Assembly (NCBI GenBank): GCA_018398815.1
Contig: CM031601.1
Coordinates: 30,053,831 to 30,117,830 of the forward strand
Direction: 5' to 3'
DNA length: 64,000 bases
Source of the DNA: Conus ventricosus
Taxonomy: Eukaryota; Mollusca; Gastropoda; Neogastropoda; Conidae
Part shown: one piece after another, positions 1 through 64,000 of the stretch
Layout: each line of letters starts with the position of its first letter
Numbering within the stretch: position 1 is the stretch's first letter
Notes under the pieces: model-generated
The model's input: the letters and a program-made list of their open reading frames with translations, nothing else
What the model was told of the DNA's origin: nothing
The model's database searches: none
Position numbers and translations under genes: made by a program

Positions 1-61
1 TGTTGTCAACTCATGTGACATATTCAGTACTTGCTTAGACTTTAAGCATTTAAGATTGCAG

Positions 62-206
62 GAGGTCATTGCATTTGTCAATGATTGGGCACCCGCATGG
101 TCAAAGTCAGTGACAGGAGAAGCATTTACACCCTGTCTTCAGACAAGAAAATTCTATAATGCTCTTCTGGACTACAATGACCCTGCAGATGGCTTAGGCT
201 ACATAC
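62..206 (+). CDS. Candidate internal exon of the left-end gene (weakest of the five)
   Basis: An AG acceptor (ttgcag) precedes an open segment of 145 bases that reads EVIAFVNDWAPAW at its start and NDPADGLGYI at its end, followed by a GTAACT donor. The reading looks like real protein rather than low complexity. It starts in phase 0 and ends in phase 1. The next exon at 971 needs two carried bases, so the two cannot be joined directly: a small exon between them, or another border, must exist. I do not recognise the domain. It is assigned to the downstream gene only by strand and proximity, and the polypyrimidine tract before it is weak. Confidence 0.45.
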
Positions 207-970
207 GTAACTCGTTAATTGATCAGCATAAAGCGAAATTATGTGAACAAAATTCCGTGGCGAAATCTAATCAAAGAAGATACTCTTCCCATAGATTATT
301 TAACTTGTGCTTACTAAACAGCATGCTGAGCTAGACTTGTAACTATTCCACATGACAAGGTTACCCCACTCGTTTGTTACTTACTGGAATAGCATAGATA
401 TGATAATGTGTGTGAATGCACACATATCCTGCACACATGTAAAATCCCATATAAACTTCTGGAAGAAAAGGGCCAGTTTCGCCGTTTGTATAGATGACAT
501 CCACACTCATAGCGTGTATCTTCCGTTAAAGAAAATCAGAAGAAAGAGTGGAAACTGAGTGAATAATATTGCAATGAATGACATTGGAAATGACTGAAAT
601 TGGCACAAGGAGGCAGCTCTTCATTAGACTTTACACAGGTGAGCAGCCGCTGTGTAAAAGATAGCAGGGAGTGTGTAAAGCATTTAAACCTTGGTTTCTA
701 AACAAGAATATGTGCTACATAAATGCTCTTCGTGGAAATACCAATACACACAGACTGCCTGCATATAGGCTACATTTAGTATAATTCTTTTTCTTGTTTC
801 CTTGGTTTCTATGCGAGAATATGTGCTATACAAATGCTCTTCGTGGAAATCTCAATACATACAGACCGCCTACATATATAGAGTTTTGTCCATTCTTTTC
901 AGGTGAATACTTTTTTACAGATACAATATTTTTGCCATGAATTCTCAACAATCAGTTGACTGTGTTGCAG
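207..970 (+). other. Putative intron, no recognised feature
   Basis: This AT-rich stretch has stops in all plus frames and no convincing exon. Two related stretches (about 700-760 and 810-870) share the phrases 'aatatgtgcta' and 'aatgctcttcgtggaaat', so it holds a diverged local duplication of about 100 bases. It may also hide the small exon needed to reconcile the phases of the flanking exons. Confidence 0.5.
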
Positions 971-1173
971 GAGGAAGCCAAAACCATCAATGTCTACGAG
1001 GACTGTAAACGCTCAGCGAGCCGAATTACAGGAGAAATACAAAGAGTGCTACGAAGACATGAGGGTGGACGTTGTGGTGTTTGTGGCCTCCGTCAGCGAC
1101 CCTCTGCCCGTGAAGCTGATGGAGTGTGTGGCTGACATTGCGGGGTCTTCGCATTCCGAGGAGGCTGCCAGAG
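971..1173 (+). CDS. Exon of a membrane-anchored, GTPase-like protein
   Basis: A good acceptor (tgtgttgcag) and a GTATGC donor bound a 203-base open segment. It includes ELQEKYKECYEDMR and then a hydrophobic strand VDVVVFVASVSDP, followed by PVKLMECVADIAG. A buried beta strand of the type VVVFVxS ahead of a T-K-x-D loop is what the core sheet of a P-loop GTPase looks like. The exon ends in phase 1, and its last G plus the first two bases of the exon at 1885 make an Ala codon, so the join is in frame. The P-loop is not visible and would lie upstream of the window. The function is inferred only from this fold pattern. Confidence 0.75.
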
Positions 1174-1884
1174 GTATGCAAAGCTGATCACCACACCACT
1201 AGTTTCCAACCCATTCCTCTTCGGTCATGCACACTACAACCATTCCTCATACAAATCAAAGGTGATGCTGAGTTGGGACAGCATGTGGAGGTCACGCCAC
1301 ATTCGCATAAACACACCACACGTGCACAGCCAGAGACCACCACACACATACATGCACACACACGTGGCGCACATACACACACTCTCTCTCTCTTCTCTCT
1401 CTCTCTCGCTCTCTCTCTCTCCTCTCTCTCTCCTCTCTCCTCTCTCTCTCTCCTTGTGTGTGTGTGTGAGAGATTGAACCAAAAACATTAACTCAGAACA
1501 TTTTAACGAGAACATCAAGTAGATCTTGCATTTCGACCATAAGACCAGATCGTCTGTTTGCAAGTATGTGTGTGTGTGTTTGCTTGTGTGTATGTGTTTT
1601 TGTGTGGTGTGTGTGTTTGTGTTGTGGTGTGTGTGTGTGTGTGTGTTATTCCTGTAGGTCTCATTCGTGACACGCTTCCTTTCTTGTCTGCTTGCTAAAG
1701 TTGTTTTGTCATTTTTATTTTACCATATTGTTAGATCTGGTTGCAATAAAGTGAGGGAAATAGCAAACGCACTCAGCATGGCCTGTTCATCTCTGACCCA
1801 GGAATGGCGCCATTTAAATGCCATGCACTGCACCGAAAAAAAAGAAGTGAAAAGATTGTTATTTTGCAAATCTAATCCCTGCAG
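1174..1884 (+). other. Intron rich in (CA)n, (CT)n and (GT)n
   Basis: Between two in-phase exons lie (CA)-rich sequence at about 1310-1380, a (CT)n block at 1380-1455 and (TG)n at about 1566-1650. The open frames over these blocks are translations of dinucleotide repeats and are not genes. Confidence 0.8.
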
Positions 1885-2117
1885 CTGTGCCGGTCTTCGG
1901 AGTGCTGACCAAGAAGGATGAGAAGGAGCAGCCCGACAGCCAGGAGATGCTGGACCTGCAGGAGACCTTCAAGGGCACCCTGGGCCTGGACGACGACAAC
2001 TTCGTCTTCTGCAGCTGCTTCTGCAGCAAGCTGTTCCCCAGGGCGGCCCCGCTCACCAGGCAGAGACTGTTGCGACAGCACGACATCAATGTACCCCTGC
2101 TGAACTTCCTGACCCGG
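1885..2117 (+). CDS. Exon with G4-like T-K-K-D motif of the GTPase-like protein
   Basis: The acceptor ccctgcag and donor GTATGT bound 233 bases that keep frame with both neighbours (phase 1 in, phase 0 out). The encoded segment begins AVPVFGVLTKKDEKEQ. A hydrophobic strand followed by T-K-K-D matches the G4 base-recognition motif (N/T-K-x-D) of P-loop GTPases. A later segment DDDNFVFCSCFC is where a G5-like strand would be. GC content is far higher than in the introns. The exon ends NVPLLNFLTR. The last 20 or so bases and the donor are copied in the intronic minisatellite that follows. The GTPase assignment is an inference from motif order. Confidence 0.85.
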
Positions 2118-2640
2118 GTATGTCTACAGGGGTGGGGGATGGGGTGGAGGAAAAGGGGGTGGCAGTGGTAGAGGGATGGGAACAGAGGACGAATGTACGG
2201 ATTGTCCCCCCTGCTGAAGTTCCTGACTCGGGTATGTTCAAAGGGGTGGGGAGATAGGGTGGCGGAGGGAAAGGGGGTGGGCAGTGGTAGAGGTATGGGC
2301 ACAGAGGACAAATAATTGGATTGTCCCACTACTGAAGTTCCTGACTCGGGTATGTTCACAGGGTGGGGAAATGGGGTGGCAGTGGGCAGGGGAGTGGGGA
2401 GGGAATGGGCAGTGGTGGGAGAGATGGGACAGAGTGGTATGTTCATAGGGGTGGGGGATGGTGGTGGCGATGGGCGGGGAGGGGGGTGAGGGGGGGGGGG
2501 AGTGGTGGAGGGATAGGTACTGAGTGGTATGTCAACAAGGGTGGGGATGGGGTGGCGAAGGGTGGAGGGAGGGGGTGGGCATGGTAGAGGGATGGGACGG
2601 AGTGGTATAATCAGGGGGAGGGGGGGAGCGGTGGAACGGA
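2095..2640 (+). repeat. G-rich minisatellite built from the exon end and its splice donor
   Basis: Units of about 110-120 bases repeat the end of the upstream exon (ctgaagttcctgactcgg) plus its donor, followed by a G-rich body. Clear copies start near 2097, 2211 and 2330. Shorter degenerate ones, with GTATGTTCA or GTATGTCAA, lie near 2438 and 2527. Decoy donors GTATGT therefore occur at 2232 and 2350 as well as at 2118. The body is rich in GGGG runs and is a candidate G-quadruplex former in the transcript strand. Confidence 0.85.
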
Positions 2641-2789
2641 GGGCGAATGATCGGATGCGAACCCCTTCCAGTCTTCCAGTGTGTGTGTGTGTGTTTGTAG
2701 ACTGTTTGGGGAGGAAAGGTAGGGGGAGGGGCAAGAGGACAAATACATAGTAGAGGAAAAGACGCAAAAGGAAACCATTCCTTTGTCCT

Positions 2790-2966
2790 TATGAAAATTC
2801 AGTACATTTACAACACACCACACACACACACCACATGCATATACACACATACGCACACATACACTCCACACACACAACACACACACCACACTCACACTCA
2901 CACACACACATAGCACACACACACACCACACACGCACCACACGCACCACGCACAACGCACAGCACG

Positions 2967-3010
<44 letters not shown>

Positions 3011-3039
3011 ACAAACACTTTCTCTCCTCCTCTTTCTCT

Positions 3040-3115
<76 letters not shown>
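2790..3115. repeat. Compound (CA)n-(CT)n-(CA)n microsatellite
   Basis: About 320 bases of almost pure dinucleotide repeat: (CA)n to 3010, (CT)n at 3018-3075 and (CA)n to 3115. There is no coding content. Confidence 0.95.
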
Positions 3116-3116
<1 letters not shown>

Positions 3117-3990
3117 ACACTTACTGAAATACTCATTAAATTTGTTGGCGCCTTGCTTCAGCCAACTACTGACTTCCGTATCTGTCTCCTCAGAAACAGA
3201 ACAGAGGAGGCGTGAGAGAACGTTTTTCTTTAATTAAACAGTGGAGCCAACAACCGTTGCCTTGTGTGAAGAGGTTCATGATATCTGCAGACAGGATAAA
3301 ACTCTAACCCCGTTGTCCTCCAGGAGACGTATTGACCACGTATTTCATAATGTTCCCCATGATGCCTTCTGTAGGAACTTGTGGTCCCATCACACGAACG
3401 CTCTGAAATGGCAGCGTCAAAACATCAGTTCCCTTACCTTGACCGATTTGAAATCGGAATTCTGGAAAAACACATCCTGTAAATGTTTGTTGGCTCCCTC
3501 TCACATACTTTTGTTAAGAACCCCAAATTTGAAACACATGACACACACTGTCCCACACATCGGAAGTAGTCACTGGTCGAGGTAGGACAGGTGACACAGA
3601 AAAGATGACGAATCCAGTCCCTAATGTCTTCAATTTCCGGAGAGTGAAGCAAAAAACAAAAAAAAAGGAATGAGAGAAAGATTAAAAAATAGAAACATTC
3701 TGCAATTGAAAGCCTTCAAAAGCGTTTTCTTTTATCCCTTGTTAATGCCCCATATACACTTTCATGCCCTGCCGTTTCATCCTACCCCCCAACCCCTACC
3801 TCCCCAAATTTCCTATACACCTTTGTATCTGCACTTTTTGATTCTGATTCAAGATCTGTTTATCATTTTTTCCCATCAGAAACTCTCGCGTTTCCCTTTA
3901 CTGGTGGCCCGTTCTGTCCTTTGGAGACCAAGTTCTCATGAGCTAGAGGAACTGACTGATTTCGGGGAAACAAATTTTAAAAGATATTCG
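3116..3990. other. Intronic sequence without recognised features
   Basis: Unique-looking AT-rich sequence. Short open frames on both strands show no domain or splice context that I can support. Confidence 0.5.
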
Positions 3991-4337
3991 AAATAACTCC
4001 GCCAGTTAAAATGGACAAACGAATTACAAGACAAAACACGACGCTTTTCGATCTTTTGGTCGTCCAAGCAGGATAAACCACACTGAGGACAACAAAAATG
4101 AAAACGAACAATGACTTATTTTCTCATAATCGGCGCAAAATGGACGTCCATCATGCACAGAATATAAGAAGATGAGTGATTCCTTGTTCTTCAACACCCA
4201 TCTTGCGCCGAATATGAGATGAGAAGATTTTCGTTGTCCTGAGTGTTGTTTATCTTGCCTGAAGAAGACCTAAGAGGTCGAAACGTGTCGTGTTTTGTCT
4301 TGAATTCGTTAGTCCATGTTGATTGGCGGAATTATTT
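3991..4337. mobile_element. Foldback element 1 (Penelope-like family, hammerhead-like motif)
   Basis: The two ends are inverted copies of about 50 bases: the left arm (3991-4043) begins aaataactccgcc and the right arm (4284-4337) ends ggcggaattattt. Both contain the 'gacaaac...caagacaaaacacga' tract seen in foldback elements 2 and 3. The right arm carries CTGAAGA, a 4-bp stem GACC/GGTC and GAAA at 4259-4285, the layout of a hammerhead core with one change. No reading frame is present. Membership of the Penelope-like group is inferred from the motif and from the family's other members. Confidence 0.7.
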
Positions 4338-4563
4338 CTGATACCTTTGAGAATTTGTTTCTGTTTCTGCCTGCATTCTGCTCACTTCGCCACTGGTTTC
4401 GGGGACATGTTGTTTATGGGCGAGTGCTGGTGTCAGGTAGGTTGGCAGGATGTTGGGAAACTGGGTGATGAGCTCAACGCGGAAGAAACGCAAGCCGTCT
4501 GCTGGAGGTCGGCCTACAGTCCTTTTGGACGAGCGTTCTCCAGCCCCCTTTCTCATATTCACA

Positions 4564-4612
<49 letters not shown>

Positions 4613-5032
4613 CCTCAATTGAACGTCTTCTCACTAAAAGTGATATCAGACGATGTGTTAATGGTGAGTGTGGTATGCGGATGCGTGCTTATGAAAATAA
4701 CAGTGGAGGGATGGGGGGGAAAGTTTGTAGAACTTTTAATACTACTACATGTAAAAGAAGAAAAAAATTATTAAAAAAACGCCACCACCCAAACTAGATA
4801 AAACCAATTAAAGATAAATGCCAGCTGGACTCTGTAGGAAACTTTGACTAACTAATCTGAGAAACAAATAATCATTCAACATTTTAGAGAGTGATGACGT
4901 CGATCTATCCGTAGTATTACCACCAGCCATGATAATCATGTTCTTTGTTTTGGGGCATTGAATTAACAAATGTGAAACACTTAGTGCATTTCCACACATG
5001 CATCTAACATTTCTACTGAATTTTGTTTTCAG
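4564..5032 (+). repeat. Dispersed repeat X, copy 1, with its (TG)n edge
   Basis: After a pure (TG)n run (4564-4610) comes a segment of about 420 bases that is repeated in inverted orientation at 48446-48852. Shared landmarks in order are the Ser-like start 'cctcaattgaacgtc', 'aaagtgatatcagacg', 'gattagttagtcaaag' (opposite strand) and 'ccacacatgcatc'. Both copies abut a (TG)n/(CA)n tract at the same end, so the microsatellite belongs to, or attracts, the repeat. I do not recognise the family. Confidence 0.75.
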
Positions 5033-5102
5033 TGAATTTAAACGTAATCTCTGTGGTGTGTTGTGTGTGTGTGTGTGTGGTGTGTGTGTGTGACCTTTCT
5101 AG

Positions 5103-5197
5103 ATGTGTGACCCGCGGTCTGTGGTTATACGGCCAGATGAACCCATGCCTTTCATTGTCACGGGAGACCAGCAGGCCAACACAGAACAGGCAGACAC
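5103..5197 (+). CDS. Exon of the GTPase-like membrane protein
   Basis: The 95-base segment between an acceptor (acctttctag) and a consensus donor (GTGAGT) reads MCDPRSVVIRPDEPMPF onward and ends EQAD plus two bases. It enters in phase 0, matching the end of the exon at 2117, and leaves in phase 2, which makes a Thr codon with the first base of the exon at 7593. The consistent phases on both sides are the main support. The segment is hydrophilic and probably links the globular domain to the C-terminal membrane anchor. Confidence 0.75.
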
Positions 5198-5409
5198 GTG
5201 AGTGTTGTCTTTTCTGATCAACTATTACACCTCCTTCCCCCACCCCCCATTACCCTCTGCCTCTCACTCTCTATGTCTGTGTCTCAGTCTCTGTCTTGGT
5301 CTCTGTTTAAATCTGTAGCTCTGTAAGTCTCATGATACCTCCATGAACATCTCTCATCGTCTTTGTCTCTTCTCTGTCTCGGTCTTGGTCTGTGTCTGTC
5401 TGTTCTCTC

Positions 5410-5415
5410 TGTCTG

Positions 5416-5500
<85 letters not shown>

Positions 5501-5846
5501 AGAGAGAGAGAGACAAAAGTGAACAAGAACAATGTTTTGGATCTAAGGCGGTGAGAATGGTAGCGTAGGAAAGCATGTTCTATACAGAAGTTTTCCAGCT
5601 GGATTTGATCGTTCACGTATTAGTGTATTAGTTAATGTTATAAATATCTGTACCTTCTTAACAATGTGAGCGATGTTTCGAGTCCATTATGTCCTTACAT
5701 TTTCAAAATTTAATCGTTATTTATTTTCCTTACACTTTATTTTTAATTTTCCTTATACTTCAATGATGCCATGTGTCAAGTCGTATGTGTCCCTCCCTTG
5801 CCTTAATGGCATGTGAAGCTGAAGGTAGTAAATCGTCAGTGTCAAG

Positions 5847-5914
<68 letters not shown>

Positions 5915-5917
5915 CTC

Positions 5918-5999
<82 letters not shown>
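5410..5999. repeat. Two long (CT)n arrays within an intron
   Basis: The first array (5418-5498) runs into AAGAGAGAGAGAGAG and can fold back on itself. The second (5851-5999) is about 150 bases of (CT)n with one short interruption. The 350 bases between them are AT-rich, with no feature. Confidence 0.95.
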
Positions 6000-6001
<2 letters not shown>

Positions 6002-6407
6002 GGTATGGCTGTGTTTGTGATGGCGGATGGATGGTACAGGAGTTATCAAAATGAATGAGAACGATACCCAAAAAAAAAAATCTTCAACAAAGGCTCATAG
6101 ACTGTTGAAAGCAAAGTTGGAAAAAAAAGAGCTCATCTAGTGAAGTAACAGGTTTGTTCACAGACAGTTGCAGGTCTAAAGATCCAGCGATGGAGTATTC
6201 GTTATTGAATATGACAGACGAATGTGATTTATTTTGTTCGGCAGTGTCATAATTATCAGCCTTGCCTGTTGACTATCACATGGGGCAGTGACGTAGAGGG
6301 GACAGAATCAGTGTCTTCACTCTTCGGTAGTAGAGTTCCATTACCCACCTCGAAGGCATTCACCACTTCCGTTGATGTGACTGGCTCTGTCGGCCTCCTG
6401 TTTATTG

Positions 6408-6543
6408 AGCAAAATTTAGAAAGAGAGGGGAGGGGGGGTTAGTTACCGCCAAGGACATGGACAAACAAAGCACAGGACAAGGCACATCCTGTGCTTTGTC
6501 TATGTCCTTGGCGGTAACTAACCCCCCTCTCCTAAATTTTGCT
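6408..6543. repeat. Foldback element 2: near-perfect 136-base palindrome
   Basis: The arms (6408-6475 and 6485-6543) are reverse complements apart from small indels. Each carries 'ggttagttaccgcc', 'aaggacat' and the 'gacaaacaaagcacagga' tract. The tract 'ttaccgccaa-gaca-tgacaaacaa-gcaca' also opens foldback element 3 at 31.96 kb, so this looks like a minimal joined pair of termini from the same family. Confidence 0.8.
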
Positions 6544-7440
6544 TCATTTTCCACCCTCAGTCACTCCATTTTGGAGGGAAAAAAATCCTGTTTATGGATT
6601 GGTTGGTCGATTGGTAACCGTACTGTGCGGAAGCTGACAGTGCCCAGTGGTCACGATTTAAGCACACACAGAGTGGTCAGAGGGCAAAGGCGAAGTGCCG
6701 ACAGTAGGCCAGCCTCACTGACAGGTGGACGAGGAGAAGCCAGAAAGAGTGATTCACCTAGGAGGGTGACCCAGGCATTTGAACCACGCTCAATCCTGAA
6801 AGTGGTTGGGAACCTGCGCGGGCGAATGGGACTGTGACAAAACTGAAATGAGAATGACACGAGGGAAGATCTTGCTTCTGTTACAACCTTGTTAGATTGG
6901 ATCAGTGATCGCTCTGGTCAAGTTGATGGCATTAAAAAGATAAACAGCATCCTGTCAGTTTCCTTAAAACACGTGTCATTCACAACAAAAACCATCAGAA
7001 AAACTCCAAGTAACTGATGTTAGTGCTCACAGCATATCCCATGCAGATCGCCCTCCGTTCAGACATTATGTCGTCACAATACTAGCCGACATCAGTGCCC
7101 AGAGAACAACAACAACAAACGGGGGGTGGGGGTAGAGAGGGGGAATAATTTGAAATCTACACGTTATTACCCTCAGCTGAAATAATGAAACAAAGAGAAT
7201 ACATCAACTGGTCAAGTTTCAATATCTGACCAATATCACTGGCTATCAGGTTTTATGTGGGAGGACGATCTGGCGTGAACTGAAGGCAGTCAGGGTGGTC
7301 AATAGCGGTATCGCTATGGCGTACCGTTCGCATCAAAAAGACGCAAGGTGTGCCACGCAGTCAGTTGACCTACTGTTACCGGAGTGGACTCATCCACTTA
7401 TAAACAGAAAAATTCTTACAGGCTCATGTTGCGGGAGTGC
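6544..7440. other. Intronic sequence, possible old SINE debris
   Basis: No coding feature seen. A short stretch near 6765-6790 ('gcatttgaaccacgc') resembles a decayed RNA polymerase III B box, but I could not find a paired A box. A short purine run lies at about 7130. Confidence 0.35.
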
Positions 7441-7565
7441 TTTTATTCTTCTTCTTCTCTTCCTCCTCCTTCTTCTCCTCCTCCTCCTCTCTTCTCCTTC
7501 TTCTTTTTCTCCTCCTTCTTCTTTTTCTTCTTCTTCTTCTTCTTCTTTCTTTCTTTCTTTCTCTC
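7441..7565. repeat. (CTT)n/(CTC)n polypyrimidine tract ahead of the last exon
   Basis: About 125 bases of almost pure pyrimidine on the plus strand end 28 bases before the acceptor at 7592. It acts as an extreme polypyrimidine tract for that acceptor, or simply lies beside it. Confidence 0.85.
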
Positions 7566-7592
7566 TTTTCATTTAAAAAGAACTTGTTCCAG

Positions 7593-7935
7593 CGAACCTG
7601 ACCCAACTGTGCGGGAAAAAAACAGCACATGGTGGATTGCGATGAACTCCTTCGTCAGCGACCTCATGGCTTCCCTGTTCTTCAGCGTCGTGTTCTTGGG
7701 GATCCTGCAAGTTGTTCCCCGTGACGGGACTCTGGAGCAGTACGTGGACGCCGCCTGCAAGGACGAGGTCATCCGCAACACCAACACCACGGCCCACATG
7801 GAACGCCTGTGCCAGCGCTCAGAGAACATTGAGTTCTACTCCCAGCTGTGGGCTGACCTGTTCCTGGTGGCCATTGTGTTCGTGCAGCTGCTGCTCTTTC
7901 TACAGCTCAGGCGTGTGCCTCTGACCACAGGATGA
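7593..7935 (+). CDS. Last coding exon: two membrane segments, stop codon
   Basis: The acceptor gttccag opens an exon whose first base completes the codon split at 5197. It reads EPDPTVREKNSTWWIAMN and then a hydrophobic span around LMASLFFSVVFLGILQVV. A 40-residue polar loop with an NTT N-glycosylation motif and three cysteines follows, then a second hydrophobic span around LFLVAIVFVQLLLFL and the tail LRRVPLTTG before TGA at 7933-7935. Two closely spaced C-terminal membrane segments suggest a hairpin anchor holding an N-terminal globular, GTPase-like domain at a membrane. I cannot name the family. Confidence 0.85.
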
Positions 7936-8085
7936 GGTGGTTGTAGGGAGATGTCTTGTGACTGAGGTCAGAGGTGAGAGGTGGTTGTAGGAGATGTCTT
8001 GTGACCGAGGTCAATGTCTTGTGGCTGAGGTCAGAGGTGGTTGTAGGGAGATGTCTTCTGGCTGAGGTCAGAGGTTATCGGCTAG
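7924..8085 (+). repeat. Tandem repeat overlapping the stop codon and 3' UTR
   Basis: Three to four imperfect units of about 40-55 bases share 'gaggtggttgtagg', 'gagatgtctt' and 'gactgaggtcag'. The first unit starts directly after the stop codon, so the array forms the start of the 3' UTR. Confidence 0.75.
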
Positions 8086-8344
8086 ACAATCTCAGTGGAG
8101 GCTCGCCGGTGGATAAGGGAGAGGAAGTGGGACGTGGATTGGGAAGACATGGGAGGGAGGGGAAGAGGGAACTGGGGGTGGAGGGGTTGGGGCTCACCCC
8201 TTTCCCCTCCCACCTTCCTCTGCTCTCCAAGCGAAAAAAAATGACGTTGTAGGCTTGGCACGACGAGATTCAAGTAAGGGGGGAGAGGGGAAAGGAGAGG
8301 AACAGGATGGGTGGTGGGAAGGGGGCTTTATCAGATTCAAGCAT

Positions 8345-8745
8345 GAAGCATGACCGTGTCTGGAGTTGTACTGTCTTCAACTGTGGCTGGATCGGCGAGT
8401 GAGGCTGCGGGATGCACACGGCAGTTGCTTGACGGTGGCGTTTTTCGTCGGTGGGCTTTGCAGTCATGAAATATGGGCTGGTACACCCATGAGAACGCGC
8501 CTGTTGAGGTTCTGTCGTTTCACATCCAGTGGCCATTACACAATAACGTATGCCAGGGGCGGTTATGTCCCTTGATGTCTTAGTGGAATGTCCTGTGCGT
8601 GCCTGCACCGTATGTGAACACAGCGCAGGCTTCCAAGGGTGGTGCAGGACTGCTCCCAGCTGGTTTGTTCGGCAGTTGAGGACAGCACCTCTCTGGGTCC
8701 TGCCCGCACCTTCGAATGTATCTTTTTCTTTCCTGATTGAATCAT
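8345..8745 (-). repeat. Dispersed repeat Y, copy 1 (minus orientation)
   Basis: The reverse complement of this stretch aligns through most of its length with 18185-18625. Shared phrases include 'tcctcaactgccgaac', 'aaccagctgggag', 'ctgtgttcacat', 'aagacatcaaggga' and the hexamer-rich end 'cgaaaaacgccac'. The minus-strand translations of both copies are also partly similar, as expected for diverged copies. No known domain is visible, so it may be non-coding or an old transposon fragment. Confidence 0.7.
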
Positions 8746-8749
8746 ACAA

Positions 8750-9524
8750 CCGATTCTGGTTAAAGCGTAATGCAAAGTCTGATTCATAGACGAAGCAGTC
8801 TCAGATTGAAAGGACTTTAATGTTTTCGTGAAGCAGATTCTGCTTGAATGAAGCAAGGAACAGACTATACATTCATCTGCTAGCCAATGAAAAACATGCA
8901 AAGGTGAAAACTGTAACTGGTAAAGACTTTGGACAGGGTGAAAGAGATGAAGACACAAATTAAAGATTTGACATTGAAACAGCTTCAACTGAGAGAACTT
9001 CTTCCATGATGTTTTTAGTTTCACCAAATGCTGTATTTCAGCACTATGACTTACATGTCTTGCATGTCTTCATATATTCCTACGACGTTTGCTGCTTAGA
9101 TGTTTCTATATGTATGCGTGTGCTATGTGTTGTACAGGCGAGTATTTGGGGGGAACGAGTGCAAGTGAACAATTCTTCCAGCTCGTTGCAGAGTGCATGA
9201 ATGTGAAAACATTACAATCTGTGTTGACGGCATATGAACTCCACCGAAGACTGTTATGGAGAACACATTACATATGAACACATATCACCTGCTTTCGATT
9301 GACTTTGGACTCCCAACGTGAGTCAGAAACTACACAATGGCAGTGTTCGTTAATGCGTGTTTGTTAATCAGCTTCCCTGTGGATGTTTCTGACCCAGGAC
9401 CTGCCTTCTAACTGCAGCTTAATGACAGAGATCGTCGTTTGGAAAGTTGTTGCGTTTTGTAGTATCAGAGGCATATCAAGTGATTATATGTACGCCATCA
9501 CAGGGCGGGGGAGGGAGTGTGTGT
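8750..9524. other. Spacer, no recognised feature
   Basis: AT-rich sequence with short unsupported open frames. Near 8780-8860 there are short inverted words (gaagcagattctgcttgaatgaagc) but no larger structure. Confidence 0.45.

Positions 9525-9570
<46 letters not shown>
9525..9570 (+). repeat. 46-base poly-G tract
   Basis: An uninterrupted run of 46 G, the longest of about a dozen G or C homopolymers of 16 bases or more in the window. Confidence 0.95.
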
Positions 9571-10360
9571 CGCAGGGGAGAATGAATGAAAACACTTGCC
9601 TCGATTAGTTTGGCTCAGGTTTGTGGATAAGCTGTCAGAATGGATCTTCATTGTCGCTGTAGTGTGGTCCATCAGATCTTGAAGTATCCTTTGGTGAGCT
9701 TTTAGTCAAAGAGATCGTGCATGATAGATGTGTTTTGCATAAATATGGAATGTTGATTAAGTTAAAAACACCACAAGTTAACAGTGAGGCTGACCCTCAG
9801 ACTGGCGATTTGTGGAGAGATGTTGAACTGAGAGTGTAAAAGCTTGTTCATACTGTCGGTTACATTCCAGTTAAGTAGTGTTCCGGATTCCTGGTATTCT
9901 TGTGTCAAAACTGGCCATCTGTAGTGTTCCTTTTCATTCATGAAGGCCTGAGAAGAATATAGGAAGAAAACAACCAAAATAATTTTGAAAAAAAAAAAAA
10001 AAAAAACTAAAAAACTTATGACAATTACACAAGAAGTCATTGAGCTTGAAATCAAGAACGGTTGAAAAGAAATATACATTTGCCAACACCAAAAATGACC
10101 AGCTGTATTGTTTAGCAACTCAAGTATCACCGATCAAACTAATGGCTGAAAAATATCCGTGGTTTTTGCGGATTTGGCCAGACCTTACCAACAGTTGTTG
10201 AGTCTGACTGGGTCTCAGATGGGTAGAATGGAGCTTCATAGACGAGAGTTACATCCACGTGATGGAAACATCTGATTAACCCTGCCGGAGTGGGTGTCTT
10301 TGGGGCCATAGCATCATGTTGATCTTTATCCTCATTGGTCATGTATTGTGGTCATTACAA
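9571..10360. other. Spacer, no recognised feature
   Basis: AT-rich sequence with a poly-A run near 9988-10006. I see no supported gene. Confidence 0.45.
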
Positions 10361-10363
10361 TCC

Positions 10364-10390
10364 CCTGAGGAAGACCTCGGAAGGTCGAAA
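10364..10390 (+). other. Hammerhead-like core motif (solitary, degenerate)
   Basis: CTGAGGA, then a 4-bp stem GACC/GGTC with a short loop, then GAAA. This is the same layout as in foldback elements 1 and 3 with a different substitution in the first box. It lies just beyond the 3' end of the RTE-like fragment and probably marks a remnant of the Penelope-like family. Confidence 0.5.
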
Positions 10391-10504
10391 TATTGGAAAT
10401 ATTTTTTGAGTCTTTTTTTTTAATCTGTTTTATGTGCGTTTATATATATATAATAGAGAGAGAGAGGGAGAGAGAGAGAGATTGATAGACAGATCGATAG
10501 ATAT

Positions 10505-11785
10505 CAGTCATTCCCTTGACCGCTGGGGGTCATTGGGGGGACGTGATGAGGCAGCTGCCGTTTCTCTCCAGGCTCTTCTGTTGGTGGCTGTCTTGAGGAG
10601 ATCTGGCATGGTCATTTTGGTCCAGTCCTTTATGTTGTCGGACCAGCTCTTTCTCTGCCGTCCTCGTCTGCGCCCTCCTTCAACGGTACCTTGAAGGATG
10701 GTTTTGGAGAGGGTGTTGTGACAAATGACATGGCCAAACCATGCCATCTTCCGTCGTTTGATGGTTGCCAGAAGTGGTTCGTGGGGCCCGACTAGGTTAG
10801 TGACCAGGTTCCGCACATAATCATTGGTCTTGTGTTCTTTGTAGGAGATGCGGAGTAGTTTCCTCAGGCACCTGGTCTCAAACGCCTGTATTCTTCTTTC
10901 TGTTTCGGCCATCAGTGTCCATGTCTCGCAACCATATAGGAGGATCGAGACCACTAGTGACTTGTAGAACCGAATTTGTGTGGAATTTGATGTTGCTCTT
11001 CCACACTCTGTTCAGTCTGGCCATCGCTGCTGATGTGGAGTTGATCCTGATTTGGATTTCTGCTGTGCAGGTGCCATCTTTGGACAGGGTTGCTCCCAAG
11101 TACCTGAAGCTGGTCACTTCTTTCAGGGCTCACCATTCATGGTTATGTTGGCACTGCTTTTAGTCTTGCTGTTGACCATGACCTTTGACTTCTCTGTGCT
11201 GACCTCCATGCCGTAGGCACTTGCTCTTGTGACAAGTCTGTTTGTGAGATCCTGGAGCTCGGGTGTTGCTGCCCCCCATGAGGTCGATATCGTCTGCGAA
11301 ACGAAGGTTGCAGACCGCCCTGCCACCATGCTGATGGAGGTGTGGTGTTCTTCTAGGGTCTCTTGCATGATTCTCTCCAGAAAGATGTTGAAAAGGACTG
11401 GAGATAGTAGGCACCCTTGCCTGACTCTGACTGTAGTCGGGAAGAACTGGCCGTGCTGGCTATTGAGGAGTACTGTGCTGCTTGAGTGTTCGTAGAGGGC
11501 CTGGATGACTTGAACGAGCCTCTCATCAATGTTGAAGTCTCAGAGAACCTGCCATAGGCCGTTGTGCCACACCCGGTCGAATGCCTTCTTAAAGTCAATG
11601 AAATTGTGGAAGAGGTCCTTTTGGTGTTGTAGATGTTTTTCAATCAGGACTCGGCAGTTGAAAATTTGTTCCTCAGTGCTCCGCCCTCTTCTAAAACCTG
11701 CGTGTTCTTCTGATAGCAGTTCCTCAGCCTTGGATTTCAGTCGGTTGAGGATGATGGGAAGCATGACTTTGCTCGATAGATACAC
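10505..11785 (-). pseudogene. 5'-truncated RTE-like non-LTR retrotransposon (reverse transcriptase)
   Basis: Reading right to left, the fragments show reverse-transcriptase motifs in the expected order: EEHAGFRRGRSTEEQIF and FIDFKKAFDRVWH (11540-11815), VRQGCLLSPVLFNI (about 11395-11450), the catalytic FADDIDLMGG (about 11265-11295), FRYLGATLSKDG (about 11080), LLYGCETWTL (about 10920) and a basic tail with RRGRQRKSW (about 10660). Several frameshifts separate them, so it is dead. The endonuclease half is missing. This tail type is typical of the endonuclease/reverse-transcriptase LINEs common in molluscs and flatworms; RTE is my best guess for the clade. Both ends abut GATA-type simple repeat (gatagatatcag at 10497, cgatagatacac at 11773). 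Confidence 0.9.
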
Positions 11786-11943
11786 ATATTCGTATATCGA
11801 TAGAGATATAGACATATAAATAGAGAGAGAGAAAAAGCGATTGATTGATTGATAAATATAAAGTTTTATATTCTCTAATCATTCATGACCTGATCTCGTG
11901 GTGATCTCAGTTGCAATGTGCCATTTCCCATACCTGTGTTGAG

Positions 11944-12508
11944 GTCGTGTCAAAATCTGCGATACCAGCCAGTTCATAAGGGACTACGATACTGGCCAGT
12001 TCATAAGGACTACAATACTGGCCATGAGGACTACAATACTAACCAGTTCATGAGGACTACAAAACTGGCCAGTTCATAAGGGACTACGATACTGGCCATG
12101 AGGACTACAATACTAACCAGTTCATGAGGACTACAATTCTGGCCAGTTCATGAGGACTACAATACTGGCCAGTTCATGAGGACTACAATACTGGCCATGA
12201 GGACTACAATACTAATCAGTTCATGAGGACTACAATACTAACCAGTTCATGAGGACTACAATACTGGCCAGTTCATAAGGACTACAATACTGGCCATGAG
12301 GACTACAATACTAACCAGTTCATGAGGACTACGATACTGGCCAGTTCATAAGGACTACAATACTGGCCATGAGGACTACAATACTAACCAGTTCATGAGG
12401 ACTACAATACTGGCCAGTTCATAAGGGACTACGATACTGGCCAGTTCATGAGGACTACAATACTGGCCAGTTCATAAGGGACTACGATACTGGCCAGTTC
12501 ATGAGGAC
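11944..12508 (+). repeat. Satellite-like array, unit about 25-27 bases
   Basis: About 560 bases made of variants of 'gactacaatactggccagttcataag', including a shorter variant 'ggccatgaggactacaatactaaccagttcatgag'. Short and long units alternate in higher-order blocks. There are more than 20 copies of 'ggactac'. The array is non-coding. Confidence 0.95.
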
Positions 12509-13736
12509 TGTAGGTGGATGGACATGGTGGTGCCCTCCCTTAAGGAAGGAGCTGCTTGCTCACACTGGCTGTGCAACTTGGACCATGGTGATGATAATTG
12601 CCATGATTAAGGAACATCACAAGTGGTGTGCTGGTACAGTAGAACAAGCAGCACTAAGTATCACCGAAATGACTCTGCAGCAGCGCAGCATCTCCTATGA
12701 TAGGTTGCCCCATGACGACCGGATACTGATTGCTCCCTGTTGACTGTTACTACTGAAGGAACCTTATGATGACTGTGTAGAGAGGGTGAGTGGGAGGGGG
12801 GGGGGTAGCATGGGACCCGTGATGTGGAGAGGACAGAGAAAATAGAAACTACAAAGAAAGAAACACACCAACATGAACAACAACACAAAACCTGAAGATA
12901 GTGGCCACAGTAATGTTGATTTTATACATTGATCCATATCACACGATACATTGATTATTGAATGCTGTGTTTTGTTTGTTATGACTACGTTCCCTTGAAT
13001 TTTAAAAATTATTTCTGGATTTTGGTGCATAATATGATAATCACCATGGCAATACTTGAATTTTTTTAATAGGGGCTGGAGCACTATTGCTAGTGGATGA
13101 TTTTGATATATACAGATTTTAAGCTGTGATGGAAAATATTGATTAGTGTTTTTGACGTCTGATTCCATGTTGGTTTTTAACGACGTTTTCATTGCCTTTT
13201 TTTAAAATCAATATTTTTTAATCACTTTAATTGTCATTGTTACTTTTGTTCCTGATTTGTTGTCTTTCTTTTTTTTTTTAATCTGTGAATATCATTTGGA
13301 TGGCTTGTACTTCAATTACTATGTATTTGTGTTTCTTTATTCGACCGTTTTGTTTTGTTTTGTTTTGTTTTTTGCTTGTTTATATGTGGAGGTTTACTCT
13401 CTGTCTGTCTGTCTCCCCCCCCCCCCCCCCCCCCCCCCCCCCACCTGCTCTCTCTCTTTCTCACACCTATTCTTTATTCTTTTCTGCCCTTTCGTAAAAT
13501 CAAATCATGAATGCCATACCTATGCAATAACTATACTTATTCATATTCGACTGTAGGTGTTGTGGTTTTTTTCAGTAATCAAAACATGTTTCACAAAGTA
13601 TGTGAAACCACGCTCAAAACCAGAATGTTGGAGGGCACCGCTTGTGCTTATTATTTGTGTGTTTATCTGTTTTTAAAGAAACTCCGTCATAACCCTTAAA
13701 TCGGTATGCAAAGTCACAATCCTGAAAAGCAATTAA
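12509..13736. other. Spacer with a 28-base poly-C tract
   Basis: Mostly AT-rich, with T-rich runs near 13265 and 13360 and a poly-C at 13415-13442. I see no supported gene. Confidence 0.5.
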
Positions 13737-13749
13737 TCAAAATATGGAT

Positions 13750-14150
13750 AATCGGAAATGAAATGAGGTAGGGAACAGTAAACGATAAACAGTAAACAAG
13801 TGGGGTATGTTTTGCTCCCATAAGGAAACCTAACACAGAGTAACTTTTATTCAAAACTGGCACAGCCTTTTAAACTTGAATAAAGTCAGACAAATACATA
13901 GACGAACAATCTAATAGTGGGGGAAAAACAAGCGCAGGCCAACAACTGAACTGTCTGGCAAAGATTTGGACTTGAGGGGAGGGGAGAGGGAGTTTGAAGA
14001 TGGAGAAACTGGGAAAATGAAAAAAAAAAAAAAAATGTTACAGATATGAAAACTCTTCTCTAGCTGCATAAGGGAACCATTGCAATCCCTTTTGAAGGCA
14101 GATATATTTGTATTGCCTGCTCCGAGGCCTTTCGCCCGCTGGATCGGGAC
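13750..14150 (-). repeat. Composite element: inverted copy A
   Basis: Read on the minus strand, it runs from the hammerhead stem II (gtcccgatccagcggg) through 'ggcctcggagcagg', a T-run and 'cccagtttctccatcttc' to 'cccacttgtttactg'. Its outer 295 bases pair with copy B, giving a hairpin with a loop of about 110 bases. Confidence 0.9.
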
Positions 14151-14154
14151 TTTC

Positions 14155-14446
14155 TTTTTTTTTTTTTTTTTTTTCATTTTCCCAGTTTCTCCATCTTCAA
14201 ACTCCCCTCTCCCCTCCCCTCAAGTCCAAATCTTTGCCAGACAGTTCAGTTGTTGGCCTGCGCTTGTTTTTCCCCCACTATTAGATTGTTCGTCTATGTA
14301 TTTGTCTGACTTTATTCAAGTTTAAAAGGCTGTGCCAGTCTTGAATAAAAGTTACTCTGTGTTAGGTTTCCTTATGGGAGCAAAACATACCCCACTTGTT
14401 TACTGTTTATTGTTTACTGTTCCCTACCTCATTTCATTTCCGATTT
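14155..14446 (+). repeat. Composite element: direct copy B, 5'-truncated at the T-run
   Basis: It begins at the T-run and continues to 'ttcatttccgatttt', matching the whole outer arm of copy A in inverted orientation. It extends about 35 bases further at its 3' end than copy C. Confidence 0.9.
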
Positions 14447-14740
14447 TGCTTTGATTAAATTGAGGTTATTTGTATTTGTTTCTGTCCATCTGTGTTTGTC
14501 TTTTGATCTCCCTTGCATCTTTGGGTGGATCCTCAGGCGTAGGCTCAAAGACTGTCCCCTACATTTTATATTATTTGCATAGTGTCTTTAGTTTTACAGC
14601 AACTTTTTTTCCTCCCCACACTTTCGTTTAGTTGCATTTACTACTGTTCGCTGGCTGCTCTGGGGGTCTATTGGATTCTTTTTTGCACCCATGGTGGTGA
14701 GAACACCACAGTATTATGGACTGTGGTGTGTCTCTATTTG

Positions 14741-14812
14741 ACGCCGGGAGCGCAGACACAACCAGCGGTGTCTCCCTGATGAGTCCCGATCCAGCGGGCG
14801 AAAGGCCTCGGA
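14741..14812 (+). ncRNA. Hammerhead-ribozyme-like motif
   Basis: CTGATGAG at 14776-14783 is followed by a 4-bp stem II (GTCC/GGGC with one G-U pair), a short loop and GAAA at 14800-14803. These are the two invariant boxes of the hammerhead core in the right order and spacing. Just upstream AGACAC/GTGTCT (14754-14773) makes a six-bp hairpin that could be stem I. I could not identify a convincing stem III with an NUH cleavage triplet, so activity is uncertain. Hammerheads are known in Penelope-like element termini, which fits the host element. Confidence 0.55.
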
Positions 14813-15149
14813 GCAGGCAATACAAATATATCTGCCTTCAAAAGGGATTGCGATGGTTCCCTTATGCAGCTAGAGAAGAGTTTTCATATCTGTAACATTT
14901 TTTTTTTTTTTTTTTTTCATTTTCCCAGTTTCTCCATCTTCAAACTCCCCTCTCCCCTCCCCTCAAGTCCAAATCTTTGCCAGACAGTTCAGTTGTTGGC
15001 CTGCACTTGTTTTTCCCCCACTATTAGATTGTTCGTCAATGTATTTGTCTGACTTTATTCAAGTTTAAAAGGCTGTGCCAGTCTTGAATAAAAGTTACTC
15101 TGTGTTAGGTTTCCTTATGGGAGCAAAACATACCCCACTTGTTTACTGT
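14782..15149 (+). repeat. Composite element: direct copy C
   Basis: It overlaps the hammerhead core at its left end and repeats copy A on the plus strand with a few substitutions, ending 'cttgtttactgt' at the right-hand target duplication. Confidence 0.9.
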
Positions 15150-15162
15150 TCAAAATATGGAT

Positions 15163-16120
15163 GTTTTCTATGTCTCTCTGTTTCAAATTCATAATAAAGT
15201 GACAAAAAAAGAAATGCATGATTCCGGTTTCTTTTTAAATCTATGACATAGGTGGATAACAATTGTTTAGCAATGACATGGGCCGGTATTTAAGCTGTTA
15301 AAAAAGATATTCATGGGCAGAACTAGATGTTCCTTTGACGTGCAAGACAGTTCTTATGTGGGTGATGCGTTGCGAAATTGGTGTCTTCGAGAATCTACCT
15401 GTTTTATCAGGAACAGTGTGTGTGTGGAAGGGGTGTGTGTGCGCACACGCGGTGTGTGTGTGTGTGTGGTGCATGCGTGCTTGCGTGCGCCACTTTGAAA
15501 GAAATTGAATGGCTATTGAAGTGGACAGCCATCAAAAAGCAAGCTTTTTAATTGGGAACTGAGGGAATACTAAGGCTTGGGGATAACGGGAGAGAGTTGG
15601 AATGTTGTTCACGAAACCTTCCGCTCTGTTCTCACCGCTTTGAAATGGTCCGATGACATCTGATCAGTTTTTATCCTGGACTTTAAGCAGTCCCAGTATA
15701 TTTCTGTACTCTGGCAGGGAGATTGGTGTAGTGATTTGCCTTTTCGCATGGTACAAAAATACGAAAATGCATTTACTTTTCCGTAGCTGCTGTGTTGTTA
15801 CTTTGCTCACGAAGTTTTTGAACGTTTTTCTACTTTGATACAATGATTCCAGTTTGGTTGATGTTTTATGAAGCAACATTAAAACATGGATGAAATGTTG
15901 CTGTGTGTTTGTCTATTTGTTTGGCACATCTCTATGTATGTAATCAGTGGACTGAATGAACGAGTGATTGCTTATACAGTCGGTCGTCGTGAAATGATTG
16001 GTTAGTGGAGTTTTAACGTATGCATCCAATAAATCACAAAAGTATACAAACCCCTTCCGTTGTAGTTCATAGTTTTGCGAGAACAGATTCCTTGGTGCCT
16101 GTCCCCTCTTTATCCTAAGC
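15163..16120. other. Spacer, no recognised feature
   Basis: AT-rich, with a short (GT)n-rich patch at about 15415-15480. There are no supported exons. Confidence 0.45.
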
Positions 16121-16124
16121 ACAG

Positions 16125-16265
16125 CGATCGTTGGAGGTCTGAGGTTTTCCAGCGGCTGAAAGGGGAGTGATGAAGTAAACGGCCCCCCAGATTTGAACCC
16201 CAGAGACCTGAGGTTTCTGGTTTCCCACAGACGCATTTTGACTGCTGTGGGGTCAGTGACCAATT
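16125..16265 (-). repeat. Possible tRNA-derived SINE remnant
   Basis: On the minus strand 'ggggttcaaatctgggg' resembles a pol III B box (GGTTCRANNCC), about 50 bases after 'taattggtcac', a poor A-box candidate. Support is weak. Confidence 0.3.
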
Positions 16266-16278
16266 ACATCCTATAGTG

Positions 16279-16485
16279 TGCCATGAATGGTAGTAGTAGT
16301 AGTAGTACAAGAAGAAGTATTCTCATCATCATCACTATTATCATTATCATTATTATTATTATTATCACTATGATTATTACTATTATTACTATCATCATTT
16401 TTATTGTTGTTGTTGTCGTTGTTATTGTTGCTGTTGTTATCATTATTATTACTACAATTATTGTAGTTGATGTTGTTACAGGTAC
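16279..16485. repeat. Degenerate trinucleotide microsatellite
   Basis: About 200 bases of (TAG)n, (ATC)n, (ATT)n and (GTT)n blocks. Open frames over it encode poly-Ile or poly-Asn and are artefacts. Confidence 0.9.
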
Positions 16486-16833
16486 TTACAAACCCGTCTA
16501 TTCTCGAAGCTCTAAATACTTTACAGTCCACGCCCTCTTGTACAGAATAGACTACCTGCCTAGGTAGAGCAGATTGAAGAGCTTTCTGCTGGTGCTACAT
16601 TCAGTCGTTTCCTTTTTTTTTCATTCAGTCGAATATAAGTCAACAATTTTCCCTGACATTCTTTCGATTTTTCATGGAAGATGCATGCTATGTGTATATC
16701 GTGTCATCAATACCTAGGACTGAACTGGCCTTCTCTTTCAAACGTTGGTGACTGGGTTTTATATGCATGCAGGATGTTGTCCGAGCGTTCAGACATGGAA
16801 CTTTGGTGTATAGCTTTGTTGGAGGGACTACTA

Positions 16834-16933
16834 NNNNNNNNNNNNNNNNNNNNNNNNNNNNNNNNNNNNNNNNNNNNNNNNNNNNNNNNNNNNNNNNNNN
16901 NNNNNNNNNNNNNNNNNNNNNNNNNNNNNNNNN
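16834..16933. other. Assembly gap (100 N)
   Basis: Exactly 100 N, the usual placeholder for a gap of unknown length. Confidence 0.99.
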
Positions 16934-17143
16934 CTGGACGTCCCAGAAAGAAAAAAAACAACAGAAAAGTAATCCTTGGTAGACAGTGTGAAGGGCATGC
17001 ATCCACACATGTGAAAGTTGAGTCAGGGGAATAAAAAGAGCCGCATGGATGACACGATCTGCTGGAAAGTAAGTTCCAGATTCCTGGTTCAACTTTCGCA
17101 CGTAACACCATCACCCCCCATCTTCCGAACTTCCTCTTCCACG

Positions 17144-17217
<74 letters not shown>

Positions 17218-18184
17218 CACAGCTCGTCCGCCACTTCCCTCCATTTTATCTTTTATATTTGTTAAAAGCTGTAAAGACGCATAACAGCAACATTGGTATC
17301 TACACTCGTAAAAGACTCCTTTTCAAGTTCGTTGTAACCCTTTCATGTGTCATGCAGAATACTTGTGTCTTAACAGACACATAGGAACCAGAGTTATGCT
17401 TGTTTGCGGAAAAAAGAAAGAAAGTAAAAAAGGAAATAAAACTGATCAAGCTGACTTGCTTTTAATTAGTGTTGTCAGTTGGAGGCGTAATAGGTGGGGT
17501 TTTGCTGTGGCGTGGGTTGGACCAGGACAGGCTCCATTGAAAACCACTCCATGACTCGGTTCTAAGTGCAGTGTCTCCACTGGGGGGTTGCCTTTACGAC
17601 TTGTGCTCCCCTGGATTGCAGGTGGTGGGTATGCAAGTTTCTTTCTGCCACTCACTCACTCAAACCACATCTTCAGTTCATCAAGACAACATTCGTGCCC
17701 TTGTAGGAAGCTTCAACAGCTCTGAGTTAAACCACACTCTGCTAATGAACCCCATTGTGGACATAAAGTTGACGTCGAGCAAGGCTGGACGTTGACTTGT
17801 GTGTTGCATTTCTGCATCAGCTCTGACGGTGAGATTGATATCCCTTCGTTACAGAAAGAAAAGGAAAAAAAAAACATGGGTTTCAAAATTCGCTAACCAT
17901 GCTTTATGTATCTCCAGGTAGCGAGAGAATGGCATCAGAAACGACGAGGTAACCCGATTTAAAAACGGGGACATTCTGGGATCCAGAACACTGGTGTACA
18001 AAGAGTTCACGAAGGTCGGAGGTGCCAATGGCCTCAAAGCTGGAGGTCTCCTACAATCCTCTCATGCACAAACAAGGGAGCAAACTCGGCACCGTCTCTC
18101 GGGCGAGGAAACAGCCGGGCGGCCGCGAAAGCATGCATGATTTCTTGCACTGCGTCCTCTCACACAGACCTCACACATCTCTTT
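16934..18184. other. Spacer with a (CT)n array
   Basis: (CT)n lies at about 17147-17217. The rest shows no gene I can support. Around 17510-17640 a GC-richer patch could be old transposon sequence, but I see no motif. Confidence 0.45.
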
Positions 18185-18625
18185 TTAGAGTCTACGGCAG
18201 ACCCCTTCTTCATTCTGGGTTCTTTGTGCGTTGTCCATTCAGAAAGAAAAAAAGATACACCCGAAGGACCCAGAGAAGTACTGTCCTCAACTGCCGAACA
18301 AACCAGCTGGGAGTAATCCTGCAGCATCCTTGAAGCTTGCGCTCTGTTCACATAGGGTGCAGGCACGCACAGAGAATTCCATTAAGAAGTCAAGGGACAT
18401 AATTCCTCCCAGGCAGATCCGTTGTGTAATGAACATTCGACGAGACACGACAAAACCTCCACGGGAGCATTCTCATGGATGCACCAGTCCATCTTTCATG
18501 ACCGCAGAGTCCACCAGCGAAAAACGCCATCGTTAAGCAACTGCCGTATGCTTCCCGCAACCTCACTCGATGCTGTCCCACTGACAGCCGAAGACAGTAC
18601 AACTCCAGGCACGGTCAAGCTTTCT
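18185..18625 (+). repeat. Dispersed repeat Y, copy 2 (plus orientation)
   Basis: It matches the reverse complement of 8345-8745 with moderate divergence and small indels. The pair is about 10 kb apart and in opposite orientation, so it could pair in a folded transcript or support inversion. The family is not recognised. Confidence 0.7.
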
Positions 18626-18852
18626 CCATGAGGTCTTGCGTGCCTCTAAAGAAGGCCTCTCCACGGGAGCGTCCCCATAGGTGTACCAGCATTATGTCAG
18701 CTTATTAGTGTAAAAAAACACACCCTATTTTATCTAAATTAGCCATTTACTAAAGCAGTCACACTGAAAACAAAACTTACCACAGAACTTTGTACTTCAT
18801 GATTACTCATTTCTCTGCTTCCCTTCCAACAAGGCGACCAAACGTGGTTACC

Positions 18853-19112
18853 ATGGAAACAATAGATAATATCACTTGTGGACTCATGACAAAACGGGTA
18901 TCTGTGATTGGTGTGTACACGTACTGGTTTCTCAGTGATGAAAACAATAGATCATTGTCACTTGTGACTCACGACTAAACAGTTATCAGTGATTGGTGTG
19001 CACACGTACTGGTTTCTCAGCGATGAAAACAATAGATAATTATCACTTGTGGACTCATGTCAAAACAGGTATCTGTGAGTCATGTGCACACGTACTGGTT
19101 TCTCAGCGATGA
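18853..19112 (+). repeat. Tandem repeat, about 85-base unit, three copies
   Basis: Units starting near 18857, 18939 and 19024 share 'gaaaacaatagat', 'tcacttgtggactcatg' and 'cacgtactggtttctcag'. Confidence 0.9.
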
Positions 19113-19205
19113 CTGCTGGCCTGCTTTACCAACGCGCACAACGCCAGGTGCCAAAAATAAATGTCGTTATTTCCACCGCTCACGGCCTTCTAAGGTCACA
19201 AGGTT

Positions 19206-19322
19206 GTTTTCTTTATTTTCTGATCAATATCTGACACCCTAATAGATGTCAGAACTAGTGAAAATATATATTTTCTGATCAATATCTGACATCTTAAATA
19301 GATGTCAGAACTAGTGAAAATA
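19206..19322 (+). repeat. Tandem duplication of a 55-base palindromic unit
   Basis: Two copies of 'ttttctgatcaatatctgaca...tgtcagaactagtgaaaat'. Each contains the inverted words ctgaca/tgtcag around 'tagatg'. Confidence 0.85.
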
Positions 19323-20295
19323 ATCATTTTCGATGAGCAGATCACTGTCTTCACGGCCAGTCCATGATGACGGCATTCTTGCAGCTTTGTAGTGAAAATT
19401 GCAATTACACCTGTTTTCTCAAAAATGAAATGGTTTTATTCTGAAAAGGATTGTTATAACTTTTAATGACCTTTTGAAGGGGGGGGGGGGGGGGGGGGGG
19501 TCTCATACTCCTCATCTGCAGCTTCCTATAACAAGGCATCCCCAAGGATTTTCCGTATGAAAACCGTTAGAGAAAGAGGCCAAGTGAAAGACCTCAGCTT
19601 TGCTTCAAGGACACCTGCAAACGTGACTTAAAAGCCCTGTCTGTCAGCACCAAGACTTTCGAGGCAGCTGCTACAGTCATAGAAACCTGGAAGCCAAAAC
19701 TCAATAGCTCGATAGCTTGAAGAGAACCTGCTGAAGGAGAATCAACAAGAAACGCTGGGGTAGGAATTGAGGCACTGCCACAGACTTCCTCCGCGCACAC
19801 AGAGCGGCAGGGGTTGACTCAGTCTGAAAGACATCTTCAGCCACAGCAGATGCTGCCTCAACCGGAGCTTCACACCGACACCCAGCGAGCGAACGGTCTC
19901 TCGAGACTGACGCCGGGAACGTCAACAATTAAACTCCGATACTTCTCGTCTTGAGCCTTTCTCAGAGACACAGTCCAGGTCGTGTTGATTCTATAGACTG
20001 ATTCGTGGCCATGTTACGGCTACGGCTGATTTGGGTTAAACGTCTCATCCACCTCTGTTGACATGATGTGACGAACGGGAAGGAGTGTGGGAAGAATCAG
20101 AGACGTAGAGGAAATTTTCTTTCACGTCTCTGGAAGAATGTGCAGGCCGTTACGTCAGAATGTCAACGTGCGATGGCTGCAGCAACCACGGTTTGGATAA
20201 CTGTACATGTACCCACATTTTTCCCCCGTCTTGAAAAAATGCAGAAAATGTTGAGTTAATAAACAGCATCTATGAAAATAAACTGATTTGGAAAC
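19323..20295. other. Spacer with a 22-base poly-G
   Basis: Poly-G lies at 19479-19500. There are no supported genes. A GC-richer stretch at 19590-19930 has short open frames without motifs. Confidence 0.45.
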
Positions 20296-20302
20296 AAAAA
20301 TA

Positions 20303-20351
20303 GACTCTCTCTCTCTCTCTCCTCTCTCATCCTCTCTCTCTCCTCTCTCTC

Positions 20352-20383
<32 letters not shown>

Positions 20384-20530
20384 GTGTGTGTGTGTGGAGC
20401 TTGTAGTGTGCCCCAGAGAAAGAGAGAGAGAGAGAGAGAAGTGACTTCAAACTGATTCAATGCTGTGCTCCAAATATAACATAAAACAAATGGTACAGCT
20501 AGACCATCTCTCACAGAGAGAGAGTGGGGT

Positions 20531-20563
<33 letters not shown>
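20303..20563. repeat. (CT)n, (GA)n and poly-G cluster
   Basis: (CT)n at 20307-20380, (GA)n at 20418-20439 and a poly-G of 33 at 20531-20563. The CT and GA blocks are inverted complements about 40 bases apart. Confidence 0.95.
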
Positions 20564-20564
<1 letters not shown>

Positions 20565-20579
20565 GCTAACAAAAAGAAA

Positions 20580-20890
20580 TGGCTCAGTTCTCGCGAAACC
20601 GAAAGTAAATCTGCAGTAGCCTACCTATGAAACCCAAACTTGGGAATCTTCTGACAGCAGGACGAGTTGTTTGTCTTAGCCATTTACCGAAGGCCGTGCC
20701 ATGGCAGTGAGTGAGTTGCAGGAAGTGTTTGTCGCTGCCTATGGAACCAGTACAACCTGGTTCGCTGAGGCCGCTCCTGTGAAGAAGGATCATGCAGAGG
20801 TTGACAAACAGTGCTGAAGCAGTATGCGAGAGTAAGACATGGAAGGGGCGAAGGGAAAAGACTGCAGGTCAGCCTCTGTTTCTTTTCTTC
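20580..20890 (+). repeat. Local duplication, copy 1
   Basis: It shares with 21190-21550 the ordered phrases 'agttctcgcgaa', 'ccgaaagt', 'agcaggacga', 'cttagcca', 'cctgtgaa', 'aagcagtatg' and 'gaaaagac-gcaggt', with much divergence between them. The two copies are separated by a (GT)n/(GA)n block. The second copy ends in a consensus donor (gcaggtgagt), so these could be old, diverged 5' exons. No conserved frame was found. Confidence 0.6.
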
Positions 20891-20936
20891 TTCTTCTTTC
20901 CTTATTGTCTTGAATTTCTCTCGCTCTCCTCCTTGA

Positions 20937-20937
<1 letters not shown>

Positions 20938-20975
<38 letters not shown>

Positions 20976-20982
20976 GTGTGTG

Positions 20983-21014
<32 letters not shown>

Positions 21015-21039
21015 TGCGTGTGTGTGTGTGCGTAGCCTA

Positions 21040-21111
<72 letters not shown>

Positions 21112-21145
21112 GGAAGTACGTGTGTGTGTGTGTGTGTGTGTGGGG
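20938..21145. repeat. (GT)n-(GA)n-(GT)n array
   Basis: About 200 bases of (GT)n, (GCGT)n, a (GA)n block at 21057-21104 and a further (GT)n. Confidence 0.95.
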
Positions 21146-21186
21146 CGCGCGCGCGCACGTTCACGCACTTGTGAATGCAAACAAAA

Positions 21187-21550
21187 ACTTCGTTTAGTTC
21201 TCGCGAACCGAAAGTGGTTCTTGGACGGTGACTCAAGATGACATCAAAGCTATTTTTAGTTCCGAAACTAAAACTTGGCAAAACTTCCCGGTAGCAGGAC
21301 GAACTGATTGGCTTAGCCACTTCTGAAGGCAACTCCATAGTGGCGACTGCGTGAAGTACGTTGCTGCCTCTCGAATCGACAAAGTCTTCGTTGCCCGAGG
21401 CTATTCCTGTGAAAAATGATTTTGTTGAAGGTGACCACAAAGTGTTCAAGCAGTATGTAAGAAAAACATTTGGTTCGTGACGATGTAGTGGACGGGCATG
21501 GCAGGAGCGCAGTGAAAAGACGGCAGGTGAGTCTTTTTCATTTCTTCCTT
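21187..21550 (+). repeat. Local duplication, copy 2
   Basis: The partner of 20580-20890, with the same order of short conserved words and a terminal 'gaaaagacggcaggtgagtc' that looks like an exon end plus donor. Whether it is transcribed cannot be judged from sequence alone. Confidence 0.55.
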
Positions 21551-21707
21551 GTCCTGTTCGACGTTCGTTCTTTTCGTACTCCCAGTGCTTAGAGAAGGAG
21601 AGGGAGTACTTGACAATGGAAACGAAGAAATGCTGTCTGTGTGTCTGTCTGTATGTGTGTCCATCCATGGTCAAATTGAGTTCCACTCGCTCCAGACAGA
21701 ACTACTG

Positions 21708-22112
21708 GGCCGATCTTTCCGAAAATGTGTATGTTCATTATGGGTCACAGATGATGCCCGATGTTTTATTTTTACCGTTATAGCCGTTACTGACGGCTAT
21801 AACAGCGCATAACGGTTTTTCTTCTTTATGGAATATCTCAGAAAGTACGTGGCCGATCTTTCTGAAAATGTGTAGGCATGTTCACTATGGGTCACGGATG
21901 ATGCTCAATTTTTTTTTAACCGTTATGGCCGTTACTAACTGCTATAACGGCTTTTCTTCTTTATAGAATATCTCAGAAAGTACTTGGCCGATCTTTCTGA
22001 AAATTTGTAGGTATGTTCATTATGGGTCACAAATGATGGCCGATGTTTACCAGAATAGCCGTCACTAACGGCTATAACGGCCTAAAACAGTTTTTCCTCA
22101 TTATGGAATATC
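21708..22112 (+). repeat. Three tandem units of about 140 bases with an internal palindrome
   Basis: Units start at 21708, 21851 and 21986 with 'ggccgatctttc'. They share 'tatgttca-tatgggtcac' and 'ttatggaatatctcaga'. Each has an inverted repeat of the form 'cgttatagccgttac...ggctataacg' able to fold into a stem of 9-10 bp. Confidence 0.9.
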
Positions 22113-22247
22113 TCACGCGTATTCAATATAAACTGGGAGTAAGCTTACGTTTATATGCTTTGCATCTTGTTCAGTGTTTGTCTTGTAGGCCTAACCTCTC
22201 TCTGTGTCTCTGCAATGTGTGTGTGAGAGATATGCGACTGCGTTTGC

Positions 22248-22249
<2 letters not shown>

Positions 22250-22293
<44 letters not shown>

Positions 22294-22849
22294 ACGCGTG
22301 CGCACGTGTGTGCGTGTGTGTGTTATGCGCACAGACCTCTTACTGAAAAGAAAGGCGCGTGTGCGGTTGATGTCGCTTGGAAAAAAAAAAAAAACACACA
22401 CACACACACAAAAAAACGAGTCAAACCATTACTGAAACATTACATTCAAGTCACACCACACAGTTTGCCTGCTTCTCTCTCCAGTCCGCTGTCTGTCTGT
22501 CTCTCTCTGTGCCCGCCTGTCTTCCCACCCTACCCGCACAAACACAGAGGGATAGGTCGAGGTTGAATCATTACATGGATTACGCAGGCCAAAGTTAACC
22601 GAAGCCCACGTCGGTCACAGCTGTCAGTCAGTCATGCCCGTCGCTCCTCCCGAAGCATAGGCCGCCGCCAACAGTCCGCCGGAGTCCTCGGTCCTGGGCT
22701 ACCCTCCTAGTTGTTTCCAGGTGTGTTCCATCATCTTGCTGTCTGCCTCAAGGTCCCGTCGCCAGGTGTATAAAACCAAAATTAAAGTGCCCACAGATCA
22801 TACACACGCACATGCACGCACGCGCGCGCATACACACACACACACACAC

Positions 22850-22890
<41 letters not shown>

Positions 22891-23196
22891 ACACATATCC
22901 TGGCACACACACATGGCCCACCGTACCAGCCACCCATGCACACACACTCCGCATATTCGTGCACAACTCGCGCAGACACACGAATACAATGGTTATAGTG
23001 GCATAGATCATGTTAGGTCTGACCAGCGCGTTGGACTAATGCGCGGGTCAGACATCTGCTAAGTCGTATCCATGAGACCCTCTTCTTAAATCCTCTCGTC
23101 TTGGTCATTAATTCATATATCCACCAGCTGTAAATTGTGTGCAGTGTGCTCTCAAAACTTAGCTGATGTTGTGTAGTGTATTATGGATAAGTTCGC

Positions 23197-23232
<36 letters not shown>
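22250..23232. repeat. Cluster of (GT)n and (CA)n microsatellites
   Basis: (GT)n at 22252-22325, (CA)n at 22394-22410 and 22825-22890, and (GT)n at 23200-23232. The sequence between them has no recognised gene. Confidence 0.9.
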
Positions 23233-23234
<2 letters not shown>

Positions 23235-24329
23235 GCTGTCTGCATGTGTGTGAGTGTGTGTTTGTGTTATTTAAAGGACTCTCATTTAACCTGACAATTT
23301 AGCAGTGCTGCCTGAAACCTACGCACAGTTAGGGATTCTAGAAATAACGCATAATTTTCTTGTTACAGTCAACCAGTAACACGCACTGATACACTGTTGT
23401 TAAAAAGAAGAGAAAAAAAAGAAGAAAAAAAGCTAGTTGTGAAGGACATCCATAATTATATTCATATCTGCACATTTATGGATTTCTAAATATACATATT
23501 GTATAATGCTTGTATGTGTACATGTAGACCTACGCACTATATTACCTCGGCAACAACACGCACGCACACAACGAAACGCTGACTGTGCGTTGCCGCTTCA
23601 CACATAAATAACAGACATTAGTTGTTACATAGCCGCGGCCAGCCATCCTGGAAAAAATTGGGTTCAGCCGAATAAGGACGGCAGTCTGGCATCAGTTCAA
23701 CACAATTCTGTTAGTGGGGTCCCATGAACAGTTCTACTCAGGCTGTTCTCACGTCACTCGCAGAATATTTTATGCTTTTATTCTGCAGTAGTCAATCAGC
23801 CCTCTCAAAAATGACTACACCCAAACACCACATTTCTTAGCATTTGGTGACAGTCTTAATTGGAAAAAAAAACACCCAAAAAACTCAGGATTCTGGAAAG
23901 GGCTTTAAACTCTTTTTTCCCCCCTGAAAATCGGCTCAGGTGCGTACGCAGTGGTCGTTTGTAGATGAGGAAAAAAGAAACTGAAATTTTTTGCATTTCA
24001 AATGACGTGTAGTGTAGTTTGGCTGAGTGGGAAACAGTGGCGAAACCAAAACCGAAAGTGAACAATGAAAGTGAAGTGTGGACCGCACCAGACGGGGCAA
24101 AGTCCATTGTACACGACAGCAGCGCTACAGAGCCCATTACAGGCGACGCACGCCGTCTGTAGTTGTAGGCTACATGTGTAGGCCCTATGGCATACTTATC
24201 AACTTTTATGTAAGTATCTGTGTCGTCTGTGCATGACACCAAAGGAGCCACTAAACTATGACTTTGCTAAGTTACAGAATTTCTTTGAATATGGTGCATG
24301 AAACAGCACGGGGCGTGCGGTGCTATCAA

Positions 24330-24330
<1 letters not shown>
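23233..24330. other. Spacer, no recognised feature
   Basis: AT-rich to mixed sequence. The minus-strand open frame at 23856-24251 has no motif or splice support. Confidence 0.45.
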
Positions 24331-24367
<37 letters not shown>

Positions 24368-24696
24368 GATAATTTATTCAAGAAAGGCCACAGCCCCATT
24401 TGAAGGGGGTATTGACATATAACTTATGTAACAGCACATTAATGTACAAGCACATAATAAACAAATTCAAGTCAGATAACTCCTCCTCTTGAAGGATTTA
24501 TACAAATATGAAGCTAGATCACCAACAACATTCTCATTTCTTGACGACAAAAGCAAGACAAGCTAAAAAATGATGGACATCGATAATATTTCAAAGGAAT
24601 ATATTTTTTGTCTTAAATCTGTAGCAAAGGACAAAAAAAGAAAAGAAGTTCGTTCTCTGGGGCAGAGATTGATTCGTCTAAAGTTAAGCGACACCT

Positions 24697-24744
<48 letters not shown>

Positions 24745-25022
24745 ATGGGTGCGTGTGTGTGTGTGCGTGTTGTCACGCGCGTGCGTGCACACACAAATAG
24801 GGCCTACATTGAGAGCTGAGGCAGGCACACAGTCATCCTTGCACCGACATGTATAATTCTGGTGTTTCCATAATTAACATCAGCCACCACACACACACAC
24901 ACACACACACTCACGCGACGCGACGCGGGCACACATGCTCGTAAGCATGCACAATAGACAGACACAGACACACAACTCTCTCTCTGTCTCTCCTCTCTAC
25001 TCACACACACACACACATCACA

Positions 25023-25078
<56 letters not shown>

Positions 25079-25105
25079 ACACACACGAACACACACACAC
25101 ACAGG
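24331..25105. repeat. (AG)n and (CA)n microsatellites around a possible LINE tail
   Basis: (AG)n at 24332-24362 and 24701-24740, (CA)n at 24889-24910 and 25003-25102. After the first (AG)n, 'gataatttattcaagaaaggccacagcc' is the kind of sequence found at LINE 3' ends in invertebrates, but no coding part remains. Confidence 0.7.
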
Positions 25106-27662
25106 CGCGCTGCCTGGTTCGGACCGGGACTGTCATGTGATATCCTGTTCCTTACCCTCCCCACCAATGGCGACGCAGATCTCAATGCTTCACGCCACTG
25201 ACATAGAAGGCAGAGAAAGGAATATAAAAAAATAGAAGAAATGAAGGGTGGGGATCATCGGGTGACCGGGGCTGTGTGTGAGCGTTACTGAGTGCACGTC
25301 TTTGCAGTCGACGTGTTTGATGAATCAGGATTCAAACGGAGAGTGAACAAAATAAAAATAAAAATAAAGCGCATGACAGGCAGGGTTGCCTCATGACCAC
25401 TTTGTGTCGGGCTCGTTGCCATGGCGGTACAGGGGCTTTGAAAAGACAGATCTGAATGCGGCTGTGTACGCAGGCGGTCGAGTGAGCAGCGCGTGAATAA
25501 TAATGCCGCTGACAGGAATACGTATCACCACATGAGACAACTTCACTACACGAACGAGCGAAACCAACAAAATGCCCCGTGTGAATTAAAGGTCTTTTCA
25601 GTGTTGGGGCAGTCTCGCCCAGGTGTGACGGGTACACGGGTTTGGGTTTATAACCGGGTGAAGAACGACGCCTGCGTACATTTAGGAGTATACTTGTTTT
25701 TATGTTAGCTTCGATCATTTCCGCCTGTTCGCTTTGTTTTTCTCTGGCTGTATCTATCTTTGCTATTTATGCCCGCACCCCAGTATCCCCCCCCCCCCCC
25801 CCCCCACCCCCGTGCTCTCTTTTTGTCTCTCACATTATCCATGGCCACCTCTGTGTGTGTGTGTGTGTGTGTGTGGTGCGGTTGTTGTTGCGTGTGTGTG
25901 TGCACGCGCGCTTTCCACACTCCTGTGTATGCACACACGCGCGCGCGCTACCACGCACACATACTATATATACCTTCAAACACTAGGCCAATTCTCGTCG
26001 CTTTTTTTCGCTCTCACTTTTCTGACAAGTGGAACTTCTCAACGTTCTTAAGCATATTGGCTGATGTTACTGCTTTGGTTTGCTGCTTTAAGCTTGTCAG
26101 GCTAATGACATAGCAAACACAAGCACATCAAAATGTTTTATGCTCGCATAAATATGCGGGGATTGTCTTCAGTTTGTGAGCTCCTAGATTAACTATCAGT
26201 CTCTAATCCGAATCAGTTGGCTGCCATGTGGCAGGGTAATCAAACGGTCCACGTCAATGTTCACCCCCTGAAGCATTTGTACATAGTGTCAAGTACTTCG
26301 CTGTTGGATGATCCCTGATCTTTTGCCAGGTAGACAACACAACCAACTGCTTTGGTTTTCCTAACACACACAACACAACAAATCTGCTTTTCGGAAGAGC
26401 AGGTCATGTCTATCATTCTTACTTTGACATAATTACTGACGCGTGACAGTATGTAGGGAACCTGTCTTGTCAATGGCCATGCCAAGGATGGCTACTGAGC
26501 AACTGTTATTTGGAACGTCCAGTCTCGTTTTTGGTGCGGTTTCAGGCGGGCGCGCGCTGCCTTGCGTGGGAAATCAGGTGTTCGGGTTCACGGAAAGATG
26601 TTCGATTAATGGCAGGTCTATAGTACGTTTTGAACAAGGGGAGATGAATAGATTTCTCTCATGTGTAATTGAAATGTTCCTTCAATTCTTGTGCCTTTTA
26701 TTTTAAGCATGAAACTTTTCACTTTACTTAAAAGACGAAATCATCTTTACACTTGCATGCTTTGTACCTAAGTGATCAAATATAGCGAGGATCCACCATC
26801 CCCATGGTGTGAAACTGGCACTGAGACTAATGACTTAGTGATCTGCTTGAGTATAGAACAGTTTTTCAAGGAACGTGAATCAGTATGTGCTTGGAGCTGT
26901 CAAAATTGAAACTAACAAGGAAGCAACAATAACGAAATGGAAACCAATCGTCACAACCATGACAATTAGTCTTAGTAAATACGACTCTAATGCATTACTA
27001 TTATGATCTAGCTGATGGTTGTTCAGTGCAAATGTCGGAAGACACATTTAAAGCCATTTCATTTTGTTTCTGGTGGAAAGTAACTTTGAAATTGTCACCA
27101 GAACGATGCGTCTCCATGTCAAGAGTCCTTCAGCTCCCTTGTTATACTATTTTTCATATTCAGGATCAAAGAAGGTAAGCAAAGAATTTAACGCTTTTTA
27201 ACCCATAATGGCCCTCTATAGCCTACCAACCTGCACCAATCACAAAGTACAAAAAATAATATATCAACAGAAAAAATTCAACTTAATTTACGCTTGACTT
27301 CAGCCCATTTTTTACATTGACACACTCAAGACAATGAATTATAGCAAAAATCTACAACTCGATATGTATTTACCCCAATCTTCCAACTACACTTTTTAAG
27401 GAAGTTTTATTATATATAATATTTCTTGCAGTCATTGAAGAGAAGATGTGAAGTGCTGGAACGGTGAGGAGTAGATCTGGAATGATGTAGTATAGTAGTA
27501 TGATATATATATATATATATATATAAACTGGTGAAGGGGTGGGATGGAGGGAGATCACTGGTGGGGCATTGATTGTAGGGTATGCATTGTGTTAAAACTG
27601 TTTTACGTCAGTCGATACCAGTTTGTCACATATTTAGCAAATGTGTTAACACACCTTTCTTA
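25106..27662. other. Spacer with poly-C and (GT)n, no supported gene
   Basis: Poly-C lies at 25787-25805 and (GT)n at about 25853-25875. There is an (AT)n patch near 27505-27525. Short open frames in this 2.5 kb show no domain or splice context. Confidence 0.45.
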
Positions 27663-28150
27663 TTATACTACTTCTTCTTCTTCCTCTTCCTCCAGTAATA
27701 GAGGCGGGCCGTTTTGACGTAGTAGGCTCTGCGTTGTGGCGTTGTCGCTTTGCGGTGTCCCAGGCTTGGTCGGTGTAAAATGAACTGATTTTAAAACTAT
27801 GTACATGGGTTCATGGGAGGGTTCAGGGGAGACTGGGGTGGCTGCAGGTAGTGGGGACTGCACTCAGGCGGCTCCTGAACGCCTCCAGTGTGGGTGCTGA
27901 CGTGATGGTGGTTGGTAGCTGGTTCCATTCCCTGATGGTGCGGGGGAAAAAGGAGTGGTACAAAACTGGATGGGTAACCCGCTCCTGGTGAATTTTCTGT
28001 GCGCCTCTAGTCGGGTTGTCTGAAGGGCGGTAGAATGGGTGGGGTTGAGGTCTACCAGCCCGTTGTGGATACGGCAGAGCATCATTAGTCTGTTGTGGTG
28101 CCGATGTCGTATATAATACTGTCGCTCATAAAATCGTGTCGCAGCGACAG
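27663..28150 (-). pseudogene. 3' end of a CR1/L2-group LINE (reverse-transcriptase C-terminus)
   Basis: Minus-strand fragments give RLMMLCRIHNGLVDL, then LEAHRKFTRSGLPIQF, then in a shifted frame FFPRTIREWNQLP and PTLEAFRSRL, ending at a stop near 27843. The order 'fy-kI-nGlVdi', 'ffPRTIreWNsLP' and 'tLeaFksrL' is the standard C-terminal signature of CR1/L2/Jockey-type LINE polyproteins. At least one frameshift breaks it. A (GAA)-rich tail at 27663-27695 follows on the minus strand and is probably the element's 3' simple-repeat tail. Confidence 0.8.
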
Positions 28151-28390
28151 TATTTCCCGGGAAATACTGCAACTGGTTCATGAAAAATTATCGCCAAGTG
28201 ACTCAATTTCATAAAAATTGGTAGTGCGACAGGATTTCACGAGAAATGTCCATAAAATCGTGTCGTTGTCAAAAAAAAAAAATCATGTCGCAGCGACAGC
28301 ATTTCATGTTTAAAAAAAAAAATTGCTGCCGTAGAAAAGTTGTCGCTCTGAGACAGCATTTCCTGTTAAATTTTTTTTTTTTAAACGACG
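28119..28390. repeat. Short degenerate repeat with GTCGC/GCGAC palindromes
   Basis: Four imperfect units share 'cataaaatcgtgtcg', 'gtcgcagcgacag' and 'atttcc(t/c)g'. The palindrome 'cagtatttcccgggaaatactg' at 28148-28169 is perfect. Confidence 0.75.
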
Positions 28391-29086
28391 TCGAAGACAT
28401 GTTCAGTCTCTGCCCCAACTCTAACCCCCACCTCCCTCTCTCATGTTTTTACGAATTAGTTGCCCGATTGTCTTTCTGTCTATGATTTTATTTGTGTCTG
28501 CTTGACTGTCGGTCTATCTTTCTGTCTCCATTTGTTTTTCTCGCACATTCTCTCTATGTATCGCCCTCCCTCTATCTGTTTGACTCTCTTTAGTTTCACT
28601 CTGTCCATCAAACTGTCAGTTGGTCTCTGCCTTTGCCCCCCCCCCCCCCCCTGCCTCTCTCTCTCTGGACGTGCAAGCATGTGTGCGTGTTAGAGCGCGA
28701 CGTGTGTGTGTGTGTGTGGACCCTGAAACAACTGCATTCATGCTCAAAAATATTTGTGATTCATTTGTCCACAATCACGCAATCTCTCTCTCTCTTTCTC
28801 TCTCTCCTCTCTCTCTCTCTCTCCCTCCCTCTCTCTCATATTCTCTCTCTCTCTCTCCTCCCCCGTGTCAGCTATCACTTTATATACCCCACCCAATCTG
28901 AACATCTTCTCGTGGGACGATACTCTTTCCCCTAGACAATTGAATAGAACTCTTAAGACTTCTCACCACAAACCCTGCAAGTTACACAATAATCTCTTTG
29001 TAGAAGTGTATGTGCGTGTTCGAATTTGTTTGTGTATGCACCCGCGTGCGCGTTTACGTGTTCCACGTGTGTGGTGTGTGTGTGTG

Positions 29087-29121
<35 letters not shown>

Positions 29122-29127
29122 CGTGCA

Positions 29128-29191
<64 letters not shown>

Positions 29192-29264
29192 ACTACGCAC
29201 ACACACATGTACACATGCATGCGTGGGCACACACGCACACAAACTCGCACACATATATACTGAC
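28391..29264. repeat. Pyrimidine-rich and (GT)n-(GA)n microsatellites
   Basis: Poly-C at 28636-28651, (CT)n at 28780-28858, (GT)n at 29065-29176 and (GA)n at 29177-29191. The (GT)/(CA) block runs up to the end of the Tc1 element at 29265. Confidence 0.9.
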
Positions 29265-30795
29265 TTCCATAAAAAACGCGAAAGCAAAACAAGCTGAAGG
29301 TTAGGGGCGAATTTTATTGGTCACAATTGTACAGAGTGGAAGCGAGAATTCAACGCGATTTGATTCATTACACCGGTAATGTGTGAAAATGTCATCAGCA
29401 ATATGTCTTTGTGTGGAAAATCCAAGGTCACGTGACAAACCAGCTTGAAGTCCTAATACTGTGTGTGGCCACCATTTGCATGGACAACTGCTTGACACCT
29501 GCGGCTCATTGAGTGGACCAGGTGGTTGATGCGTCCCCTTGGCACACCAGCCCACACATGGACGATGGCTGGTGAAGTTGAGCCGCTGTTGCTGGTCGTG
29601 GACGCAGGAGGTCCAACCGTCTGCCAAGTTCAATCCCAAAAATGTTCTGTTGGGTTTAAATCGGGGCTGAGGGCTGGCCAGGGCAGCACATTGACGTTTT
29701 TATGCTGAAGAAATTGCTGGGTGGCCCTGGGTGTGTGTGGTCTTGCATTGTCCTGTTGGAATGTCCCAGTTTGGGTGTTGCACAAAAAAGGAACGACATG
29801 GGGTCTGAGCACCTGGTGGATGTAGCGCTGTGCATTGACACCCTGTCCGCGACCAGTACCAATGTTCTGAAAGAGTGACTGGTCCTATGGCGGGTTAATG
29901 CCAATTGCACCCCATATCATAACGTTCGGGCCTCCCCAGGGGTTCCGCTCTACCACACAGGAGTCAGCATAGCGTTCACCAGGTCGACGCCATATTCTGA
30001 CACGACCGTCAGCCATGTCAATACAAAAACGACTCTCATCTCAGAACAGTATGCGTCCCCACTGCTGCCTTGCGCCAGTTGATTCGGGCTTGTGCCCACT
30101 GCAGCCTGTCCTGCCGGTGTCTTGGTGTCAGTACCGGACCTCTGTGAGGACGCCTACATGCCAGCCCGTTCTCCTGAAGACGCCGCCGCACAGTGTTGAG
30201 GCTGATTCGTTGCTGGAGATTCCAGGCACCTGTCGAGCAGTGTTAGCGGCTGTTTGCCGCCTGTCCCGCAGATGGGTTTGAACAAAATGGCATCCTCTCT
30301 TGGTGTGGTGACCCGAGGACGGCCTGGCCGGGGACGATCATCAGTGGTACCAGTGACTCGCATGCGGTGCTGCAGACGATAGATGGTTGAGATGTGGACG
30401 TTAAAGATGTTGGCGACCTGCCTGGCATCCACACCAGCCTCCAGATGGCCTAGGGCACGATTGCGTTCCTCTGCTCGTAGTCTTGGCATCTCTGTAGCGC
30501 TCAGACGGCAAGTCGTTATCTGAACCTTGTAGTGCGGCTTTATAAAGGCTGCATGCCTGCGTACTTGTCGCTGGTTAACTTTGCTCTGCATGGTGTGCAC
30601 GTGCCTCACATGCAGCAACCAGTTTGCCATTTTTGTTGACCCTGCAATGCCGGGAATGATGTGTTGCTCACACAATTGTTTTCACTGCACGTGAGTCTTG
30701 GACCCAAACAACTTGCCACAATGGTTCAATATTGTATATTCACCCCTTTTCACCCGAAAAATAGCCTTTCAATTTTCGCGTTTTTTATGGAGGGA
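29265..30795 (-). mobile_element. Tc1/mariner transposon, inactive
   Basis: The ends are inverted copies: TTCCATAAAAAACGCGAAA at 29265-29283 and its complement at about 30774-30795, with a transposase gene between them on the minus strand. The element is about 1.53 kb, the usual Tc1 size. The outermost bases have diverged and I could not confirm TA duplications. Confidence 0.9.
29453..30489 (-). pseudogene. Tc1-like DD34E transposase, broken
   Basis: It starts MPRLRAEERNRALGHLEAG, with a helix-turn-helix (VANIFNVHISTIYRLQHR) and the GRPR linker. The catalytic blocks LFSDESRF (first Asp), FQQDNARPHT (second Asp) and SPDLNPTEHFWDE (Glu) follow in order, with 34 residues between the last Asp and Glu, so this is a DD34E enzyme. 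The C-terminus RRCQAV-HANGGHTQY and a stop at 29453-29455 match the family end. A frameshift near 30270, an in-frame TAG near 29890 and further shifts kill it. The family cuts and pastes its element at TA sites. Confidence 0.9.
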
Positions 30796-30799
30796 CACA

Positions 30800-31466
30800 A
30801 ACCGTTGAAGGAGATATGATAGGTCAGAGATGGATGGGGCAGAGAGGATGTCAAAGCCAAGGGAACAAATCATATAATCATCCCCTTAATTATTACATAA
30901 TAGGGTGGTAGGGCTATGCGAATGTCAATATGGATAGTCATGGGAAGACGAGAGACATGAAATTGTATAATAGCCGCACTCTTAAATTATGGATATCCTA
31001 ATTCATTACATGCTACACCCAACTCTTAAAACTCCTTTCCTTCTACCTCAGATGTCTCCGAATTTCTGATTTGGATCTTATTAGAAGAAACAAAAAAGAA
31101 AAAAAATGATGTGTAGTAGTTCCATGGCATTATAGTATACTTATTACAAGTTGCAACTTTTGGACTGCTCATTATAATGGGCCTAAATAGTGTATGACGA
31201 ACAAAGAGAAATAATTATACAATGATATTTGAGAAATTTGGGTTATTAGCTATTTAACCGCTTCGACCTTATTGGAGTATGTGACCTTTTTACTTCTTAA
31301 CTTCGCGGATCACAAAACGAACACATTCTTTGATTTTGGTCAAAAGGAACTTCATCTTTTGAAAATATCGGTTCTGTCTCTTTCGCAAGACTTCAGAGGT
31401 TCAAGATCCAGCTTTGTCAGCATTGTGTGTGTGTGTGTGTGTGTGGGGTGTGTGTGTGTGTGTGCA

Positions 31467-31501
<35 letters not shown>

Positions 31502-31889
31502 TGGCTGAATCATAAAATCACAGATGGCAAAGTATCTTGTTATTTGTGATGATGATGAATAATAAATTCACAAAGGGCTAATTGTGACTCATTTAAAAGG
31601 GTCCTACACAGTTTTCCTTTCTATGAAAGAGTAAGTAAAAATGATTAATGTAGAGAGATCTACTCACTCTTTTAAAAGTAAGCAGAAATGGACCCTTGTC
31701 ACAACCAACTAGGCTGCAATAAATAATCATCAATGAAAGATGTTTTTAGCCTTCAGTTAGAAGTAATGTGTCTTGTCCAGAAATGTGGGACCTACTTGAA
31801 AGGTTTGTTACTTTCGTTTGTTACTCTGTAAGGAAAGATTTGGTTAATGCGGCCAGTAGATAAATTGGGCTGTGCTAATTTGATAAAAC
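30800..31889. other. Spacer with (GT)n
   Basis: AT-rich. (GT)n-(GCGT)n lies at 31424-31502. No genes are supported. Confidence 0.5.
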
Positions 31890-31901
31890 ATGATGAGATA
31901 A

Positions 31902-32578
31902 AATTTCAAAATGGAGTGACTGAAGGCGCGAACGAAGCAAGATTAGGAATAGAGTTTTAGAACTTACCGCCAATGACATTGACAAACAAGCACAAGACAA
32001 GACATGATGCATTTCAACCACTTGGGTCTTCATCAGACGAAAAAATAAATCACATTTAACATGTGGGACAGTACAAACTACGAAAAACGAAAAAAGAAAA
32101 TGAAAAATGACTCATCCGTTATTGTCCATGAAGGCGGAAATGACATGAGGCCAGGGGGATTATGGGAGAGGAAACGGAGGGGGGGGGGGGGGGGGGGTTG
32201 CGTCAGGGGAGGTGGTGTGGTGGTGTATGATAGGGTTGTGGGGTTCTAGTTATTGGGATGGTGTGATATCTTGGTGATGGTGTGGTAATGGGTGGGATTA
32301 GATAATAATAGAGAGAAAAAAAAAAAAAAGAGAGAAGAAAAGGTGTGTGTGTGGGCACACTACACCCCAAGGCATCAATATCCAACTATAACCAAACACA
32401 CATACCCACCTCTTCCACATCAGTTGGCAATATCCCCTACCAACACACACACATACACACACACATACACACACACTTACATACACCACCACCACATCCC
32501 CTTCACTCACTTCATACAGTAGTTACAGCACCCTCCATCTATTTAATCTTAATTTTGTTTTATCCTTCCCTTAAATCC

Positions 32579-32609
<31 letters not shown>

Positions 32610-32745
32610 ACCTTTCTTCTCTTTTTTTTTTTTTTCTCATTATATCTATCCCACCATTACCACAACCATCACAAAGATATCACACCATCCCAATAAACTA
32701 GACACACAACCCTATCATATCACACACACACACCTCCCCTGACGC

Positions 32746-32785
<40 letters not shown>

Positions 32786-33017
32786 TTCCTCTTCCATAAT
32801 CCCCCTGGCCTCATGTCATTTCCGCCTTCATGGACATAACGGATGAATCATTTTTCATTCTTCTTTTTCGTTTTTCGTAGTTTGTACTGTCCCACATGTT
32901 AAATGTGATTTATTTTTTCGCCTGATGAAGACCCAAGTGGTTGAAATGCATCGTGTCTTGTCTTGTGCTTTGTTTGTCAATGTCATTGGCGGTAAGTTCT
33001 AAAACTATTCCTAATCT
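31902..33017. mobile_element. Foldback element 3: 1.1-kb inverted repeat with 12-bp duplication
   Basis: The left arm (31940-about 32345) and right arm (about 32605-33017) are reverse complements over about 400 bases, including the outer words 'agattaggaat'/'cctaatct', a hammerhead-like motif, 'gacatgaggccaggggg' and matching poly-G/poly-C tracts. The 260-base spacer is rich in CA. ATGATGAGATAA occurs at 31890-31901 and 33018-33029, a good candidate for a 12-bp target duplication. The right arm has CTGATGA, stem GACC/GGTT and GAAA at 32922-32946; the left arm has the same on the minus strand at about 32011-32035. No protein is encoded. Placement in the Penelope-like group is an inference. Confidence 0.8.
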
Positions 33018-33029
33018 ATGATGAGATAA

Positions 33030-33472
33030 GTTCAGATCTTTTGTGTTGTACATTGTCAGCATGCATAACTTCCTCTGCTAGAAAACCATGGCTGGTCGTG
33101 GAAAGGATACCAACAGTAAGCATTAGAAACATTTTGTACTAATTCTTTACCTCTATGGTTCTGTTTAATCAAAGACATGGCTAAAATAATAGGAATTGTT
33201 TGCTTTCTGTTTCAACGAATTCTAACATATTATAAACGCCCTTGAAACAAAAATCAGAGTAATGTTTTGATGTGCTGTCATTGTAGAGGATTTTTAGTGA
33301 CCATGGTCAAAATGGATAAGATGAACTCCCCTGATGGGCTAAGTTGGGCCAGTAGCTCAATTAAGCCTACCGTGATCAGTTTATACCCACTTCATCAGAA
33401 GTTGATAGCGGTTGTTTTTTTCAGTGATCAGTAGTTACTGATAGAGCCTGATTGTGTGTATGTGTATGGTGT

Positions 33473-33537
<65 letters not shown>

Positions 33538-33794
33538 ACGTGCGCGCGGTGAGCGTGTGTGGCATCCACTTGTTAAGAAGAAACATATCCAAATATTGAC
33601 GGTGCTTTGAATGGTTTTTTTTTTTTTTTGTAACATTAATTCGTTGCTTTTTAAAAGAAGCTGTCACCGATCGGCGGTACTAAACCAGCACGTCCATGTG
33701 TTTAGAGTGGTGGTGGTTCAAGATAGAGAGCGTGTGCGCGTATGCGTGCGAGCGTGCTGTGGTGTGTGTGTGTGTGTGTGTGTGTGTGGTGTCA

Positions 33795-33830
<36 letters not shown>

Positions 33831-33859
33831 TTTGCGCGCGCGCGTGCGTGTGTAAGGTT
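33030..33859. repeat. Spacer and (GT)n microsatellites
   Basis: 33030-33470 has no recognised feature. (GT)n occupies 33476-33534 and 33763-33845. Confidence 0.7.
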
Positions 33860-34735
33860 GAGATTTTAGTTAGGTGAAGGTTAGGCCAAGTTCCTCGGGG
33901 TTAGGTTGGAAGGTTAGACTAGGTAGGGGGGGCTGGGGAAGTAGGACATATTTTTGAATTCCAGTCTTCACTTATTGAAGGAGTGGAAGCGGGAGGTTGG
34001 TTTCTTTTCCGACTGTTACCCTTTTGTTACTTTGGTTCTACACCAGAGAAGGCGGGGCAGGATATCGGCTGTTGTTGTGTTGTCAAGTCAGTGAGTTGTA
34101 GTAAATTGTCGTGTTGTTGCACGAGCAACAACTAGTCCGTTGGTCAGGTGTGTCAGCTCTGCGGAGGGATACACTGTTCTGACCAATGGTTGCGTTGTGT
34201 TGTGAGTGGAGTTCGCTTGATTCTGACCAGGGCGGAATGCGTTGGGGTAGCTGCACTTCGGTCCCTGGTGTTCGTTGGAGTGGACGTGCTCCTTGTAAGT
34301 GCGGCGGCAGTGCCGTTCGTTCTGCTGAGTGAGTGACGTCGAGTCCTAGTGAGGCCAGATCCTCGTCGGGTTTGGTGTGCCCTTGGCCTGTGCCGATGTT
34401 CTGTGTCGTCTTCGTTGGCAGCCACTTTCAACTGGTGTGGTTGATCGCCTGTCTGTCCAGGTTGGTGATCTGTTATGTTCGTGGTGTTGTGGTTCGTCGT
34501 GTTGTCTTGCATTATGGTGAGTTGTACTGTGGTTGTCTCATGTTGTGATTAGTTGGTATTGTGTTCGTTGCGTATACTGGTTGTCTGGTATGATTCGTCT
34601 TGGTTTCGTGGTTGAAGTTGTTGTCAGCCGGTTTGTGTTGTCACCTTCTGTATATTTTGTAAGTAGTGTACATAGTGGTTCCTGAGTTCGATTGTCACGG
34701 GGCAGTTTGGCTAGACAACTTGGGTTCGATATAAC
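33860..34735. other. G/T-skewed flank left of LTR element A
   Basis: The plus strand is strongly G+T rich, with many 'gttgtg', 'gttagg' and 'tggttg' words and few C or A runs. The same skew continues to the right of the element (45226-47640), so element A inserted into one longer skewed sequence. It could be an older, unrecognised element or a non-coding transcript region. Confidence 0.5.
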
Positions 34736-35284
34736 TAAAGTGTTTACCCTACACTTTAGAAGGGTGGCTTAGTGTGACATGTCTAACTAGTGCGTTAACT
34801 ATTCCTAGTATTGGGGTTTCTTCTCATGCACACAAACGCATACACACGCACACAGTGCAACTCACCCTGCAGTACTGGAATGGCGAGTGGGTGGTCAGTC
34901 TGTGACGCGCTCTGTCCAAGCTGAGCTTGTAGCTTTCCTCAGAGGGTCAAACAGCTGACGGCGCAACCAGGGAAGGCGAAGGCCACGTCTGGTTCCGCAG
35001 GTATGGTGGTTGGTCTTAGCCGGTGTTGGTCTCCAGACGCCGCACGTCGCTCCCTTAGCTTGAAGAAGAGGACGGGCGTCTGCAATGGTCAGGTGTAGAA
35101 GCTGTCTGGTGACTTGGGTTCTCACTTCGGGAGCTTGCCTCGAGGTGGTCTGCACCACGACGGGGTGACAGCTTCTTCCCGCCCTGTCGTCTGCTGGTGA
35201 GTGAGCACTGCTCATGCGAGGTGCACCTTCCGGTTCCGGTGGTGAACCGAGTGCGTATGCGCACTACACTCGTGCGTCACTACA
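34736..35284 (-). repeat. Element A 3' LTR
   Basis: 549 bases, matching the LTR at 44662-45221 with about eight substitutions plus short indels, including one of about 11 bases near 35158. On the minus strand it starts TGTAGTGACGC and ends AACACTTTA. It lies next to the polypurine tract. Confidence 0.95.
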
Positions 35285-35298
35285 CTCCCCCCGACTTT
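35285..35298 (-). promoter_or_regulatory. Element A polypurine tract
   Basis: On the minus strand AAAGTCGGGGGGAG lies directly before the 3' LTR. This is the expected place for the primer of plus-strand DNA synthesis. Confidence 0.8.
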
Positions 35299-35346
35299 AT
35301 GAAAAAGCTTTAGTGAGTGTAGTTCCCTCGCAAGAGCCCAGGTCCG

Positions 35347-36402
35347 CTAGCATCCGCTTTGCCCTAACAGCTGAAGAGGCGCAGAGCATTGTTGGCAGAC
35401 CGGTCCAAAAGCTCCTCCACAGCATCGACAGCATTGGTGCCACACACTCGGCCACCTGGAAGAGCTGGTTGGGTGCAGACCACTGGCTCTTTGGGGGACG
35501 GAAATATGGAGCTCTGTCTCCAGAAGGATGCGGTCCCGGTCCATCCCACCTAGTGCCTTGTCCTGCTCCGGGTTAAAAGACCTGGCTAACCGGGTGAACC
35601 CAAAGTGGACATTGGGGAAGGCCCCCACCCACGGTCACGGACATTCTCATCCCCCGTGAAACAGTGAATATAAATACGCTGCTCACTGGGTAGGACCATC
35701 CGGACCAGGCACAGCATTTGGAGGTAGGCCTCTGCCCCATCATCCCAGGCATCCCTCGGCAGTGTAGCACAACAACATGGTGGGGAGACCAAGGGCAGAA
35801 TCCCCTGGAGATTTACAGCTTGCTGGGACCAGGTCTCAATTGGCATGCTTTGGTCGTATCCAATCTCGCCCACAGCGGCCACTCGTGGCGATGAGAAAGC
35901 TCCCGCAGCCTAACGAGGACTCTCTCCATATCCCGACCAGCCAGTGTCGCACAATGCTTGGGATGCAGCCCAACCGCCACCACCATATCCTTGGGGTACC
36001 GAACAAGATCCTCGGAGGAGGGGTAGGAGACGGGATCGCAAAAGGAGGCGCAAGTTCCACCAATTGGACCCGTTTTTCCATCCTCACGAAGGTCCCATCC
36101 AGCACAGCCCTCAGACTGGAGTCCCACGGGAGCTGCATTGCTTTGACAGTCCTATCCAGGTGGAAGTGTGCGTCAAATGCCCGCGGAAGCTGAGTTTCGG
36201 GTATCATGGCTGCCTGGGCAGGCTCCAAACCCTCCTCCGGCGACGGATAATGTTCCCTCCAGTACTCGCTCTCCTGGTGGTCCATCCACGCCACCAGTAG
36301 CAGCACCACCCTCCAGTGGACCAACACGGCTGGTGACTCCGCCGGGTACAGCTGGAAGGTAGTCGGCACCGGCTCCCCAATGTACTGACAAAAAGCTGTC
36401 AT
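35347..36402 (-). pseudogene. TatD-family metal-dependent hydrolase carried by element A
   Basis: Minus-strand fragments show the TatD signature blocks in order: DAHFHLDR (36151-36174, the H-x-H metal site), VVAVGLHPK (about 35955-35980), VGEIGYDQ (35850-35873, the metal-binding Glu), HCR near 35765 in a shifted frame, IYIHCFTG (35652-35675), PNVHFGF (about 35600) and DRILLETE (35512-35535). TatD enzymes are TIM-barrel nucleases; members act on DNA or RNA 3' ends. In the last block the usual metal-binding Asp after LLET is Glu here. At least three frameshifts split the copy. It ends about 60 bases from the polypurine tract, so it is inside the element and not host sequence. Its role is unknown: trimming of cDNA or of RNA in hybrids is a guess. 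Confidence 0.85.
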
Positions 36403-36546
36403 AGCCTCCCTCTGCCCATCCTAGATGCGTGCATCTTCCAGGGTGGACAGGAGACCTGCATGTTGAGGAACCGAACCAAGTCCTCCCAGCGACCAGACGA
36501 CATATCAGCCAGTCCATGGCCTGCAATAATGCCTTCCTACGCCACT

Positions 36547-36903
36547 TCAACACGTTTTCTGATGTTGGGGGCAGCTTTTGTCGAAAACCCCAGGGAGGTG
36601 ATGTGTGAAGGCATGCACCTTCAGGTCCCCTACTAGCTCCTCGCAGCTCGGTACCATACACTCTTCCTCCCGGGACTCGACTGGCCGAGTGTGACTGGCT
36701 ACAGGGACGGCCTCCCTCGGCCCGACCGAAGAGGGGGTGAAGGTGGCGCTGGGAATCGCCTTAGGCAGCTTAGCCTGTTTTTTCTTCATCCTCCTCTGGC
36801 CGAAGCCGGTAGTTTCTTCCTGCCTCCTCACTCGCAGTACTCCAGATAGTACGGGAGGTGAATGAAGGTCCACTTTCTGCTGGGCCAGCTTTGGGAACCT
36901 CAC
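36547..36903 (-). CDS. Basic region with a C2H2-like finger, upstream of the TatD part
   Basis: A 118-codon minus-strand frame. The first half is basic (GQRRMKKKQAKLPKA). The second holds CMVPSCEELVGD followed by LKVHAFTHHLPGVFD, giving C-x4-C-x9-H-x3-H, close to a C2H2 zinc finger. It precedes the TatD segment in the direction of transcription and may be the N-terminal, nucleic-acid-binding part of the same protein. The spacing is not classical, so zinc binding is tentative. Confidence 0.5.
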   Translation of the reverse strand: MRFPKLAQQKVDLHSPPVLSGVLRVRRQEETTGFGQRRMKKKQAKLPKAIPSATFTPSSVGPREAVPVASHTRPVESREEECMVPSCEELVGDLKVHAFTHHLPGVFDKSCPQHQKTC

Positions 36904-37240
36904 CTAGAGCCTCTCGACGTGCTGAGGCTGCCCACTTGCGCGACGCTCTAGACTTCCGGAGGCTCCCAGTCCGGAACACCACTTCCTGGGAGGAGGCTGT
37001 ACTTTTGGCCTCAGCTCCCGTGTCAGTCCGTACTGCACCAGGCGGCCACCCCAAAGATGAGGAAGAGCACCCGGCAGTGGATTCTGGTGTTTCCTGGGAA
37101 ACGACCTTCATGGGCGACTCTCGTGGGGAGAGCAACCCAGGAAAATCTTCCCCAGTATCCATCACGCTGAGGATGTCCGAATGCTCATACCTCACACTCT
37201 GGGCAGGCTCATCCTCGCAGAGGGCCGCTCGATATGGCAT
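36770..37240 (-). CDS. Low-complexity frame in the cargo region of element A
   Basis: 157 codons rich in Ser, Glu, Gly, Ala and Pro (for example SVMDTGEDFPGLLSPRES and a RKSRASRKWAASARR patch). It has no recognisable domain and is probably a disordered linker between the PHD-bearing and TatD-bearing parts. It is in frame with the 37271-37609 segment across one stop. Confidence 0.4.
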   Translation of the reverse strand: MPYRAALCEDEPAQSVRYEHSDILSVMDTGEDFPGLLSPRESPMKVVSQETPESTAGCSSSSLGWPPGAVRTDTGAEAKSTASSQEVVFRTGSLRKSRASRKWAASARREALGEVPKAGPAESGPSFTSRTIWSTASEEAGRNYRLRPEEDEEKTG

Positions 37241-37270
37241 TCCAAATTGGGGTCGGTCAGCAAGCGTATG

Positions 37271-37609
37271 TCAAGGCGGCCCCCCATAAATTGCTCGGAG
37301 GCTGGTTTGGACTTGCCGGGCATCCAGACCGCGAAGTGACAGGTGCCACATTTTCTGTGATCCACCTATCATTCCGCAACTGGTAAGTCTGCATCGCCCG
37401 GCAACCTTCTTCAGCCATTTCTTTGAGAAAGGGTCACCCCGCTGCTTGGCGACAGCGACCATCCGGAGCAAGCATGCTTCACGCTCGTCCTCGGATGCCT
37501 CTTTGGTAAGCCAGAGGTCCTGCACCAACTGGTCTGTGTGCGGGAACAGCCGACCTGTGCTGAAAACCCGATCAGCGCGCTCCAGGGCGTTTAATTTTCC
37601 GGTGGCCAT
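37271..37609 (-). CDS. Unknown frame downstream of the PHD-like module
   Basis: 112 codons starting MATGKLNALERADRVF and continuing through DQLVQDLWLTKEASEDEREA and DPFSKKWLKKVAGRC. It is predicted helical. I do not recognise it. Its ATG overlaps the end of the last PHD-containing frame (WPPEN then TAA, about 37588-37609), which would suit re-initiation or simply reflect a frameshift. Confidence 0.45.
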   Translation of the reverse strand: MATGKLNALERADRVFSTGRLFPHTDQLVQDLWLTKEASEDEREACLLRMVAVAKQRGDPFSKKWLKKVAGRCRLTSCGMIGGSQKMWHLSLRGLDARQVQTSLRAIYGGPP

Positions 37610-37844
37610 CCTGAACAGAACCTCTGTCTAATAAGTTCACTGCCTGCAAGCCTGCACTTGTACTTGTCAATATCAAGTGCGTCAGTGGCGGTGACGTTAA
37701 CACATGATCCACGGTTCCACTCCTAGCGAAGTCGCATTGGATCATGAAACGCCCACCCCACTGCTTCCTGCAGAAGCAGTAAACTCCCTGATCCTCATCC
37801 TCCAGGACTTCTTCTTCTGGATGTGACTTGAACCCTGGATCCAT
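37588..37844 (-). pseudogene. PHD-finger-like module downstream of integrase in element A
   Basis: The first half reads VYCFCRKQWGGRFMIQCD, the start of a C4HC3 PHD finger (Y-C-x-C-R plus 'rFMIqCD'). The second half, in a shifted frame, reads CVNVTATDALDIDKYKC, which matches the end of the finger (H-x-x-C-V then D-x-Y-x-C). The damaged stretch of about 30 bases between them, at 37704-37735, is where the third Cys pair and His would be. An acidic stretch (EEEVLEDED) precedes it. PHD fingers read histone H3 tails, so the module could guide integration in the way chromodomains do in chromoviruses. That role is an inference. Confidence 0.7.
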
Positions 37845-37890
37845 GCAGGCAGTTTTCTGTCCCTGCGCGGCATCAGTCAGTCATGGTTTG

Positions 37891-38977
37891 TCATGAAGAC
37901 TGAGTTCCGAAGTTTGACCTGACACAGGTAGGCAGACAGCTTTCTCCAGATGACCCCCGGACCTTTCCAGGTGAACAGAGTTTCCTGCATTTACCCTTCA
38001 CAACTGCAGTATCCAAGAGATATACGACATCACCTTCGGCATATGGTCTCAACAAGATCTTGAGATCATAACTTCTTTTCATGCGTCGAAGGGATGTCTT
38101 CAGATTCTCTCTTGCAGCTGTGTGGGCATCCTGCAAGGACTGGACCAAGTGGAACACGTACTCATCCTCACACTCGAACCTCTGGCCTGGAACTGGAACA
38201 TCAGCTGAGCTGGTATGATACACTTCCCTCCCCAACATCAACATGTTAGGGGTAAAGCCAGTGGTTCGGTTTACAGAGGACCGGATAGCTCCAGCTATCT
38301 GCTGTACGTGTTCGTCCCACTTGTTCTGCACTTTCCCCAGGAAGCACCTTATGGCATCCATCAACGTTCGGTTGTACCGCTCCACCTGACCATTCGACGC
38401 AGGACCATATGGCGTTGTTGGGCCTTGTGAATCTTGAAGCATGGCACAATGCCTCGAACAACTTGCTTTCAAAATTGCGTCCCTGGTCTGAGAACAGCTG
38501 GAATGGGCAACCGAAACGTGAAAAGAACCCATCCACCGCAGCTTTTGCTGTTGTCTCGCCTTCCAAGATGGAAGAGGCATGCACTCCACCCATTTGGTGA
38601 ATTGGTCCACCATCATGAGGCAGTGCTCATTTCCATGTGTTGTCCTGGGCAGAGGGCCAATGAAATCAATATGGACACGTTCCATCGGGGCCCTGCGTGG
38701 TATTCAGTCAATGGGACTTTCCCATAACGTTTGTTCTTTTTGTTCTTGCTACAAACGTTGCAGGACACACATAGGCCTCGACATCGCGAGCTAAAGCAAA
38801 CCAAAAGAATTTCTCCTTCAGTCTGGCTTTAGTCCTCGCCACGCCTTGGTGTGCTGCTGATGGAAGTTTATGGTGCCACTGTATTGCTTGTTCCTGGAGG
38901 GAAGCGAGGACTACCAGTTCCAAGTCCTTGGTGTCTAGCGTGCGCCTGAATAGCAAGCCTTCCTTAAGCAGGAACAA
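37891..38977 (-). pseudogene. Element A integrase
   Basis: The zinc-binding part is at 38708-38977 (WHHKLPSAAHQGVARTKARL with a following Cys pair). The catalytic core shows the first Asp in VHIDFIGPLP (about 38667), the second in FQLFSDQGRNFESKLF (about 38488, shifted frame) and the Glu in SNGQVERYNRTL (about 38380). A C-terminal part with YAEGDVVYLLD follows, ending near 37891. All three catalytic residues are present but lie in different frames. The enzyme would insert the cDNA into host DNA. Confidence 0.88.
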
Positions 38978-39420
38978 CCCTCTGTTCAGCCAATGGTATT
39001 TTGCACTTGATGAAGCTGAGAAGAGTTCCCCTTCATCGGGTTCAGTCCCTTTCTGAAGGTATTGGAGGAGCAGGTGTAGATCCTTATCTTTCCCCTGTGC
39101 TGTCCGGAGTTCCTGAACTGTAAACCCCCAGCACGAGGGGATTTCTGAGGTAGCCTCTTGTGCAAACGCACATACAGGTCCTCAGCTGCACTGTCCATCG
39201 ATCTCTATCAAGCTTACGCCATCAGTGTGCAGCTAAAGTCTTCAGACCGCAAGACTTCCTGCACTGCCTTTTCAGGCAGTGAGGTACTCTGGCTGTCCCG
39301 AGGACAGTGACTTATGTACTCGTGCTGGTCAACCGCTCGTTGTAACCTGAGAACCTGGTGTTTCCACCCAGTGAACCAACGATTGGCCGCCAGACGAAGT
39401 ACTTCGGCGCTCAGGATGTG

Positions 39421-39600
39421 TCGGAAAACTGGCAGGTGCAACCTTCGAGTGTGCCAGAAAACTGTCAGGCCCCTTTCGGGCCAGAAAACTGTCAGGTTCA
39501 CCCTGCGGGTGAACCAGAGAACTGGCAGGCACACTCTGCACCAGAAAACTGGCAGGGATGTCCGACATCCCAGAGAAACTGGCAGACAAAGAGCCCGAAC
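39421..39600 (-). repeat. Hairpin array in the RNase H-integrase linker
   Basis: The linker CCAGAAAACTG(G/T)CAGG occurs six times (the ACT falls at 39428, 39461, 39488, 39521, 39548 and 39578). Between the linkers lie different sequences, several of them perfect short palindromes: ggttcaccc/gggtgaacc, gggatgt/acatccc and ggccc/gggcc. Spacings are 33, 27, 33, 27 and 30 bases, all multiples of three, so a reading frame through the array is preserved; one minus frame gives repeated LPVFW/LTVFW. A related tandem duplication with 'ctcgagagagacccccc' follows at 39825-40000. Confidence 0.85.
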
Positions 39601-39753
39601 GCCCTTCAGGTGCACCCCCCGTTTGCACCCGGACACTGGCATGTGCTCCCCCGGTTGGGACCGCACGAAATTGGGCAACTGTCATGCTTGTTGGCGCATG
39701 GGCAAGCAAGACTTTCGAATGTGCAAGGAATTTTGCCCACTGTCATGCGCATT

Positions 39754-40287
39754 TCATCCTTCAGAAGTAGGCACACGGCCATCATGACTGGCAAACCCAT
39801 GGACCTCCCTGGGGAGAAAGACACGCCATGATGGCTGGCAAACCCCATGGCACCTTCGTGACTCTCGAGAGAGACCCCCCAGAGAACTACTGTGGTCCAT
39901 CACTCTGAGAAAGTACACGGCCATGGGGCCAAACCCCATGGCACCCCTTCCATGACTCCTCGAGAGAGACCCCCCCAGAGAAGCTACTGTAGGTCCATCC
40001 GGCTGGGGCCCCTTATCCTCGGGAGCCAAAACTGTCAGGCTTCCTTCCGTCAGGCCCCGGGCTTCGTCCACAGCCTGAATGAACTCCCCCCACTGTTCGT
40101 CGGCTCTCTTGCAGTATTTGCAACCCCCACAAGGCAGACTTTCAGGCCGAATGCCAGCCACGAAAGATGGACATGGAGTCAAAGCGTCAGGAATTCTGGA
40201 CAACGCATCGGCGTTCTGATGCTTTGCCCCGGCCCGATGTTTAATAACCATATGGAACTGTGAAAGTTCCTCCATCCATCGGGCCAA
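39754..40287 (-). CDS. Element A RNase H end and CxxC linker
   Basis: Starts ARWMEELSQFHMVIKHRAG followed by NADALSRIPD, the standard end of Ty3 RNase H. It continues into a linker with PCGGCKYCKRADEQW, a compact C-x2-C-x2-C cluster that might bind metal. After that the frame enters the minisatellite-like duplicated segment and stops at 39754. Confidence 0.75.
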   Translation of the reverse strand: MARWMEELSQFHMVIKHRAGAKHQNADALSRIPDALTPCPSFVAGIRPESLPCGGCKYCKRADEQWGEFIQAVDEARGLTEGSLTVLAPEDKGPQPDGPTVASLGGSLSRSHGRGAMGFGPMAVYFLRVMDHSSSLGGLSRESRRCHGVCQPSWRVFLPREVHGFASHDGRVPTSEG

Positions 40288-40289
40288 CT

Positions 40290-41408
40290 GTCCCTGTGGG
40301 TGTTCAAACCGCAGGAGCCATGTAAGACTTGAGTGGTCGGTCCTGACGTAAAAAGTCCTACCTAATAGGTAGTACTTAACTTAAACCTCACGATACTCAA
40401 CAGTTCTTTCCGGGTTGTGCAGTACCTTCTCTGTTCAGGAGTGAGGGCGAAACTGCCGTATGCAATCACCCGCTACACACCTCCTTGAATCTGACTCAGA
40501 ACCGCCCCGATTGCCAAATCATTAGCACCGTATCCAATACAAATGGATCCGTGCTGTTTGGCAATGTCAGGACGGGGGGTTCAGTCAACACTCGACAGAG
40601 GGTATCAAAGGAATACTGCTTTTCCTCATCCCAGAAGAACTTGTTTTTTCCTGTGAGGCTATACAAAGGCTGCGCCAATGCTGCAAAGTCTGGAACGAAC
40701 ATGCGATGGTATTAGCGAAGCCAAGAAACCGCTCCACATCTTTTGAAGATTTTGGAATGGGCCAGTCCCTCACAGTCTGAATATCCCGGTCAGACATAGC
40801 AATTTGGTTTTTGCTAACCATCCGCCCCAGGAACTCAACTTTGGGCTGGAAGAAAAGGCACTTCTTTGGCTTGAGCTTAAGACCATGCTGTCGAAACCTT
40901 TGCAACGCCCCCTCAAGTTCTGCAAATGATCTTCAAAGCTGTCCCCTAACACCAAAATGTCGTCCAGGAAAGCGAGAACGGTCTTCCATGTCAGACCTCT
41001 CAGGATAAGGTTCACCACGGTGAGAATGTGGCTGGCGCATTGGTGAGCCCAAATCCCATCCGAACATGTTCGAACAGACCGTACTTGGTCAAGAAGGCAG
41101 TTTTCTTTCTGTCAGCCTCTTTGACTCTCACTTGCCAGTACGCATTATGGCATCTAGCTTTGAAAACCATGTGCTCCCCGACAAAGTATCAGACAGTCTT
41201 CAACCAATGGCAATGGGAAAGTATCCTTGACTGTGACATCATTTAGGGCTCGGTAATCGATGCACCAGTGGACTGATTCGTCTTTCTTTCGGATGAGTAC
41301 TGGCGCTGACGCCCACTCAGATGTTGACTCCTGAATGACACCAGCCTTCAACATTTTGCTGTAAATGTGCCTCCTCCTCTCCTGCGAATACTGCAGGGTA
41401 CGGCGCAT
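40290..41408 (-). pseudogene. Element A reverse transcriptase and RNase H start
   Basis: The fragments in order: GVIQESTSEWASAPVLIRKK and CIDYRALNDVTVKDTFPLP (41154-41408), the catalytic FLDDIL (40959-40976), then LKPKKCLFFQPKVEFLG, RDWPIPKSSKDVERFLGF, and FAALAQPLYSLTGK, followed by the RNase H start DPFVLDT-DLAIGAVL near 40510-40560. This is a Ty3-type RT thumb and connection order. F-L-D-D replaces the usual Y/F-x-D-D with both Asp kept. Several frame breaks occur. It copies element RNA into DNA. Confidence 0.93.
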
Positions 41409-41862
41409 TCTTTGCTTTATGGGCTTGGCATCACCAGTGTCAATTGAGTGCTCGATACCGGTGAAGTTCCCTAAATCAATTCATCTGCAGCAAACACATC
41501 CTGATAATCACATAGGAGCTTGGTCAACTCCACCCTTTTGATTCTTTGTCAGGTGTGTGCTGGAGTCACTAGCCAACTTCTGCAGATGCTCCGGTACTTG
41601 GTCCTTCGGAGGTAGCTTAACCCCCATACGTACCATTCTGCAGCTTGCTTCCCCCCTTACCATTTGTTTACAGCTTCTACTTTCAGAGGAAGAGTTCTGC
41701 TGTACCCGGGTCCATAATCTCCTGCACTTCATATGCAGTGGCTAACAGCTCCCCCTTCCGGATGGTATGGTACTTGTCACTGGGGTTTACCAGGCAGAGG
41801 ATTGGATCGTCCCCGGACTTCCGCACCGTCCTCGGTATTAAGAGCTAGAGCCCATCGAAGAC

Positions 41863-42563
41863 TCAGTGTAGTAGTCCTGAAGACTGTATCCAATCTGCGG
41901 TTATCCTCATGACAGTGTTGGGTGGTACCACAACTTTACAGGCAGCTGTAACCCTGGCTATGGTTGGCGGTCCCTGACCAAAACTCATGTCTAAAGGGAT
42001 AATTTCGTCCCCTATCAACAGAGTTTCAGTGCTCATGTCATGAATCGCCCCCAATGATGCAGAAGATCATGCCATAACAGCATCTCGTCAGCAATCGGAG
42101 CCACATACAGCCCCTCTCTGAAGGTTGACTGGCCAATCTTCAGAGGTACAGGTGAGGTGACAAAACCCTTCAGGGTGGAACCCTGGTCCGCCATTTGCAT
42201 CACCACTTCCTTTAGCTTTCTTGGTTTTTTAGAAAGTCTATCGTACACAGAAGTGGCAACAATGGTGATTTCTGCCCCAGAATCCACCCTGGCCTTAACC
42301 GGAATGTCACCTACCATGATGTGTACCCCGGAAGAGCCTGGACAAAACCGATTGACTCGTATGATTTCAGGCTGTCGGCTGATTGCTTCCGATGAACCCT
42401 TTCTCTGACTTTCCACAGTGGTATTTGGACCAGGGGCAGTTTTGTCTGCTAGAGAACCCTGCGGACCACCAGAAATGCCAGGTGCTATCTTGGCCTGCTT
42501 AGGCCTTTGGCAGCCGAATCTTGGAAGTCCGTTGATTCGGCTGGGCAGGGTAAGGGATGACAC
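41863..42563 (-). pseudogene. Element A aspartic protease
   Basis: VKARVDSGAEITIVATSVYD holds the active-site triad as D-S-G (about 42275-42295). Flap and LLGHDLL-like features follow (MLLWHDLLHHWG near 42050, with a frame break). The next segment has GDEIIPLDMSFGQG. D-S-G instead of D-T-G is common in Ty3-like proteases. It would process gag and pol. Confidence 0.85.
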
Positions 42564-42739
42564 GCCCTTGGAGTGGTGACCCTCCGGCCAACACTTTCTA
42601 GGGGTTCCAACTTCGAAAAATTCTGGCCTTTGTGTATTTCCGGCTCAGAGGATCGGCCACCATCCCCAAGCCTTAGGCGTTTAAAGACCCTTTTTTGGCC
42701 TTACTGTCTGTATTCCCTCTGTTGCCCTCCTTTGCAGCC

Positions 42740-43493
42740 AATTTCGATAACGCTGGCAGTCCTTTTTCAGGTGGCCCTTCTGCTGACAGAAGAAGCATTT
42801 TACCCGGGAGTCCTGGGTGGCTGTAGCTTTTGGGTTCAGGGAAGAAGTGGTTTCCTTAGTTTTTTATTTTGAGAGCTGCAGAGTAAGCTCTCTATGGCCT
42901 TCTGCAGACCCTCGAACTCTTCCCTGGTGACAGGTGAAACTGTCCCTACCTGTCCTACCCGAGGATCTTCCAGGTACTTGCGCCTCCTGTCACCCACTGC
43001 TTGTGAGATTTGCTGGAACTGTTTAACTTTATTCACAGCCACCTCAATGGATTCGGGTTCCTCCAAACAGACATGTTTTCCTGCCTCCTTATCCAAACTC
43101 CCTAGGCAGAACTTGTTGATGGCTTCGTCTCGGACATGCTTCTCAGGCAGGGTATGGTATGCTGACGTTGCTAGCGTAAGCACCCTATCAGCAAATCGTC
43201 CAAAGATTCCCCTGCGTTCTGGTGGGCCTGTTGGAAACGCATCCTGGCAGTCCCCACGTACTCTTTGGCCCCAAATCGAGCCGCAAGCTTCCCCATCAAC
43301 TGATGGTAAGAAAACTCACTGCCCAACTGGGTGAGCGTTGTGAAGAAATCCAGGGCCTTCCTTCTAGGCACCAACCTAAGTAGTCCCTACTCTCCAGTTC
43401 CGACCAGTGGAGGACTACCCGGTAGCTGTCAAACTTTTGCTGGAACGACTGCCAATTAGTCCATCCATCGAACTGGAGGTTCTTTGGCAGCAT
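42740..43493 (-). pseudogene. Element A gag: capsid and CCHC zinc knuckle
   Basis: Capsid-like segments: MLPKNLQFDGWTNWQSFQQK at 43493, then ALDFFTTLTQLGSEFSYHQL, RMRFQQAHQNAGESLDDL and HVRDEAINKFCLGSLD, an order typical of Ty3 gag. The nucleocapsid knuckle KCFFCQQKGHLKKDC (C-x2-C-x4-H-x4-C) lies at 42756-42800. Frameshifts occur near 43370 and 43180. It packages the element RNA. Confidence 0.88.
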
Positions 43494-43819
43494 CGGGGGT
43501 CTCCCCTTGGTTCAGAGAGAGGGGCTACCGCAGGGACCTGTACACTACCACAGATAAGAGAGGCGTATATGCCCCAACCTGAACTTTATCTTGGGGATAG
43601 GGAGATAGTACTGACTGTCGCCTGCCTGGACGGCATGCCCATAAGTTTGACTCGGAGGGGGGAATGTCTTACCTGGGTCACCTCCCGCCGCCGCCGCTGT
43701 TCATGCCCATCGCCACTCCGCTCGTGATCCCACCAGCCCTGGTCGTCCTGGTCAAATCTCCAGCCTCTTACACCTCTCTCTGCCGGTGACCTAGATCCAA
43801 CCGGACTGGAAGGACCCCG

Positions 43820-44497
43820 TCAGGATTCAGAGACCCGATCACTCCCACAGCATTCACGATATCGGCTATCCGGCAATGCCTTTTCGAGGTACAATTGCCC
43901 GGAACCTCTCGTGTGTGTTTGCCGTGGGCGTAACAGAGGCTCGTACGATCCCTTATCTCCGTGGCTACGGGAAACAGACGACGACCCAGAGGTGGACCGT
44001 TGGCAAGTACTTCTACCTCCATCCTCCGGTCCATGAACAGAAGTGTGTCTCTCCACCCAATTTTCCGTTCGCAGCTCTTCTGACTCACGGACGGAAAAGC
44101 TCTGATTCAACGTATCGCGAGTCAGACGGGGTCGGGACAAGGCTGTGGACACTTTACAGGGTATTCTGGAATGACTGGGCTGGCTTGGGGCGACTGGTCT
44201 TCCGGTTTCACTCTTTAATGTGGCTGCACCAGTCGCCACCGATCCTTCAGTAGTACCCCCCTGGTCCCCAAAGTTAATCAGAGAGAGAAGGTAAGGGCTT
44301 ACTTCTCCGTGCAGCACAGACGTCAAAATTGGTAAAGTGAGTCCTCCCTCCCTTTTTCTAATCCTGACCAACTGGGCAGCCCTCTTAGGCCCTATCCTGG
44401 CAGCATCTAGCTGCGACGCAGTGGCTAAATTGATATTCAGAGCCATTAGGGGAGTGACTGTATTTCCGGGATTTTTTCTAGTGTAGGTTCTACCCAC
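43820..44497 (-). CDS. Element A gag N-terminus with helix-hairpin-helix motif
   Basis: 226 codons. Residues about 18-60 read MALNINLATASQLDAARIG and PKRAAQLVRIRKREGGL, close to the ComEA-type helix-hairpin-helix 'iNiNtAt..eLd.lpgIG..kA..Iv.yRe', a DNA-binding fold. The Met at residue 18 is a plausible start, just ahead of the motif. The rest is Ser/Arg-rich. It is the first frame after the primer site, so it is the start of gag. The upstream leader is about 150 bases. The frame breaks into another near 43820, ahead of capsid. Confidence 0.75.
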   Translation of the reverse strand: MGRTYTRKNPGNTVTPLMALNINLATASQLDAARIGPKRAAQLVRIRKREGGLTLPILTSVLHGEVSPYLLSLINFGDQGGTTEGSVATGAATLKSETGRPVAPSQPSHSRIPCKVSTALSRPRLTRDTLNQSFSVRESEELRTENWVERHTSVHGPEDGGRSTCQRSTSGSSSVSRSHGDKGSYEPLLRPRQTHTRGSGQLYLEKALPDSRYRECCGSDRVSES

Positions 44498-44642
44498 TCC
44501 CTTCCAATGCTAACTGCAAGGGTTGACAGTATATGACTGTATGCTATTATCTGTGTTCAAATAGTGCTTGGTGCTGAGCAGCAACACAATTCCAATAACT
44601 AGGACTAACACTGTGAATGCATGCACAAACTAAACTACGGTA

Positions 44643-44660
44643 ATCCCACTTCTGACACCA
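44643..44660 (-). promoter_or_regulatory. Element A primer-binding site, tRNA-Leu type
   Basis: On the minus strand TGGTGTCAGAAGTGGGAT lies one base after the 5' LTR. This is the complement of the 3' end of eukaryotic tRNA-Leu (…CCCACTTCTGACACCA). Confidence 0.85.
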
Positions 44661-44661
44661 T

Positions 44662-45221
44662 TAAAGTGTTTACTCTACACTTTAGAAGGGTGGCTTAGTG
44701 TGACATGTCTAACTAGTGCGTTAACTATTCCTAGTATTGGGGTTTCTTCTCATGCACACAAACGCATACACACGCACACAGTGCAACTCACCATGCAGTA
44801 CTGGAATGGCGAGTGGGTGGTCAGTCTGTGACGCGCTCTGTCCAAGCCGAGCTTGCAGCTTTCCTCAGAGGGTCAAACGGCTGACGGCGCAACCAGGGAA
44901 GGCGAAGGCCACGTCTGGTTCCGCAGGTATGGTGGTTGGTCTTAGCCGGTGTTGGTCTCCGGACGCCGCACGTCGCTCCCTTAGCTTGAAGAAGAGGACG
45001 GGCGTCCGCAATGGTCAGGTGTAGAAGCTGTCTGGTGACTTGGGTTCTCACTTCGGAAGCTTGCCTCGAGGTGGTCTGCACTCGACGGGGGTGACGAGTA
45101 GAGTGACAGCTTCTTCCCGCCCTGTCGTCTGCTGGTGAGTGAGCACTGCTCATGCGAGGTGCACCTTCCGGTTCGGTGGTGAACCGAGTGCGTATGCGCA
45201 CTACACTCGTGCGTCACTACA
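44662..45221 (-). repeat. Element A 5' LTR
   Basis: 560 bases, partner of 34736-35284. The flanking TAAC (45222-45225) repeats 34732-34735. It should hold the promoter, but I see no clear TATA box to mark. Confidence 0.95.
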
Positions 45222-45225
45222 TAAC

Positions 45226-46626
45226 AACCATTGATGGACGGTGAAGCAGATATTGATTGTGGCCAGCTCATGTTAATTTCAGTCGGTTCAATAAGAGGGT
45301 AATATGAGGTCGCATTTTGTTGAGGACCATAATATGATTCGGGTACAGCTGTGTCTGCGTGAATCATTAAAAGGAATGATGACTGTGCTCAATTTCAGTT
45401 GTAAATAGTAGTAATGCGTTGAAGTTGAGTAACGATTTCAGAGTTGCCCTGCACAGCATTGGAATCGGTTAACTGTGCAGTAGGGCCAAGGCCGATTTGT
45501 GGGTGAGTGGTTTATACCGGGGTAAGTTCATGACCATTCCAAGTTATATGGGTGTCTTTTCACTTTTGTTAGAGTCATGGTTCTCGACGCGAGTGTCATG
45601 CGCGTGCAGACTGTATCTTTGACGTGTGTGTGTGTGTGTGTGTGTGGTGTGTGTGTGTGTGTGTGAATGAACAAGCGCACCAGGTTTTCTGTAAAGCAAG
45701 TGACGGTCATCACACGTACGGGGATATATATAAAATTGTGACAGGACAGGGTTGGAAGGAAGATACCTTAGGTTGTGGGGAGGGAGCTCTTTCATGAATT
45801 TTAGTAGTCAGAAAGAAGGGAGAGGTAAAGTTTAAGGTGAGTGGCTAGTAGTCGGTAAGATAAAGAATGGATGGTGTGCAGCATGTAATATTGTATGAAG
45901 TGTGGTTATGTTGGCATAACAAGGATTAACAACTGGGTTAACTGACAAGAGATGACATGAGAGTGAGGTGCTGGATGGAAATTTTGGCGAGCAAGTCATG
46001 TTTTGATATATGATTATACTTGACAGTGCAAAGAGGGTTAAGAAAGTGAGGGATTGTGGCTGCGAGCCGATTCTCTTGTGTGAATGTGGATACAGTGGTA
46101 AGTTATGTTTTGTAGAGAGATGCTCATTGTTACGTTTTGCGTGAGGACATTTCTTTGTGAAATTATCCATTTCTAGACTACTTAGTCTTTCCTAAGGGGC
46201 CCATGGAGTCCGCGTTGGAGTCGTTTGGGTTAGTTTTCTTTTCTTTTCCGAGATTTGGGTGTGATACCTTATTTCATATGTAATAACGTGGATTGGCTCG
46301 GGGAGAATATTGCTTTGCTGCTGTGGTAAGGGTTGGCAGGAAATGGGTCTGATGACCCCAAAGCGAGCAACGGGTTGCGGGGTGTATTCGAAATTTAAGG
46401 AGTCACTCTCATGCCCAAGTGGGAAGTAAGTACGGGAGATGGAGAGTTGAATCTTTACCAAGTAGCCTATGTGCCGTGATGACTCGGGTAGTAGCAACAC
46501 TACAGTAGTGGCCAACAGTTGTTCCAGCAGGTATCCTGCTTCCTTGCCGAGGCTGGGGCCAGATCACCGCAGTCTGCTGCCACGTGCTGGCAGGTGAGCG
46601 GCGGCTTTTCTGTTACCTGCTGCTTT
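45226..46626. other. Right flank of element A, (GT)n, no gene
   Basis: (GT)n lies at 45629-45664. The plus strand continues the G/T skew of the left flank. No frames are supported. Confidence 0.5.
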
Positions 46627-46760
46627 TCCAGGAGGGGGAGACCACCCAGGCCGTCTGCCGTCTGTGAGGCAGTTCTCCTCCTGCTTCCTGTGCTCTTCTG
46701 GGAGGGGAAGTCCACCCAGGCCGTCTGCCGTCGGTGAGGCAGTTCTCCAGCCACCTGTTC
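46627..46760 (+). repeat. 69-base tandem repeat, two units
   Basis: Both units contain 'ccacccaggccgtctgccgt' and 'gtgaggcagttctcc'. They begin near 46627 and 46696. Confidence 0.85.
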
Positions 46761-46911
46761 CTCTTTCCCAGGAGGGAAGAACCGCCCTGTTCAGGCGCCT
46801 TGTGAGGGAGTGCTGCGCCAGGCCTTCCTTCACACTCAGTTCAGGCAGAGCCTTCAGGGGTTCCTTCAAGAGATGGGCCCGTTGTGAGGGGGCCGTGTGA
46901 GTGTTCCGTGG

Positions 46912-47082
46912 GGAGGAGTCATCTTACGTGAGACCACGGACAGCGCTGAGGAGCAGGGTCTTCCGTGGAGGAGTCAGCCTGCGAGGGGCCACGGACCGCA
47001 CCGAGGGGCAGGGTCTCCCGGGGAAGTGTCAGCCTGCGATGGGCCACGAACAGTGCCGATGAGCAGTGTTTTCCGGGGAGGA
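46912..47082 (+). repeat. 57-base GC-rich tandem repeat, three units
   Basis: Units at 46912, 46969 and 47026 share 'ggagtcagcctgcgag', 'ggccacggac' and 'gagcagggtcttccg'. The period is a multiple of three, but I find no coding evidence. Confidence 0.9.
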
Positions 47083-48186
47083 AGGGTTGTCCAATTTTGT
47101 AGTAGGAAGGGGGTGTAACGATAGGCAGTAGGGTAAGGGGGCGTCAGCTGCTGCCTCCTTTAGGGATGTAGTGGCCAGCACGGGATACGGTACCTGTTGT
47201 TGCCTCCCCTAGGGACGAGCGACCGGTGTGGTAGTGGTCCGGGTCAAAAAAGAAGGGTGGGTCCCGCGGATAGGGGTGGATGGTGGTAGTTTAGAGATTA
47301 GAGTCCCTTGGGTTTGTCCTTGTCCCTAGTAGTTAGCCACCACGGGTGCGGGCTATCGCTGCGCCCCCAGGTTGCAGTGATATACCGCAACTGGTGTCTT
47401 AGGATAGGTTAGAGTTCCCCAGGTCGTAGCAGGGTAGGGTCGGTCAGCGGGGAGTGGGATACCGGTGTGCGGTTGTGGATGGACGTGAGTGGTGGCGCCA
47501 TAGAGTGTGTGAAATAGAGAAGTGTGCATGATTGTAAAGCTGTGTTAGTGTGCTGTGTTGTCTGACCTAGTGTGTGATAGGCGTGGGTAGGGGTAGCAGG
47601 GCCGTCAGTTTAGCGACCGTGACAGAAGCCGTCCAAAACAAAAGATAATTTATATAAATGTGTTATGTTGCACATTTTGAACATGATTATATTTAGGCCT
47701 TATGTGCCTTAAAACGAGCGTAATGAAAGACAACCCATTTTGAACGTTAAGTTCTGCATTTTTTCAGCGTTGTTTATTTCATTAAACTAGGTAAAAGCTT
47801 TAAAAAGAAAATGGATGATCCTTTCAACCAAATACTATGTTGATTAATTTCAAATCACGGCTTCCTTGGAGCTTTGAATGCATTAAAAGGACTGTAGTAA
47901 AACAAAGCCAAATGAGGCCTGAAGCTCTGCATTATGGCCTCTGATAACTTCTGGGTTACTTGGGACTGAAATGGGTTACTTTGACTCGTTTGTAAATTCA
48001 TGATTTTAAGTACCCAAGAAGCACTGCCATTAAAGCAAGATAACTGAAATCAACCTTGAATGAAGTAAAATTAGTGAAGGAGGTAGGGCTGCATTTCTTA
48101 GGGGTTCTAACTTACCCAATCTTCCCCTACTTTCGTTGTGCTGAATGTCGTAGGCCTACGATATTGATAAAAACATCACATTTCAC
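47083..48186. other. Spacer, no recognised feature
   Basis: G-rich to about 47640, then AT-rich. The change of composition near 47640 ('gaccgtgacag') is abrupt and may be the edge of an older insertion. Confidence 0.45.
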
Positions 48187-48373
48187 AGCAACACACATAC
48201 ACACACACACACACTACAACGCCGCGCGCGCGCGTCGCGACACACACACACCACACAACACCCGGGCGCGCGCNNNNNNNNNNNNNNNNNNNNNNNNNNN
48301 NNNNNNNNNNNNNNNNNNNNNNNNNNNNNNNNNNNNNNNNNNNNNNNNNNNNNNNNNNNNNNNNNNNNNNNNN
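48187..48373. other. (CA)n/(CG)n tract ending in an assembly gap (100 N)
   Basis: (CA)n and GCGCGC runs precede exactly 100 N at 48274-48373. The gap probably results from the simple repeat. Confidence 0.95.
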
Positions 48374-48445
48374 TGCAACAATACTTAAATCAAAACCTAA
48401 GAGATGTAAAAATTAGATCAGTTGATCGTATTTGAGAATACGCAC

Positions 48446-48946
48446 TGAAACAATTCAGTAAAATGTTTGATGTATGTGTGGAAACGCATGTGTTTCACAT
48501 TTGTTAATTCATTGCCCAAAACAAAGAACTTGATTATCATGGCTGGTGGTAATACTTCCGATAGATCGACGTCATCACTCTCTAAAATGTTGAATGATTA
48601 TTATTTTCTCAGATTAGTTAGTCAAAGTTTCTTGCAGAGTCCAGTTGGCATTTTACTTTAACTGGTTTTATCTAGGGTGTTTTTTTTTTTTTTTTTTTGA
48701 ATAAGCTTACGTAGTAGTATTCAAAGTTCTACACGCTTTTCCCCTATCCCTCCCCCAATCTTTTCATAAGCACACATTCGCATACCACACACACCATTAA
48801 CACGTCTGATATCACTTTTAGTGAGAAGACGTTAAATTGAGGAACAACAACAACAACACACACACAAGCACAAGCACACACACACACACAAGCACACACA
48901 CACACACACATGCACACACATGCACACACCACACACACACTCTCTC
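48446..48946 (-). repeat. Dispersed repeat X, copy 2, with its (CA)n edge
   Basis: Inverted partner of 4611-5032. The repeat proper ends at about 48852 and (CA)n-rich sequence follows to 48946. It differs from copy 1 by substitutions and a T-run at 48679-48700. Confidence 0.75.
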
Positions 48947-48989
48947 ATTTTTCATCATCATCATCATGTACTTGTAATGTTATTGAAGA

Positions 48990-49690
48990 GAAGACAGTGG
49001 GGTGTGAGAGGTAGTGAGGAAAGATGGGAGAAAGAGAAAGAGAAAACTTGTAAAACATTTACCAGGAATCGTTTCCTTGGCATGATTGAACTGAAGACTG
49101 TTGTGCCATACAACACTTTTTTTGACCAGTACAGTTCTATGGTTGGCAGTCTTACAAAGTTCAGACTGACGAGTGCCATACCGTCTTCCTCTGCCACACT
49201 CTCTCACACTGGACCCTCGCCGTTGTCCTAAACCCCTTCCCCTTCCTTGACTCCCACACTGACCTCTCACAGGAGGGGGGAGGGGCGGGGGCAGTCGACA
49301 TGGACGGAATCGGCTCATCACTCTCCGATTCTGCCGCACTTGTCTTGGTGTCGCTTGGTTCGAAATCAGGATCAGTTTCGTCATCAACATCAATCTCCAA
49401 TCACAGAGAGTGGTGTTGATTGTGATCACTTTCTTCCTCCTCCAAATTGTTTCCTTTCACTTCTCAGAAGTCTTCGTCATTGCTTTCGCGGTCTTGAATA
49501 ACTTCTTGAACCACTTCAAGAGCATTATAACGCTTGAAAATGGGACGCATGGACGAACTGCCTGCTTGACTCGCCATCTTGAACTGAGAATGACTCGGCC
49601 GAAAATTGCTGAAGTTCACGGTCTGAACACAGCGTGTAGCGGTCCGTCAGCGACCCGTGTAAGGGATGGAACTTTACTTTAGGGTCCCTA
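48990..49690 (-). pseudogene. PiggyBac-like (PGBD4-type) transposase fragment
   Basis: On the minus strand a start at 49577 opens MASQAGSSSMRPIF, followed by an acidic DETDPDFEPSD stretch, both typical of piggyBac-like N-termini. After a deletion comes FVRLPTIELYWSKK and TVFSSIMPRKRFL (about 49045-49160), the conserved 'iRLPs.edYWs...lf.t.iFssiMsR.RFl' block. Stops and a missing centre make it dead. The catalytic Asp region is absent. The sequence near 49650 has CCCTTACACGGG, which could be the terminal repeat, but no TTAA is adjacent. Confidence 0.8.
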
Positions 49691-49787
49691 CAACAGTTCA
49701 GACCATTTTTTCTTCTTCCCTCCCTTCTTTAAATCCCCGAATTTTGATGATGAAAATACCTCGAACGGTGTTCGATGTGCTACACAG

Positions 49788-50791
49788 TGTCACACTGTCA
49801 CTTTTGCACACACGCATTCATGACAGCATTTACTCCATACACACACGCAATCTTTCCAATCAACCAAAAGGCGCACTACCGAATGTTTTTTCTTCTCCCC
49901 TCTCCTTCGGGGAAAACAGTGTACTAAATCACATCAAACAATTTATAAACAGATTTTATACATGTATCTCTCTTTCCTTTTCTCCGAGAGAGAAACTAAT
50001 TCACTCAAGGTTCTATAAAGTCATGGCCTTCACATCACATTAGCCCAAGATCCAGACCAGGAGAATAAATAATTCTTGCAATCATGATGCCATGCCTGCA
50101 TCAGATATATGACTCGCCCCTATCTGTCATGATTCCCTGTCTCTCACAGAAATCGTGTCGCCCTCTTGAATTCTCCCGTCACTGGAGATATGATGAGTTC
50201 CGACTCCTCTCCCTGGAGTCTTTTTTGCTGGGGCTGAACTACCGGTGTGTTCCCCACACCATGGCCATCTTTAACCACCTCACGGGGTGAAGAGTGAAAG
50301 GTGAAGGGTGAAGGGCTGAAATACGAATAAGGTTCGTGTAAGTAACCTGCTTCCCAGGTCAACATATTCTTTCTTTCTCTTTTCTTTAGGTTTTCCCCTG
50401 TAGCTTTCCCCAACTATCTATGGCTCACCTGGTAATGACTGGTCAGCAGTGAGGACCAGCGTCCTGACAGGTTTGAGTCTCTAGGCCATCTGCTGGGCTA
50501 AAACTGATTCTTTCCTCCCTCCTCCAAGTGAGTGCATACTCAGTGTTCAAAACACATGACCAGCACCTTACCAGCCCTTATTAAAATATCTCTCAGTCGT
50601 CACTTTCACCCAATGACCACTGTTGTTTAATCAATGAGTAAATCTCACAATTATTTGGGGACGCCCGCTACGCTAGTCAAGCCACATGAATATTCTTCCT
50701 TTTTAGTTGTGGCATGGGGAAATGATTCATATCACTAAACTACATGTGATGGAGCGTCACATGCCTTGATGTGAGGCTACGTCACATGACA
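49788..50791 (-). repeat. Element B 3' LTR
   Basis: 1004 bases, matching 57367-58360 apart from scattered changes and a roughly 15-base insertion near 49830. The termini are TG...CA. A purine-rich tract on the minus strand (ccccaggatgggggg, 50792-50806) adjoins it as the polypurine tract. Confidence 0.95.
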
Positions 50792-50806
50792 CCCCCCATC
50801 CTGGGG

Positions 50807-51233
50807 TGAAAAAATTTTCTCCAGAAAGTTTTTTTTTAAAGGATATACAACTTCACTTAAAACACATCTTCAGCCACGAATCTCAAAATGTGTATCCATC
50901 ACACATGATTCACCAAATTAATAATCAACGTATAGAATCAATCATCATGATCCATCATAAATAGCATATTTCAAACTTTCAGTCTTTCTAAAAAAAAAAG
51001 AAATTCATAATTGATCACCACATCTCACAAAATACATTTCACAAATTACATGGACAAAACAATTAGGGATATTAACAATTCAAAGTACAAATTGTGTTTA
51101 TATATTAAGATGTGAAGCACATTTTTTCCCTTGATCTTTGTCTCACATCATATGTTTCAAAACCCTCATGAAAATGAGAATATTTCTAAGTGTAAATTTT
51201 CTCAATAGACATGTAAACAAAATAAACATAGTT
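50807..51233. other. Element B interior, AT-rich, no coding signal
   Basis: No integrase or other motif on either strand. Confidence 0.5.
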
Positions 51234-51830
51234 CAGAGCTTACTCTAGAGTGCGGGATTTGTACAATCCCCCGAAAATCTGTTCCTTCCCGCAATTATCG
51301 AGTCTTAACACGGGCAGACTCCCGCACAGTTGCAGGACTGCCTGCCCTGTTCACTGATCATTGCGGGCGCTCATTTGTCGTCTGCTTGAAAAACTGAAAC
51401 TAGAACTGAGCAGGAGCGAACGATTTCTTGATATTTCATTGGCTGTTAGTGTAAATCAACCAATCGGCAGCGTTGATCTCCTCCTTCTTGATCACCGACG
51501 AGAAGTTGCGAGAGTTTAAGACGCCATATTGGGTATTTTCCAAAATGAAGCGTGCACCCACCCTGTGTGACTTCGACTTTCGTGGAAGAAAAGTGAAAAA
51601 AAAAGATTCTGTGTCATGCGAGGGTTGAGAAGATCATGAAAGAAACCGCGACTACATCCAAAAGCTTGGAGAAGCAGCCCGAAAAGAGTGCCAGTGCAAG
51701 GGAACACCGGTTTCAAGACGATTGGCTTAAGAAGTGGCCTGGGGGGGGGGGGGGGGGGGAGTCCCCCCCCCCCCTTCTTTTTTTATGAGGGCGGATTGCC
51801 CCCTTTTTGAAAATCCTAGGTTAAGCTCTG
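51234..51830 (+). mobile_element. Nested hAT-like element, copy 1
   Basis: Starts CAGAGCTTACTCTAG and ends CTAGGTTAAGCTCTG, short inverted ends. ATAGTT directly flanks both sides (51228-51233, 51831-51836). The left 480 bases also occur at 63663-64000, so it is a repeat family. An ATG at 51545 opens MKRAPTLCDFDFRGRK, and a later frame has DDWLKKW, reminiscent of the N-terminus of ZBED/KIAA1586-type hAT proteins. That is tentative. Poly-G and poly-C runs at 51741-51774 mark a deletion junction. Confidence 0.65.
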
Positions 51831-51836
51831 ATAGTT

Positions 51837-52430
51837 TAAACAGTTTTTCCCCCACATGTAATGTTATAGTCCATTGAAAAGTGAAACATATTTTCCATTG
51901 TTGACAATGAACTAATGAAAACAATAGGTTTGTCTCACTGCACAATCAAAACATGTGTATATACATTTCTAAAGAGTTATTTGCTCATCACACATACATA
52001 TATATTCATCTTCACAAGCAAGTTAGACATAAATAGTACATGATGATTTTTTCATTGTTTACCAAAGAATAAAGCAAAGAATAAATGTGTAATACATCAA
52101 CATCAAGTAGTTTTTTTCTTGTAAAACATATAGTCACTTCAACAAGCAAATTAAGCATAAATACCACTTGATTTAAATAGTAGCATACAATGCACTGTCA
52201 AATGTGAGCACATCGAAATCATAAAAAAAGACAAAAAAAAAGGAATAGTCTTTTCCCTTGAAGACAGTTACATTTGCCCATGAATATTTCTACACGGGGA
52301 CAATAAATCTGCCATGACAATTTTGTTTTCCCAGGCACTGGTTCCAATGGTAAATTGAATTTCTGCAGTGCAAAGCCACCTTAATAATCTGCTGTTTTTT
52401 TAGTCTTTGTTTGATTGCAAGAACGTCAAT
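51837..52430. other. Element B interior, AT-rich, no coding signal
   Basis: This is where integrase is expected. I see only stops and A/T-rich sequence. Confidence 0.5.
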
Positions 52431-52486
52431 GGCCTGTGGTCAGTCTGTAACCGAAACTTTCTTCCAGTCAAGAACCTGGCGAATTC

Positions 52487-53305
52487 TCACATGCCCATAA
52501 AATTTCCCAAGCACTCTCTCTCAATAGTGGAGTATTTCTCCTGTGTCTTTGAGAATTTTTTACTGGCGTATTGCACGGGATGTAACAAAGCACTTTTTTC
52601 CTGCAAAAGTACCGCTCCCATTCCTTTAGAACTGGCATCGGTTCTCAAAATAAAGTCTTCTGAGAGGGAGGGTAACAAAGAACAGGAAATGAGTTGAGGG
52701 TGTTCTGAACATTTCCAAAGCCTCTGGCACTCATCAGACCACACAGTACTTTTGTTCTTCGTCCCTTTCATCAGTTCAGTCAAAGGGGCCGTCAGGGACA
52801 CAAAGTGGGGTACATATCGTCTTAAGTAAGACAATAATCCGATGAGTGACCTGATCGGTTTCTTTGTAGTGGGTTTGTGTAAGGATAAAATTTTTCCACT
52901 TTCTTTCTTCTGGCATCATTTTTCCCACTAAAATAGTGTTGGACCCAAAAACTCGAGAGTTTGAAAACCCGGCACAAATTTTGGATGGTCTCACAGTCGG
53001 ACCAAAATTTCTGAGTCTGGAAAAAACTTTCTGTAAGTTAGAAAGGAGGTCACTCCATGACTTTGCAGCCAAAAAATGTCGTAAAAAAAACTGACTGCAC
53101 CACATTCATGGAGTTTCAGGGTCGCATCATTTGGCCAAAAGAAGCTGGGGCATTTTGCAAACGAATGGCATTTTCGTCCATTGGAAAAAGACCAAAAGGT
53201 GTTTGAAATGCGGGTCTTTTCCTTGTCAGCTTCAGCCATTGGAATCTGCCAGTATCCTTTAGTCAAGTCTACTTTCACAAAATAATTTCCTTCTGAGAGC
53301 TGCAC
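52487..53305 (-). pseudogene. Element B reverse transcriptase and RNase H remnants
   Basis: YFVKVDLTKGYWQIPM (first catalytic Asp, about 53265-53290), then degenerate sequence where the YxDD box should be. Further along come SYLRRYVPHFVSLTAPLTEL (52834) and the RNase H block DFILRTDASSKGMGAVLLQ followed by VQYASKKFSKTQEKYSTIE. This is the Ty3 order. The YxDD region reads FFYDIFW in the best frame, so the enzyme is dead. Confidence 0.9.
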
Positions 53306-53547
53306 AGAAGTTCTTCACTGTCTGGGATGGGCTCGTCATTGAAAAACAGTGATCTTGTTTAATTTCCTGTAATCAATGCAGACCGCACCGAGCCATCAGG
53401 TTTGTCCCAATACAACTGGTGAGCTGTACGGAGTGTAGAAGGTTCTATGCCCTTTAAATCCGCATTACTTTGATTTCTCTCTCGACAACTCTTTTTTTGC
53501 AAAAGGGAAAGGGGGGGTACGGTCTGGTTCGCATAGTATTTCAGTAG

Positions 53548-53778
53548 TTAATGAATACTATGGGGTTCAATACCAGTCACTGTACCTGGGTATCTGTCAA
53601 CACATCCGGGGAAGTCTTTCAAAATTTCTTTGAGCTGTTCTGTTGACTTGCAGACAAATCTTTTCGACAGAACCACATCATCATAGGTTTCACCTTGATA
53701 GACAGGTAGGAAGGGGTAAAACTCATCTGCGTGGTAGATGTTAACACTCCCACATTTGCTGTTTTCACAACCTTTCAT
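53548..53778 (-). pseudogene. Element B segment between protease and RT
   Basis: STEQLKEILKDFPGCVDRYP followed by GTVTGIEPHSI matches the 'L..l..fpdvfsd.PG.T..ieH.I' stretch that precedes RT in Ty3 polyproteins. Confidence 0.7.
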
Positions 53779-53947
53779 CTGTCTTGTACGTTACTTGGGT
53801 ACAAAATCATCACTGATAATATTTTGTCATGTTGACATCAGTTTTTGACATAGGACATATCCATTAACGATTGGTTGTGGTCTCATTTGTACGTTCAACA
53901 TACTTCTTCAAATGTTCACATGAAATACCTTTCAGTGTTTGCCATTT

Positions 53948-54880
53948 TTATCTTATAATTAACTGCAGAAAGTTTTTCGACCACCTGAAAAGGACCCTTC
54001 CACATAACACGAAACTTGTTATGTTCATCAGTGAGTAGTACAAGGACTTTTCCCCCACACTGAAGGAACGTGCCTTTGCTTTTCTCTCTGCAAAGACCTT
54101 GGATACATCTTTTTTTCTATCAGCTGACTGTTTGTCCATTGGTATGTCAGTGACAGTCTGTTTTGCAGTAGAAAGTATTGTCGTCAGCGTCTTGTCTTTT
54201 CCCCGCATTTCTTTTAGATCATCTGGGGTAATCTGGAGTTCATCCCTTTTGAGACCCTTTTTGCGGCTTTTTTTCCTTTCCCTGCTCTATGATTGTTGAT
54301 TGGTACTCACAAGACAAGGAATGAACGATCCCCCAGCACCACCCTGTACTGTGGCGACACCTGGCAAATTGCCAAGATCAAGTCGCAGACTGGGGTTATC
54401 GATAACACAGGCGGTAAGAAATCCCGGGTAGTACGGGTGTATTTGACCGAAATTTTCGCCAGCGGAACGTTTCAATTTTTGCCTCCAAACGACCCTTTCA
54501 CTTTTGGACGGGTTGGGGATACTGGTTTTGAAGCACGAAAGATTTTCTTACACCAGCAGTGGTGCACCCGTGTCTCTCAAAAAAACCCAAGCCTGCAATC
54601 CGTTGATGGCTCCGTTTTCTAACCCCGTCCATCAACCGATTGATGTGGTGCCAAAAAGGCCCTTTTTCACAGTCAGTGGAGACTAATGCGGATTTTTATC
54701 ATTTGGTTTGAAAGGGCAATTGTTTTTCAAATGGAACTTGCCATCAACAAAGAAAACATGCATTGTCTGATCGGCAGCTGACTGATTTTGTGAACTTCGG
54801 TTCTGTCCACGAAAATGGCCCAAAAGGTCTGCCCCAGTGGTCGTTTTTCCACGACCTCGGAACGTTTGCTGAGGGGGCAA
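53948..54880 (-). pseudogene. Element B protease region and degenerate zinc knuckle
   Basis: At about 54715-54790 the minus strand has GKFHLKNNCPFK, preceded in another frame by CFLC: a CCHC knuckle broken by a frameshift. Gly/Arg/Gln-rich sequence (PPQQTFRGRGK) lies before it. I could not see a clear D-T/S-G protease triad downstream. Confidence 0.55.
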
Positions 54881-55400
54881 CGGGTTTTTCGGCGGTTTAG
54901 TTACTGGTACTGACGAAAGTCACTCGAACGCGGAAAGATCCTGTCGTTCCTAGGATAGGTATATCCTTGAGGACTCAGAAATGCCCACGATTTTCCTTTC
55001 CTGTAATTTCCCCGTCCCGATGGGATTGTACTGCGCATGAGACTCAAAGATGGAAAAATTCTCCTTTCCTAGCCACGCCTTATCTGGGTGAGCGATACAA
55101 TACTGATCAGCCATCTGACACATTTCCTCAACGCTTTAAATTGCCTTTCTTTAAAAGGAAAGTGGCCAGTCTTTGCTCACGCTCTGGAAAAGTTGTTCTC
55201 TAAGAAGGAGATCTCGCAGTGATTGAAAAGTTTTGTTCGTTTTTGATAAATTGATCCATCATCTAAACAATGACTCATACGGATTTAAAAAAGACGGAAA
55301 CGATTCTCCTTTGTCAGGGCCCACAGAATGGAAACGTTCGCGAAACGATCGGCAGAAACATTGAAATTTCTTGAGGAGTTCTTCTTCAATTGATCCCAAG

Positions 55401-55670
55401 TTAAATTTGTTTCAACGCGAGGGTGTGGTACAGTGCCAAAAGGGTATCCTTAAACAACGACGCAATATACAATGCCCACTTTTCCTTTGGCCAACCACAA
55501 GACGTTGCGTGACTTTCAAATCGGAAAAGAAAACTATCGATGTCATCGTTTTTTCTCGAAAGGCGGTAACTTTGGAATTTTATGCTGATTTTGATTGAGG
55601 CGCGCTTGCGGAACCGACTGGTGGGCTGGTGGAGGTTCTCTCGATGCCTGTAATCTTTTAATTTTAGCAT
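55401..55670 (-). CDS. Element B gag fragment
   Basis: DDIDSFLFRFESHATSCGWP and KEKWALYIASLFKDTLLALY resemble the capsid motif 'i..fl.rFe..a...gw....wa..la..L.g.Al..y' of Ty3 gag. Confidence 0.7.
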   Translation of the reverse strand: MLKLKDYRHRENLHQPTSRFRKRASIKISIKFQSYRLSRKNDDIDSFLFRFESHATSCGWPKEKWALYIASLFKDTLLALYHTLALKQI

Positions 55671-55699
55671 CGGTCTCTATTTCTAACTGCCTGGAACTT

Positions 55700-56162
55700 A
55701 ATTGACGTTCTTTATCTTCAGATTCATCAGTATTCTTTTTTCTTCAATTTCAGATTCCCTCTGTAGTTTTCTTTTCTTCTCTCTCTCTTGCCTATCTGCC
55801 CCTATCTATGCATTGTTGCACATAGTTGGTAAGTTTTTCTCCATCAAAACCAAGCGTTCCGCTTGTTGAAAAATTTTCTATCAAAATCATCCCTAATGAA
55901 CCGTCAACAGATATAAAACAAAAACAATTTTCTAAGTATGAATAAATTTAAAGGCGATATATGGATGATGTTATATGTTTCACAAAAACGTAATTTAATA
56001 TATACAAATAAGAATTCAATTTCCGGTTGTAAACAGAAAAAGCTTTACTAAAACGGATAGCTATGAAACCCAAGGAATGTATTTTTCCAAAAGTATTTTG
56101 CTTTCGAAAACAGGTATCAATTTGGAATTTTTTTTTAAATTGAAGTTAAATGCTAATCTTGT

Positions 56163-56193
<31 letters not shown>

Positions 56194-57348
56194 CCCTAAG
56201 AAAGGAAAAACACAATAGTAAGTTTTCTGGAATAAATTCTTTAAAAAGTTTAAGTTCTTAATGTTTCTTGTTGTCAGTCTTTCTTACTTAATTTCAAATG
56301 AACTTACAAAACAAATGTATCGCCTTATTCGATAAATGAATATAATTTACAAACAAATGGATCACAAAAAATTTAAAAAAGAGGGGAAGGAAACACAAAC
56401 TAGCGGAAATCCTCCCTAAAGATGAAAATTTGAAAAGAAAAACTAGATAGGAGTTATTGAAGAGAAGGTTTAGAGGTTTTGAAAAGGGGGTGAAAAGGAA
56501 ATGAAAGGATATACAGGATCGGAACAGTGAGAAGAATCAAGAACAGCAAAAGAAGCCCTCAGACGCACCCTAGTGGTCACTGTCTCCCGTGAAACTGGAG
56601 ACGGGAGAAAAACAAATCATGCACAATATACACAACACTCCAGTAATAATAAAAAATGATAAAACAGTCAATCAATAAATGCACATTCCCCCAAACACCA
56701 AGAAAATATCACACCACCAAAAAAAAAACAATAAAAAAGTTTATTAGGAGTTTTCCCTGCACTTGTAAACCCTCTGTCCTGTTGAAGGAGACAATTTGGT
56801 TCAAACAGGGAAAAGGGGACTACTTGAAATGAAACGATAGGACAGAGAAAGAAAAAACAACCAAAAAAAACCTAATAAGGGCGATCACGGCTGCTCCCAC
56901 TCTTTAAAACAAACCCGCTCAATGTAGCGAAAAGCGGTGGGGTCACCGATGGGGGAAAAAGGACAAAAATAGGGAATCCGGCTGCTCCCACTCTTGAACT
57001 AGTCGCTCAAGGTAGCGAAAAGCGGTGGGGCTCCCGATTGGGGGGAAAAAAATTAGGAACAAACAAACAAAAAAACACTAGCAAAACTCAGAGTCAGAAA
57101 AAAGAGGAAATCCTCAAATCGCATGAAATAAATTCACTCACAGACACAAACAGAAAAGAAAACAAATGCAAATACCAATAAATTTAAATTAAAAAATGTC
57201 TTTTTTTTTTTTTCCCTCAAAACCCTTGAGGGTACAAATCAAAATCTTTTTTCTTCTATTGAAAATATTATCTTTCTTTTTTTCCGGCCCGAGGGCACAA
57301 ATAGTAATCTTTCTTCTTTTTTTCCCCAGGGGAAACAAAACAAAGGCA
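55700..57348. other. Element B leader and 5' gag region, AT-rich
   Basis: Contains a 29-base poly-G (56163-56191) and two copies, at about 56885-56950 and 56980-57045, of a GC-richer stretch with 'ctgctcccactctt' and 'gtagcgaaaagcggtgggg'. There is no intact frame. Confidence 0.5.
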
Positions 57349-57366
57349 GCTATGTCGGGGTCACAC
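57349..57366 (-). promoter_or_regulatory. Element B primer site, possibly tRNA-Trp type
   Basis: On the minus strand GTGTGACCCCGACATAGC adjoins the 5' LTR. TGACCCCGAC matches the complement of tRNA-Trp 3' ends, but the usual TGG start is changed and the rest diverges. Confidence 0.5.
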
Positions 57367-58360
57367 TGTCACACTGTCATTTTGCACACACGCATTCATG
57401 ACAGCATTTACGCAATCTTTCCAATCAACCAAAAGGCGCAAATACCGAAAGTTTTTCTTCTCCCCTCTCCTTGGGGAAAAACAGTGTACTAAAACACATC
57501 AAAAAAATTTTTAAACAGATTTTTTTACATGTATCTCTCTTTTCCTTTTCTCCGAGGGGAGAAACTAATTCATTCAAGGTTCTATAAAGTCATGGCCTTC
57601 ACATCACATTAGCCCAAGATCCGACCAGGGAATAAATAATTCTTGCAATCATTGATGGGCCCTGCCTGCATCAGTTTTTTGACTGCCCCCATACTGTCAT
57701 GATTCCCTGTCTCTCACAGAAATCGTGTCGCCCTCTTGAATTCTCCCGTCACTGGAGATATGATGAGTTCCGACTCCTCTCCTTGGAGTCTTTATTTGCT
57801 GGGGCTGAACTACCGGTGTGTTCCCACACCATGGCCATCTTTAACCACCTCACGGGGTGAAGAGTGAAAGGTGAAGGGTGAAGGGCTGAAACACGAATAA
57901 GGTTCGTGTAAGTAACCTGCTTCCCAGGTCAGCATATTCTTTCTTTCTCTTTTCTTTAGGTTTTCCCTGTAGTTTCCCCAGCTATCTATGGCTCACCTGG
58001 TAATGACTGGTCAGCAGTGAGGACCAGCGTCCTGACAGGTTCGAGTCTCTAGGCCATCTGCTGGGCTAAAACTGATTCTTTCCTCCCTCCTCCAAGTGAG
58101 TGCATACTCAGTGTTCAAAACACATGACCCGAGCACCTTACCAGCCCTTATTAAACTATCTCTCAGTGGTCACTTTCATCCAATGACCACTGTTGTTTAA
58201 TCAATGCGTAAATCTCACAATTTTTGGGGACGCCTGCTACGCTAGTCAAGCCACATGAATATTCTTCCTTTTTAGTTGTGGCATGGGGAAATGATTCATA
58301 TCACTAAACTACATGTGATGGAGCGTCACATGCCTTGATGTGAGGCTACGTCACATGACA
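57367..58360 (-). repeat. Element B 5' LTR
   Basis: 994 bases, TG...CA ends, partner of 49788-50791, followed by the CACAG duplication. Confidence 0.95.
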
Positions 58361-58371
58361 CACAGCCTTCC

Positions 58372-58641
58372 AGAAACCACCTTGAATGCCATTCGTACAA
58401 GGGCAGTCAATGGGTTAAGTGAATGAAATGCAGCTGTGTGGCTCCTTGAAATCCTTTCATGCTCTTCAACTTTGGGCTGGAGCCAATTAGGGCTGAAAAA
58501 AAAACGTGTGTCACATAGGACTCAAACCTACAACCTCTCAGCTGCCAACCTGTAATGCAAATCTCTGCTCCAGCAGCTGGTTTGACAAGTCTTTTTCAGA
58601 TGTCACTGCTGCTGCTCTAAGCAACAGCCAGTTCCCTTGAC

Positions 58642-58684
<43 letters not shown>

Positions 58685-59116
58685 TATTACCAAAAGGCTT
58701 TAGATGGAATGTTTTAGATATATGTGTTTCATATATATGTGTGAGTTTGTCAGAGGGGCTTGTAATTGAATGGTTAAAACCTGTGCCTGTAAAGTTGACA
58801 GTTGTGAGTTTGAACCCCTGTTGGGGTGGGATTTTTGCAGTGTGAAAATCATTTTCTTCACCCAGCAGTAAATGGGTACCTGTTTCAAGTCAGCAAAGGT
58901 TTTAGGCAGCAGACGAAGAGGGATGGGCTTTGCCTTCTAACATACCAGGCCCCAGACACTGTGAACCTCTGACAGTTCACTGACCCTATAACCATTAGGC
59001 TGTGGTTTAACATTTTAGCCTTTACATAACAGTGTTAGTGATTAGTTTGTTAAAATGCATTAAATACAGATTCTGAATTCATGTCTTGATCCTGCTCTTC
59101 CCTTTTTTCCATACAG
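58372..59116 (+). other. Intron ahead of the second host exon, with SINE-like pieces
   Basis: On the plus strand 58749-58990 has 'aatggttaaaac' (A-box-like) and 'gagtttgaacccc' (B-box-like), 55 bases apart, in the arrangement of a tRNA-derived SINE, followed by a conserved-looking body 'aaatgggtacctg'. On the minus strand 58490-58600 has a second B-box-like 'ggtttgagtccta'. (GT)n lies at 58645-58682. Confidence 0.55.
58749..58990 (+). repeat. tRNA-derived SINE candidate
   Basis: The head resembles a tRNA, with A-box-like and B-box-like words and the 'gttggggtg' acceptor-side end. The body is about 170 bases. I did not see a second copy in the window. Confidence 0.5.
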
Positions 59117-59315
59117 AACACCCATACCAGTTGGTTGTGGTGTGCACAGCAGAAAACGAGTTCAATTCTGGCCTGACAGCATCTTTGGAAAGGTACATCC
59201 GACCCGCTCCTGTGACTGCGGCAGACCCAGACACCATGGCCAGTTACTTCCGCAGCAAGTTCACAGTATCCGATGACCTTGAGCCTTTGTCGGCTGCACG
59301 TGTAGAGCCAGACAG
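59117..59315 (+). CDS. Internal exon of an unrecognised host gene
   Basis: A strong acceptor (ccttttttccatacag) and a GTCAGG donor bound 199 bases that stay open. It reads HPYQLVVVCTAENEFNSGL, then TASLERYIRPAPVTAADPDT and MASYFRSKFTVSDDLEPLSA. Composition and codon use look like conserved protein. Phases are 1 in and 2 out, so it is not frame-neutral and skipping it would disrupt the protein. I do not recognise the family. The other exons must lie outside the window or beyond the DIRS insertion in the next intron. Confidence 0.75.
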
Positions 59316-59395
59316 GTCAGGGGTTTGTTTTTTCATGATCCATGCTCTGTTTTCATTGCTGCCTGTGTCTGTTCTGCTTCTTTATGTACTGTCTA

Positions 59396-60600
59396 GGAGA
59401 TGGCCTCCCTGGCCAGACAGGAGGACATTCACCTCCTGGTGTACCTGGACGACTGGCTTGTCCTGGCGCCCTCCACGCCCAATGCCTATCCCACACCAGC
59501 CACCTCCTCAGCCTGTGTTCCACGCTGGGGTTTGTCACCAACCCCAGCAAATGCGAACTCAACCCCAGTCATTGCCTCTCCTTTCTGGGTATGAGTTTCA
59601 ACACTATCTCCATGATAATCTCCCCGACCCCAGAGAGGACCTCATCTCCTGCCTTCGCCAATCCACCCACACCTCGGCCAGAACCCTGACCTCCCTCCTG
59701 GGTATGATGGAGACCCTCTCGTCCCTCATTCCCCTAGGTCGGGTCCCCAAGCACCAACTCCAGAGGGAGTTCCGTCGGCGTTGGTCCCAGACCTCCGACC
59801 AATGGGACCAGACCATTCCCCTCAGACCTTGGTTCCTGTAGGCCACGGAGGAGTGGCTCAACCCGCTACTCTCACCCGGGGGTTCCCATCTCCCTCCCAT
59901 CCCAGTCCCTCCAACTCTTCACCGACGCCTCCAACTCGGGCTGGGGCGCCCACTTGGAGAACAGTCACGCCTCAGGAGTGTGGGACGCACAGACTGCACG
60001 CCTCCACGTCAGCGTCTTGGAATTGGAAGTGGTCAGACTGGCCCTCCTCCGCTTTCAGTCCCAAGTCGAGCACCGATGTGTTCTCCTCCTCACAGACAAC
60101 ACGTCGGTAGCTTGCTATATCAACAGGGGGGGTGGGGGGGGGGGGGGGGGACTCACTCCATCAGCCTCTCCCTCCGGACAGAGGCTCTCCTGCGTTGGTG
60201 TCTGGCACATAGATTCACGCTCTGAGCAAGACACATAGTGGGCACACGCAATGTCCTGGCAGACTCCCTCAGCCGGTCCAAATCTCTCATACACACAGAA
60301 TGGACGCTCAATATGCTAACCCTAGCGTTGGTATGGGAACATTGGTTCAGGCCGATGGTCGACCTTTTTGCCACCTGGTTCAGTCATCGTCTGCCAGTCT
60401 ATGACTCTCCCGTGCCGATCCCAGGCACATGCAGTCGATGCCCTGTCCCTGCCCTGGTCGGGTTTCATAGCCTACACCTTTCCCCCCTTCCCGATCCTCC
60501 ACAAAGTGATCAGGAAGGCGAGACTGGAGAGACCCAGGCTGATCCTGATAACCCATGGTGGCCGACCCAGTCCTGGTTTCCGGACCTAAAAGCCCTCTCC
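59396..60600 (+). pseudogene. DIRS reverse transcriptase and RNase H
   Basis: HLLVYLDDWLVLAPS (YLDD at 59442-59453) is the DIRS form of the RT active site. LGFVTNPSKCELNPSHCLSF and FLGMSFNTISM follow in a shifted frame. RNase H starts FTDASNSGWGAHLEN (Asp at 59924) with LLLTDNTSVACYIN near 60100, then a 17-base G-run shifts the frame. GTRNVLADSLSRS and MVDLFATWFSHRLPVYDSP at 60240-60420 are the standard DIRS continuation. Frames change at least four times. Confidence 0.88.
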
Positions 60601-61021
60601 CATGTTCCCCCTCTGCAGTTAACTCCCAGGGTGGGACATGCTCAGGCAACCCCGCTCCGGACGCCCTCACTCCAACCCCCAGATGCTCTGCCTCCACGCC
60701 TGGCTGCTGTATCCACCGGGGTGCGAGCATCTGCCCTGGTGCCCCACTAGGACAGAGCCCGGTCCGTCCTAGACGTTCTCGCGGGGGCAGGGGCCTCGCA
60801 GGACCTGCGAGATTTAGCCTCGGCCTCGTGCAGAGCCAGCATGGAGCCCCTCTATGATTACCCTGGGAGAGATGGGTCACCTGATGCTCTGACAACTCTA
60901 ATATCCAGATAGGCAACTTCTTATCTCACTTTAGCCTTGGCACGTAGGCTATCTGCTAGCTCCATCCAGGGCTACAGATCAGCCATCTGCACCACTATCT
61001 GCCAACTAGGCGGACCATCTT

Positions 61022-61780
61022 TTGAGAATGACTTCCTCCTTAGAGAAATCTCCAGAGGGGTGGCCCTATGGGAGGCCCAGTCCCCAGGCGTGTACCCTTT
61101 GGGACCTCTTTATTGTTCTTGACGCTCTCAGAAAACCACCTTTTGAGCCTATTGCCACCATCCCCTTTGACCTCCTTTCTATGAGACCACTCTTTCTCCT
61201 TGCCCTGGCTTCGGCCAGAAGGCGAAGCGAGATCCATGCCCTCAGCGGAGACCCCAGAGACATTGCCTTCCACAGGGTCAGCTCAGTCTCCCTGAAGTTC
61301 CTCCCTGAATTCTTAGCTAAAAATCAGGATCCGGGCTCTTCCTCTCCCTCCATCGTCATCCGCTCACTCGTGGATATCCTCAGCAGTCAAGAAAAAGGGG
61401 GGGACATGGACCTGTGCCCATCTAGGTGCCTTAGATACTACTGGGAACGCTCGCGCCCCCAGGTGCGCATCCAGAGACGCCTCCTCATCTCCATTAACCC
61501 CAACAATTTTAAGGACATCTCGGCGGGCACCATCTCCAGATGGCTGTCCAGGACTGTCAGATCTGCCTACGCCCAGGCGTACAAGGATCTCCGGCCATAT
61601 CCCCCGGGCTCATGAGGTCAGAGCGCTGGCCACCTCTGCGGCGTTCCAGCACTTGGTCCCTGTGCGCCATCTATTGGAGGCAGCGTTCTGGCGTTCGGAA
61701 AGCCCTTCATAAACTTCTACTTGAGGGACATCCGAATAACCCAGGCTGATGGTTCAAAAGGGATCTCTTTTGTGGCGGCT
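61022..61780 (+). pseudogene. DIRS tyrosine recombinase
   Basis: LFLLALASARRRSEIHALSG carries the first catalytic Arg (about 61215). H-E-V-R (61611-61622) supplies the His-x-x-Arg after a slip in a C-run near 61600, and FINFYLRDI the nucleophilic Tyr (61718-61720). The sequence AHEVRALATSAAF is characteristic of DIRS recombinases. The frame break at about 61600 makes this copy non-functional as assembled. Confidence 0.88.
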
Positions 61781-61849
61781 AATGCAGCTATTTCTGTTCC
61801 GCCATCTAACCCAAGAACCATTAGGGCACTGCCCTCCTCCAATTCCTTT

Positions 61850-62205
61850 AAATTCTGCTATGGTCTGACATCGTAAAGTATATGATGCCAAAATGGGGAG
61901 TTTTTCTTATACTCCTGTTTGGCTAGTATACTTACCATGTCAGACCCTAATGCCCGCCCTCCTATTCTCTAGCGCCAAGGTTCTCGGGGTTACCTTGGTG
62001 CGGGCCTCAGAATGAGGAACAGGAAGCGCACCTCGGCTTTCTGCGCATGGTGGAAGTAGGGTGTGCGTCACGTGACTGTCTTATGACTGCATTAGCCACA
62101 AAAATCTTCAGCCTGGCAGAGCTGACTAACTGCCGTTAAATGCTATGGTCTGACATGGTAAGTATACTAGCCAAACAGGGAGTATAAGAAAAACTCCCCA
62201 TACTT
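61850..62205 (+). repeat. DIRS terminal inverted segments
   Basis: Three related blocks: 'tatggtctgacat' at 61858, 'cttaccatgtcagacc' at 61930 (inverted) and 'tatggtctgacatggtaag' at 62143. The second and third form an inverted repeat of about 58 bases around a 190-base core. Confidence 0.8.
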
Positions 62206-63095
62206 GTATTCATGGGAATTCTCCAACTGAAATAAGACATGACCACACTGTAGCCCGTATCCTACTTGACATGGACACACGCCCACTAATAAAGACACAA
62301 ATGAATGTTTTGATGGGAGTTAAATTATCCTCCTTTTGGACTCCCACTTTAATCTAACTCTTCTCCAATGACTGAGTCATCACTTTTTTTTAAAGCAGAC
62401 AGCACAAAGCAGTTTTCTGGATCTTTCCCATGTTAAGGATAGAGGGGAGAGACTAGAGCAACTAGAACCAGACAAAGCCAGTGGAGTCCTTACCACACCC
62501 TTGTTTTTCCTGGTGTGATGTGATCTTGACAGCCACCACCATCCACCTTTTCACCTCCTTACCCCCCCCCTCTTTTCCTCCAACCCTTATTCCTTCATGT
62601 TACCAGGTAACGTCATTTTATGATGCCAAGCTTCACCCCCTCAGTCCACTCCTCTCACCCCTTCGCTTCCTCTGTAAGGCTGACTTCATGCTATGCTGAC
62701 ACGCTGATCAGCCTGAGTACTTCCTGGGCTATGCACACAATTCAAAAGAAGCCATCATTCCACCACCCCCTCCCTCCCACATGCTGTCTTGCTTTGTGGG
62801 TATAGCGTTGCCATGATAGTCCCTTCTTCCACTTATCAGTTTGTGAAATGAATCCTGTGAATTGTCAGATGTTTTGTTGTGTTTGTTTCTGTATGTGTCA
62901 TGCATGTGGTTACAATGTGGCTTCATGTATCACAGGAGAGGCTTAAAACTGCTAAGATATAAGAGATTGTCATGTTTGATCCAGAGGTATTATGCCACAC
63001 TACATATTTTCAGAAGTCTCCATCCCCAAACCAGATGACTGAACTCCCCTTCCATAAGAATTTTCATGGGATGTCATGTTCCTCTGACCAGCTGT
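62206..63095. other. Intronic sequence, no recognised feature
   Basis: Short open frames without motifs. A C-rich patch lies near 62563. Confidence 0.45.
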
Positions 63096-63097
63096 CA

Positions 63098-63487
63098 GTC
63101 AGTCAGCCATCAGAAACATGATGGCGTGCCCCACCAATTCACCAACCCGCCAAAGGCCAAAACATCAGAAATGCATTGGCATGCCTCACCAATTCACTGA
63201 TCCACCACAGGCCAAAACATCAGAAACATGATGGCATGCCTCACCAATTCACTGATCCACCATAGGCCAAAACATCAGAAACATGATGGCATGCCCCACC
63301 AATTCACTGATCCACCATAGGCCAAAACATCAGAAACATGATGGCATGCGCCACCAATTCACTGATCCACCATTGGCCAAAACATCAGAAACATGATGGC
63401 ATGCGCCACCAATTCACTGATCCACCATAGGCCAAAACATCAGAAACATGATGGCATGCGCCACCAATTCACTGATCCACCATTGGC
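63098..63487 (+). repeat. 56-57 base minisatellite, about seven units
   Basis: Units share 'ccaccaattcactgatccacc', 'ggccaaaacatcagaaac' and 'atgatggcatg' and are very similar from the third onward, which suggests recent expansion. Confidence 0.95.
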
Positions 63488-63662
63488 TGAACACGGTCAT
63501 CTTCACTGTGTAGACTCATATTGGTGTGTGGCAAAGAGTGGAATGGTCATCTCACTACTCTGAGATCCTGTGTCAGGTTTGACTGATTGTCCCAGAAGAG
63601 GTGGGTTGAATCTAGTTATAAAGTCTGGATACTATGCATTGTTCAGATTTATGCCTATATAA

Positions 63663-64000
63663 CAGAGCTTAATCTAGAGCGCGGGATTGGTACAATCCCC
63701 GAAAATCTGTTCCTTTCCGCAGTTATCGAGTCTTAACGCAGGCAGACTCCCGCACATTTGCAGGACTGCCCGCCCTGTTCAATGATCGTTGCGGGCGCTC
63801 GTTTGTCAACTGCTTGAAAAACTGAAACTAGGACTGAGCAGGAGCGAAAAATTTCTTGATATTTCATTTGCTGTTTGTGTAAATCAACCAATCGGCGGCG
63901 TTCATCTCCTCCATCTCGATCACCGACGAGAAGTTGCAAGAGTTTGAGGTGCCATATTGGATATTTTCCAAAATGAAGTGTGCACCCACTCTATTCGACT
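63663..64000 (+). mobile_element. hAT-like element, copy 2 (cut by the window end)
   Basis: It starts CAGAGCTTAATCTAGAG and follows the left part of the nested element at 51234 throughout, including the small start frame (atgaagtgtgcaccc). It runs off the window, so a longer coding part may lie beyond 64000. Confidence 0.75.

What the first reader, a model, noticed from the sequence alone, without database searches (positions are those of the whole stretch)
35347..36402. A TatD-family hydrolase lies inside an LTR retrotransposon
Six TatD signature blocks (H-x-H, GLHP, GEIG, HCR, IHCFTG, DRILLET) occur in order on the minus strand between the integrase and the polypurine tract of element A. 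Being inside the LTRs, the hydrolase moves with the element. TatD enzymes are nucleases, so a retrotransposon carrying one suggests a step in which cDNA or RNA ends are trimmed. I know of expanded TatD-like genes in marine invertebrate genomes; if many are retroelement cargo, their annotation as host genes is wrong.
Basis: partly seen in the sequence, partly recalled or inferred. Interest (0 to 1): 0.88.

Follow-up and report, generated by a model that had tools for sequence, protein, structure and literature searches.

The report
Jumping gene carrying a TatD nuclease
A family of LTR retrotransposons in this large animal genome carries its own TatD-type nuclease gene as a standing part of the element, and that gene bears the marks of selection, so many TatD-like sequences in this genome belong to a jumping element and not to the host.

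Summary
Confirmed and extended. The minus strand at 34736-45221 is a Ty3/gypsy element with LTRs, GTTA target duplication, primer site, polypurine tract, PR, RT, RNase H and integrase. Between integrase and 3' LTR a second frame ends in a TatD domain. It is frame-broken in the window but open elsewhere in this genome (760 aa, PF01026 E=2.4e-33).

It is no one-copy accident: of 69 loci matching this integrase, 59 have a TatD match downstream on the same strand, and two of five unpaired loci examined have one too. One divergent relative (L039) keeps the same order at 34% TatD identity. Shared variants show purifying selection (omega about 0.35, against 0.12-0.14 in RT and integrase).

The hydrolase is real element cargo. 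What it cuts is unproven; I favour RNA:DNA hybrids or RNA ends, from a weak likeness to TATDN2.

The parts
34732..34735 (-). target-site duplication GTTA, 3' side
   Evidence: read directly
34736..35284 (-). 3' LTR (549 bp, TGTAGTGACG...AAACACTTTA)
35285..35298 (-). polypurine tract AAAGTCGGGGGGAG; near-identical in the 9 other family copies printed and in L034
35363..36177 (-). TatD hydrolase domain, C-terminal part of ORF2; frame-broken here
   Evidence: tblastn; PF01026 2.4e-33 in open copy L002
36178..36645 (-). helical region of ORF2 with most of a Cys/His finger (C-x4-C-x9-H-x4-H, read by eye in L002; its first Cys falls in the piece before)
   Evidence: tblastn; lowest omega in ORF2
36649..37627 (-). 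ORF2 N-terminal region, no known domain
37651..37894 (-). PHD finger at the C-terminal end of pol/integrase (with the integrase tail)
   Evidence: PF00628 4.2e-08 in L032; PDB match PHF8 5e-14
37895..39166 (-). integrase (H2C2 zinc-binding domain plus core)
39810..41667 (-). reverse transcriptase and RNase H
   Evidence: closest PDB chain 4ol8, which I recall as Ty3 RT, 3.6e-74, with Ty3 Gag-Pol 7q5b next
42036..42386 (-). aspartic protease
42836..44509 (-). gag region, inferred from position; no confident family
44643..44660 (-). primer-binding site TGGTGTCAGAAGTGGGAT, inferred from position and leading TGG
   Evidence: read directly
44662..45221 (-). 5' LTR (560 bp)
45222..45225 (-). target-site duplication GTTA, 5' side
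   Evidence: read directly

Best explanation
The element is a Ty3/gypsy LTR retrotransposon lineage that took up a TatD hydrolase gene, perhaps of host TATDN2 type, and keeps it as the C-terminal domain of a separate 3' reading frame, where env sits in errantiviruses (recalled). Shown: position, recurrence, same order in one divergent relative, conserved metal-ligand residues, purifying selection. Inferred: the protein is a metal-dependent nuclease made from its own mRNA and acts in the nucleus on RNA:DNA hybrids or RNA ends formed during or after reverse transcription and integration. The PHD finger on the integrase would steer insertion to H3K4-methylated chromatin, where such hybrids are common (recalled). 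I hold the family-level reading (selected element cargo with a conserved active site) at about 0.95, and the hybrid or RNA-end step at about 0.35.
For: 59 of 69 integrase loci carry TatD downstream on the same strand, 55 of them at 1430-2146 bp. Order IN-PHD-ORF2N-finger/helix-TatD-LTR recurs in the fetched copies; TatD to LTR 78-84 bp in 17 copies. Shared variants: TatD N=48, S=51, omega 0.35, p=1.7e-07 (30 copies); finger/helix 0.14; ORF2N 0.37; IN 0.14; RT-RNH 0.12 (11). Pairwise dN/dS between copies with open TatD domains L032 and L031 0.31. Six ligand positions: 1 non-major residue in 176 cells, against 340 in 8006 over the domain. Divergent L039: RT main pieces 59-69%, IN 49%, PHD 51%, TatD 34% identity, same order. 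Over one 74-residue stretch the element TatD scores 46.6 bits against a split, intron-bearing host gene (L044) and 26-30 bits against three bacterial TatDs. [quoted passage not shown] primary paper not held). PHD nearest to PHF8, CFP1, PHF2; that these read H3K4me3 is recalled.
Against: No activity, expression or substrate was tested. Copies for the selection test were found by TatD matches, which favours well-kept domains. TatD is under weaker constraint than RT or IN, and the shared-against-private contrast, p=0.025 with all copies, falls to 0.074 without L037 and 0.3 without L037 and L031, though both classes stay below neutral. The same order in a divergent relative rests on L039 alone: L046, with a similar TatD, shows no RT, integrase or PHD match in its fetched stretch, and L043 and L045 are mostly masked. 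The TATDN2 link rests on one short stretch without TATDN1 or TATDN3 for comparison, and that host piece is itself as near to bacterial YcfH (48.1 bits) as to the element (46.6). Over the whole domain the best PDB match is bacterial YcfH (43.7 bits; human TATDN3 29.5).
Confidence: 0.6

Rival explanations
1. ORF2 is a counter-defence protein: the hydrolase destroys host small RNAs or other silencing or sensing nucleic acids in trans, and does not take part in replication itself.
For: A separate accessory frame at the 3' end that differs more between families than RT does (TatD 34% against RT 59-69% identity in L039), as arms-race proteins do; weaker constraint than pol.
Against: No sign of positive selection over the domain as a whole; TatD omega is 0.24-0.62 in the comparisons made. 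Single sites were not tested.
Confidence: 0.25
2. The TatD fold acts on the tRNA primer or its charged form (as a deacylase or an end-trimmer), helping priming or primer removal.
For: The element has a primer site of tRNA type by position, and a TatD-family deacylase is known (recalled).
Against: Nothing here ties the domain to tRNA.
Confidence: 0.1
3. The TatD sequence is a passenger: a host retrocopy caught once and carried along without function.
For: Most of the matches listed are partial or broken, the window's included; the shared-against-private contrast is weak without the divergent copies.
Against: Shared variants well below neutral (omega 0.35-0.40), ligand residues kept, same cargo in L039 at 34% identity.
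Confidence: 0.04
4. Chance motif matches or a single nested insertion.
For: The window copy is in three frames.
Against: PF01026 2.4e-33 in an open copy; 59 of 69 integrase loci.
Confidence: 0.01

Closest known systems
Ty3/gypsy (Metaviridae) LTR retrotransposons
   Same: LTRs, primer site, polypurine tract, PR-RT-RH-IN order; Ty3 chains are the nearest solved RTs
   Different: PHD finger at the end of integrase and a 3' ORF with a TatD hydrolase; I know of no described Metaviridae with either (recalled; the paper searches in Tried and rejected listed none)
TATDN2 and other TatD-family metal-dependent nucleases
   Same: PF01026 domain with the six metal-ligand residues
   Different: no introns in the stretch, in an LTR element, joined to a Cys/His finger and a helical region; deep divergence
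Errantiviruses and other env-bearing Ty3/gypsy elements (recalled)
   Same: separate frame between pol and the 3' LTR
   Different: Pfam finds TatD in it and no envelope family
Chromoviruses (integrase chromodomain; recalled)
   Same: a chromatin-reader type of module at the integrase C-terminus
   Different: PHD finger, not a chromodomain
CR1-type LINEs with PHD and esterase (recalled)
   Same: retroelements carrying a PHD finger and an enzyme domain
   Different: non-LTR elements with an unrelated enzyme

Membership tests
Ty3/gypsy LTR retrotransposon | paired LTRs with target duplication | tested here: met
   LTRs 34736-35284 and 44662-45221, GTTA on both sides
Ty3/gypsy LTR retrotransposon | domain order PR-RT-RH-IN | tested here: met
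Ty3/gypsy LTR retrotransposon | RT nearest to Ty3 | tested here: met
   4ol8 E=3.6e-74 and Ty3 Gag-Pol 7q5b 9.6e-74, best of 18 PDB sequences; no RT tree was built
TatD hydrolase (PF01026) | score over curated cut-off | tested here: met
   116 bits against cut-off 27 in L002; window fragments alone gave no TatD match
TatD hydrolase (PF01026) | metal ligands HxH, E, H, H, D | tested here: met
   1 non-major residue in 176 readable cells over 30 copies; that these are the ligands is recalled
TatD hydrolase (PF01026) | nuclease activity | not testable with these tools
   none
TATDN2 subfamily | groups with TATDN2 against TATDN1, TATDN3 and bacterial TatD | tested here: inconclusive
   one 74-residue stretch, bacterial proteins only as outgroup, no tree; calling the host gene L044 TATDN2-like is from recall
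TIGR00010 YchF/TatD subfamily | curated cut-off 206 bits | tested here: not met
   85.5 bits
QatD defence nuclease | curated cut-off 230 bits | tested here: not met
   46.7 bits
Errantivirus env | envelope family in the 3' ORF | tested here: not met
   only TatD above cut-off in the ORF2 proteins scanned
Chromovirus | integrase chromodomain | tested here: not met
   Pfam finds a PHD finger and no chromodomain in the L032 pol frame

The most novel reading that the evidence does not exclude
A retrotransposon lineage pairs an H3K4-methyl-reading integrase with its own TATDN2-type nuclease: the PHD finger brings insertion to active, R-loop-rich promoters and the nuclease clears RNA:DNA hybrids there or on the new cDNA.
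Probability: 0.2. Interest if true: 0.87.

Novelty: new variant of a known kind. Interest (0 to 1): 0.75.

Why it matters
If true, LTR retrotransposons can carry a repair-type nuclease as a working part, which opens a step of their life cycle to direct test. It also warns that TatD/TATDN2-like gene counts in invertebrate genomes may count mobile elements; the giant squid paper, for one, lists a TATDN2 gene among the non-Hox genes of its Hox cluster, together with POGK and ZMYM1 (passage seen, PMC6962438). Whether that one is an element was not tested.

Tried and rejected
Rejected: chance motifs, single-copy accident, neighbouring host gene. Of 10 integrase loci without a listed TatD partner I examined 5: two have a degraded TatD (L054, L057), one ends inside ORF2N (L058/L059), two (L055 with L060, and L056) show no element sequence in the pieces taken. 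The other five were not examined. No search by LTR was made, so LTR-flanked copies without TatD were not looked for systematically.

Led nowhere: IMG/VR scan, no relative; GTDB scan, one weak archaeal hit at 24% identity; Med13_C matches in Pfam, below cut-off; PDB search of ORF2 before the TatD domain, no hit. L043 and L045 carry related TatD domains (54% and 34-41% identity) but 5000 bases of each stretch are masked, so their context is unknown. L043's only LTR match is partial and about 500 bp away.

Paper searches: TatD + LTR retrotransposon, TATDN2 + retrotransposon, TatD DNase + retrotransposon, TATDN2 + mollus, TatD + gypsy + reverse transcriptase, PHD finger + gypsy + integrase + LTR retrotransposon, TATDN2 with gene-family and animal terms (the papers listed held TATDN2 zero times), TatD + retroelement, PHD finger + chromodomain + chromovirus (no paper). 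In the listings I saw no report of a TatD-bearing LTR element. Passages, not whole texts, were read in PMC6962438, PMC3286476, PMC12754012, PMC5408686, PMC8062694 and PMC11376575; none of those passages concerns such an element. Most subscription papers are not in the library, and no repeat database was at hand.

Caveats: the integrase search scored 98 of 15030 first-look candidates, so it samples the nearest relatives. Thirty copies entered the TatD selection test (29 loci plus the window). Dropped before that count: duplicate stretches of the same place, the divergent L039, L043, L045 and L046, the host gene L044, and copies for which no stretch was fetched. IN and RT were tested on only 13 and 11 copies.

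Full report
What is there. The window's minus strand holds an LTR element at 34736-45221, flanked by GTTA on both sides. LTRs are 549 and 560 bp; BLAST counts 9 substitutions in 547 aligned bases, a global alignment 16 in 548, so the insertion is fairly young. A primer site follows the 5' LTR and a polypurine tract precedes the 3' LTR. Protease, RT, RNase H and integrase are in Ty3/gypsy order, and the nearest solved RTs are Ty3's. RT, integrase, PHD and ORF2 are spread over different frames here.

The TatD domain. In a same-genome copy (L002) the frame is open for 760 aa and matches PF01026 with 116 bits over a cut-off of 27. One search lists four matches over residues 1-274 without stops at 88-100% identity, and a fifth (C3931) at 50%. 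The TatD domain is the C-terminal part of a separate frame, ORF2. Before it lies a region with a Cys/His finger and helices that is the best conserved part of ORF2 (shared-variant omega 0.14), and before that an N-terminal part with no known domain. Integrase ends in a PHD finger, nearest in the PDB to PHF8, CFP1 and PHF2.

Recurrence. A PF01026 search of the window's genome (3.52 Gb) gave 87 matches; of the 30 loci taken, two of them overlapping, 26 match the window element at DNA level. In the other direction, 69 loci matching the element's integrase were collected without regard to TatD; 59 have a TatD match downstream on the same strand, 55 of them at 1430-2146 bp and the other four at 2342-4734 bp. 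Of the ten without, five were examined: two have TatD after all, one is truncated, two show nothing in the pieces taken. TatD lies 78-84 bp from the LTR in 17 fetched copies, the window included. Copy L034 keeps only LTRs, the helical region and TatD; its LTRs differ by 2 in 573 bases, and GCTT flanks it on both sides: a recently inserted short form, in which the finger is gone but the TatD frame is open.

A divergent relative. L039 has RT, integrase, PHD, finger/helix and TatD in the same order at roughly 59-69%, 49%, 51%, 33-40% and 34% identity. L046 shares the finger/helix and TatD at 39% and 30%, but no RT, integrase or PHD match was found in its stretch. On L039, the cargo predates the split of the two families, unless it was exchanged between them.

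Selection. In 30 copies of the TatD domain, variants shared by two or more copies are 48 non-synonymous and 51 synonymous (omega about 0.35, p=1.7e-07); private variants are 129 and 77 (0.62). Shared-variant omega is 0.37 in ORF2N, 0.14 in the finger/helix region, 0.14 in integrase and 0.12 in RT. Leaving out L037 and L031 gives 0.40 for TatD shared variants (p=0.00016). The shared-against-private difference is significant with all copies (p=0.025), not without L037 (0.074) or without both (0.3). Pairwise dN/dS is 0.24-0.35 in the eight TatD pairs computed. The six ligand residues vary in 1 of 176 cells, against 340 of 8006 for the domain. Copies were picked by TatD matches, which biases toward well-kept domains; RT and integrase pieces, available in fewer copies, serve as a yardstick.

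Origin and mechanism. A host gene split over several exons (L044) matches the element TatD better over one stretch (46.6 bits) than three bacterial proteins do (26-30 bits), but that host piece is as close to bacterial YcfH (48.1 bits) as to the element, and over the whole domain the best PDB match is YcfH. I take L044 as TATDN2-like from recall. TATDN2 is described as degrading the RNA strand of R-loops (review passages, PMC12754012). From this I infer a hybrid- or RNA-end nuclease, possibly linked with PHD-guided insertion. Counter-defence is the main rival. Neither was tested.

Verdict. The cargo is standing and selected. The biochemical step is open.

Noticed in passing
window 50000-50792 and 57569-58361: A second repeat pair, 96% identical, around a Ty3-like RT (52373-53425, minus, 28% identical to element A's RT), probably a second LTR element; the element A TatD query finds no match there at E 1e-5.
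   Followed up: partly
window 37651-37894; L032:4764-5027; L039:4810-5055: PHD finger at the end of a Ty3/gypsy integrase, also in the divergent L039.
   Followed up: partly
L034:5549-7976: Short form with LTRs, helical region and TatD only; LTRs 2 differences in 573, GCTT on both sides. The deletion junction falls in a short shared sequence, as template switching would leave (by eye).
   Followed up: partly
L052:1-5853: Another internally shortened copy: the 5' LTR lies close upstream of integrase, TatD kept.
   Followed up: no
window 59077-61615: Frames that look to me like a DIRS-type element (RNase H and recombinase-like stretches), by recall only.
   Followed up: no
window 10508-11539, minus: Reverse-transcriptase-like frames of what looks like a LINE, by recall only.
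   Followed up: no
window 51269-51568 and 63697-63996: Direct repeat, 90% identical, reaching the window end.
   Followed up: no
PMC6962438, Hox cluster figure legend: The giant squid Hox cluster lists a TATDN2 gene among its non-Hox genes, with POGK and ZMYM1; could be an element of this kind.
   Followed up: no
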